From Halichondria panicea (taxonomy: Eukaryota > Porifera > Demospongiae > Suberitida > Halichondriidae): 64,000 nt of DNA. The stretch is from the NCBI RefSeq assembly GCF_963675165.1, contig NC_087391.1, forward strand, positions 2,127,001 to 2,191,000. Reading direction: 5' to 3'. A program made the position numbers and the translations under genes. A model generated the notes under the pieces. It was not told the DNA's origin. It did not search any database and saw nothing but the letters and a program-made list of their open reading frames with translations. Shown one piece after another: positions 1 through 64,000 of the stretch; position 1 is the stretch's first letter; each line of letters starts with the position of its first letter.

Positions 1-3000
1 AGCATTGGTAGGTAGCTACCGGCAACGGGGAGGGTAGGCTGACATCATACACTACCACTCGACCACTTCCAAAGAGGACTGCAAGAAGAATAGGATTGTT
101 TGAGTCTTCGGAGTGAGTTTCACTGTTATCAGAAAGAGCTCTTATGCAAACAACCGGTTCGTCCACTGGTATCACACAGAAAGAGCTTGCCGTAATGTGT
201 CCATTTTGACTGAGTGAGATCACAAACAAAGTACAAGTGGAAGAGTCACTTTTATCCTCTTTTAAGATGGAATCTGAAGTCGATACTGTACAACTGACAG
301 CAAGTAGCCGACCGCTATCCAGGGGTACAATTTGCCTTATTTGTGGCAACCCCTCAAAATCACTCGGAACAATGTCATTCCCTAGTGAAAAGCTTTGTGA
401 ATATTCTAAGGTGGCAGGCAACTCAGGATCGTCAGTGCCGGCTTTACTGGGAGCTTCCCACGATTGATTAGAGTAGACCGGTGGCTGCATCGACGGATGA
501 TCCATCAACGGTATATATTCAGGGTCAAGGTCTATGGCAATGGGAGATATATAGGTAGACGGTGGCTTCTGTGATTTTCTCTTTTTGCGAATTTTTGAGC
601 AGACTTTGTGTAGCATCAGCATTGCGACACATTTGTTGTCTCTAAATATGGTTACGCCTGTAATTAGAACAGCTGTACAAATTTCGGGAGTTGATGTAGA
701 CAATACATGTTTCTCAACAGATACAACAGACAAGGCAGTGACGTGAAAACGTCTCTTCTTGCTAACGGGCTCTGTTTCAGGGTCCTCTGAAAATTTCATT
801 TTCACATCTTCTTCAATGGTTTGTTCTGAGCTAATATCCGTGGAATCAGTGTCAGTCGGACTAGAAGGTTGAAGAGAGGGATTCACTAAAACAGTGTCTT
901 TAGTATCTGGGGTGAGTTCAATGGTAGGCATAGAGGATGGGGTGCCTTCGGTTTCAACAGCTGCTGATATTTGATTCGTGTTAGGGTCTTTATTGATAAT
1001 CGATGACTGTTCGACATCTTTAATATGCTCTGGCAGTGGATCAGGTGGAGCTGGTGTGTCTACTAACAATGGCACAGTGGCCTGTTGAAAGGTGGCGTCT
1101 TCGTCCTGTGAGTGCGATGATGAGGGGCTGCTGTCTGAGGTAAGAGGAACGGCCATGTCCAGGTACATCGAGACGTGGTCCTCTGTCAGATCAAGATGAG
1201 CGTGTTCCTACAGCAGAATAGTATGTAAATCGTAAAATTATTATTAATTATTATAGTACAGATCCAGGCTAGGTGATTTGTGTGTTACATGTAGTTAACA
1301 CACAAATCTAAAAACCTATACTTACTATGATAAAGAGTCCTCTGTCCAGATCCCAGACTGCTATTCGTCCTTGTTCCGTTCCAAGTGCCACTAGCCCGGT
1401 TCCAATACTAGTGGACATACAGCATACAGTGTCCCTGTCATGGGTATATTCCGATGCAGGATGGGAGGACTCGGTGATAGCCAGAGGCACATTGGCCGTG
1501 TATTCCCCTCTCACAAAGCGGCACTGGAAGGCGTGGCGTTCGTGTTCAGACCTGGGAGGGTGGGTAGTAGTTTGATCGTGGTAGACTGTGTTGATATACA
1601 TGTAGGCAAGAAGATATGGAAATAATAGGAAAACCTCTCTATAATTATGCCTCGGTGCGCATGCGCAAGCGAGGTATACGGTAGTGTGTTTGTGTGTCTG
1701 TCTGTACTGTGTGTCAGTGTTTGTAGACTGCTACAGCTGCTCAAGGTAGCCTCGTCCCCAGGCTTTATTTTCTTGTTCTTGTCTGTTCTCTCAATATAAA
1801 TGAGCTAGAGATGATGGGAGGCACTAAAGAAGGACATGATGGACGTAAAAGAAAAAGTAAAGCCTGGTATGCGAAGTCGCGTGATCCACATACATTTTTA
1901 TGAACGTGGGCGATATGTATCCCACAATCGTGACGTAGAGTATTCCCCCACGCATTAATTAAGACTCTAAGAAAATCTACCGAAGGCCAGGATCTAGGAG
2001 CAGACTGAGAGACCAAGCTCAGTGCAGAACCAGCATGCCCAGCTCTGCCCTGACTACCGTTTTTGAAATGAACCACCTGTAGCTGCTGCATGTGTAGCAT
2101 GCAATTAAGGTGGGCGTAATCTTGGTAGAATACGATACATGCTTAGTGGATATCGCTACTAAAAGAGAGACTACAGTACGTAGCTGCATGCATGTACAGT
2201 ACTCTCACCATGGTTCGTCGGTAGGCTCCCAGCTGTACAGGTAGACACGGCAACAAAAACAGGTCACTCTGTCCCCTGCTGCAGTCCCACCGTGGTTGAT
2301 GCTGGTCTGCAGGGGTACGTACAACACATCATGTGACTGCAAAACATGGCAATGTACGGCTGACTGACTTACATCTAGTGAAAACTGTAAAACCATACAC
2401 TACATGTATGTCGCAAGGCTTTGGGAATGGGAATGGGATTGATTTGGTATAAGAAGCTTGTATTGACCACTCACCGTTTGATAAAAGCCAGCTTTTGCCA
2501 TCACCTTGGGAACTGCCCACCTACAGCAACAGAAAATACAATACTGCAAATTTGCACCGGAAAATCACCCGCTACACAGTATACTGCCATAACAATAATG
2601 GACATTGTTTTTCTGTGATTTTGTTTGAGATGGCTTTACGATGTACGAGTACTAAAGTTCATATTTGTATGTGAAACAAACGTTATGATTGAAATAATCT
2701 ATTCCTGTAGAAGTACCATTAAACACACTAGATGCTAAATTTCTGGGCCAAGAGCACATTAATCCCATTATCCCAGCCAAATAAACGATTGTCACCTGAT
2801 GGTACTATACAGTACTATACAAGACTGCTAACTAGACCCACACACTCACTGATAGTTGAGGTGTGGCCAGCCAGCCAGACTGAGCCTGCGCATTGCCTCT
2901 ATGTTCATCAGACGTGCCTCGTTAGAGCTCAGAGCATCCCCCCTCTCGAACCCCATCATTGCTGGCCCGTTCTCCGGATCCAGTAGGTGGAGTTTCAGTG

Positions 3001-4441
3001 TTAGTGCGAAGAGGAGGGGGGTAGCAGGGTGGCCAGGGGATTTGTCCCCTGTCAAGAGAGACTTGCTCAGTTCCTCGAACAGAGAACTGAGCTGACCCAG
3101 CGGACCAGAGAAGCATACGGTGGCGAACTGAGTGGGGAGGGTGTGGTTAATTGATGTGATACAGAACAAGATGTACGGTAGTAAAATAGATGATTTCCAT
3201 TTACATGTGTATGGACGTTGCTGAAACAAGTAAAAAAGGACCTGTTAAGCAAATGTGGTGGAGCTGTGAATAGGATACATATTGAATGACAACGTACGGA
3301 ATTCACATGAAAGAAAGCGGTGACTACCTTATCACAGTTGCTGCTCTTTGCCAAAGCTTCCTCAAGTGTTCTCTCTATCGATACGACCATCTTCAGTGAA
3401 GCAGTACGTCGACCGCTGTGAGGTGCCTTCAACTCCTTGAGCAGGGTGGAGCACTGGTGTGCATGTGTGGGGGGGGCAATAGATCGGTTATTGTAACACG
3501 GTCAGCTTTCATTTTCCAACAATTTGTAATCACTAAGGAAGTCACAAACACCAATGACATTTATGGCAAGGAATGTCATTACAAAAGCCCCAAATCTTAT
3601 ATCATGACTTAGCTCTTTCCTCTTTATCACAAGGAAACAGCATACATGTACAATGTACGTGGGCAAATCCATTCACACACAACACACTCAAGTTATCAGT
3701 AACGTTGTTGCGTTGTTGCCGTAGACAATGAGAGGTAACTTTAATGATGATACATTATAATTATGTGCGAATCAAAAATTCTATTTTACGGCTACCTAAG
3801 TACAATTTGGATAGAAAACACTGTCATTCTCACAACACAGACACAATTCAATGCCCCACGCCTCTCACCGCTGATAATGGCAGCTCAACAGTGACCTCTT
3901 CCTGCATTGATTTAACAGGAGTCTGCAACATGGTCCTGAGTTGCAGTGCTCCAGCATGGGCTAGCCTGGCGGACAGTTTGTTCCCACACACCACTACCAG
4001 TTTGGAGGTGGTCTGGTCAACATCACAGAGGACGTGAGATGAAAAGTCGGGTACAGTGATCTCTGGTGTGATAAAAAGATATTGATGATGTACATTTATC
4101 AAGGTGTACCACTTGTGCTTAGGGCCAGGGCTGTGTGACCGAAAGTTGTGATTGTGAAACTTAAGCAGTGAACGATAACTAGTAGTCCATGTCTAAAACA
4201 ACAACGTCCATTTACTTTTGATACCCTACTTGATTTATTACTTATTTTATATCCCCACTAGCTAGAAAGCTACTAAACAATTCAGACCTGGTAGACTATG
4301 CTCTTTTCCAGAGGCAATATCTACACATCTGAAGGCTCCTCTCCCATCAGACACTAGGACACAGTTCAGAGAGGGTAGATAGGACACTTGGTGTGGGCTA
4401 AACCCTCTCAGGCATAGCTCTCCTTCAACTTTCAGCTCCAT
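1..4441 (-). CDS. BIRC6: BIRC6-like (BRUCE/Apollon) giant IAP, 5' part, runs off left edge
   Basis: BIRC6 is a very large inhibitor-of-apoptosis protein and E2/E3 ubiquitin enzyme; only its N-terminal part is here. Eight exons read right to left: 4288-4441, 3869-4062, 3328-3453, 2850-3127, 2475-2520, 2209-2336, 1326-1551 and 1-1207. All phases agree and the boundaries are GT/AG. The first exons give a beta-propeller-like start (YLPSLNCVLVSDGRG) and LQTPVK..VTVELPL as in BIRC6. The BIR domain follows: MRRLSLAGWPHLNYQW, AGFYQT, DRVTCFCC, WEPTDEPWSEHERH, FQCRF. The zinc ligands C-x2-C, H and C are present. A WD-like strand (GRIAVWDLDRG) and a long Ser/Pro/Thr-rich exon open to base 1 follow. The start ATG at 4441 has an in-frame stop just upstream, so the N-terminus is shorter than in vertebrates. 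Known family, high confidence; the C-terminal UBC domain lies outside the window. Confidence 0.9.
1640..1745 (-). repeat. dispersed repeat with CA tract and palindrome
   Basis: Read on the minus strand this gives TGAGCAGCTGTAGCAG, a CA-rich tract, ACCGTATACCTCGC, GCGCATGCGC and GAGGCATAAT. Related copies lie in the plus direction at about 23780-24045 (inside a ZFAND3 intron) and 32330-32565 (inside PPP2R3C). The shared end GAGGCATAAT defines a boundary. The family is unknown; it has no coding capacity and looks like a short non-autonomous element. Confidence 0.6.
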
Positions 4442-4618
4442 CCAGTCTTGATCTCAACCAGAGTGATTGATGAATGGTAAGGATCGCCTAAGCTATAAAC
4501 TAAAACAGATGTTGCCACATGTTGTTTATCACTGAGCATGCGCACAACAGATGTAAACAAACAAATAAAGTAGGTGGGGGTGGTGGGGTGCAAACATAGG
4601 TAAGGTAAAGGGTCATCA
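4442..4618. promoter_or_regulatory. divergent promoter between BIRC6-like and AVEN-like genes
   Basis: The two start codons face away from each other across 177 bases. The gap contains TGAGCATGCGCA (about 4533-4544), close to the NRF1/alpha-PAL palindrome TGCGCATGCGCA known from animal housekeeping promoters. The same site survives in the duplicated copy (about 14735-14746). Shared control of two anti-apoptotic genes is an inference. Confidence 0.55.
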
Positions 4619-5598
4619 ATGAAACTAGAAATGAATCAACGACAGAAGAAGAAGGTCTCTCAGGGCAAAAAAAGATATCATGAAGCTACCAGGAAGAATG
4701 AAGCTCACCCCAAAGCGTCCCCACAACCTCAGAAACCAGTGGAGAGTAAACTAGTGAAGACTGCAGTGGTAGATGAGTCATTCAGTCGTAAGAAAAATGA
4801 GAGTGATGATCAGCCAGGCAAGAGCTTTAGCAAGAGGAAGATTGCTAGCAACTGGAGTCGGTATGAAGAAGGTAATCTACGTTTGTGGTTTATCCCTAGA
4901 TGCATATATAATACCTATAACTACGCTTAAGTTTCTATTGCGTAGCCATAGGTGATGACGGGAACGGGCACCACCATTTACGCAGTTCTGAAACCGAAGA
5001 GGAGCTACAACAGCGACTGCTGCAACTCTTCAATCTACCCACTCAATTGCCCTCCACGTTTAATGAACCAAATCATTTCATGATTGACCCTAAAGAGAGC
5101 ACTAACTATATCACCCTTGACTGCAACAAACTAGCCGAGTCCCTAGCTATCATCCCCCTTCATGATCGCCTTGATTTGAATGTAGAACTACTTGAAATGG
5201 GAGGCTACTCTACAGCAACTAGCAGCCAAGAGGTTACCAAGGATACTCTCTCTGAGACTGAACCTCGAGAAACAACTCAAAGAGAGCCCCTTCAAGTCAA
5301 AGCCATGGACAAGCATAAGAAGCAAAGTGAGCCACTCAAAGAGTCAGAACTTACGAAACAAACAACATCCGTTGCTCCATCTCATACTCGAACACTTCCC
5401 ACTCCTACTACAGTCAAACAATCGATTGTAGTAGCCACTGTTTCAGGCCACACAGTTGAGCGCAGTGCTGGATTAGATAACAGTGAATTGGATAGCCTCC
5501 TAGCCAACGTTAGTGGTGGTGGCGGTGAGATGGACCCACAAACTGGCACTCATGAAACAGATGAATTGGACGATATTCTGGACGAGTTGTTGGCATGA
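4619..5598 (+). CDS. AVEN: AVEN-like apoptosis inhibitor (intact copy)
   Basis: Two exons, 4619-4871 and 4952-5598, joined by an 80-base GT/AG intron, give 299 residues. The N-terminus is very basic (QRQKKKVSQGKKRYHEATRK). It is followed by KIASNWSRYEE, which resembles the conserved NW-x-RY region of Aven, then NYITLDCNKLAESLAIIPLH..L, matching the Aven core. A low-complexity Ser/Thr/Pro/Gln stretch leads to the acidic C-terminus ELDDILDELLA, comparable to the ELE-WLDxMI end of vertebrate Aven. Aven binds Bcl-xL and Apaf-1 and affects ATM signalling. The gene is head-to-head with the BIRC6-like gene and was duplicated with it; only this copy keeps the frame and splice sites. The assignment rests on short motifs. 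Confidence 0.72.
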
Positions 5599-5819
5599 TC
5601 TTATTATATATGAAATGCTTCAAACTAATAATCAGTTAATTTCTCACGCATGCAGTATTATCGCATGCAGTATTATTATAGCGCTACGCATATCACCAAG
5701 TCTTATAAAACATATATAAACCATAAATATAAACGTATATACATGATTGTATAAATTGATATATCCATGAAAGAAACAGTATTATGTTGAACAAAACAAT
5801 TAAAAACTAGCTTCCAAAG

Positions 5820-6790
5820 TTGATGGAAAGGAATGTTTATGAACACATGAAATGTTGTAAGTGGTGTAGGGGATTTACCCTGTCCTACATGAGCCGCTGT
5901 AGGGGTTTACCATCAGTGGGGGGTAGTGTACAGTGCATCCAGAGTAGATTACTACAAATGTGTGAGTGGCTGTACTTAAATGTTGATATGTTTTGATTAG
6001 AAGAAATGGTTCTGATACCATTGTGTAGGTGAATGAATAAGCTACAACATATCCCAAAAAATGTCCATGAAAACATTTGGGGAGATTAATAGTAAATTGT
6101 TGTAGTGGGTAATTGGTTAGAGTAATAAAACACTAACCTTAAACAGCTAAGGTCTCAGACTTCATAAGATAATTGTTCAATGGTTTAGGTATCCTGGCTA
6201 TCCTTCATGGGTCTTATAATTATTATCTCACAGTGTATATAATTCATGATTTACTGGTTTTTAGGTATACTTTTGGTTAGAGTAATAACTTCTGAAAAAT
6301 TAATAGCTTAGCTTTCAAATTTCTGTAATAAGTTTACAGATAAATGGGCTACACTTTGATACCAAGAACATCCTATATGCTTATATTCCATTGCTGAGAT
6401 AACACTGAAAAGCTACAAACTTTACTATTTTGATGACATCAGCAGCAGACAGTGCACACCTGATACCGTGGTCATGTAAGTACACACTGTACCTGAGGAG
6501 TGAATTGAGGGTGGTTTTGCCTCACTTCCTCCAGTCTGCCTAGAAGAAATTCAGACTAATGTGAATGCATCAAGTAAAAATTAGGAATTAGGCGAAATAT
6601 TTCTTATTTAAGTACAGCCACCCAGTAATCTACTCTGGATGCACTGTAATTGGGACTGGAAGTGGACCCCCTGCTGAGAGGCATGGAGGGTAGGGTGAGG
6701 TCTTCCTTCACCACTTGGATGGTCAGATCGTTGAGTTGACTTGCCAGACGAGACGTCAACTGTGTCAGCACCTCCTACATGAGGTGTGTG
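5820..6790 (-). pseudogene. fragment of SLC30A6 last exon, split by a MITE
   Basis: The segment matches 16190-16475, the last exon and 3' end of the intact SLC30A6 gene. On the minus strand it gives the same VLTQLTSRLASQLND-type sequence with an AG acceptor, but there is no upstream SLC30A6 exon beyond it. The match is interrupted by a 716-base inverted-repeat element at 5931-6646. It is the right-hand edge of the left duplicated block, not a functional gene. Confidence 0.85.
5931..6646. mobile_element. Tc1/mariner-like MITE, 716 bp
   Basis: The ends are inverted repeats starting CAGTGCATCCAGAGTAGATT, identical for 23 bases and similar for about 45. A TA lies at each outer edge (5929-5930 and 6647-6648), the expected target duplication of this superfamily. 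The right duplicated copy has the empty site (GGTGTAATTGGG, near 16328). The interior is AT-rich with no transposase frame. Confidence 0.88.
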
Positions 6791-6986
6791 TGGGGGGGAG
6801 TGGGAGTTGAATTGAGTGATTCCAAGAAAATGGTTAGATATATGCTACACCTAAATCGCATCATATAGCCAAGTACCATGGCTGAGACAATTGGTGACTA
6901 AATAAAATAAAAAAGCACAGGGCTGCACTAATCCCGGCTTAAATTCACAAACACCCACACAAAATGTTGAGCGCTGGTTAAACAGT

Positions 6987-7182
6987 ACCGTATAGCGGGT
7001 AATTTTCGGGGGGGGGGGGGCAAAACATTCGTAGTCGAGCAATATTTAGTCACTTTGTAGATAATATTTTCGTGGTTACTGCAGGCAAGGTCGCTTCATT
7101 CGTGGGTAAAATATTCGTTGTTAGAGCTTCAACCACGAAAACCATGAATACTTTACCCCACGAAAATTCCCAGCTATACGGT
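6987..7182. mobile_element. MITE of the ACCGTATAGC family
   Basis: Inverted ends ACCGTATAGCGGGTAATTTT and ACCGTATAGCTGGGAATTTT (right end read on the minus strand) enclose a sub-repeated interior of TTCGTGGG/CCCACGAA motifs and a long G run. Related copies are at about 13836-14022, 41373-41534 and 48448-48652. No coding capacity. Confidence 0.8.
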
Positions 7183-7365
7183 CGTAAGCATAGAAATCCT
7201 ATACAATCAAACATTCCTACACTTTTGTACCACCCACTGGTTTTTGCTCGCAAGCAGTTGCATGCACTCTTCCCTTTATAAGCCCTTGGTATTTTTAATC
7301 AGTTCACTTGCTGGTATTTGTGCTCTCGCGCTAGAGCCGGACTCACTGTTTGTCATCGGTAGAGA

Positions 7366-8661
7366 ATGAAGCTAGATTTTGTTCTACTTGTAGTGTGCGT
7401 GTTTGCACATTGTGTTGTTAGCCAGATTGAGCTGAAAGTTGGTTTATACAACAGCATTCCTGATCTCAACGATGACGGACTCAAATCATTGAAAGACATG
7501 GTGGAGAGGGGATTCTCAACTGACGACCATTCAGTCAATGCCATTGTAAGCACAGACGAATACGACCCATATTTAAACCTATCACAGTACCTACAGGAAG
7601 ACGGTTTTGATCTGATAGAAATCGATACTGTAAATATTGCCGGTCTAGTTAGCAATAAACTTATTACTCCAATGCATATGGTGGTTGGCATTGACACGCA
7701 AAGATTTATCAAAGCTACAGTTGATGCAGTCTCAGTTAGCGGTGTTATGTACGGAGTTCCAACGTATGCTTGCGGTAATTTCCTAATTGCTTTGAGTCCT
7801 GGTTCTCAATCGACTTGTGATTTGTCTGGCGCTATAGAAAACAATGGTTACAGTGGTTTCGAACAAGAACTTGAGATTTGTAAAGACAATCTGGTGACTA
7901 ACACTTATGAGCGGCTCTATGCTGGAAAAATTTCGGATAAAGAGGGATGGTATCTGCCATTTTACTATTTGGATGCCTGGATTGATAGTCATAATCCAAA
8001 ATTGCTTAGACTTGCATTGGCGGAATTAGAAGTGGGAGTGATTGATCGACGTACATGCAACAAATTATCTACTTTTGCCTATTATTGCACTGGAAAATAA
8101 AAAATAAAAAATAAATGCTCTCAAAATTTTCCTGGAAGTTACATTGCGAGTTCAGAAAACATTAAGAAAGACATTGCTGGTAAGAAGAGTGTGTTTCTTC
8201 TTGGTTTTTCTGAAATTCTCGGTGAGTTGCTAACATTCGATGATTCCTTGGATCCTTACGATGCTGTAAGCCCAATAATGGGCGATGATCATCACACAAT
8301 TATTTTCACAGATGCTCTTGTTGTCAATAAGGCTCGTTGGGATAATTCTGATAATCACAGAAAGAGATCGATTATTCAATTTATTAGATACTACACGGCG
8401 ATGGATATGCGCCTTAAAATATCCCTTGGAAATGATCTACGTAATCCTCGAAAACGTTATCTTTTGCAATCGCTCAGAGAATTCTATGCAGACGAACAAA
8501 TTGCTGAAGATGTGGTTTACAGTAAACTTCATCCCCTAGTGGCAGATGGAGTGGCTGCACCTGCTCTTGATGAGCATCAGCGCGAACACATACAGGAACT
8601 ACTCACAAGAAAGTGCTTGAAATATTTATCCAGTCCGCCTATGCAAAGAGAAGAACTGTAG
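7366..8661 (+). pseudogene. intronless thiaminase-I-like (thiamine pyridinylase) gene, interrupted once
   Basis: Thiaminase I splits thiamine by exchanging its thiazole part and has a type-2 periplasmic-binding-protein fold. The first codons give a signal peptide (MKLDFVLLVVCVFAHCVVSQ). IELKVGLYNSIPDLN matches the start of the mature fold, and YGVPTYACGNFLIAL matches the loop that carries the catalytic cysteine in bacterial thiaminase I. Later parts include GWYLPFYYLDAW and SVFLLGFSEILGEL, as in the second lobe. The span and domain order equal a full-length protein, but the reading frame is not open throughout: I see one interruption, so it is a recent fossil, a read-through case or a sequence error. 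It has no introns, unlike most neighbours, and lies alone in the MITE-rich 6 kb between the duplicated blocks, which suggests acquisition by transfer. It could instead be another member of the same binding-protein fold. Confidence 0.6.
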
Positions 8662-8794
8662 AAAACTTTGTAATCACTATTGTGTTTGAGTTGTTATATG
8701 GGCCTTTAATGTTGTAACTTGTCGATGTGTATGCCTGCATGCAGGAGGGTATAAATCATGCCCCCTATATTCATTCCCATAGAATTCACCTAAC

Positions 8795-8930
8795 GTATAT
8801 CGATGCGACGTTCTTTCGATTGCGAATTGCGAATTTTCGCAATCAAAAGAAACGCAAAGAGTAAGCATGCAATTCGCAATAAACACAATCAGGTTTGTAC
8901 AGTTATTCGCAATCGTATATAGAGTAACAC
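8795..8930. mobile_element. MITE with GCGAATTGC motifs
   Basis: It contains ATGCGACGTTCTTTCGATTG and several GCAATTCGCAAT motifs. It matches, in opposite orientation, the copy at 11275-11425. Non-coding. Confidence 0.65.
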
Positions 8931-9146
8931 TCTAGGAAAGATTCTTGTCGCTCTGAAAAGGAGTTGGACAATAATAATTATCATTGAATTATTTCAGCTG
9001 AAGGCAGATTTACGCAATTTGCATTTTTGAACTTACTATGGTTTCACAACCTGTTTAAAATGATGCCGGATAGCATACATGCAAGGGGCTAATTACAACA
9101 AATTTAAAAGAGCTAATGAACACACGTAATATATAGCTATCAGGGT

Positions 9147-9345
9147 GTCATACAGGATTTTTAAGTAGAGGGGGGAAATGAGAAAAGTTAGCAGAAAATG
9201 TTGCTAAAAAAAAGGTCAACTGGTATTTCAATATCCAGCTATAGCTATGGACACCCAGTCATACAACTAGTACTTGAAAGGGGGGAAATTGGAGCTAGGG
9301 AGGATATCCCCCCTTCCCCCCCCCCCCCTGTATGACTAGGCCATG
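9147..9345. mobile_element. MITE of the CAGGGTGTCATACAGG family
   Basis: It begins CAGGGTGTCATACAGGATTT and ends with a C-rich tract and CCTGTATGACTAGG. A second copy (18538-18773) lies in an SLC30A6 intron, with the clearer end CCTGTATGACACCCTG. Both share the interior CCAGCTATxxxxATGGACAC. Non-coding. Confidence 0.75.
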
Positions 9346-9892
9346 ATTTACAGGACCATGATAATTATAGTGAACAAGAAGCTCTGTATAATTATAGAGG
9401 CAATGATTTGCACTAATTCTTCTCTTTCTAGCCTGGATCGAGGCTAATTTTTGTATGCAAAATGTCAAGCCTTGGAGACGTCCCCCTGCATGCATCATCC
9501 ATGCATGCCACAATGCATGGTTACGAAACCCTAACAGCTGCTAATCCCTGTATATGGCAATCTTGCACCATGCCATGCATACATAATTGGAGCTGATTTA
9601 ATTTTTCAGCGACACATTTTATAACACCATAATTAGTACTACAAGTCATGCAGTTAGCTTGACAGGTGCATGGTCAAAAAAATAATGGTGAATCTATAAA
9701 TGGCCACCAAACCTTACATGTGACATCACATGCAGCTGCCATAACCCTATGAAACCATGCATGCATACATACAAACCACTGTACTATATTGTCGACATGC
9801 ACCCTCAAAGTTCTGGAGATTTCCCAGAATCATGCATGTGCATAAATAACAAATATCTCTCTAACCAACCAAAACTATATACGAGGGGTGAA

Positions 9893-10306
9893 TATTGCCA
9901 AAATGTGGCTTTATGATCTGTATTAGGAGGCAGCAGTGTTTAGTTGGTGGCGTTCAATAAATAAGGTTGGAACAACTTGACCTTAGCTCTGACCTTAGCT
10001 AAAAGTGCTCCTGTGCTAGCCTCGATACCATGAGCGGCCTAATATTGAGGTTAGTACAAGAGCCAGCAACTGCCTGGTAAAACAAGAGCACTAATTTGTA
10101 TAAATTTAACTACCGTCCCCCTTACAGATACTAAAAACTAGTCTGCGAGAGAAGTTTCAAATAGTGACCTTCATTAACTAAGGTCAAATGGTTCCAACCT
10201 CATCTTATTCACGGCTACAGTAACATATTCGAGGCTCAGCCGCCATCACCAACTAAACACTGCCGCCGCCACCAACTAAACATCAATTTGGCACTATTCA
10301 CCTCTC
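9893..10306. mobile_element. foldback element with inverted ends
   Basis: The left end GAGGGGTGAATATTGCCAAA and the right end (minus strand) GAGAGGTGAATAGTGCCAAA are inverted copies. Both are followed by GTTTAGTTGGTGGCG. The interior has a further inverted pair around AAGGTTGGAACAACTTGACC and its complement near 10180. No frame. Confidence 0.65.
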
Positions 10307-10388
10307 ATAATAATTTATACAACAGTGGGTAAAGTACTGTGCATGGCATGAGATAATTGGTGACTATGGTGACTACATAGCTTGTAGG

Positions 10389-10527
10389 CAGCAGAGGAGG
10401 TACGACGGGCGCGGGAGGTGCAGCTCAAGCAATTAGCCTTTGATTATCCGCCCACGTCGTATCTTTTTGGTTGATGTAATTAGAGGCTAATTACTTGAGC
10501 TGCACCGCGCCTGTCGGACCTCCTCTG
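10389..10527. mobile_element. 139-bp hairpin MITE with 9-bp target duplication
   Basis: Arms of about 55 bases (CAGAGGAGGTACGACGGGCG against CAGAGGAGGTCCGACAGGCG) face each other around a short loop. GCTTGTAGG flanks both sides (10380-10388 and 10528-10536). A 9-base duplication with long terminal repeats fits Mutator-like elements. Confidence 0.85.
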
Positions 10528-11274
10528 GCTTGTAGGTGGACTATGCAGTGACAAACTTCAGGATCATGTTTCCCTGTATGCCAGCCATAATGGTCACAAA
10601 ACCATGCCTGTAATGATAACCTTGGACCACAGTTTAGAGGGGGTTTTAATGTTGTGAAGACATTCTACCAAACATGCAGCTGCCATAACCCTGTAAACCA
10701 CTGTACTATAGCATTGTCAATGCATGGAGATCTTATTATGTACAACCAAGCTATAGCTACGGCGTATAAAAGAAGAGACTATCTAAGCTAGCAGAATTAA
10801 AATGTGGGCAGATGAATGTGTGAATTTGCATGAAGTGCTAAAAAAAGAAATTTCTATTTTTAGCATTTCATGCACATTCATCTACTCACATTTGAACTCT
10901 TGCTCTTTTGCTGTTGCATGTATACACCCTTGGTACAACTATATAGTTCAGCAAACCAAGTGGGGAAAAATGGGTGGCTATATGTAAAACAATAGGGCTA
11001 TGCACCAATCCGTACTGTGTTAGTGAATGCAAGGAGCTTAGATTTGCACCAGATACTGACTTTTCTTTCACTCTTTTCTCTCAGCCTGGATCGAGGCTGT
11101 TTTTTATATGCAAAATGTCGAAGTCTTAGAGATGTTCCCCTGCATGTATGCCACAATGGTCACGAAACCTTTCCTGTAATGATAACCATGGACCACTAAT
11201 ATAATTTTAAAAGACATCCTACACGTACATCTACCGAATCCTTGCATGTGATATGCAGCTGCCACCATAATTAT

Positions 11275-11425
11275 ATCGGGTTTCGAGTTTAATTGATTGC
11301 GAATAAGCCTGATTGCGTTTCTAACTGTTGTGAATTGCATGCGAACGCTCACTCTCCGCGTTTCTTTCGATTGAGAAATGTGCAATTCGCAATCGAAAGA
11401 ACGTCGCATTTGAAACCCGTATATG
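11275..11425. mobile_element. MITE with GCGAATTGC motifs, inverted relative to 8795-8930
   Basis: The ends TATATCGGGTTTCGAG and (minus strand) CATATACGGGTTTCAA form an inverted pair. The interior matches 8795-8930 in reverse. Non-coding. Confidence 0.7.
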
Positions 11426-11952
11426 CATGGTAACCCACTCAGAATGTACTGTATAATTATATTATAGCCTTGTCAATGGAGATCTTACTATTTGCTGCAA
11501 CAATATCTCTGTTACAACAATATCTCTGTCGATGTTCCCCCTGTATGCCACCATAGATAGAGGAGAAAGGGATATTGGAAACAATGTACCCTCGAAGTAT
11601 CATCCGTGTTTCCCCGCGGTTTTAATCGAGGCTTACCTCCAACGTGGGGGTCTAACATGAATAATTCATGAGAATTGTTTTTGCTGTCTGTAAAAAGTCC
11701 ACGAGCAGTTCTGCTGCTATAGACATCAACTTCATCAACTACTTGTGGCCATTTGGGACACAGCACACTACTTAGTGACAGAACCTATAGTTACAATGTA
11801 TATCATAGTAGCTAAACTAACACAAGCATGAAAAATCGCTCTGTGTTAGACTAGCTACTTCAAGACAATCAAAATTAGTTTCCAAATGATACTCACCACC
11901 AGGGGGCATTTGTTTAAGTGTTAGAGGGGTCTTTGATACACATGCATTGACT

Positions 11953-12254
11953 TAGTTGGGCGGAGCCCGACCGTCCCTGACGGGAGGTAGGGTTTTTAAG
12001 CCTATGTCAGGATTTGTCTTTGCTGCAACTATAGTTGCAGCCCAATCAGATTGCAGCATTTCTACTGTGGTCTTTGTCACGTCCGGTTGCGCAACCTCAA
12101 ATAAGGTTAACACCACTTCAGAATAATAATATTCATAGAATAAAATGATTATTCATAGCTGCTTATCAGCGTGTTACATAATTCAGCAAGACAAACCCTG
12201 ACATAGGCTTGAAACCTGACCTCCCGTCAGGGACGGTCGGGCTCCGCCCAACTA
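11953..12254. mobile_element. 302-bp Mutator-like MITE with 9-bp target duplication
   Basis: Near-perfect terminal inverted repeats of about 55 bases begin TAGTTGGGCGGAGCCCGACC. GCATTGACT is repeated directly on each side (11944-11952 and 12255-12263). The arms are almost identical, so the insertion is young. The interior has no frame. Confidence 0.92.
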
Positions 12255-12540
12255 GCATTGACTATGATTAGACTCAATAAGTTTCCCGGGAAAGAAAGCG
12301 AAACAAGGATTGTTTCTGAGCTCTACATAGACTTCATTGTAGAAGCATCACGTGAACCACTTCCGTTGCCAATCCCCTTCTCCTCTATCTATGATGCCAC
12401 CGTGGTCATGAAACCCTACATTGCTGCTTCCTGTAATGATAACCATTGTTTGTTAACCACAGTGTAAAGACATCCCAATCAATTACATGTACCACCTACT
12501 CACCAAACCCTTGCATGTGACATGCAGCTGCCATATTGAC

Positions 12541-12775
12541 AGTGACATATTTTCGCGAGTATTAATTTCTGCTATTTCTGCGAACGAGAGTAAAATCGCA
12601 AAAATTTGTACTCGCAGATAATTGAAAATTGCAAGGAATCTCTTTAAAACCACTTGTGAGTAATTTAACATTAATTTCACAACTTGAGCAAAGAATTTAA
12701 TACCAGCAAAATGAGCTAAACAGTGAAATCGCAAACAAATCTACCTGTGAAAATATGTCACCTTAAGGTATACGA
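12541..12775. mobile_element. MITE of the GTGACATATTTTC family
   Basis: Starts AGTGACATATTTTCGCGAG and ends CCTGTGAAAATATGTCACC, a terminal inverted repeat. A close relative is at 15838-16036. It abuts the left edge of the right duplicated block. Confidence 0.8.
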
Positions 12776-12784
12776 TGATCGATG

Positions 12785-14660
12785 AGCTTGCAAAAGTAGG
12801 ATCAATTTTCATTGACTGTTCAACATCTTTAACATGCTCTGGCAGTGGATCAGGTGGAGCTGGTGTGTCTACTAACAATGGCACAGTGGCCTGTTGAGAG
12901 GTGGCGTCTTCGTCCTGCGAGTGTGATGATGAGGGGCTGCTGTCTGAGGTTAGAGGAACGGCCATGTCCAGGTATATCGAGACGTGGTCCTCTGTCAGAT
13001 CAAGATGAGCGTGTTCCTACAGCGGGCAGGGAGGGAAGAACACACATGTATGTAAATCGCACATGCAAAGTTGTGTCATGTCACAGTGGTTTAATACTCC
13101 TCCTTGACTTTAGAGATGTGACTTGTGTGCTTCGAATAAGGATGGACTTACATAGTACAGATCCAAGCTATGGGGACATTCCAATTCGGGATGGGAGGAC
13201 TCGGTGATAGCCATAGGTACATTGGTCATGTGCTCCCCTCTCAAAAAGCGGCACTGTAGATGTGCTCGGACCTGGCAGTTCGGTCATGTGTTAATACAGC
13301 TGATGGAAATAGGAAACCTATATGACGGGGCAGTTTTCATGGCACTATTTGTGCCTACGTACTTATATAGGATAGAGGTTACGTACTTCTAAAGTGTCCT
13401 TTATTCAGAGGTTCTCAACTGCCCAATGGTGGTACAGTATGAAGATACAGGCAGGAGTGACCTTGCTACTAAAAGAGTGACTGCATGCATGTATTCTCAC
13501 AATGGTTCGTCAGTAGGCTCCCAGCTGTACAGGTAGACACGGCAACAGAAACAGGTCACTCTGTCCCCACCTGCAGTCCCACCGTGGTTGATGCTGGTCT
13601 GCAGAGGTACGTACAACACATCATGTGACTGCGAAACATGGCAATGTACAGCTGACTGACTTACATCTAGTTAAAAAACTGTACACTATGTCACGAGGCT
13701 TTGGGAATGGGAACGGGAATCAGGGTAGCTTGCATTGACCACTCACCGTTTGATAAAAGCCAGCTTCTGCCATCACCTTGGGAACTGGCCACCTACAGCA
13801 ACAGAAAATACAATACTCTTTATCAATGGTAAACCGTACGTATAGCGGATAATTTCTGGGGGTCAAAAAATTCGTGGTTGAGCAATATTAGTCAGTTTGT
13901 GGGATATATTTTCGTAGCTGAATGGAAAAGTGGTCAATCGCTTTATTTGTGGGTAAAATATTCGTGCTCAGGGATTCAAACACAAATACCATGACAAATT
14001 TGCACACCCGCTAAGCTAACAATGTACAATTTGGTGAAATCACAGCACAATTCAATGCCCCACCCCTCTCACCGCTGATAATGGCAGCTCAACAGTGACC
14101 TCTTCCTGCATTGATTTAACAGGAGTCTGCAACATGGTCCTGAGTTGCAGTGCTCCAGCATGGGCCAGCCTGGCGGACAGTTTGTTCCCACACACCACCA
14201 CCAGTTTGGAGGTGGTCTGGTCAACATCACAGAGGACATGAGGTGAAACGTCAGGTACGGTGATCTCTGGTGTGATAAAAAAGCAATAGGATATTGAGAT
14301 AGTAGAAGAGGTGCACTTATCAAGGTGTACCGCTTGCGCTTAGGGCCAGGGCTATGTGACCGAAAGTTGTGATTGTGAAACTTAAGCACAGTGGACGATA
14401 ACTAGTAGTCTATGCCTAAAATAACAATGTCCATTTACTTTTGATACCCTACTGATTTAACTCTTATTTTATATCCCCAGTGCAGTAGCTAGAAAGCTAC
14501 TAAACAATTCAGACCTGGTGCAATATCTACACATCTGAAGGCTCCTCTCCCATCAGACACTAGGACACAGTTCAGAGAGGGTAGATAGGACACTTGGTGT
14601 GGGCTAAACCCTCTCAGGCATAGCTCTCCTTCAACTTTCAGCTCCATCCAGTCTTGATCC
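12785..14660 (-). pseudogene. BIRC6 pseudogene in the right duplicated copy
   Basis: Pieces match BIRC6 exons: 12785-13018 (Ser-rich exon), 13130-13272 (after the BIR), 13505-13640 (BIR zinc exon, reading VTCFCCRVYLYSWEPTDEP), 13745-13790, 14070-14265 and 14520-14645 (first exon). The exon carrying WPHLNYQ and the one at 3328-3453 are missing. The SEHERH exon has a 10-base deletion that shifts the frame, its WD-like part is lost, and the first exon has lost its donor region. The conserved Trp at the BIR exon junction has become Leu. It cannot encode BIRC6. Confidence 0.88.
13836..14022. mobile_element. degenerate MITE of the ACCGTATAGC family
   Basis: It has TATAGCGGATAATTTCTGGG, TTCGTGGTTGAGCAATATTA and GTGGGTAAAATATTCGTG in the same order as the element at 6987. 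The ends are eroded. It sits where two BIRC6 exons have been lost from the right copy. Confidence 0.65.
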
Positions 14661-14803
14661 AACCAGTGATTGATGAATGGTAAGGATCGCCTAAGCTATA
14701 AACTAAAACAGATGTTGCCACATGTTGTTTATCACTGAGCATGCGCACAACAGATGTAAACAAACAAGAGGGGTGCAAACATAGGTAAGGTAAAGGGTCA
14801 TCA

Positions 14804-15834
14804 ATGAAACTAGAAATGAATCAACGACAGAAGAAGAAGGTCTCTCATGCCAAAAAAAGATCTCATGAAGCTACCAGGAAGAATGAAGCTCACCCCAAAG
14901 CGTCCCCACAACCTCAGAAACCAGTGGAGAGTAAACCAGTGAAGACTGCAGTGGTAGATGAGTCATTCAGTCGTAAGGAGTGATGATCAACCAGGCAAGA
15001 GCTTTAGCAAGAGGAAGATTGCTAGCAACTGGAATCGGTATGATCTACGTTTGTGGTTTATCCCTAGATGCATATATAATACCTATAACCACGCTAAGTT
15101 TCATTATTGTGTAGCCGTAGGTGATGACGGGAACGGGACCACCATTTACGCATTTCTGAAACCGAAGAAGAGCTACAACAGCGACTGCTGCAACTCTTCA
15201 ATCTACCCACTCAATTGCCCTCCACGTTTAATGAACCAAATCATTTCATGATTGACCCTAAAGAGAGCACTAACTATATCACCCTTGACTGCAACAAACT
15301 AGCCGAGTCCCTAGCTATCATCCCCCTTCATGATCGCCTTGATTTGAATGTAGAACTACTTGAAATGGGAGGCTACTCTACAGCAACTAGCAGCCAAGAG
15401 GTTACCAAGGATACTCTCTCTGAGACTGAACCTCCTCTACAGCAACTAGCAGCCAAGAGGTTACCAAGGATACTCTCTCTGAGACTGAACCTCGAGAAAC
15501 GAATCAAAGAGAGCCCCTTCAAGTCAAAGCCATGGACAAACATAAGAAGCAAAGTGAGCCACCCCCACCCAAAAAGTCAGAACTGTCTGAAAAGCAGAAA
15601 CAAACAACATCCGTCGCTCCATCTCATACTCGAACACTTCCCACTCCTACAGTCAAACAATCGATTGTAGTAGCCACTATTTCAGGCCACACAGTTGAGC
15701 GCAGTGCTGGATCAGATAACGGTGAATTGGATAGCCTCGTAGCCGTTAGTGGTTGTGGCGGTGAGATGGACCAACTAACTGGCACTCATGAAACAGATGA
15801 ATTGGACGATATTCTGGATGAGTTGTTGGCATGA
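14804..15834 (+). pseudogene. AVEN pseudogene in the right duplicated copy
   Basis: It aligns with 4619-5598 over the whole length. An 8-base loss after SFSRK gives an early stop (RKE then TGA near 14981). The exon-1 donor region is deleted. A segment of about 55 bases (CTACAGCAACTAGCAGCCAA and what follows, 15379-15490) is duplicated in tandem. The second exon is still largely open, so decay may be recent. The start codon and upstream NRF1-like site persist, so a transcript may still be made. Confidence 0.85.
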
Positions 15835-15837
15835 TCT

Positions 15838-16036
15838 TACATATTTTCGCGTGTATTAATTTCTGCTATTTCTGCGAATGAGAGTAAAATCGCAAAAATT
15901 AATACTCGCAAATAATTGGCTGCCCTCTTGTTTAATGTATCCAGATCGACATTTCGCAAAATATTATACCGCAAAATGTACAAAACTGTAAAAACGCAAA
16001 CAAATCTACCTGTGAAAATATGTCACCTTAAGGTAT
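15838..16036. mobile_element. MITE of the GTGACATATTTTC family
   Basis: It has ends TTACATATTTTCGCG and GTGAAAATATGTCACCTTAA. The left duplicated copy shows the empty site (ATCTTATTATATATGAAATG, near 5600), which confirms insertion after the duplication. Related to 12541-12775. Confidence 0.85.
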
Positions 16037-16179
16037 ATGAAATGTTGTCTTCACTTAGTGTCACGCATGCAGTGTTATAACGCTACGCATATCACCAAGT
16101 CTTAAAACGTATATATAACCATTCAAAATTGATATTGCAATGTAAGAAACAGTATAATGTTGAACAAAACAATTAAAAG

Positions 16180-19100
16180 CTAATTAATAATTTCCAATGT
16201 TGACGGAGAGGAATGTTTATGAACAGTTTGTCCAGCATGAAATGTTGTAAGTGGTGTAGGGGATTTACCCTGTCCTACATGAGACGCTGTAGGGGGTTTA
16301 CCGTCTGTGGGGGGTAGTGTCCTGCTGGTGTAATTGGGACTGGAAGTGGACCCCCTGCTGAGAGGCATGGAGGGTAGGGTGAGGTCTTCCTTCACCACTT
16401 GGATGGTCAGATCGTTCAATTGACTCGCCAGACGAGACGTCAACTGTGTCAGCACCTCCTAAATGATGTGTGTGTGGGGGGGGGGGAGTGGGAGAATTGA
16501 GCAATTCATAAAGCATCAAAAAAAAAGTAGAGTAATAAACAAACACGGCCACTCAGTCATGTATACACCTGCGGCTACTATGGACTCTACATTGAGAAAT
16601 CAATGTATAACTGGTAAGAAAGAACACGTACCTGGCTGAACATCATGGCTAATTGACTGAATATGTATGTACCTGTTCATTGGCATCTCTTCTCACACGA
16701 ACATGAAGGGAGCCAGCCTAGCGGACAAAACACAGATCAATATTTAGTAACTGTTATATCACCCTAACCATCCTGCACTCACATAACTGCCATAGGCAAC
16801 GGTCCAGAAGTGCTCGTTCTTAATTTCCAAGACACCATCCAGTGTTGATGCCTGTGTATACATAATGTTACAGTCCAGCACAACACCACACACTTAATTG
16901 GGATGTCCACTTTAACAAACTTGGTAGTATGTGGCATATTTTGCCATCCAGACTCATTACCCCACCCAAACACCACCACCCTTCTTGTGGCCAGACATCT
17001 ATCACTAGGTAACAGGGTAACAGTTACCAAATTTACCTACATATATACTCACTTCTCTAAGGGACTTGTCCAGCAGTGGCAGAATGTGCTCAGGAGCAGT
17101 CTGAGGGGAGATAATAGATTCATAACTGAGCCAAGCAAAACTGCTGATGAGCTATCATTGTGCATCAATACAATAACAACGAGGCTAAAACACAACAATA
17201 ATTATGTTCACATACACACATGCATGCAGTCATGTACTCGTACATACAGAAACGTTATATAGGAACTAGGGATTGAGTACCACTAGAGGAACGAGTATTC
17301 TCTATGTAGCACAAGGTTATGGGTTGATCCTCACCTGCAGCAGTATCTTGGCACTGTAGATGGCGAGAGGCAGCATGGTCCCACAGATAAGAGTGCATAT
17401 GAACAGGGAGCCGGCTACATCAGCTAGGTACAGCTCACTGTGGGGAAGACCAGTCTAACAATTTCCTCTGAACATTCAATATTATACGTACACATCATGA
17501 GTACTATAATTATACATGTAGTAAGAAAGTCCCAGCCTTGTTTCCAGGCCGATTATTCTTTAATGTAAAGGCACCTTACACTGTATAACTTACCGGCAAT
17601 GATGCAGTTGGTATAGAAAGTGCTCTCTTGCAGTATACATAGATTTATAAATTAAGGGGATCTAAATAATGTTGTATAACGTTGTGGTTACACACACACT
17701 CTTAAAACTAGCTGGCTGAATGACACACGAGCTTACTCGAGGTCAATGAGGAGCTGAGTGAGGAGGACGGTGGCAGCTCCGCCCAATGCCAGGAGGTTGA
17801 GGGGGTTTGGTTTAGAGTAGCGCAGCTGACGGGGGGAGAGCTCACTGTGACACAGGTCGTGGAGAGCCCTCTGGAACCAGTTGGACGGGGCCGCTATGAG
17901 TGTGTGTGTGCATGGGAGAGAGGCATACTGATCTGTTTGTACAGCACATGAAACTTCATGAAGAGTAAATTGCCAACTAATGCAGCCTAGACTAAACGAG
18001 CCACTTGATAACTAGGAATGGTACGCAAAGATCTTTAACGGGGCCTATATAGTAGATTACAGCTACTTACCAACAGTACGACCAGTTTGTGGCATTACCT
18101 TCTGTTGTGTGCCTCAGGGGCAGATTGGACACACCGAATGTCACCAGAAAGTGTATGAACACACCCACAAACATGCCCAGCAGCATCTTTTCCCTGCATT
18201 GAGTAAGGTTATGTATTCAAAGGTTATAAATTATAAATCAGCTCTAGTATACATGTATATGCTAGTAAGGTTGCAAGGCAGGTGATGCTTCCGCATACAT
18301 ACATTAAGCATTGATAGACTTAAGTAGAAGCAAAATCATTGCAGTCACCATTAATTTTCGTACATATACTATCTTAAACACAAGATGAGACTCACGTTCC
18401 AACTGGAGGTGGATCAAATATTCTCTCCATGCTGCAATTAAAGAGCACACCATCACACCGGTTTATACAGTGATTATAATCACACACAAAAACTGATACA
18501 TGTTTGAGCAGTAGGGGAGACAGTAAATGTACTTAATAGGGTATCATACAGGATTTTGAAGTAGAGGGGGGAAATAAGACGTGCTTTTGAAAAGTAACCA
18601 GAAAATGTTTGCTAAAAAAACTGGTCAACTGTTATTTCAATACCCTGTTTAGTATGTAACAACATTGCCAGCTATGGACACTCAGTCATACAACTACCTG
18701 TACTACCTGAATGCACATTTCAGGGGGGGAGGGGGTATCCCCCCTTTCCCCTGTATGACACCCTGTACTATAATCAAATAGTAGTCTGTGTGTTCACCTG
18801 TGCTTAATGAGGTTGGTGCTGAACAGGATGAGGAGGATGGAGATTGAGAATACTGCTAGGACATCCACTCTAGCAAACCTGTAAGAGTGGATTATTTAGA
18901 CTGGCACTGCATAGCCATTGAGAATTACTATGACTATACACGTATAAAACACTGTGTAACACAAGTGATTTCATTGCACATTCGAATTGGGCCATAGATC
19001 TACTACGTATATAGGTTGCAGAATTTTGGCTCACCCATAGGAGAATTTGGGGGTGGGCTTTTGCTTGGTGACCCACACGGAGACCATACAGGTCAGTAAA

Positions 19101-19457
19101 CTACATGTAAGAGGAAAGTGGTGTTGATAATGGATGGACAGTAAACACACTTAGTATTCAGTTTCTTACCTCCCAACATTGAAGAGAGTGAGGTAGGCAA
19201 AAGAAGACAGAGCTGGAGGGAAGAAAGTCAAAAATTACATTGTGATTGGGAGAGGGCGGTGAAAATGTATGTGTCAAGAGAAGGCATAAACTGTTAGTTT
19301 AAACACAAATTGTCATTGGCTGGTCAATAGTACAGTAGCGAGCTTTATACTCACCGAGACTGTTTGTGGTGTGGCACCAGTAGAAGAGCAAGCAGGTGAG
19401 GGGGAGTACTAGCAGGAGGAGCACAAATACGTGCAGGGACTGGAGGAGGTGAGACAT
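16180..19457 (-). CDS. SLC30A6: zinc transporter ZnT6-like (SLC30A6)
   Basis: About 13 exons read right to left, all with GT/AG borders. In order they give MSHLLQSLHVFVLLLLVLPL with LLFYWCHTTNSL (19457 down), SSFAYLTLFNVG, LLTCMVSVWVTKQKPTPKFS (19020-19095), FARVDVLAVFS (18800-18878), MERIFDPPPVG, KMLLGMFVGVFIHFLVTFGV, APSNWFQRALHDLCHSEL (17755-17895), ELYLADVAGSLFICTLICGT, TAPEHILPLLDKSLRE, LDGVLEIKNEHFWTVAYGS, SLHVRVRRDANEQ, and the final VLTQLTSRLASQLNDLTIQV exon (16180-16462). LDGVLExxNEHFW and HVRxRRDANEQ are diagnostic of ZnT6, the cation-diffusion-facilitator subunit that pairs with ZnT5 in the Golgi and lacks zinc-binding residues of its own. The start ATG has an in-frame stop upstream, so the N-terminus is shorter than in vertebrates. 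A MITE lies in an intron (18538-18773). The last exon was duplicated to 5820-6790. Confidence 0.93.
18538..18773. mobile_element. MITE of the CAGGGTGTCATACAGG family in an SLC30A6 intron
   Basis: Starts AGGGTATCATACAGGATTTT and ends CCTGTATGACACCCTG, an inverted pair. The interior matches 9147-9345. Non-coding. Confidence 0.8.
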
Positions 19458-19527
19458 GCAAATGGACTATTATCCATTGGATCTATATAGTAGCTCAATT
19501 TGATGCATGCACTGCGTCGTGCTGGTA

Positions 19528-19592
19528 GACTCGCCGTCACAGTTGCACGGCAAACAGTGCAACAGTGACGGCTTGCGAGTCTATCGTGCTGG
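19528..19592. repeat. imperfect hairpin upstream of SLC30A6
   Basis: TAGACTCGCCGTCACAGTTG and its inverted partner (minus strand TAGACTCGCAAGCCGTCACT) flank a loop of about 8 bases. CGTGCTGG lies on both outer sides. Possibly a tiny foldback element. Confidence 0.6.
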
Positions 19593-19764
19593 AGCTAGTG
19601 TACGTGTACGTGTGTGTACATACTTTAACATTATAATTATACTTTTACCTTTTTATCCTTAAATGGAGAGATTAGGAGATCTTTTATGTCCATAGATAGT
19701 ATTGAAGTATCCAAAAGGGTAAGGTTGTAGTCGAGTCAGAGTGCACTCCTTCAAGCAAGAAAGT

Positions 19765-19815
19765 TAGTCTCATGAATCAGCCGCACTTTCCAAGTGCGGC
19801 TGATTCATGAGACTA
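19765..19815. repeat. perfect 24-bp palindrome with 3-base loop
   Basis: TAGTCTCATGAATCAGCCGC plus ACTT is followed by a 3-base loop and its exact complement. It sits 99 bases before the CEBPZOS-like start. A related AATCAGCCGCAACACTTT piece is at about 36350. Confidence 0.85.
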
Positions 19816-19913
19816 CAAAAAAGTCAGCATCAAGAGGTCGAGGTTTAATAGTTGGGCGTGGCTTATGTTCTGCCGAGTTGAGTCTAGCTCTAGCTCTCTG
19901 GCTTTCTCATGAC

Positions 19914-21228
19914 ATGCCTCTGACACGGATAGGGAAGTGGACTGTGCTGGCCAGCATCGTCACAGTGGAGGTGGCAGCACTTTATGTGAGCTGGTACCAC
20001 TGGGACCACCTCAACAGGAGCCAAGGTGTGTGCCAGGTTTAGTTAGCACGTTATCCACCCTTGATATACCACTGAGCCACTGAATGTCAGCCGCCATAAG
20101 TAATCAGCTGCTCGTATGTCAACACACTTGAAAATGGGTTGTTTTTGCTGCTATATAATTATGGAGCACTTCAACGCTGTGTTCCGGACGTTAACTTTTC
20201 GATGCTGCCGAAAGCACCCATTGCATGTATTTCTTGCACGACAATTTCTAGGCATAATCTAACCATAGATTGAAAGCGTGTTATAAATTGCTGAAAGAGA
20301 TGATGTCTTGAGGAAACACAACTTTCTTATTTGAGGGAGTTACCCGGCTTAGCTTAATAGCCTCGTTCATAGGGCGTAACGCGGACAGTTTTCGAGGCTC
20401 CACTGCAGATTCAATGTAAAATCGTCACGTGCACCACTCCGTTTCCTTAACTCTTCAATCTATGATTTAACTAAGATTACTTGTATATAGTGGCCTATAA
20501 AGGCATCGATATCCATACCAATGGATGCATGTTCAGACACTCGAGCTGTAATAAAAATGTATTCTTCTGCACCATCTGATACCGTACTTCTTGCCCCCTT
20601 CTAATAAGGCGCCATATAGCACCATATAAATTCATTGGCTATTTCATACACTAGCCTCGAAAACGTAATTAATATTAAAAAGCGGTGCCATATTCAAAAA
20701 GTACGGTAAGTATAAATTATCTTACTATGGATGTACAAATAATAATTATTAGCTACAAAGTCTTTTGGGATCTACTGTCTGGATAATTTGCAAGATCAGA
20801 CAATAATCGGAAATTACGACAGCAAGCTGTGTCTGTAGTTTGAATAACTGCAAACTTACGAAGACATGCTGCCCACTATTCCCAACATCTCTATTAGACG
20901 ATCTCACCAAAAAAGCATGGGAACAAGATCCACAAAAACATTTGCAATGTGAAAAATGGCTACTATTTAAAGCGTATTTCAGACAGTTTCATATTTTCAG
21001 CTCCCGAAAACATTGTAGATGGTATTTCAATTGTAAAGTAACAGTTGCTTAATCTGAGTGCGTAAAATTGTTTCCTTACAATGAATGATTGTCTGAATAT
21101 CCAGTGTGTCTTTTATACGGCGCTGCTTCATCAACCCATTCTTCTATCCCACTGCAGACTACAGACAATGGATGTACAATAACCATCCTAGAATGCTAAA
21201 CGGTAGGTCCATTTTTATGGAACAGTGA
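19914..21228 (+). CDS. CEBPZOS-like small membrane protein
   Basis: Exon 1 (19914-20025) gives MPLTRIGKWTVLASIVTVEV and a hydrophobic segment to WDHLNRSQ. After a 1.1-kb intron, exon 2 from 21158 (acceptor CTGCAG) gives DYRQWMYNNHPRMLNG and reaches a stop at 21228, about 60 residues. The hydrophobic helix followed by SQD[FY]RQxMxxxxPxxL is the layout of CEBPZOS, a small mitochondrial membrane protein. Vertebrate CEBPZOS continues with YYKSTE; a GTAGGT donor after AACG (21202) could lead to a third exon that I did not find, so the 3' end is uncertain. Head-to-head with SLC30A6, 456 bases apart. Confidence 0.5.
20046..21157. other. intron of the CEBPZOS-like gene
   Basis: AT-rich with no exon, RNA gene or clear inverted-repeat element recognised. 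Short open frames here have no family signal. Confidence 0.4.
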
Positions 21229-21246
21229 TGCAGGGGATGTGCCCAC

Positions 21247-21348
21247 ACTGCATGGTTGGGTTGGTGCGAGCCACCTCACAGGCCTAGTTTAGTACATACT
21301 GCATGGTTGGGTTGGTGCGAGCCACCTCACAGGCCTAGTTTAGTACAT
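21247..21348. repeat. 51-bp tandem duplication
   Basis: Two identical 51-base units beginning ACTGCATGGTTGGGTTGGTG lie end to end in the 3' region of the CEBPZOS-like gene. Confidence 0.9.
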
Positions 21349-22587
21349 TTTTAGGCTAGGCAAGTGTGTGTGTGTGTGTTAAATTGAAATTGATGATTGA
21401 AAATAGCCACCACTCGAAAATTATGGGCACCTCACTGAGTATTATACGGACCCCTGATTTTGAGAAACAAATTAAACCGAGACATTGGTTGTTTACATAA
21501 TTATTGCCCATTTTTATCATGCACGTACACATAATAGAAGATCGATCTGTATACGTGTGACATACATAACACACGCACACACATCAACAGTGTTTTACCA
21601 GTCGTGCACTTTGGCTGGCATTAAAGATGCTAAAAGCAGAGACTTGAGAGACTGGGGCAAATAGAAAATAGCCATTATTTATAGTTTTACTCGCCACGTC
21701 ACCCTGTGGCAGCATGTGACTGGAAGCCAGCTGGTTATGCCCATGAATAATTGTGCTAAATAGCATTAGCTGATAAACTAGTGCACTTAATGACTGCACA
21801 TCATTAAGCGACCCTTGGAAGCAATGTAATATTACGTTCATATGTTCTATTGTGTGTGCCATTCACATCGATCTTATTGTATTATGTGTGCTGAATTAAT
21901 TTCTGGCTATAAATTATAATTATACATGTATGTATAGCCATCAGGTCTAAATTATTAATGGACTATATACACTTTTGTAAGTATTAGGTTTGTTTAACTT
22001 GAACAGCGATGATTTCTTGCGAGTAAAATTTTTTCGTTTGCTTTATTTATACAACCGCTCACTGTTGTATTGCATACCTTCTGGAATCAGTTTTCGTGGG
22101 GAAAATTCCATCGTAGGCATGCATACGCATAATCTACAAAAGTCTTAGGCTCTTAGCCCCATTAGCCCCAGACGCATGCCAATTGAGGTCACAGTACATG
22201 CACAATCATCATTATTTTATGTACATGTACATGTATTATGAAAACTAGGAATACAGTACCATACAGTACTGATTGTGTACGCAGGTTTATCCATTAGCAT
22301 ACAGTACGAATCTATGGCAACATAAACCATCCTTGGCCTCGGGGCTTCGCCCTTGTCCTTGGAGGTTACTGCTGTTGGATAATAAGTATATATAACATAA
22401 TGTCAAATTTAATGAAACACCCAGTAATGAATTATAGCAAAATAACGTAAAAAATAACACTAGTCTTATATAACACAAGTCAGAGAAGAATGCACAGTAC
22501 AGTACCAAGGTGTTCATAGTTGTACACTGTACAAACCAAAATAGAAAACAAATAAAAGGGATGGTGTAGATATAGCTAGCAAATGCT
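21349..22587. other. intergenic, no gene seen
   Basis: AT-rich, with short TG and ATAATTAT runs. No coding, RNA or mobile-element signal was recognised between the CEBPZOS-like gene and the ZFAND3 stop. Confidence 0.4.
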
Positions 22588-25077
22588 TTACTCAGGTCTG
22601 GAGTCCATACGATGGAAGGACCGTCCTATCTTCTTGTGGGCAGCTACCATGGTCTTGAGGGCCTGCTGTCTCCCACCCTCTTTGTGATCGTACATACACT
22701 CGTGCTGCTCAGGCAATCGATGCATAAAGCAAAATGTGTAACCTGCGTACACAAGACAGAATACTATTAGTGCCAGACTACTGACATTGGTTGTGTTAGA
22801 AATTACTCACTGCCATCGATCATTGACTGGACGTTTAATTAGAATGACCATGCATTCCTGCATGTGTTCGGTCAGTATGACCAGGCACAAATGACATTGA
22901 CAATATAGTCAACTGTAAGGTATGAAATAATTATACTAGGCACTCTTTGTTTTTCTTGTACTTGCATGTAGACCGGTGCTATAACAACTAATATCCATAG
23001 CTGACAGGGGTAAATCGTATGTGGTTAAATAATGGGAGATCGCTTAAAGTTTCTAACCACACCTTTGCTGTAGAAACTAGTGTTCAAGCTGGCGCTGTGC
23101 TAATGCCTCTCGCCATGATTTGCTTTCGCTCAAAAGTATAGAAGAGAAAGTATAGAAGAGGAAAAAGTGTATAAAATAATCTGTCTAAAACTGACTTGCA
23201 ATTGTATAATTATGGTATCATTGTTGTGTTTTGTGGCTGCTTATACCAGGACCTCAAGGATCTAGGAAGCAACAAAGAAGAAGATTTTGTTTTCAATTAA
23301 TTATAAGCGGAAGTGCATAATTATTTCATAAAGTTAGCTTATCTATATAAAGTCACTGAGAAGAAAAGACTTATTACATGCATCTATTGTTGTATTATGT
23401 GGCTTTAATACCAGGACCTCAAGAAAGAAGAAAATTGGATCTGTAGTTCATGCAGTGTATAATTATAATATTTAAGAAGAAAAGACTTGTGTACATGCAT
23501 ATTGTTATCTATAGTAGTGTTTTGTGGCTTACCAGGCCCTCAAGAAAAATATGATTCTGCCAGGAGGATCTGGATCTGGGGAATGAGCGCGCATGCGCAT
23601 TACATCCATAGGAATAGTTAAAGGGTGTGTCCAAAGAGATCAATTTCACAAATGGCTACTGCTAGCTAGCTGTTTTAACAGGTATTTTCTGAGTCTTGTA
23701 GCTAACAAAAAGCTAGCGCTTTAGTGCAAGGCTAACTCATATGTTGAATAGAAAGTTTGTGCGGACAGATGATGCTATGAAAGATTCTGAAGAGACTGCA
23801 ACAGCCTTCAATGTGAGTCAAACTAGCCATAACTCGAGAAAGAAGCTTTAGTTTGCTAATCCACGAATCAAAATCCAAGAGAACGTGGCTAGAAGCCTAT
23901 AGAAGCTGTTAGTTTTCGTCGCATTGCAACCGTTGAGCAGTTACAGCTGGAACAGACACACAGACACACAGACACACAGACACACAGACACACACAGTCA
24001 GCTTTACCGTATCCCTCGTGCGGCTACGCCTCGAGGCATAATGATTGCATCATCTCAAAAGGACACACTGTATACATGTACATGTACATGCGCGTAAAGC
24101 AAAGGTTACTTTCTGAGGTGAGTATCGCCTGTAGATGGCTAACCTAACCCTAACCCTAACCCTATGTTTTGATACCTGTATAAAGGTTAAGTAATTATTA
24201 TCAGCACAAAAAGTTGTAACGCCTGTAGTTGGCTAAACGTTAAGCACAAAGATATTTTTATGTTGACACACACTACACAGCTACATTCTGCAAGCTTGGC
24301 CACTTCAACACACATTAATTATTTTGTGTGACTAGTATTCTTAGTGCTTCCTTACATGGCCCATTACATCATACTCACCGCATTTACAGAGTCCAAGCTC
24401 TCTTTGGGCTAGCTCCAGTTTTGATTTACAAGACCAGCATTTCTTTTTGTTTTTCTGCACAGGTATATCCTTTGGAAGGAGAGATACTTCATTTAAATTT
24501 TTCTCCTCTTCAGGTTTTTTAGTCTCGTCTTGATTGTCAAGTTTTTCCTCAATTGTATTTGAATTCTGAGCTGTTATCATAGCTGATGAGGTGCTAGGGA
24601 CAAGTCCCAGTTTGGTTAGGACGGTAGGACCCTGTACTGAGTCGGTTGAATCATGGCCACCGTCTTCAATGGCATTTTGGTCTTTCTCTGTGGAGGGGAT
24701 GGGTTGAACATGACATCAGTACTTCATTAATTTTACCTACATTTTTATGACTAGAATTGCCTTCACAGTTTAGGCCACATTCGATAGCATACAAACGCGA
24801 TATAAGCCAGAGGTATGTACATAAAAACATAACTCCATACATACACGTACATGTACACTGCACTGATCAACGTAAATGTACAGGAACTCACCTTTGTAAC
24901 ATTTAGAACATAGATTCATTGTCTGCGGTGATCTGTAACAAACAGACAAACATATATCAAGTTCTGACAGGCCTCAAACTGGGGGAACAGGTGAATAGGG
25001 TGGCAGCTAGAAGTCACTCACCCCCAAAATCCACAAGGACAAAGCTTGGCTGTATCTTCGTTGCCAGCTTCAGCCAT
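22588..25077 (-). CDS. ZFAND3: ZFAND3-like AN1/A20 zinc-finger protein
   Basis: Four exons (25022-25077, 24892-24932, 24379-24687, 22588-22742) with consistent phases give 186 residues. Exon 1 reads MAEAGNEDTAKLCPCGFWG and exon 2 SPQTMNLCSKCYK, the degenerate A20 finger CPCGFWGSxxTMNLCSKC typical of ZFAND3. Exon 3 is a Glu/Asp/Ser-rich linker ending KKCWSCKSKLELAQRELGLC. Exon 4 gives FCFMHRLPEQHECMYDHKEG and KKIGRSFHR, completing the AN1 finger with its Cys/His ligands. In vertebrates the family is linked to stress response and transcription. Head-to-head with the TEX49-like gene, 447 bases apart. The last intron (1.6 kb) is full of repeats. Confidence 0.94.
23215..23565. repeat. three degenerate tandem copies (about 150 bp)
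   Basis: The phrase TTGTGGCTxxxTACCAGGxCCTCAAG recurs at about 23230, 23398 and 23518, each with AAGAAAAGACTT, ACATGCAT and ATTGTT nearby. Intronic in ZFAND3. Confidence 0.7.
23780..24045 (+). repeat. dispersed repeat ending in (ACACAG)n and GAGGCATAAT
   Basis: It shares CAAATCCACGAATxAAAATC-type sequence, AGAAGCCTAT, the CA-rich tract, ACCGTAT and GAGGCATAAT with 32330-32565, and the end with 1640-1745 (inverted). Non-coding. Confidence 0.7.
24144..24163. repeat. short interstitial telomere-like repeat
   Basis: CTAACCCTAACCCTAACCCT, about three units of the animal telomere motif, inside a ZFAND3 intron. Confidence 0.85.
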
Positions 25078-25524
25078 TTCTTTGACTATCTACTCACACC
25101 AGAAAAGAACAAGACGAAAATCACAAAAACTGGAGTCACAGTCACGTAAATGGGGCCAGTACAACACAACAATGGAACTCTCTAACATGTACACACAGCA
25201 GTGAATCATCAACAACAAAGTGCACGATCATGCCAAGGCTCCACCCAGGCAGAGATACATCCCATTGACCTTTTGATGTGGTTGGTCGGTCACCCAGGTG
25301 ATTGTAAGAATTGCGTGGGAGTAAAATGCTTGTAGCTACATGTACTACAAGTGTAAGCATCTGGATCATCTGTACGTTGCTGGTGCATACCTCTTACAAT
25401 TGGATAGTGCTATAAGGTTTCATATGGTGAGAATTAAGTTAAGTTGCAAACAAACAGCAAGTATAGAATTTACAATGTATAATAAAGATCGCACAAAACG
25501 AAAAATTATTTTTATAGTGCTACT

Positions 25525-26087
25525 ATGTCTGAACACGGCAAATCCATAAAGAGGACCTTTTCAGGATATACTCGTCACTACTGGTCAGCTAACATCCCAA
25601 GAGAAAAGCACAACGAACAAGTCTGGGTGAATAAATGGTACACACCTAAAGACCTACGCAGCTCAGCTCCAGTCCAGCGACACAAGTTTCTCGCTCAACC
25701 ATTGCCTGTATCAGCATCCCTCCCTACACATTGGGTGCCACTAGCTGAGGCACCTCTGAAGTCTTTCTCGAGGGCATCAGAGGAGAAGCAAATACAAACC
25801 TCTGACCCTGCCTCCAGGTGTGAGCAATGGTCCACACTACGTCAGATGCTACCATCCAGGGGTCACTGTGAATATTGGCACAAAACAACCTACAAATGGG
25901 GCTCAGGGTCATCCCTCGCACCAGCATGGTCCTCGGCTAAACCAAAACGCTACCCACACATAAACAGCTCCATGACCAAGTGAGTTTATCAACTACGTAT
26001 ATTTATGAGGATTGTAATCATGCCATTTTCTCTTGTAGCTACGTCGATGACATGCATTTGACCAACAGACAGTTCAAGCTTCATTGA
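25525..26087 (+). CDS. TEX49/SPMIP11-like protein (putative axonemal)
   Basis: Two exons (25525-25979 and 26039-26087, 59-base intron) give 167 residues, basic and rich in Trp, Tyr, Pro and Ser, with no signal peptide or membrane segment. The C-terminus NSSMTNYVDDMHLTNRQFKL resembles the end of TEX49/SPMIP11 as I recall it (SAMTRFMDHSILNDRTFSL), and THWVPLAEA resembles its VPLTDA. TEX49 is a sperm microtubule inner protein, so a role in the lumen of ciliary or flagellar microtubules is an inference from two short motifs. Followed closely by the PPP2R3C 3' end on the other strand (convergent, 77 bases). Confidence 0.5.
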
Positions 26088-26164
26088 AGGAGCAATAAAA
26101 GTAAATGACACAGTTGAACAATTGAGTACCTGAAATTATATAACGGATGTGTTAAAATTGTTTG

Positions 26165-32755
<6,591 letters not shown>

Positions 32756-32869
32756 AGTATGTGTGTACAATCTAGGTGCGCTTTTGCCATGTAACCGAAT
32801 CCAGATTACATTACTTGTATATAATTATGCTTCACAGTTCTAGCTATAAAGGGATAATAAATAGCAATA

Positions 32870-33440
32870 GCGCTGTAGCACTAGTAGTGGCAGTACCACT
32901 GGTAGAGGCAGCACTAGTAGCGCTGATAAGGCTAGTTGCGGCAGCAGAACTACATGTAGTAGCGGAAGTGCAGCTGGTAGTAGCAGTAGCACCAGTAGCG
33001 CTGGTAATACTAGTATAGTGGCAGTAGCACCAGTAGCGCTGGTAATACTAGTATAGTGGCAGTAGCACCAGTAGCGCTGGTAATACTAGTATAGTGGCAG
33101 TAGCACCAGTAGCGCTGGTAATACTAGTATAGTGGCAGTAGCACCAGTAGCGCTGGTAATACTAGTATAGTGGCAGTAGCACCAGTAGCGCTGGTAACAC
33201 TAGTATAGTGGCAGTAGCACCAGTAGCGCTGGTAACACTAGTATAGTGGCAGTAGCACCAGTAGCGCTGGTAATACTAGTATAGTGGCAGTAGCACCAGT
33301 AGCGCTGGTAATACTAGTATAGTGGCAGTAGCACCAGTAGCGCTGGTAATACTAGTATAGTGGCAGTAGCACCAGTAGCGCTGGTAACACTGGTAGTAGA
33401 ACTAGTAGCGGAGGTACTGCTTGTACATGTAGCGGCAGTA
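32870..33440. repeat. 38-bp minisatellite, 11 near-identical units
   Basis: Between about 32977 and 33395 the unit GTGGCAGTAGCACCAGTAGC plus GCTGGTAATACTAGTATA repeats 11 times (GCGCTGGTA recurs every 38 bases from 32997 to 33377). A few units have AACACTAG for AATACTAG. Degenerate AGTAGCRCYR-type copies extend on both sides. Because 38 is not a multiple of three, it is unlikely to encode a repeat protein. Confidence 0.93.
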
Positions 33441-33444
33441 GCTC

Positions 33445-34389
33445 TGGTAGCATGGAGAAACAACCGTGGGAGCTCTGATCAATAATACTATTTTTTGTAA
33501 TGATGTATGTTAATTCCACTTCTAAGTGGTGCATCTTTTAGAACACAAAAAATTCCGTTCAGCCCAGCTGGCGCCTAAATTATAGTGGCGCTTATGTAGT
33601 AAAAGACATTTTAGAGAAAATGGGTGTGGTCTAGCTCAGTTTCACTTGCTAGCACTAAGCTGCACCGTTGAGAGCTGAGTGACTCGTGAACAACATTCAT
33701 TGACTGTTGACGTGTGAAGGAAGTCAAAGATGCAGGCTGATTGTCTTAATGTCACAAATTTATAAGCGCCAGAAAAAAAATTACAGCACCAGTAGCGCTT
33801 CTTTTAGGGACTCAACAATTATACTGATGCTGACGTGGCACTGAAATTATGGTGGCGCTGTATTTACATCAATTATGGTACATTGACCATACTCTGCCTA
33901 CAGTATCTTAGCTCTAGATGGAATGCATGTGGTATAGTGACTTTATCCTGGGTATTCTATGGTTATGATAAAGTAATTATGAGGGTGCTTATTGTGATTG
34001 AAGCACTGAGAAACTCACTTGGCTTGTCCACTGTATGTTTATCATTGTATCTTTTTAGCTTATCAACCCAACTCATTCCTTCACAGGCTTCAGCCATTAG
34101 TAACTGTAACACAAGTGAAGAGATCTCTCAAAGAGACAAAAAAACAACTACTGGTGAAAGACACACTTTTTTCTAATAAGAGCACATTAATGGATATTTC
34201 TAAATAGAGCACACCCCAATTCGTGTCCGCTTCATCTTCTGTCGTTCTGTCTACTGATTCGATTGTGGTATTGATATTGCATAGCAACACGTACATAGTA
34301 CAGCTATGAGTCTGATTTGTTGCAAGGCTGCAAAATCCGTCAATATAGTTATAACTGAAGAATCTACATGATTGACTCTATTTAATACT
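33445..34389. other. region between the minisatellite and SLC35B2, no gene recognised
   Basis: It may hold the unidentified first exon of PPP2R3C (minus strand) and the SLC35B2 promoter. Scattered GGCGCTTA/TAAGCGCC and CAGCACCAGTAGCGCTTC near 33780 echo the minisatellite unit. No convincing coding frame. Confidence 0.4.
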
Positions 34390-36244
34390 ATGAGTGAAAT
34401 TGATGTGAGTAGAATCGGGCTGTGGGGGAAACTCCTAAACGTTCAGGGCCAGATTCAAGAGCACTGGTTCGGAAGCTTTCTACTCAATCTCATCGGATAT
34501 GCCCTGATCATTGCTCCAGCTGCATTTCTCATCAATAGATGGAGAAAGGACCCTAAAGTTCAAAGAGGTATGTCAATCGTAGCCTCGAGACCAGCCGTTT
34601 GTTATCTGAAAGAACGCCTGGTCAAGTACCAACGTAGAACTTATTTAGCTGAGTCAGCGAGTGGTTAGGCTTGAGGTTGTGAACATGATTGCGGTAACCT
34701 CAAACACAACAATACTATAGCTAGCTGCACCGCCTGCACGTTAGTGTAAGCATCATAATGATATTCACGGGCAAGTATGGTTGTTGCGGGCAATTATCAG
34801 TCCAACTGGACGAGTTCTACATTGGAACTTGACCAGACGTTCTTTCAGATAACGAACGGCTGGTCTCAAGGCTAGTCAATCGATGGTTATTATAATTATT
34901 TGCCTCTCTGTGCAGGTGAAGGTCGTTTCTATTCTCTCCTAAAAATGTTTGCAATTGGGATCGTTGATAACAATGCTGCATTGGAGAAAGCAGAGGAGGG
35001 TCAATCAAGTCCAGCTAGATCAAGCACATCCTCAACGACTGGGGAAGACAATGTTGTCCAATACTATGTAAAGCTCCTGTTTTGTGTGATTGGGCTCCAA
35101 GCATCATATCTTACGTGGGGAGTGATACAGGTATATACATATATACGCAGAGCATGGTTCGGTATTGTTAGTACCACATACCTTGTCTGTATCAAGTAAT
35201 TGTACCTGTTACTGTGTGGTGTGGTATGCATTGCACGATCATATCTTTGATGTGTCTTCAATTTTGTATTCCCTATGTAATTCAATTGTAGTTGCTACAC
35301 GTTTAATACTTTCTATTGTACTTGCCATGCAATGCCTATTGTCGTTAGGGTAATACCTACCACCATTATGTAATTTATCAATACTGCAGGAGAGAATTAT
35401 GACACAGTCATATGACGGCCAGAAGTTTACTAATTCTCAATTCCTCGTCTTTGTCAATCGAATCCTAGCTGTTGTAATAGCATTTGTGTACATCAACATC
35501 ACCACACAACCTGTGCACAGAGCTCCATTTTACAAGTATTCGTACGCATCCATTTCAAACACTCTCAGCAGCTGGTGCCAATATGAGGCTCTGAAATTTG
35601 TCAGTTTTCCAACTCAAGTCCTCTCTAAAGCCTCTAAAGTGATTCCAGTGATGCTAATGGGGAAAGTTGTGTCCAACCGCACATACCCATTAAACCAGTA
35701 TTTCACAGCTGTACTACTGTCCGTTGGAGTGAGTTTGTTTCTGCTCGCTGCGGATCCTTCCAGCCAGGGGAAACATAGTGTGGAGACTACTGTAGCGGGT
35801 GTGATTATATTGCTCGGGTATATGGCTTTTGATAGCTTCACTTCGAATTGGCAGTCGGAAGTTTTTGAAACCTATAAGGTGTCTTCTGTTCAGATGATGT
35901 TTGGAGTGAACATGTTTTCTTGCATTTTAACTGTTGGCTCGCTGTTATTCCGTGGTGTGTTCTTCAGTTCTTTATCATTTCTTTTCGATCATACAGACTT
36001 TGCCTTTCATGTGACACTCATCTCGATCTGCTCGGCTGTTGGGCAGCTGTTCATCTTTCAAACAATACAAGCATTTGGTCCTCTTGTATTCACACTCATC
36101 ATGACTACCAGACAAGCTCTCAGTATTCTCCTGTCCTGCGTTCTCTTTGGGCACGAATTGACTCTACAAGCTCTGGCTGGTGTTTTGGTTGTGTTCATAT
36201 CTCTGCTCCTACGGGTCTACTTCAGAACACAGAAGAAGAAATAA
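34390..36244 (+). CDS. SLC35B2: PAPS transporter 1-like (SLC35B2)
   Basis: Three exons, 34390-34567, 34916-35130 and 35390-36244, give 415 residues. The ATG at 34390 is the first one in frame. The N-terminal helix is [20 protein letters not shown]. Exon 2 ends [11 protein letters not shown], and exon 3 gives [75 protein letters not shown] and [17 protein letters not shown], all hallmarks of the Golgi carrier that imports 3'-phosphoadenosine-5'-phosphosulfate for sulfation. About ten hydrophobic segments are visible. The C-terminus ends in basic RTQKKK. Intron 1 is mostly one MITE (34580-34874). SUMF1, which activates sulfatases, lies 3 kb downstream. Confidence 0.95.
34580..34874. mobile_element. 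295-bp MITE with 8-bp target duplication (hAT-like) in SLC35B2 intron 1
   Basis: Terminal inverted repeats of about 65 bases begin TAGCCTCGAGACCAGCCGTT and TAGCCTTGAGACCAGCCGTT. GTCAATCG is repeated on each side (34572-34579 and 34875-34882). An 8-base duplication fits the hAT group. Without it, intron 1 would be about 45 bases, the usual size here. Confidence 0.9.
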
Positions 36245-36749
36245 AATAATCATAATTATGTTATGTCATAATTATTGTCAGATGACGTAAGGAACTTTCC
36301 ATATCCTGTGCACCAGTCTGCAGACTTGGGTATTTAATATTTAAGAATCAGCCGCAACACTTTGTGTGCATTGCTGGACTGCAGACTCCCTCTACTTCAG
36401 TAATAACAGTATATATTGCTCCATTTGTTTATTCCTGTGCCATTTTCACAATCACCTTAGCGTTGCCGTGCTGTACCTATAGATTTATACTACTAAAGTG
36501 GTGTAGTATTATGGGGGGGAGGGGGGTGAGTGTCTTAATGACAAAATGTGTTTTATCCTGAGACGTTTAATAGTGAGATAGTTGGTATCAGACTGAGGGG
36601 GGGGGGGTTTCTTATTTTTCTGACAAGTGTGTTTATCCTGACAGACGTATATAATTATTATACTAGTTGTAGTAGAAGAATGGGGGTGTCTTATTTTCCT
36701 GACAAATTAACGTAAGTCATAAATAATTGATAAATCAATCAACAGTAAT
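36245..36749. other. convergent 3' region, SLC35B2 and UQCC3-like genes
   Basis: It has short G runs (about 36513-36530 and 36596-36608) and a repeated TTATTTTTCTGACAA phrase. AATCAGCCGC near 36350 echoes the palindrome at 19765. No gene seen. Confidence 0.4.
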
Positions 36750-37096
36750 TTATTTTCTAATTGACTCGTCAGTGTCACTGACGACATCGATCCATACAGG
36801 TTTCTTTGACTTTGAAATTTCCATCAATGTTTTAAATTTTTCTGCATTCATTTTTTCCGCTTTTTTAATAATTTCTTGCACTTCCTCAGGGTCCATTTTC
36901 TTCTCTAGTTTCTGTATTTAATTAAAATTTATTATGTGGGCATGGAGAAATCAATAGGAGACTATATAGACAGGGAGATTATAGAATATAGATATACCTT
37001 TATAAAATCCTCTCTAGATGGGGTGGTCGTCTTCATGAGTGTCCATCCAAAGAGTAGTGTTCCTCCAACTATTCCTAGAGATTTTATAACCTGCAT
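36750..37096 (-). CDS. UQCC3-like mitochondrial complex III assembly protein
   Basis: Two exons (36998-37096 and 36750-36911) give 86 residues. A single N-terminal hydrophobic segment (SLGIVGGTLLFGWTLM) is followed directly by KTTTPSREDFIKKLEKKMDP and a charged helical region ending WIDVVSDTDESIRK. The layout (short start, one membrane helix, then TPxxxxKxxLxKxxP) is that of UQCC3/Cbp4, needed for cytochrome b insertion. The ATG at 37096 is chosen because it puts the helix near the N-terminus; the frame stays open upstream. It starts only 151 bases after the FKBP2 stop on the same strand. Confidence 0.6.
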
Positions 37097-37247
37097 CTCA
37101 TCATTATTAAATATGGCTGGCTGGCTCCACCCAACATCAACATTGCTGCAAAGCATAATGATGTTAAACCTTATGCATCTCCCATGCATCTATATATGTT
37201 CATTGAATACAAATCACACAGAATATAGTTTATATAGATCTGAGTCT

Positions 37248-38226
37248 CTATAGTTCTTCTTTCCTTTCAATGTCCAGTAACTCGACTTCAAAAATCAGAG
37301 TAGCTCCACCTGTGAACAATTATACTATAAAACATTGTCATGTAAAATTAGGGCGTACCTGGTATCTTTGGAGGAGCTCCCCTATCCCCATACCCTAGAT
37401 CAGCAGGTATACTCAGCTTCCTCTTCTCACCGATGCACATACTGTGAGCAGAATACAGCAATCACAATAAAACAGTATACCGTAAGACCTCGACTTAAGG
37501 CGACCCTCCAAATAAATATGTAACACCCAGGAGCTTCAGCAATTTTCGGACCTCTAAAAATAGCGACAGCTGCGTTGACATTTATTTTTTAATGTCGCGT
37601 TCTAAATAGAGCCACTCTCTAGCCTCGATTGTATAGCCCACTGGAAAATAAGTGTTTTTAAGCTAGATGCGACCCTCTAAATATGTGACACCAGGACTTC
37701 AACCTCCAAAAGAAGTGACCTCTGGCTTCGTAATTATTACGCTTTAAATCGAGGTCCTACAGCATATAATATTATATTATACCGGAACATTTGTTCCAGG
37801 TAAAGAGGGATTAAGAAGGGCAAACAAGTACTCACTTCAGCAGTCCTTGATCCCAACCTAGAGGGTAAGTAAATAATTGCGTAATTCACAGCAATAGCCT
37901 AAGTACGTAGTCCTACCTTTGATAACTTGGCCTACTCCTAGTGTAAACTCAAACGGCTTATTCCTGGAAACACTGCTATCAAATTCTGTTCCATCTTCCA
38001 GCGTTCCCTGCAGTTACATTTTGTGACGTGACTTCAAACTGTAAAATTATAACTATAATCTCACAGTGTAATGCATGGACAGCCTGTCTCCCTTCGTGCT
38101 TTTCATGTCACAGGTTTCAGGCCTCTTTTTGACCCCGATCTGGAGCCCTGATTTCCCTTCCACAAGGCAGACAGTCCCCACCATCAACAGCACAACCATC
38201 AGCAGCAGACACGTACACTTCATCAT
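37248..38226 (-). CDS. FKBP2: FKBP2-like secretory-pathway peptidyl-prolyl isomerase
   Basis: Five exons. Exon 1 (38065-38226) has a signal peptide ([20 protein letters not shown]) and then [16 protein letters not shown] and DRLSMHYT. The following exons give [58 protein letters not shown] and [19 protein letters not shown]. These are the FK506-binding and isomerase residues of FKBP2, which folds proteins in the endoplasmic reticulum. The C-terminus KEEL is a retrieval-type signal. Divergent to SNRPD2 with 211 bases between start codons. Confidence 0.95.
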
Positions 38227-38437
38227 CTTGATCTTAATCACTGAATGACCTCTGTGACCTTTAGTAACCAGAACTGAGCGCGCATGCGCAGTAGACGATT
38301 CATGAACGTTCTCCACGTTTGGTTCAGATCTCAGAGGCCTTTTTAATTTTAGCTTGATAAGTACCTGCAGAACTCCAGTTCACAACACTATAGTTATCTG
38401 CTTAGTTTTTCATCTATATCATCCCTCCAGTCAAGTA
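38227..38437. promoter_or_regulatory. divergent promoter of FKBP2 and SNRPD2
   Basis: A 211-base gap between opposed start codons contains GAGCGCGCATGCGCAG (about 38276-38291), an extended NRF1-like palindrome. The same GCGCATGCGC core recurs in other divergent gaps in the window. Confidence 0.55.
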
Positions 38438-38903
38438 ATGACCAGGTAAAGGTTGTTCTGAGGCTAGCTGAGGGTGTGGTGTGTACTATATAGAAAACTG
38501 TGCTGCATTCTAGACTAGACTGTAATGTATGTGACTGTATGCTTTATTACATACTAACAGCAAACCAAAGTCAGAACTTTCTGAAGAGGACCTGCGAAAA
38601 AAAGAGGATGAAGAATTTCAAACTGGACCTCTCTCAGTTCTCAGCCAGTCAGTGAAGCACAACACACAAGTTCTCATCAACTGTCGGAACAATCGAAAAC
38701 TGTTGGCCAGGGTGAAAGCTTTTGATCGGCATTTTAACATGGTGCTGGAGAATGTCAAGGAAATGTGGACAGAAACTCCCAAGTCTGGTAAAGGAAAGTC
38801 AAAATCAAAGCCTGTGAACAAGGACAGATATGTAGCCAAAATGTTTTTACGGGGAGACTCTGTAATCTTAGTGCTACGTAATCCTGCTCTTTCTGGAAAA
38901 TAG
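38438..38903 (+). CDS. SNRPD2: small nuclear ribonucleoprotein Sm D2
   Basis: Exon 1 (38438-38445) codes only MTS with a split codon; exon 2 is 38561-38903; 116 residues in all. [78 protein letters not shown] and [16 protein letters not shown] match SmD2 along its whole length, including both Sm motifs. It is a core member of the heptameric ring on spliceosomal snRNAs. The 8-base first exon is supported by phase and by SmD2 starting a few residues before NKPKSE. Confidence 0.96.
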
Positions 38904-38926
38904 ACTAAGTAACTCCTTCCCTCAGG

Positions 38927-39278
38927 GTTCCCCTTCAGTTGCACTTTGGTAGCTAGTATTTTTTCTGTATTAGTCGAAGATTGCTGTAGGCATTCACATA
39001 AGTCTTTTTTGTTATTGGCATCTTATCTTCACTCCTATGCAATGTTAATCAAGTGATAATCATTCATCAACCTTGCTGCAAATCTGGTAAAGACGGTGTG
39101 GGGTAAAAAACACTCGTTTTTTGAGGGGAGGTAATCATGTTTGGTGGGCGTGTCTTGTACCTACTGGGTCTGGGTATAGCTAGCTTCGAGGGGTCCGACA
39201 CTCCGTGAAATCTTGTACACCTACTTTTGAAATCTGAAGGTTCCCCTTCAGTTGCACTTTGGTAGCTAGTATTTCTTC
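38927..39278. repeat. 40-bp direct repeat between SNRPD2 and SUMF1
   Basis: GGTTCCCCTTCAGTTGCACT continuing TTGGTAGCTAGTATTT occurs at about 38927-38966 and 39239-39277, 311 bases apart. The second copy lies just upstream of SUMF1. Confidence 0.88.
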
Positions 39279-39311
39279 AAGCTTTGAGCTGAGTTCGAGT
39301 AAGGAGTGTCA

Positions 39312-40397
39312 ATGCAGTCCTGCCTAGCCTGGAGCATGGAGGTGAAGCTGAAGTGGACCTTGTGTTGCATTCTTCTTGCTACCCTGTCTCCTACTGGTGG
39401 AGTGGATCCTGAAGATAGCTGTGATGCTGACAACGAAAGCTGCTCGGATGCAAACAGAAAAAGTCAACTAAACAAAGACATGGAACAGGCCAGCAGAACA
39501 AAAGAAACATTATCCAAGAGATTTGATAATATACCAAACACCTACACGAATGAGCTAGTGCTAATTCCAACTGGGGTATTCACAATGGGCACTGACGATG
39601 CAATCCTTCCTCAAGATGGCGAGGGACCTGCCCGAAGAGTGAAGATTACTGAGTTTTACATCAACAAGTACGAAGTAAGCAATGCTGAGTTTGCTCAGTT
39701 TGTGAAGGAAACAGACTACATCACTGAAGCGGAGAAATTTGGAGACTCGTTTGTTTTTGATCAGCTCCTATCAAATGCGACAAAATCAGAAATAACTCAA
39801 GCTGTGAAGGATGCTCCATGGTGGCTACCGGTCAAAGGAGCATCATGGCATCACCCTGATGGTATGGATTCTAGTATTGAAGATCGTTGGGACCATCCAG
39901 TTGTGCATGTGTCTTGGAATGATGCAGTAGCCTATTGCAAATGGGCTGACAATGGTAGACTGCCGACTGAATCGGAATGGGAGTATGCAGCAAGGGGTGG
40001 TCTCGAGGGACGTCTGTTTCCATGGGGAAACAAACCCACCCCTAAAGGAGAACATTGGATGAATATTTGGCAGGGAGAATTCCCCACAAACACTCTAGTG
40101 GATGGTTACCTTGGCACTGCACCTGTAGGCTCGTATCCCACCAACAGGTATGGATTGCACAACATGGCTGGCAATGTGTGGGAGTGGACAGCTGATTGGT
40201 GGTCTATACGACACAGTGGGGAGCCGGTTACTGACCCCACAGGACCACCCAAAGGTACGGACAAGGTGAAGAAAGGAGGGTCTTATCTCTGCCACAAGAA
40301 CTATTGTTACAGGTACAGATGTGCTGCAAGGAGTCAGAACACACCAGACAGCTCAGCTTCTAACTTAGGGCTGAGATGTGCTAAAACTGTTGGATAG
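39312..40397 (+). CDS. SUMF1: formylglycine-generating enzyme (SUMF1), intronless
   Basis: SUMF1 oxidises the active-site cysteine of sulfatases to formylglycine in the endoplasmic reticulum. One exon, 361 residues, close to the vertebrate length of about 374. A signal peptide ([16 protein letters not shown]) precedes [79 protein letters not shown], and [20 protein letters not shown]. The latter holds the two catalytic cysteines, CxxxxC. The end [14 protein letters not shown] also fits. The ATG at 39312 is the first in frame and opens the signal peptide. Absence of introns could reflect retroposition or intron loss. Near the PAPS transporter gene. Confidence 0.96.
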
Positions 40398-41084
40398 TGT
40401 TTAACATTTACATGCATGCAACCCATTCATGTTTTTGTTCGGTCTTGTTACTCTTGTTTAATACGACATTGTGTGAGTGATAATATGTAGCAGAGTATGG
40501 AAATCCATACACGTATAATTTTATAACAACTTGTTAATAACTATAGTGTAGATGTGAGATGCTTGTTGGTGCATACATGTTATACCTTACAATTTAAACC
40601 ATAATTTGCTGCTGTTAAGTTGTACTTTGGACTCTAGCATTTAGCCTCACTATTGTTAAACATTTCCTCTCTTTGTTCTGTGAGCCCCACCCAGGGCCTC
40701 CATCACTGTACTTTGTGCTCCTGCAGCCATTTTTGTACTCACTTTGCTCTCTATCTAAGAATTGTTGGCACAGCAATAGTGAAGTCAATTTGCATGAATG
40801 CTTGCTATTATAGCTTAGCTACAGTATTTCAATTGCATATAGCGGAATAGAACCTGTTTCTATTTAGATCTAGCCTGTCTAGTATCACTTAGCTAACTAT
40901 TTGTCTATACCGAGAAAGGGCTCAAACAATGCTGGATGCATGAGAAAAACTTACATGGTAGATCTATAATAATTAATCATGCACTGTAAACTATAGTGTT
41001 CTGTACAAAATTAAAAATGATACACACTTAGTGTGGCTCAAAATAAATTATCTACAACTTATGGAGGTCTCCCTAATCATAGTC
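40398..41084. other. convergent 3' region between SUMF1 and the first DSL gene
   Basis: AT-rich; no gene, RNA or element recognised. Confidence 0.4.
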
Positions 41085-44000
41085 CTAGTTCTTCTCCATA
41101 TTGTCCACTAGCAGAGCTTTGTCGTCAGTCACAATGAAGCTTGGTGACGAGGTGTGGCTTATGCTAGAGTAGATGTGCTCTTGGGGAGGTGGGCGACGAG
41201 GGTTAGACATATAGGAGGGGTTATCAAAAGAAGAAGGGGGGTGGGACGACTCCATGGGATGCCCAGGGATCATATAGATGGGGTTTTCATGTTGCTCATT
41301 GACAGAGAATCGCACTGTGTATATAGAAAGTGCATGTGTGTGAATGGGGGGGGGATTAACTTAGGATTTAAATACCGTATAGCGGGTAATTTCGTTGGTA
41401 CAAGTTTTCGTATGAACTACCGAATTATTTCTTTACAGCTCAGGAACCTATTGCGGGTAGTCGTTTTAATTTTCGTATAATGCTCTACGATAACAAAAAT
41501 GTACACCATACGAAAACAACCAGCTATACGGTATACGATTTTTTCTTCCTAACACAATAAATCTCCACCATGGCAACCAAAGGTGGTGGTTATATTTTAA
41601 ACAAAATATTGGCATTACAACAAAGCCTATATATAGAGTCGTAAAACGGCTCTGCATTATCCATGCAACAACCATACTGCCTTGCACTAACCTGGCTCGT
41701 TATTAAAGAATTTTGTTGAGTGCTTTCTTCTCTTGACACAGCAGCAGATACACAGTCCCATGACCAGGAGGAGGATGAGCAAAAGGGCGACACCACCTGC
41801 CACTGGGGCAACTATCCCCACGAGGGTTGATGGGGGATCTGGGTATATATTAGGGGGGAGGGGTGCTTTGAAACTCATAATCATGCAGATATATCATAAA
41901 ATAACTTGTCATAACATTCGTCAACAGACAAATAGACAAATTAACTGCAGTCAACGAGACACACACTATTAGCTATTCATGCACACTAGGTTGGTGCTGT
42001 AGGAACGGTATTATATGTAATTTCTTACTAGTGAGAGACTGATTTAAAGGGCTAGTGACCACTCCTACAGGGCCTATTTCACAGTTCTTGCCGTTGAAAC
42101 CAGTTGGGCAGTCACAGCTGTAGTCCATACCCTCCCCAGAGTCCTGTAACAAGTGTAAAGAGATAAGTATAGAACTCTACCATGGAAAGAAATCATCAAC
42201 TGGTTAACTGGTACTAGAAACGAGTTCTTAAGTAAAAAGTTACTACGTTTGTCTTCTCACTGTGCATGGTACTCCATTGGTGCAGGGGTTGGGCTGACAG
42301 GCATCGATGTTCACGCCACAGTTGGTATCTGTCCATCCGCTGGCACACACACAAGTGTACTCACCCAGTCCATCCTGCAGAGGCCAAAGTTAAAACACAG
42401 TCTATACACAAATTACAGACATTTTCGTGATATTTATTCATTCAAATTAAGAAACTTCAACCTTCGACTTATGAAATCAGACACTTGGCCGCTCAAAGAG
42501 CAAACCTCTGACAATTGACTCACTATGCAGGATGCCCCATTTAGACATGGGCTAGGGTCACACTCGTTGATGTCGAATGGGAAGTGGATCTGGCAGAATC
42601 TCCCAGAGTAGTCAGGGGCACACACACACCGGTAGTCAAGGTGCTCGTCCTGCATGTGTGTGTGTGTGGGGGGGGGGTATGAGCAATACACTTATTCATT
42701 GCAGCCTCCTTCCTATACACAGGCCTCGGAGAGAGGATTCAATTAGGAGCAAAGACAAGATCAATGCAGAGATGAAGGTTTTCTGACAACCTCCACATCG
42801 GCCCTCACACTCATACATAATGTGTACGCCCACTTACCATACAAGTTCCCTGATCGGTGCATTGGTTCCCCACACAGTCATCAATGTCAGTGTCACACAC
42901 AGTACCATCGTACCCATCCTCACAGTTGCACTGGAACCCACCAGTCTTGTCCTGCAAGATAGGAACGTACTTAGTGATGAGACTTTGAGGCTATTACATA
43001 TTGAACTACGTGCATTTGTACTGGCTAGCTTAAAGCACGCGTAACAATTAATGTGTGTACAATAACAGCAATTGTCCCTCACAACACAGCTTCCATGGAT
43101 ACAGGGGTTGGAGACACAATCATCTTCATCGGTTTCACAGTGAGTGCCGTAAAAACCAGGGAGACAGTCACACCTAAATGCATTCACCAGATCCTGAGGA
43201 GCACAGAACACATTTAATAAAACGGCCTATTCTATTCTATACTGCTTACACAGCACAAGACACTGCACATTAAACCTCACCATGAAACCACAAATTAAAT
43301 GGTGAAAGCTAAAACGATGCTCATTGGCAAACTATAACTTCAACATACAATTACAGTAAGAGGTGTTTACCTGACAGGTGGCTCCGTTCCTACAGGGATC
43401 GGGGGAGCACTCGTTGATATCCACGTCACAGGTGTCCCCTGTGTAGCCTGGGTCACATACACACAAGTACCCCACACTCTGGTCCTGTGTGTGCCAGTGC
43501 ATGTGATATTGACAATGGTAACTCTAACAAATCACAACGTGAATTACTATAACCCAGTGAGTAATACATGTTACCTTAGGGATAATTGGGAGGCTAAATA
43601 ATTAGTTTGCGAATTAAAAACAAATTCAACTGTTTCACCAACACAGCTTACTTTAGTGACAATGGTTTCCCTAAACAAATACATATTTTATTCTGATACG
43701 GTCTTTCTATATACTTTTTCCTGTGCTGTAGTGTATCATAGCTCACCACGCAGGTTCCTTGAGCGCACGGTGAGGAGAGACAAGCGTCCAATTCAACGCT
43801 ACAGTCCAGGCCAGTGAAGGAGGGGCCACACATGCAGTTGTAAGAGTTGAGGCCGTTGATACAAGTTCCTCCGTTCATGCACGGGCTAGAACGACACCTA
43901 TTCAGGTCGATCTCACAATCATTGCCCTGCATGGTGGCGTGGGGAATGGGAGTTAACATTACCTAGTACTAGAGACAGTTATTATCTCAATATTGGTACC

Positions 44001-47000
44001 CATACAGAATTAAAACAGATGTTGATTTGCTCACAAAATATGGTATATAAACCTTCAAATCCCCTTCCTCTGCCCCACCTCACCTGGAACTCTGAGGTGC
44101 AGATGCAAGAGTAGCTATCGACAAGGTCAGTGCAGGTGCCTCCGTTGATGCACGGGCCAGGCAGACACTCGTCCACCTCCGTCTCACAGTGTTGCCCATA
44201 GTAACCAGGAGTACAACTGCAATTGTATCCCCTGAACAGATCCTGCGTATATAAGACGGTGATATATTAAGACAGTGTTGATATAATTGATAGGGATGGT
44301 ATAAGATTATGAACACGTACACGTACATGTATGAGCTAGTTTTTTATGTGAGGTATTGGATTATTCAAAGCAACCTGTCAAAAGGGTAGCTGTAAGTAAA
44401 GAACTCACGAGGCAAGTGGCTCCATTGGTACACTGGTTGTTGACGCAGTCATCGACATCTCTGTCACAATTCCTCCCCTCCCAGCCGTCAGTGCACAGAC
44501 ACAGGTAGTCATTCACCAGGTCCTGTTAGACATAAATATCTATCACCAAGTATACTATAGTACAGATTGAAGCCTTTGCTTCATATTAAATAACTACTTA
44601 AGTAGTAGAACATTTTTAAGGGGGGAGATTGCTATTTCGAGCTAGCATGATCACAACTACAGTATAGGAGCTGCTGTAACCACCAATATTGAAATTGAAA
44701 GGGTGGTTATCTATATTAGATCTACACAATGTGTGGAGGAATACACAACAAAACAATAGCATTTTGATTCTTCTATCATAGAAAACCCTGAATTTCTGCT
44801 CCACAAGATTCTCTCGACTCACTCACTCACCACACAAGAGTCAGCGTTGACACAGGGTCCTGAAGCACACTCATTGATATTGGTCTCACAGCGAGTACCA
44901 GTGAACCCTGAAGCACAGTCACAGCTGAAGCTGTTCAAGCCATCCTGCAGGGAACAGAGGGTAGGGGTCAGTACGTAATATTAATTTACAAATAATTATA
45001 CATAATTATAGGCGACAAAGAGATCGATAGCACCATGTAAGAATTATGATTAATAGCTCTGTAGGGATATACAAGTACAAAACAACACTTGCAGCCTTTG
45101 CATGTACATGAATTATAAAGCAATATTGAGTTGCGTACTGTGCAAGTGCCAAGGTTTTCACAGGGATCGGGTTGACACTCATTGATGTCATGGTCACACA
45201 GGGGCCCCTCCCATCCAGGGACACAGCTGCACGAGAAACTGCTCACTCCATCCTAAGTATGACAGGAGATAACTACATGAGAATTCCATTGTACAATGAC
45301 TGTCATACATTTCAATAATAAATGCCAAATCACCAAAGTCAGTTAATATCGGGTTGTAGCCATGCATGCACTCTTTTTACCAGACACTCTGGCACACAGT
45401 CACCGGACAAACTTTGTAGTAATTTTGATGGACTTACATTACAGGTAGCCCCATTGCTGCATGGGTTAGGGTTGCAGTCATCAAAGTTGACACTACAGGT
45501 AGAACCTGTCCATCCAGGCGGGCAGACGCAATTGTAGTTGTTGACACCATCCTGTAGAGAGGAAGTAATTTTTAGCTTCCATTCTATAGAGTAATGCAAT
45601 TAGACAAGATGGGATTACCTCCCGTATGCACTAGGAGTCTTGGCAAACAGAATAGCTATGAATGCTGATGGAACTATATGTACATGATTGCAGTGAATGG
45701 GGGCATTTGACTTCGATTATTATGTTGTCCTATAAATCATGCAAGAGGCATATGTCTAATTAACCACACATGTACGCACATTAAGTTAAGTGCATCTATA
45801 GCTATTTGTGCTGTGTATTCCCACTCACAACACATGTTCCGCCGTTGTCACATGACACGTCCAGACAATCGTCAATGTCCACAGTACAGTTGATCCCAGT
45901 GTAGCCAGGCTCACAAGAGCAGCTGTAGCCACCAACAGAGTTCTATACAGGGGAAACAAAAGGAATGAATTGTATCTACTGTACCATACACGTACAATTG
46001 CAATACCTATATGGTATTTTGACAGTAAATAGATTTAGTAGCCGTCCCTTTCAGAACATTATTTAATTTGTAGACTATTAAATTATTATACCTTTCACAT
46101 GTGTGAAGCTTCATCATTATACGATTTTTTCTGTTTTCTGTAATAGTTTTGTGTATTTTCAACCCCTATGTAATGAACAGCTGCATGTAGTCCTACAACT
46201 ATTTACAGTTTTAGATACTGAAAGTATACACACATCCAACTTCACCTGAAAAAATAATTTATTCAGTGCCTATAATAGATCCATATACATGTAGGTTTAT
46301 GAAATTCTATGCAGCAGCAAAGATGGCTGCTCTTGTAGATAGCTCAAATGAGATCAATAGGCGAAAGTGTTGCTCTATTTCGTACAAGATCAGATGTTTC
46401 TACTCAAAGGGAGCATTCCTCGTTCTCTTTTGGATGTCTCTGATCATCCTAACTTTTGTCTCTGTGTTTTTTATAACACTCACAGTAGGTTTTCGAGGAA
46501 TAGACTATATTATGACATCTTTTGAGATAGCTTTACTTCCAGCTGTGCCAATCCTCTTAGTTATTTTTGCTCCCATTGTTGGTTGGATTGCGGACGCTCG
46601 CTGTGGTAACTACAGAGTGTTTAGAGTTGGAGCATGTTTGTTTTTTCTATCTGCTGTATTCGGTTGCATCTGTGTATTAATTTTATTGAATGTGCCAAAA
46701 CGCAGTACTATCTCTCTTGTAGTCAGTGGCGTAATAAATCCAGTTGTTTTTGTCATTGGGTTTGTAGGAGGAACAGCTTGTTTAGTGACTGCTCTGCAGC
46801 TTGGATTGGATCAAATGCCTGATGCTTCTTCCGCTAACATCACAAGTTTCATTGCCTGGTTTGTGTTCTCATTGGTCCTCGGGGCATGGATATTAGACAC
46901 GGGTTTCAGGTGTTTTCATTGTTTTGTACCTCTACATAATCTATCTTCAACTTTGTGGACACCACCAGTGTTCAGTCTATCCCCAGTAATTTTCATGTCT

Positions 47001-50000
47001 GTACTTTGTTGTTCATTGTTTCTCCTTGCTCCAAAATGGCTGACTATTGAGCCCAACTGTCCTCAGTCCCTGAAAACCATCTATCAAGTTCTCAAGTTTG
47101 CTAAGCAACACAAGGCTCCCCTCAATCGCAGTGCTCTTACATACTGGGAGGAAGACATTCCTTCAAGAATGGACTTGGGCAAGTCAAGGTATGGTGGACC
47201 ATTTACTACAGAGCAAGTTGAAGACGTCAAGACATTCTTCAAGATTCTTATAATCTCTTTACCCATTTTCATAATTTCATGTTCACTTTCTCCAGAAGTT
47301 TACATGCAAAGGTTGGATGGATTTATTACCGTTTGTGAGGCTGATCTTATGTACTCTATTACCTACAGTCCAACATGGGTCATCATCATTGTGACGTTAA
47401 TGTATGAATTTTGTATCTATCCTTTGATTCGAAACCGGTTACCTAGTATACTGAAGCGTATTGGGATTATTTCGTTTCTTGTGTTCATTCTAAATTCCGT
47501 TAAGTTGGTATTGGCTACTGCTATTTTCTCGTATTCTCTGCATCTTTCACCATGGTCAAAAATAACATATTCTGTTCTCTTTTCATCAATATTTGTGTTC
47601 TTATTGACTGGAGTTCTAGAATTTATGTGTGCTCAATCTCCCTACAAGATGCGTGGCCTACTACTTGGCTATACAATGCTGCTTTAACCTCATCTCAATA
47701 TATGTTAGTGGAATGGTGAATTATTTTTTTGGCTTCTGTGTCGGACCATACTGCCGCATTATTGAGAAGTCACTCTTTACTGCTCTGAGTCTGGTTGGGT
47801 TTGTACTCCACTGCCTCCTGGCTACCTGGTACAAGAGGAGAGTTAGAGAAGAGGACTATGATGTACACAGAGTCGTGGAGGAGGTCTACGATAGATACCT
47901 CTCACAGAGACCAACTGTGAACTACATGTAGTACATGGAATCATTACAATGCATTACACGTTGTATTATAATAGCTATTTTCTGAAATAGTTCTGTGTCT
48001 TTTCAAGCCTCTTTTAAGATGGTTACTGGTTAGTCAAATGAATGTGTGTACTTTGTGAACAGCAGCTGCATTTAGTTATTACACTCAAATTTTACATACT
48101 GAATATAATGTACAATTATATGCTTTAAATGTTATAATATAAATACATTATAATGCATTACAATAATGCCTCCTATGAGAGATTTAGTCCCCATTGGTAA
48201 AGCCTAGTAACAAGCGTGCAATCCCTACCGTGTTTTTTTCACCTTTACGTACCTTCAATCTCATGCTATACATGTATATACTAATAAGTGCATGTAGAAA
48301 TCATGCATGTAAAGTTGATCTGAGTTGAGTTGAGCCCCGGAAGTTCTGTGGTCAATTTATGGCTTCATTAATTTTATGCCATTAATTTTATGCCATCTAT
48401 GGAATATTCTACTTTTGACTGGTTGACTTATCAACTCTAAAACACATCGTATAGAGGGTAATTTTCGTGGGACAATATTCGTGGTTTTCCTGGTTGAAGG
48501 TCTGACCACGAATATTTTACCCACGAATGAAGCGACCTTGCCTACCTTTACCAGCAGTGCAAGCTAAGCAACCACGAAAATATTACCCACGAAATGCCTC
48601 AATATTGCTGAACCACGAATATTTTGTCTCCCGAAAAATACGGTAGATAGAAACGCGAAATATCCAATGGTGTATGAAATTTTGAAATTAAGTAACAAAG
48701 TTATAACAACTTTATGGAGGCTCAACTCAACTCAAAATACATGCACACAGTATAGAAAGAATGCATAGGCCACATACCGTGCATGTGCCGTGAGCACAAG
48801 GTGTAAAGTTGCATTCATTGATGTCAGCATCACAGTTGGTTCCGGTGTAGCCAGAAGAGCACTCACAATAGTAGGAGGCCACCATGTCCTGTATAGGAAG
48901 GACAGCTGTGATAACACTGCTACAGGGAGTAACATCTGCTCATGTTAGAGGCTAAACCGATCGTGTCAAACAAAAGACGAAAATAGGGGATTCCATATTA
49001 AATAAAAAACATTAATTGTGACCATCTGCGTGGTCAAGGCAATGTTTTATCTTAGGAGGGAAATTCTTTAGTAAAGATAAACTAAACCATGAACTCAAAC
49101 AAGCACCTTCATACATCGCCACAACTACAGTTTTTAGTTTTTACATGACAGACTCCGTTCACACAAGGAGAGGAGGCACATTCATTGTGGTCAAAGTCAC
49201 ACTGGTCGCCAAAATAACCCGGAGCACAGTTGCAATGGTAGCCGCCAATCAAATCCTACAGAATTTGTTTATTAAATTCTGTACACACACACAAAGCTAT
49301 TCAGAAAATGTGTACCTGACATGTTCCTCCATTGTGACAAAGTTGAGGGTTGCAGTCATCTATGTTTTCAGAGCAGGTGGTCCCAGTCCAACCATTAGTG
49401 CACTGACACGTGAACTCTCCAATCCCATCCTAATATGTGGGTCGTATGCATAATTTAGTGAATTGCAATTCACAACTCATATTGTGGCTGTACCACTGAT
49501 AAACAACTATTGTTCAAAACTACATGTATGCACTTTATTTTAAATGCTCCACTGTACACAAACAATAGTAACTCTATAGTGCATGTACACAACTCACAGT
49601 GCAACGTCCCTCATTACCGCAGGGGTTGGGCAGACAGTCGTTGATGTTCATATCACAGTGACGACCAGTGTAGCCATGAGAACAATCACACGAGAAATCA
49701 CCAACAAGGTCCTGAAATAATAATAATAATTCAATAACAACTACATGTATAGAGGAGGAAATGGTATTGACTTTCAATAATATAACCCTACATGTGTAAG
49801 GTTATTACCAAGAGTCCGTAAGAGAGTATCGAACTCTGCATAACCATGCTTAATATGTATTCGGAAAGTAACGTGACTGCCTGTCTGAAACGCGTGATTG
49901 ATTAATGACAATTTGGCAATAATATTATTGCAGTAGCTCAAGGCACTCGGATTGGTCAGTTACCAAGCAGGAAGTCTCGTTACTTTCCGAATACATCTGG

Positions 50001-52360
50001 CAAGTTAATGCTTCGTTCAATATATACTCTCTCTCTTTTATTATAGACTCTTGTGCAATGCTATTACTGTTGATCTAAGCAGTCGTTTTTCAGCTTAAAA
50101 ACATGATGTGTTGAACAATTTTTGTACTCACTGTGCAGGTGCCAAAGAAGCACGGTGAAGAGGAGCACTCGTTCCTCTCACTCTCACAATTGTCCCCTTC
50201 GTATGCCAGGGGGCAAGCACACGTGTACCCTCCCTGATTATCGTTGTAGCAGGTGCCTCCATTCTGACAGGGGGATAGGCTCTCACAGCGGAAGATGTCA
50301 ACCTCACAGTTTGCCCCGGCAAAACCATGGTGACAGATGCATTCGTCAGGTTCAGTACAATAGCCGCCGGTTGCGGCTAAAACAGTAACAACAATAGATA
50401 AATTAAAATGTTAGAGGCTGTTTTGATTGTGACTGTGACTAAACAAGTTCTTACAATAACACACACTGGGATAACAAGACAATACCTGTTAAAGTGGCCA
50501 GTAATTGCGACTAACAAAGAATTACAAACTAATGCATGCCTGTAAGTTGATTCAGACAAAAAAAGCATTAAAAGGTATACAGACTAACAAATAGCCTGCT
50601 ACAGCACTCACAGCATCCTGCACGAGGTACGCATATGTTGCAGTTGTCTCCCTGCCAACTACTGCGACAGTCACACCCTCCCGGCACTGTGCAAGTCCCT
50701 CCCACAGAGCTACAGCTGCTTGAGCACATTGCTGCACAGTGGACATAAAAGCAGCCAATTTTACAATTTATCGTAATTATAAGCTGACACAGTTACAATG
50801 GGGAATCTGCGTGTTGGCAATTTAATAATTACTAGAAAACAGCCAAATTTCTGATTGAAGCTAATCAAATGAAAATTTATCTATCTATCTATCTATCTAA
50901 TCATCAAGTGCTGAACAATGACTGTGCACATTCGTGATAAATCAACAAGAGCAATTGAAGTGTAATCATTGTTCCATACAATGAATATGGCGCCCTAAAT
51001 AACCACATTGAGATAAACAAACAATGAGAACACAATGTCACATATGCAACCTCCTCGTGAAGCCCGGCACTTACGAGTAAGACAGTCCACTCCGGTCCAC
51101 CCTCCCAGACAGACCTTGGAGCCAGTGTTAGAATTACATGTGTAGTGCCCCAGGGCATCATCCCTGGGAATGCAGTATGTAGCACAGTCTGAATCATAGT
51201 AGTTTGCAGTACACATGACACGGAAACTGAGTGATATCCGAGAGTTTCCAAAATCTCCATAGAAATTTGTCTGCGTCGTAAACTGTGTATTAGGTGATAT
51301 AGAGATCTCGACGTAGATGTCATCCACATGATCATCAGAGTTGAGTGTGTCAATATCGACGACCTCAACAAACAGTTGTACGGCTCCCTATGGAGACAAA
51401 AAAACATGTGTCTGGTGTTGACATGCATATCTTAATAATTGGTACATGTAAACAAACTTTTACCATAATTATTGTAAAGAGCCTCACTCAAGTGACAGGT
51501 GTTTACATGAGGTCAAATGTGGAATTGATAGTACAACCAATAATTATTTAGCAACGGGGGGGGGGGGGGGGGGGGTCTATTATGGTTCCCTGCATGTAGA
51601 TGGTAACTGAACTTAGTACTGTAAATAACAACAAATAGTTAGCACAATTGTATCTCTATCTTCCCTTGGAAGTGAGGATTGTGACATAAAGACGTACCGA
51701 TTTAACAAAGCATGTATTTGGTTAGTAAGTGGATCAATTTTTTTTAATTGGTAGTTTTATGGGTCTAACTTTTCCTGTTGGTAGCCATAAATACAATACC
51801 TATATTATATACCTATATTTATTATAATTGTACAAGATAGACTCACCGGCCACACACTTCCTTGGAAGAGCATCGGATTAGACACCCCACTGTAAATACT
51901 GTTGGATCCAAAGTTGAAGGAGTCATCTCCCACTTCTCCAGTACTGTAGGTACCAAGAGGACAGCTACCAGTGTTGCTGTCATGAGCAGTGCCGGAATTT
52001 CTCAGACAGAAGACAAACTCATTGTCACACTGGCAGTAAAAGCACCACCATGGGTCACAGTTGCTCCTTCCACCCTTGTCACAACAGCCACCAGCTGCAT
52101 CTCTATGTGGACTGTTGGAATAACTGTGAGCCCTGATCTCCAACTGGTAGTTGCCCAAACTCTGCACAGAGAAAAAAGCAATAAACTTAATATCTGATAG
52201 TCCTCATCAATTGTTGTAACTCTAGTTGGTTGAGCCAACTAGATCTAGCTAGACCTATTTGTTGTAGCTCTAGCTAGCTAGATCTAGCTACAATAATTGT
52301 ACTTACCAGGTGACTCAACCAGAAAAGACCTAGCAATTGAATTGCTAGCTTTGCATTCAT
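41085..52360 (-). CDS. Delta-like Notch ligand 1 (MNNL, DSL, about 18 EGF, TM)
   Basis: About 22 exons. Exon 1 (52307-52360) is a signal peptide, [18 protein letters not shown]. Next come the N-terminal MNNL-like region (51845-52161 and the start of 51073-51387), then a DSL domain: [44 protein letters not shown] Cys-rich exon (50610-50735) and an exon with about two EGFs (50130-50380) follow. Then there is a run of exons of about 115-125 bases, most encoding the end of one EGF and the start of the next (examples at 49316-49430, 48775-48890, 45438-45553, 43075-43197, 42256-42378). Many have calcium-binding DxDEC/NxNEC starts. The TM exon is about 41690-41865 ([20 protein letters not shown]). 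The tail exon ends at 41085 and holds [18 protein letters not shown] and EHIYSSIS. The repeated layout DxxxxYxCxCxxGxxGxxC supports tandem exon growth. A peptide-transporter gene is nested at 46299-47930. Confidence 0.9.
41373..41534. mobile_element. MITE of the ACCGTATAGC family in a DSL-gene intron
   Basis: Ends TACCGTATAGCGGGTAATTT and ATACCGTATAGCTGG (minus strand) are inverted. The interior has TTTTCGTATGAAC and its reverse. Non-coding. Confidence 0.8.
46299..47930 (+). pseudogene. peptide-transporter (PTR/SLC15-type MFS) gene, intronless, frame-shifted, nested
   Basis: A long hydrophobic frame runs from the ATG at 46299 ([14 protein letters not shown]) to 47687. Features of proton-coupled oligopeptide transporters include [20 protein letters not shown] in helix 2-3, [19 protein letters not shown], and near the end [17 protein letters not shown], the family's conserved CxQSPxxMRGLLxG. 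The continuation ([18 protein letters not shown] and [20 protein letters not shown]) is in the next frame, so a single indel near 47680 separates the last two helices. Either this is a decaying gene or a sequencing error. The whole gene lies in one intron of the DSL gene on the opposite strand and has no introns. It is somewhat short at the N-terminus. Sponge and cnidarian genomes carry many divergent members; the substrate cannot be told. Confidence 0.7.
48448..48652. mobile_element. MITE of the ACCGTATAGC family
   Basis: Left end CGTATAGAGGGTAATTTTCG and right end (minus strand) TACCGTATTTTTCGGGAGAC. The interior is mostly CCACGAATATTTTACCCACG-type sub-repeats in both directions. In a DSL-gene intron. 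Confidence 0.8.
49856..49995. mobile_element. 140-bp MITE in a DSL-gene intron
   Basis: The ends TGTATTCGGAAAGTAACGTG and (minus strand) TGTATTCGGAAAGTAACGAG are near-perfect inverted repeats of about 28 bases. No target duplication is obvious. Confidence 0.85.
51556..51577. repeat. 22-base G run
   Basis: Uninterrupted G tract in the intron between the MNNL exons of the first DSL gene. Its length is easily misread, and it could form quadruplex DNA. Confidence 0.85.
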
Positions 52361-53521
52361 TGTAGATCTAGCTGTGCGTGTGTATTGCTACTGCACAAAA
52401 CGCAGAGGACTGGCTTTATGTACTAGTAGATCTACACTCAGTCAGTAGCGATGTGCAGAGCCAGGGGGTGGGGCTGACTTGCAGAAAAAACCACGAGATA
52501 ATTATCTATGACGTAGATCTAGTTGACAAACTTCCAGTTACCATTACATGTATTACTTACCTATACCAGAGATACAAAAGAAAGGGGATTGGAAACGACC
52601 GCCCACGCCCTATGTAAAAGGACTGACATCCGGTGAAGCACTCCGTGTAATTATTGCGCTCGCAAATAATTACATGGAAAAGTTTTATATCCCTGGTTTC
52701 TAGCTCTCCTATCCACTAGAGATCACTCAGGGCCTGGGAGATACTTGAGAGAAGTAAGCTTATACCACTGACAAGCTCTAAGTCCGTTGTCTTTACTCTG
52801 TTTCCAATTTTTTTGAGTTTAGCTTGAATTACTCTATGTCAACTTTTCTCTGTCCCTCCTGTGAAGTCAAAACAGCAAAGGACATTGCTTGACTTGGTTA
52901 TTATGTATCTAAGTGCTACATAGAATGGCTTCATGCTATAGATAAGCTGTACTGTTCATAAACGTTTGCAGTATAGTCCTTCAAACTGCTTTAGTATACT
53001 TTTAGACACGCCACGGGCCTGTCCCTCCTACGACTTCATAGTAAAGGCTATTTCTTCTTGCATAGCATTTATTTGTCTAGTAATAGTGGCTGTATGGCTT
53101 AGTCGACTTTTTAGAGCTAAATTCTCTTTACTTTTTAGAAAAATCAACATTAAAAATGATCAATTTCACTGTTTCTATGTACAGCACATTGTAGAGCAGT
53201 CAAGACTGGTAATGAGCATGCTGACTATAAATATAATCCTTTGTAGTTTTAGCCACGCCCTATAACGCGGAATGCTTCACGCAAAAATTTCGTAAAAATT
53301 TCGTTTCCAATCCCCTTTCTTTTGTATCTCTGCCTATACCATAGATAGTAACTTTACTATCTATGCCTATACTGACAGTACCATAATTATTACACCATGT
53401 GATTACACGTACTTCGTGACACGTAGCGAGGTATGTAGATGCACATGTAGTACACACTTTCATTAATTAATGTTTCTGTAATAAAGCCGTATACAAAATA
53501 ACAATGAAGGTATGATTATAA
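52361..53521. repeat. region between DSL genes 1 and 2, with large inverted repeat
   Basis: A segment at about 52561-52600 (ATACAAAAGAAAGGGGATTG) recurs inverted at 53300-53340 (CAATCCCCTTTCTTTTGTAT). Weaker pairs just inside (GTGAAGCACTCCG / CGGAATGCTTCAC) suggest a foldback element of about 780 bases. A 12-base-arm hairpin (CATAGATAGTAA, loop CT) follows at about 53341-53366. A 99-codon open frame inside (52966-53265) has no family signal. Confidence 0.65.
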
Positions 53522-56500
53522 TTAGTTAATAGTATCGTACAAAGCCTCTGTTTCTGGTTGCAAAGCATTAGCGTACAAAGCCTCCAAATCCTTCTTTTCC
53601 GTGTTCGCATAAACCCCACATTCGGCAGAATCATAATCATGACAGTCGGACTCGGTGAGACTAACCTCCCTAACTCGAGTCATCTCTCCCTCCTGCCTCA
53701 CCACCAAATGGTCGTAGTTGACCGTCTCACTAGCAGAATCAGGACTAGTACTGTTGCTCTCGTATATATGAGGTAATTCAGAGCCTTCCATTGTGGCTAG
53801 TACAATCTCAGCGTCATCTTGCTCAGATTGATTCAGCGTGGAATAATGAAGATTGTCTACATCGTCAACACTCGACGCAAAGTGTCCTGTTCCCGTGATC
53901 TGCTCGTACTTGTGATCTTGGTAGCTGGCTGTGGTGGACTGTGTGCGCATAGATTCATCTAGAGTGGAGTAGTCACCCATGGAATTGAAGAGGTCCACGA
54001 CAGAGCTACTTTTGGGTGATAGGACACTGTGTTGAATATTGCTAGATGATCCGTTGCGAGGATTGAGGTGACAATAATGGCTGACTGTGGGTATGCGACG
54101 GCCGGCTTCGTCATATATTGGGTTATCAAATCGACTATGGGGACTATGGGGGCAGGAGTTCATGTCCGCGAAGGTTGGGTTGTCCACACTGAAGATTTGC
54201 TGTGACGACGAGACAGTCTTGTCAGATTCTTCTGTACGTCACGGAGAAAGAGAGAGAGAGAGAGAGAGAGAGTACTTTAATACGTATCTAGAGTTTTATA
54301 ACACTAACAATTACAAGTTGGTGAAGGAGCTCATTTAACTTGTTACTAAGATTTTCATTACCCATCAACTTCATAGACAAAACAGTTAGTATGCAAACAT
54401 GAATGTACTCCTGTTAAAGTAACACAAGCAAAACCAACCGTTACTGAATGAGTTGATGACGAGTTTCCTTCGATTTCGTTGTTTGACTATGCAGAGCAGT
54501 GTGATGAGGAGACAGATTATCACTAAGAGCAACATCCCACTGGCTATGGAGCCACCGATGATGGGTCCCATCAGACTACTCAGACTGAACCCACCACTTC
54601 CATCTGTGCATACATGTAGATAGTGAAACTTGTGAACACGAAAGAGGCTTTAAATGTGGTTATCTACTGATAGGTGGGAATATAAAGCTATGATACATTG
54701 TACGAGTGCTTTAAGAACATTGCTGAGAGATGATTGGTTGCATCAATGGTCACATATGTATGCTTTGCTGTAGCATGGAAATTGCTTATTAGTAAATGGA
54801 TAAACTCTTGATAGCTGAATAACTTTCAGGATCTAATTTCATTTCCATTATGGTTACACAAAAGTGCATAATTATTAACTCACCTACTACTTCACAGTTT
54901 CTTCCGGAGAATCCATTGATGCACAGACATATGAAGTCTCCAAGATTGTTCTATACAAGCATCAATGTTTAGATTAGTATCTTCATCTTCGTACAATAAG
55001 GATTCGATATGCATCATGTGATACTCACCTGACAGGTGCCATTGTTGAGACACGTCTGTCTGATACATCCGTCTAACTCAGACTCACAGAATCGCCCTTC
55101 AAATCCTCGAGAACACTCGCACTCGAAGTCCAAATGCAGATCCTGCAAAATAAGCGTAAACGAAACTTTAGAGTAAATATTAATAGCTAAAAGGACTGAC
55201 TTAGTTACAAAGACACAATAAGGACACATCCCATACCAACTGTAACTAGGCACAATGCAGCCTTACAAATGACGTTGTTTGGATTATTTGACCCCTACAG
55301 TCAATTAGTGAAAGTCACAGCAAAGCACACACCTTACAAATGGCTCCATTCTTGCACACATTTTGCACACATTCATCTGTTTCCATAGTGCAGGTCTTTC
55401 CGTCAAATCCCTCCCTACAGATGCAGGTGAAGTTGTCAGGTCCGCTATTCTCACAGTCACCGTTGTTTAGACATGGGGAGGTGTGCCCACAAACATCTAG
55501 GTCTGTGTTGGGTACGTACAATTAACACACGTCGTGAGTTAAGAAATATCTTACGATCAGGACATCACAAACTTTTCCCCTATTATTTCTGATAAGGGTG
55601 TTAGCTCTAGTATAGACAAAACCAAACTATAAGTTGTGCGTGGTTGTTGGTAGTTGGGCACACTTACCTATTTCGCAAGAAGCCCCACTGAAATTGTTAG
55701 AACAATTACACTCAAATTTGTTTTCCAGGGTAAGATCAAACACGCAAGAGCCTCCGTTTGCACAACTTGCCCGACCAGTACGGCACATATTCAAATCTGT
55801 ATGAAATTAAACAGTACAGTCTTTGAAGAAGGGTAAGTTGGGTGAGAGCAGTTGAAGCACATCCAATGCACATAATTATACGAGGAATGATTTACAAAAA
55901 TGGTTGTTGTTTATCTCATACCAATGCACATAATTACGAGAATGATTACAAGAATGGTTTGTTTACAGTTTTGTATATTACATAACAATGCACATCATTA
56001 TATGAGAATGATTACAAGGATGGTTTGTTTACAGTGTTGTATATCACATACCAGTGTCACAGGTGAGCCCAGCATAGTCCTCAGGGCAAATACAGTAGAA
56101 GAAATTCTCTGCAGTTTGGTTGAACACACAAGTGCCTCCATTTGCACAACTTGCCTGACCAGTACGGCACATATTCAAGTCTGTATGAGATTAAACAGTA
56201 GTCTTAAAGAAGGGGTAAAGTTAGGTGAGAGCAGTTGAAGCACATACCAAGTACACATAATTATACGAGAATGATATATTATACACACATAATTATCACA
56301 CATACCGGTTTCACAGGTGAGCCCGGCATAGCCTTCAGGACAGATACAGGAGAATAAATTCTCTGCAGTTTGGTTGAACACACAAGTGCCTCTGTTTGCA
56401 CAACTTGCCTGACCAGTACGGCATATATTCAAGTCTGTATGAGATTAGACAGTAGTCTTAAAGAAGGGGTAAAGTTAGGTAAGAGCAGTTGAAGCACATA

Positions 56501-58478
56501 CCAAGTACACATAATTATACGAGAATGATATATTTATACACACATAATTATCACACATACCGGTTTCACAGGTGAGCCCGGCATAGCCTTCAGGACAGAT
56601 ACAAGAGAATAAATTCTCTGCAGTTTGGTTAAACACACAAGAGCCTCCGTTTGCACAACTTGCCTGACCAGTACGGCACATATTCAAGTCTGTATGAGAT
56701 TAAACAGGTAAAGTTAGATGGGAGCATATACCAAATACACATAATTGTACGAGAATGATCCCATTATCACATACCAGTGTCACAGGTGAGCCCGGCATAG
56801 TCCTCAGGACAGATACAGGAGAAGCGATTCTCTGCAGTTTGGTTGAACACACAAGTGCCTCCATTTGCACAACTTGCCTGACCAGTACGGCACACCCTCA
56901 AGTCTGTACAACATTAAGTAGTTAATGATTCATTGATTGTAGGTACAGAGTGTCAACACACAGTAAATTCCTATTGTATCACTGTGTAGAGATTTGGTGT
57001 CACAATAATTGCTATACTTCACTGTTCGTATGCACCCTAACAACAGCATGTGAATATGATCCCTGATTGAAGCCACATACTAGACACATGCAGGATACTC
57101 TATGGCTCACCTATATCGCAGAACTCTCCAGAGAACTCCTCCATGCAGACACAGCCATCAGTGGAGTTACAATAGCCACCAGTGGAGGCTGCCAATACAT
57201 GTAAAGCCAGTCACTTATAGAACCATTTAGAATAATTACTGTCTAATGCACACAGTTACGTATAAGTCTTGTGCCATTATCAAGGAAGTAGTTCAAAAGC
57301 AAGAGATGTATATATTTAGCTCAGGAACCGTATACGTGGCTATTGTATGGAGCACATAACTGTAGAGCTAACACCCCATTCGTTCACCCACACATCTATC
57401 AGATATTGTAAGTGCTGAAATTCAATGGCTACACTGATTGATCTGTGTGTAGTCAAGGAGACATAATTATAGAGCAGGTAAGTGTTGCCTAGGAAACTTT
57501 TGATGTGATGAATATCAACTTAACAATAATGTACCACTAGAACATACACAAAACCCATAGGGACGCTACCCAGTATAAACACTTACAGCATCCGTCTGAC
57601 AGGAGGCATTGAGTGCAGTTGGTTGAAGTGTTGTTAAATCCTTCTAGACACAAAATATTGCCACTGCTATCACAAGTAAAGTGCCCCAAATCATTGTCTC
57701 TTGGGATGCAAAATACTCCACAATCAGATCCATAGAATCCTTCACCGCATTCCAGTTCAAAACTAATCTGGAGAAACGCCCGTCCATTAGTGTGGGTAAC
57801 ACTTTCTATTCTACTAATTGGTATCGTTTGAGGATTGTGGGATATGTTTACAGGTACAAAGAGTTCCAATACGAGGGGGTCTGCTTCATCAGATGTCAGC
57901 TCATCATCAACTCGTAACAATAGTTCAACAGCACCCTGAATGTAAATAAGAACACACACACATGAAAGTTATCAGGTTCCAGTAATTGAGTTAAACGGTC
58001 ACCTCCCAACTCACAAATAAGTGAACAAAGAAGTAATTGTTACTCACCGACCAACTGCTGTTAACTTTGAAAATCACTGGATTTGCAACCACTGATTCCT
58101 GAGAGAATGATATGACGTCACTGTTGATAAAGCTAGATTGATACTCTCCAAGTGAGCAGGTGCCATCAGGCTCTGTAGGCAAGCGTAGACAGAAAGTGAA
58201 CTGATTGATGCAGCTAGACATGCATGTAATGTTTCTGTCACAGCAAAATCCATTCGCTTTACTGTGTGCAGAATTGGAGTACTGATGGAGATTGACTCTC
58301 AGTGTGTATGAAGCTTGTGTGTGTTCCTGCATATAGAAAAGACAAAATGATCATAAAAATTATATTGAGTGATGAATAAGCCACTTTTAGCTATTGAAAA
58401 TATTAGCCAACTTGCCACTGTGGTCAGCATGAGTAGGAAGCAGGCCAACAAAAGGCTACATCTGAGCACAGGCCTCAT
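53522..58478 (-). CDS. Delta-like Notch ligand 2 (MNNL, DSL, about 9 EGF, TM, YxxL tail)
   Basis: Exon 1 starts at 58478 with signal peptide MRPVLRCSLLLACFLLMLTT; its donor may be GCAAGT (GC-AG) or GTGGCA. The MNNL-like region (58048-58330) has LRVNLHQYSNSAHSKANGFC and SCINQFTFCLR. The next exon (57585-57955) gives ELLLRVDDEL and the DSL domain CGEGFYGSDCGVFCIPRDND, LGHFTCDSSGNILCLEG. EGF exons follow, including four near copies (56052-56182, 56305-56435, 56560-56692, 56772-56905) of CRTGQASCANGG..CVFNQTAENxFxCICPExYAGLTC, a related fifth (55670-55797), then 55330-55502, 55025-55143 and 54890-54960. The TM exon (54386-54600) is IIGGSIASGMLLLVIICLLI. The tail (about 54233 to 53522, 235 residues) carries NPIYDEAG, DYSTL, KYEQI, HYSTL, NYDHL, VYANT and LYDTI. 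Same strand and architecture as the neighbouring gene, so a tandem duplicate. Confidence 0.88.
56052..56905 (-). repeat. tandem duplication of one EGF exon, four copies
   Basis: Four exon-plus-intron units of about 210-260 bases repeat head to tail. The introns also match (CATACCAAGTACACATAATT; ATACGAGAATGAT). Copies at 56305 and 56560 are the most alike. A more diverged fifth unit lies at 55670. This points to recent unequal crossing-over inside the gene. Confidence 0.92.
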
Positions 58479-59110
58479 TGTAGTGGGCTCTATAGAATGA
58501 ATGGAGAGCCAAACAGTGGTTGAAACGTGCAATACGCTTGCTGCATGCGTATATTGTAGTCTATAACTAGTATATAGACAATGTATAATAACCTTACCGA
58601 AAATCACTAGATGAACTGATAGAGACACAGCTAGAGTCGTGCTTTTCCTGCCTTTCTCTCAGTGTTGATAACTGAATTATCCTCTACAATTATAAAGTGT
58701 TATGCACATTTAATACATCTAGAGTTGTCTAAAACCTTAACCATTGGAGCACACAAAAGAACAGACTTAGGTGGGCTAGGCTAAATCTTATACATACTAT
58801 ACTTATACATACTATACTTATTCTACTTACAAGATGTACTATTTAACAGCTTACCTGTACATGTATTACACTGAAGCAGACAGTATAGTTATCCAACGGA
58901 ACACAAACTAGAGCACAACTAAACACTTTTATCAGAGCTACACCGCGCATGCGCATTAATGTAGGGCTTCACAACAATATTTTATTTAGTGCAGTACTGT
59001 AACCACAATGTAAATGGAAAATTCCTGAAACTACTGTACTGTATTGTGTAATTGTGTAGTTAACTGACATCTACTGATGGACAAAAAAGTAAAACACACA
59101 CCATTTCACC
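58479..59110. promoter_or_regulatory. upstream region of Delta-like gene 2 with NRF1-like palindrome
   Basis: It contains CGCGCATGCGCAT (about 58944-58956), the same core found in other promoter gaps. A short TATACTTATACATACTATAC repeat is near 58790-58820. No gene. Confidence 0.45.
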
Positions 59111-59317
59111 TTAGTTGGTGTTAGTTCTAGCCATAAACTGTTGCAACAAATTCTCTTTCTCCTTTCGTATGAGAGTAAGTTCAGTCAGCTCTTGTTCTAG
59201 CTTGTTGCACTGTTTTTTCTTCCTCGTGTACAACTGGTTCTCTCTGAGGTAGAGTCCCAAGCCCCCACCAATGAACACTCCTCCACTGATTGCCATCACT
59301 TTACCAAACATTCCCAT
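59111..59317 (-). CDS. small single-pass membrane protein, 68 residues
   Basis: A single exon opens MGMFGKVMAISGGVFIGGGL, a glycine-rich hydrophobic segment that could be a membrane anchor, then YLRENQLYTRKKKQC and a charged, probably coiled-coil helix (KLEQELTELTLIRKEKENLL). This layout is seen in tiny mitochondrial proteins such as STMP1, but I do not recognise a specific family. The clean amphipathic design argues that it is real. It lies between two DSL genes on the same strand. Confidence 0.5.
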   Translation of the reverse strand: MGMFGKVMAISGGVFIGGGLGLYLRENQLYTRKKKQCNKLEQELTELTLIRKEKENLLQQFMARTNTN

Positions 59318-60477
59318 GGTAACTTGCTATGGAGAGGCGGAGAAGCTCCTTACACAAACCAGAGGGTATAGCTAAGGGCAGTGATCTTAATAAATCAAAC
59401 AGCTTTAGCGCTAAATCTAAGCATCTGTCATAACATATTCTGTCCCCCCAGACCAGGATAGCCACACATATAGTATTAGTCCGAAGGGATAGAACAGATA
59501 CCACCCGTAATATTTGGTCCTCCAGTCTATTGACAGTAGATTATGTGTTTAACGTTTATTAGGGACTTTTGCAGGTCAGTTTTAGACAGCTATCTGTCAA
59601 GATGATATCCTGAAAAGAACAGAGCGGCTATGACATGCACCCAGTGACTGTGTACAGTATTATAGCGGGTGACGCATACTTGACTAATGGAAGGATAATT
59701 AATTTAGGAAAGACTACCTTCGAGCTGCCACAATTATCCACTTCAATTACTCTGGCCATTTCGGCATTAAAAAAGACATGGCACAGACTAGCAGAGTGAT
59801 TACATTGGAGTCTGGAAAGATGGCATATAGAATTCCTAAACAATATATAATTGTAGAAAGATGCTAGTCCACCATTCCCCGACCTCATTCCCATGTCAAG
59901 GAGGCTAACCATTCCCATGCAGTAAGACACAGAGAACAGAGAGCGTGAACATGTAGCCGCTGACCAGTCCTTGTTGGAGATTTTCGAGAGGGAGGAGTGC
60001 ACCCAATGCTTGCGGTGCCGGTGGTATCACAACTGTTTAACTGCTTATTAATTAACTGAATAGGACCAAATATTTCGGGGCATGCACCTCGAGCTCACTC
60101 TACTCCGACAGAGATTACAAAACATTTAAGATCTACCAGATAGCGTACTCAGAACATAGAGTGAGTCTACTAGGTAGACTAAAGGCATGCTTAATAGATC
60201 TATCCTCTCCAATCAACCTTGCAAATTAATACTCACATGTGCAGTGTGTAGTGGTGTACCCAGAGAGCTCAGTTGCAGTATCTATCGTGATAGTACAGGG
60301 CTAGACACATGGACAAATGGCTAGGCTAGGCTAGAGAGTTGACATGGCTAGTCAATCTACGCTCGGTAAAGATCATCACAGTTAGAACAAAATAAATTAT
60401 TTTAAAAAAGCTAAAAAGCATTAATTAAATCAACACTTAATACCACACTAAAAAAAACTGAGCAAATTATATAAGGC
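59318..60477. other. region between small gene and DSL gene 3, nothing assigned
   Basis: A 124-codon minus-strand frame (59628-60002) and a short plus-strand stretch near 59950-60045 (EREECTQCLRCRWYHNCL) hint at a degraded zinc-finger-like or transposon-derived sequence, but neither has a start, splice support or family match. The rest is AT-rich. Confidence 0.35.
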
Positions 60478-63400
60478 TCATTGCCCTACGTCATAATGAG
60501 ACAGTGCTTTGGGGGTAATTTTTCCGGGAAGTGTGTTTGTGTACACAGGTTTATCTTGGGGAGGTATTGAAGTTGAAGTCATACTATCCAAAGGATTTTC
60601 TATGTAGTCATAGGGATGCGGTTTCGCTGAGGATGTTGGAGGCAGTACTGCATAAGGTTGAGGCGTTTGCTCTTTCGGTAAAAACACAGTGTCATCGTAG
60701 AGTGTTTCATTTGGAGGCAATACCGTCTGTATGTGTGGAGGAGGGTGGTCAACGTTAGACTCGTCCAGCTGGTCGTAAATGACGTCTTGCTGGAGGATGG
60801 GTTGGGTAGGGAAAGCCGTATCGTACGTACTTCCTCCAGGCATTTGTCCGTCTCTGATCTTTTCATATGCCACCCTAGACTTGGAGGGATGTCTCGCTTT
60901 CATCTCGAGCGACGGGTCTGTGTTTGGGAGGAAAGCTTCATCGTAGACTGGCTGATCATCTGGATCGGTGACTACAGCCGAGTTAAATGTTGGGATTGGG
61001 GGTACGGGTTGCAGTGTTATACTGGTCTCTGTGAGCTTACGGACACGGGAGTGGCTTTCCTTCCTTTCCTTTTGTGGAGTAACCTCTTTTGAGAATGGCG
61101 ATTGCCGCTCAAGTGTGTCATACATGTACACTGGGGTGATTTCATGATTGCTGTCAGGGAAATTGGCCGAGTCATACGGGATTGGGGGTACGGGTTGCAG
61201 TGTTATACTGGTCTCTGTGAGCTTACGGACACGGGAGTGGCTTTCCTTCCTTTCCTTTTGTGGAGTAACCTCTTTTGAGAATGGCGATTGCCGCTCAAGT
61301 GTGTCATACATGTACACTGGGGTGATTTCATGATTGCTGTCAGGGAAATTGGCCGAGTCATACGTGGGGCCGTCAAGAGTGGATGCAAACTCATTAGTGC
61401 CCATCCTAACCGTATGTAAGGATGGGCTAACACTTGGATGACGTAGCTGCGAGTATGTATCTTGTTTTTGCATCTTGGAGGACTCATACATATCATTACT
61501 GAACATGTGATCGCTTGACGTCCCAGTTCCCGGTTTTGAGTCCAATCCAGGGCCGTATATCGGATTCTGAAATTTGTGCTCAGCTGATGATCCCGTTCCT
61601 GTTCCTGTTCTAACTTCATCCAGGTTGTAGGCATTACTATGACCTGCTACACCTGTGCAAAAGAGAAAATGAGAAAATGGTAACAATTTTTGCAAAATAC
61701 TCCTTCTGATCTCTGCAAACTTCCACAGTACATTCACTGCTTTAGGAAGTAGGAATTGTCCTATACAGGTTTATGTACACAAGCAGAGCAGGTGCCCTAA
61801 ATGGAGGCGTTGCTAGGAATGATGTGGAAGATTGGTTTACTATGTCCTGTAAGCAATTAGGTCACAGACAATACACTGTATTGTCACATAGCAACAACTC
61901 GACAATACACACAGTATTTGGTAAGTAATGTATGTGATAAAATCTAGAGTTCTTTAACTACACTGGCGGCTTCCATAGTTCACCATTACAAAGCCATTCT
62001 TACAACGGATACCTACAAGTGCAGCAGTGACACTGACATTGTTGACAGTAGTATTAGTGACTACAGTAAACTGAAACCACTAGCTGTCACTTTACTATCA
62101 GCTAGTGATGTTTTGTACCTAATCATTGTAGGAACATAACCTACACATTAGTAAGCGTTCATGTCTCATGACATTCAGCTTGCTTACCTGAGATGTTGAC
62201 TTTCATGTGACTTCTGATTTGAACTTGACACATGAGTACACACACAATGATCACCAAGACGATGATCACCAGGAAGAGAGCTCCGCCCACTCCACCAGCT
62301 ATACCAGCCACCAACGCCAGACTCACGGCACTTTCTACAGGGGGAGAAAGAGGATGTACAGTCATGTAGCTTTGATTGTTCAAAGGGAACATCAAAGCAT
62401 TTAGTTGATGGGAATTTAATTACCTCATAATTATATCCCTCCATAATTTATGGGAAGATTATAACAATTAATAGCTGGGTAACCATGGGGAACAGTGAGA
62501 CATCTGTAACTACATGTAGTTTCCAATAAGGTCAATGCCTCTAATATAATTAGTGGCTACAGTGCACACTAATAATTATGTGAGCCATTACATTGTACTA
62601 TACACTCACCAGGTTCACAGTTACTTCCAGTGAATCCAGACAGACAGGTGGTACATCTTGTGGATATGTTTCGTTCAGAAAGACACACTGTACAGTCACG
62701 GCTACTATCATACCCAGGCAGACAAGTGGAGCAGCTGGAGCCGAGATCGCGATTGCCTATGCACTCAGAGCAATTTGTGGTAGGGTCAAAGTTAGTGGCC
62801 AAGCATGTTTGACAGAGTGTTGCTGGGTCCCCTCCTGGTAGAGCACACACACTGCAGTCTGTATCAGTGAACCTGTCTGGTTGTAGGCAGAGGGAGCAGT
62901 CGGTAGAGGGGTCTCTGTTGGGTAGGCAACTAGTACAGTCCGAGGTGATGTCCCAGCCTGGTAGACACTGGGCGCAGTTGGTAGAGGGATCTCTGTTGGG
63001 TAGGCAACTAGCACAATCCGAGGTGATGTCCCAGCCTGGTAGACACTGGGCGCAGTTGGTAGAGGGATCTCTGTTCGGTAGACACTGGGTGCAGTTGGTA
63101 GAGGGATCTCTGTTGGGTAGGCACTGGGTGCAGTTTGTCTGAAGGTCATAGAGTTCCAACAAACATGATGTACAACCATCAGAAGGATTGAAGTTTGTGT
63201 CCAAGCATGATTCACAGTTAGTGGTTGGGTCATAGCTAGTCTGTACACAAATGGAGCAGCCTGTAGTATTATCCAGGTTGTAGAGGCAGTCGTTGCAGGC
63301 TACGAAAGGTGAAGGGTCAAATCGGTTATCAGTACATGTTAGAGTGCCATCAGCTTGACATGTCACCACTCGTGGATTGTTCTGAGGTGTTGTGGTACAG

Positions 63401-64000
63401 TCAGATCCACAGAAACCAGGAGAGCACTCGACTCTGAAACTCATCGTCATGTGAGATATGTCGTGGTATCCAGTGAATGTCATCTCCTCTGTGAAGTCTG
63501 CTCCAAGTTGGAGGTTGTCCAGGTTAATCAACAGACTGTCTATTATGTTCGGGAGTCGACTATCCACAGCTTCTATAAAGAACTGTATTTGCCCCTGTAT
63601 TAAAACTTCATCAAAATGGTAGGTGAAATGAATCTAAACTTACCATCCACATAGTAAAATCTGGTTTCGAAATACGTAAAGGATTGTCTGTTACTCCCAG
63701 TAGTGCTGTTGGACCTTGACTGAATGTTGTGCTCATTTCACTGAATGGGCAAGTGGAGGACATTGCACAGTCCGTGAAAAAATATGGAGGGTTATCAGCA
63801 TTGAGTTCACTGAGTGGTCTTGTCTCCAGTGATGCACCAAATGGTCTGATGGTCCAACGGAACCTCGTGTCACATCTCCCCTCTCCTGTGTTGTCACAGT
63901 TGGTGTTTGTGAATGGCTGATCATCACAGCACACTGGTACTAACAGGTCAGCACTTTCGAAATTACTCAGTGGAGCCACACATTCAGCACACAGTCCGGT
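60478..64000 (-). CDS. DSL-type transmembrane protein 3 with CxxC repeat array, 5' end outside window
   Basis: Exons seen: MNNL-like region (about 63645-64000; LVPVCCDDQPFTNTNCDNTG, RCDTRFRWTIRPFGAS); a large exon (62609-63597) with a degenerate DSL domain (MSFRVECSPGFCGSDCTTTP, NNPRVVTCQADGTLTC) and then about 17 units of 14-15 residues, consensus CxxCLPNRDPSTN; a TM exon (about 62175-62340; LALVAGIAGGVGGALFLVII); and a 390-residue tail exon (60478 to about 61655). The tail has many tyrosine motifs: QNPIYGPG, VYMYDTL, PVYDEAF, AYEKIRDG, TYDTAF, IYDQL, LYDDTVF, PYDYIENP and VYTNTL. No EGF repeats are present. Its N-terminal homology and position make it a diverged member of the neighbouring Delta-like family; whether it can bind Notch is doubtful given the poor DSL domain. 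Confidence 0.78.
60992..61363 (-). repeat. identical 186-bp tandem duplication in the DSL-3 tail exon
   Basis: 60992-61177 and 61178-61363 appear identical and in frame, adding 62 residues. Each unit carries YDSANFPDSNHEITPVYMYD, PFSKEVTPQ and ETSITLQPVPPIP. Very recent, or an assembly artefact. Confidence 0.93.
62630..63310 (-). repeat. 42-48 bp coding repeat encoding CxxC units
   Basis: The array encodes 17 CxxC motifs at a spacing of 14-15 residues. The middle part (62900-63130) is nearly homogeneous, alternating CLPNRDPSTNC and CLPGWDITSDC, which points to recent expansion and unequal exchange. The outer units are more diverged. Confidence 0.9.

Follow-up and report, generated by a model that had tools for sequence, protein, structure and literature searches.

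The window analysed here is a stretch of 64,000 nucleotides of the Halichondria panicea genome, and its positions 41085-64000 carry three Delta-like genes, referred to as A, B and C. All three lie on the minus strand, from which we built the splice models by hand and verified them by script; the features described below are on the same strand. On the basis of the gene model, Pfam and PDB matches, gene A (41085-52360; 24 exons, 1158 aa) encodes an apparent signal peptide, MNNL and DSL domains, 21 EGF-type repeats, a transmembrane (TM) segment and a 92-aa tail. By the same evidence, gene B (53522-58478; 14 exons, 879 aa) encodes an apparent signal peptide, MNNL, DSL, 9 EGF-type repeats, TM and a tyrosine-rich tail of 251 aa. 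Gene C (60478-64000; gene model and profile homology) has four visible exons encoding 887 aa, with a divergent MNNL, a degenerate DSL, 17 C-x8-10-C units, TM and a 405-aa tyrosine-rich tail. It is cut by the window edge, its 5' end lies outside and its first exon is incomplete, and neither a signal peptide nor the 5' part of MNNL is in view.

Signal peptides and TM segments of the three genes were assigned by eye. No internal stop occurs in the three gene models, and 38 of the 39 introns are GT-AG. The remaining one, the first intron of gene B, is modelled as GC-AG, and a GT donor 3 nt upstream also fits. All three genes have in common a phase-0 intron in MNNL, located after W plus one residue and before G, a TM exon with phase 1/1, and the position at which the tail exon begins. 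The preliminary description of this locus had reported three same-strand genes with the order MNNL-DSL-repeats-TM-tail; the gene models and domain tests agree with it, with corrections for gene C. A small ORF sits between genes B and C, and a transporter-like ORF is found on the opposite strand within one intron of gene A.

Exons 2-3 of gene A (51075-52161) encode the C2-like MNNL and the DSL, as seen from the gene model, Pfam and PDB matches. The N-terminal piece of the protein scores 56.9 bits for MNNL (cut-off 22.5) and 53.0 bits for DSL (cut-off 24.2); the whole protein scores 53.9 bits for DSL (cut-off 24.2) and contains 19 EGF stretches. Following the DSL, exons 4-5 (50132-50731; gene model, cysteine pattern and PDB matches) provide EGF1 and EGF2, both of the atypical form seen in Jagged-1 and DLL1, followed by EGF3 and the beginning of the next repeat. 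The PDB matches of gene A are Jagged-1, DLL1 and DLL4; they extend across MNNL, DSL and the atypical EGF1-2 and reach E values as low as 8e-35. By cysteine pattern the EGF-type repeats number 21, which preserves the long EGF array of the preliminary description and revises its count of about 18. The gene model places the TM exon, with phase 1/1, at 41692-41838, and the tail exon (41085-41314; gene model and motif scan) contains HENPIY and FDNPSY. Gene A is best read as a conservative Delta, with a C2-type MNNL, a DSL, atypical EGF1-2 and a long EGF stalk.

In gene B, the N-terminal piece scores 50.4 bits for MNNL (cut-off 22.5) and 43.5 bits for DSL (cut-off 24.2), while the whole protein gives 38.1 bits for DSL and 8 EGF stretches. 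As in gene A, MNNL was reported by Pfam from the N-terminal piece and not from the scan of the whole protein. The best PDB match is DLL1, with E down to 4e-21. The 9 EGF-type repeats, counted by cysteine pattern, include a burst of five 129-nt exons (55668-56903; TRF, gene model and exon comparison), four of which are nearly alike and whose introns have been copied along. TRF finds a period of 254 bp, with 2.6 copies at 94%, and the unit consists of one exon and one intron. The pairwise differences among four of the five like exons amount to 5-14 of 126 nt. The preliminary description had about 9 EGFs and a recent exon burst in this gene, and both are borne out. Diversifying selection on the burst was considered and rejected, as all 10 pairs of the five like exons have dN below dS, by Nei-Gojobori counts only, on short exons and on overlapping pairs that share copies and are not independent. 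The tail exon (53522-54231; motif scan) contains seven Y[DES]x[ILVAM] sites in addition to FDNPIY.

We compared the Notch-contact face of these genes with that of Jagged1, which consists of F199, R201, R203, D205 and F207 according to the available part of PMC3415683. Genes A and B each have two of the five residues identical, the DLL1 chain has all five, and the DLL4 chain has three, so a genuine ligand can do without part of the Jagged1 face. In the Amphimedon Deltas (AmqDeltas), the bilaterian DSL contact residues are not conserved either, as stated in the accessible text of PMC3482393. The VWC domain, a feature of Jagged/Serrate, has no match at E 1 in the whole-protein scans of A, B and C; this is a weak test of its absence, because the same scans missed MNNL in A and B.

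Gene C is different. Its exon 2 (62610-63594; gene model, cysteine pattern and profile) encodes the end of MNNL, a degenerate DSL and the entire CxxC array. Pfam scans of the whole protein and of its pieces reported no family above cut-off, no MNNL and no EGF. On two pieces DSL scored 12.0 and 8.1 bits, below the cut-off of 24.2, and these matches cover only model positions 33-45, lying on the first cysteines of the DSL-like stretch and out of register. Against the PDB, the ectodomain has five matches, all to unrelated proteins, the best at E 0.12. When the structure of exon 2 of gene C was predicted together with exon 3 of A and B, the mean pLDDT was 39.2, and the model was set aside. The MNNL-DSL profile of A, B, Jagged-1, DLL1 and DLL4 scores 29.2 bits on gene C, compared with a maximum of 8.3 among 1000 cysteine-fixed shuffles and -3.8 for the reversed sequence. 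When the profile is built from A and B without the bilaterian ligands, the score is 23.2 bits (cysteine-fixed shuffles 8.3 at most, reversed 2.2). Because of this profile test and the introns common to A, B and C, we take gene C to be a divergent paralogue of the other two. That the three genes share MNNL and DSL, as initially described, is therefore upheld by Pfam for A and B; in gene C, which has no Pfam match above cut-off, it is the profile and the introns that point to them. By alignment, the DSL of gene C is missing the third cysteine, has an extra one near the second, and contains no alignable Notch-contact loop.

Between the DSL-like stretch and the TM segment of gene C, 17 units of C-x8-10-C, spaced by two residues, are encoded in a single exon, which matches the CxxC array without EGFs originally noted. 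The array has undergone recent turnover in units of 78 bp. Among seven pairs of 13-residue units, differing by at most 12 nt, the codon differences are synonymous in 10 cases and non-synonymous in 12, numbers too small to speak for or against selection. It is no more than possible that the array was multiplied, as small hairpins, from the C5-C6 loop of DSL/EGF1. The DSL end of gene B scores 41 against the array, and 50 of 2000 cysteine-fixed shuffles do as well. For the other DSL ends, the shuffles that reach the respective score, each out of 2000, number 401 (A), 303 (Jagged-1), 1117 (DLL1), 466 (DLL4) and 946 (C). Downstream, the gene model gives a TM exon with phase 1/1 at 62188-62334. Repeat and motif scans of the tail exon (60478-61652) reveal FQNPIY, YAVL-x10-YDYI and an exact in-frame tandem duplication of 186 bp (60992-61364). 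We count this duplication as recent turnover, although it may be an assembly fault.

The age of the cluster differs from that of its repeats. The N-terminal domains of A, B and C share 21-38% protein identity, and no DNA match longer than 60 bp at E 1e-10 exists between the genes, from which we conclude that the three sequences are old paralogues in tandem. What has changed recently is the repeat content of B and C, namely the 254-bp unit in B and the 78-bp units and 186-bp duplication in C. The preliminary description is thus supported in proposing one Notch-ligand scaffold, with tandem paralogues that carry ectodomain repeats of different kind and number; a recent local expansion of the genes is not supported. 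It had also called for a phylogeny of the DSL domains. In the tree without C, ultrafast bootstrap support is 100% for the separation of A and B from the five bilaterian ligands; this tree is unrooted and does not date the divergence of A and B. In the tree with C, gene C joins neither A nor B; it sits on a very long branch between these two and the bilaterian group, with support of 92 for the bilaterian group and of 78 for the split that follows. We do not use this tree to place C.

No further relatives of A, B or C were detected below E 0.25 at 1-41 kb of the window. Searches of prokaryotic and viral contig collections confirmed none either, a result with no bearing on animals. Elsewhere in the window, a segment at about 1.0-6.8 kb is duplicated at 12.8-16.5 kb, so local duplication is not special to the Delta-like genes. 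Tandem and widespread segmental duplication is also described for the sponge Ephydatia muelleri in the available portion of PMC7385117.

We further examined the cytoplasmic tails. The FxNPxY motif is present in all three, at 45 (A), 49 (B) and 41 (C) residues from the tail start as cut. Two NPxY in the tail of A are reached by 1 of 2000 shuffles, while a single NPxY is not rare by itself (61 of 2000 shuffles in B, 188 of 2000 in C). The tails of B and C contain 12 tyrosines in 251 residues and 20 in 405 residues, respectively. For the class Y[DES]x[ILVAM], which was picked after the tails had been seen, B has 7 sites against 0.85 expected and C has 10 against 1.00, each reached by 0 of 2000 shuffles. 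With one duplicate copy removed, C still has 8 sites against 0.85 expected (0 of 5000 shuffles). In the tail of A the class is not in excess, with 1 site against 0.14 expected (265 of 2000). The plainer pattern Y..[ILVMF] is only modestly enriched in B (32 of 2000); in C it is not enriched, as 180 of 2000 shuffles reach the count, or 537 of 5000 once one duplicate copy is taken out. Immunoreceptor-like patterns are weak at best: the single ITAM-like pattern of C, YAVL-x10-YDYI, is reached by 128 of 2000 shuffles, the ITIM-like sites of C by 357 of 2000, and the three such sites of B by 44 of 2000.

The tails bear on how the ligands might be internalized. Fly Delta with an LDL-receptor endocytic motif in its tail induces the wing boundary without Epsin, as given in the accessible parts of PMC10741450 (see also PMC3063240). 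In another fly assay of the same source, this Dl-LDL yielded only 2% weakly positive lineages, so an LDL-type endocytic signal is not always enough. Lysines occur in all three tails (5, 7 and 21), and the available text of PMC2770060 describes Mindbomb as redundant with Neuralized; for these reasons, ubiquitin-driven endocytosis of the ligand would be an equally open alternative to a route through FxNPxY.

Taken together, we consider it fairly probable that the locus holds three old Notch-ligand (DSL) paralogues arranged in tandem, of which A is conservative and C has departed from the family pattern, that FxNPxY serves endocytosis, and that B and C have tails of a phosphotyrosine type. The domain order, the common intron frame and the separation of A and B from the bilaterian ligands are the observed part of this reading. 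A, and probably B, would bind Notch of the neighbouring cell through MNNL-DSL, with the length of the EGF stalk setting their reach. FxNPxY may recruit clathrin adaptors of the PTB type, whereby endocytosis in the sending cell could pull on Notch. When phosphorylated, the tyrosine-rich tails of B and C would probably dock SH2 or PTB proteins and signal into the ligand-bearing cell.

To judge from its sequence, gene C has probably left canonical Notch binding. The alignable Notch-contact loop and the third DSL cysteine appear to be lost, and a chain of small C-x8-10-C units seems to have replaced the EGF stalk. C is most likely no canonical Notch agonist; instead, it could act as an antagonist, an adhesion molecule or a receptor. 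A bolder proposal is that C is a Notch ligand turned receptor. The contact loop would be gone, the stalk would be a chain of hairpins, and the 405-aa tail, with FQNPIY, the ITAM-like YAVL-x10-YDYI and 8-10 Y[DES]x[ILVAM] sites, would signal by phosphotyrosine; B, with a readable DSL and a tail of this type, would then be a two-way intermediate. We regard this proposal as rather unlikely.

Other explanations of the cluster deserve consideration. The tentative possibility that C is simply the counterpart of AmqDelta4, and hence nothing new, has a little less than an even chance in our estimate, and it would fit either of the two explanations that follow. AmqDelta4 has a DSL and a TM segment and no EGF repeats, as described in the accessible part of PMC3482393. 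According to the same part, however, software detects MNLL in AmqDelta4, a domain not detected in the visible part of C, and DSL is stated to be present in all five AmqDeltas, whereas Pfam misses it in C; AmqDelta4 was compared by its description only. It is also conceivable, if doubtful, that all three genes are ordinary Notch ligands of different cell types, whose repeat differences reflect neutral drift in stalk length. The EGF number of Deltas spans 0 to 75 in the available text of PMC2770060, the five Amphimedon Deltas differ in expression and likewise lack the bilaterian DSL contact residues (PMC3482393, same part), and dN is below dS in the burst of B, all of which suits such ligands. 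Neutral drift leaves the surplus of Y[DES]x[ILVAM] sites in the B and C tails unaccounted for, and an ordinary ligand would hardly lack the core loop of the DSL and, by alignment, its third cysteine, as C does.

A fast-evolving family for recognition or self-recognition, built on a Notch-ligand scaffold, had been put forward in the preliminary description, and we find it very improbable. The repeats of A, B and C do differ in kind and number, and B and C show recent repeat turnover, including the exact 186-bp duplication in the tail of C. The selection test on the repeats, however, turned out opposite to diversifying recognition in every one of the non-independent burst pairs; moreover, the gene duplications are old and just three such genes lie within the window. 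Self-recognition in particular sits poorly with the published sponge Deltas, whose expression is embryonic and cell-type-specific according to the available text of PMC3482393.

If the reading of a tandem cluster of old DSL paralogues is right, one locus would bring together a Delta of conservative build, a second one whose tail is of the phosphotyrosine type, and a protein derived from Delta that has lost both its EGFs and its Notch face. It would then become possible to test how Notch ligands acquired a signalling function of their own. The common FxNPxY motif suggests an adaptor-driven path to ligand endocytosis.

Groups of Delta genes that differ in their stalks, including one with no EGFs at all, are already a known kind, since Amphimedon queenslandica has one Notch and five Deltas with 3 to 10 EGFs and none in AmqDelta4 (PMC3482393), and Deltas generally have 0-75 EGFs each (PMC2770060), both as given in the portions available. 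Our cluster resembles AmqDelta1-5, as these portions describe them, in having several Delta-type genes, one of them without EGF repeats, in having divergent tails, for which SH2 and PTB sites are predicted in Amphimedon, and apparently in not conserving the bilaterian DSL contact residues. It differs in EGF number, with 21 in A and 9 in B. The accessible accounts of AmqDelta1-5 do not mention a CxxC array, and the 2012 main text of PMC3482393 contains no word beginning 'tandem'. In the open-access literature, we found no paper on a tandem or duplicated sponge Delta cluster among the matches listed. A CxxC array, a DSL below the Pfam threshold and a 21-EGF stalk were not met in the available parts of the sponge Delta literature.

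Compared with Delta-like 1/4 and Jagged-1 (PDB 4xbm, 4xlw, 4cbz), A has the same MNNL, DSL and atypical EGF1-2, and B is likewise matched, at the E values given above. The differences are that A and B each have two of the five residues of the Jagged1 Notch face identical, that no Pfam VWC match was obtained for the three genes, and that B and C have tyrosine-rich tails. Finally, EGF-less DSL genes are reported from bivalves (PMC8166818) and cnidarians (PMC2770060), and C resembles them as a DSL protein without EGF repeats. The bivalve and cnidarian genes, as presented in the available sections, contain a single or repeated DSL, whereas C combines one degenerate DSL with a different short unit.

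Between genes A and B, two Delta-like genes on the reverse strand, perfect terminal inverted repeats of 32 bp bound an element at 52567–53332, in which 702 nt separate the two repeats. With CCTATAC on either side as an apparent 7-bp target-site duplication, this element resembles a short DNA transposon. Between gene B and the divergent Delta-like paralogue gene C, we notice a small ORF on the reverse strand (59111–59326), encoding 68 amino acids counted from Met, for which a Pfam scan returned only a single weak match (E 0.061). The N-terminus of this ORF is hydrophobic, and the remainder is charged and helix-like.

A direct segmental duplication is located at 1004–6822 and 12813–16507, the two segments matching in pieces with 77–97% identity. 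The second copy contains an exact tandem repeat of 59 bp (15376–15493), at which the frame of the ORF in this copy shifts. A minisatellite comprising 11 copies of a 38-bp unit (98% matches) occupies 32978–33395. Three related stretches of 140–190 bp (48448–48636, 6979–7180, and 13830–13994), one of them inside gene A's large intron, share 73–76% identity. They differ in orientation and location, and probably represent a dispersed repeat.

On the forward strand, Pfam identified genes for an Arf GTPase (27687–28316), a UAA transporter family member (35354–36244), an LSM domain protein (38535–38903), and a SUMF1-like FGE-sulfatase (39303–40397). Within the largest intron of gene A, the strand opposite to the gene carries a transporter-like ORF (46215–47931, forward), and a Pfam scan of its first frame gave no match. 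The apparent C-terminal part sits in a different frame. This ORF may resemble POT-type transporters.
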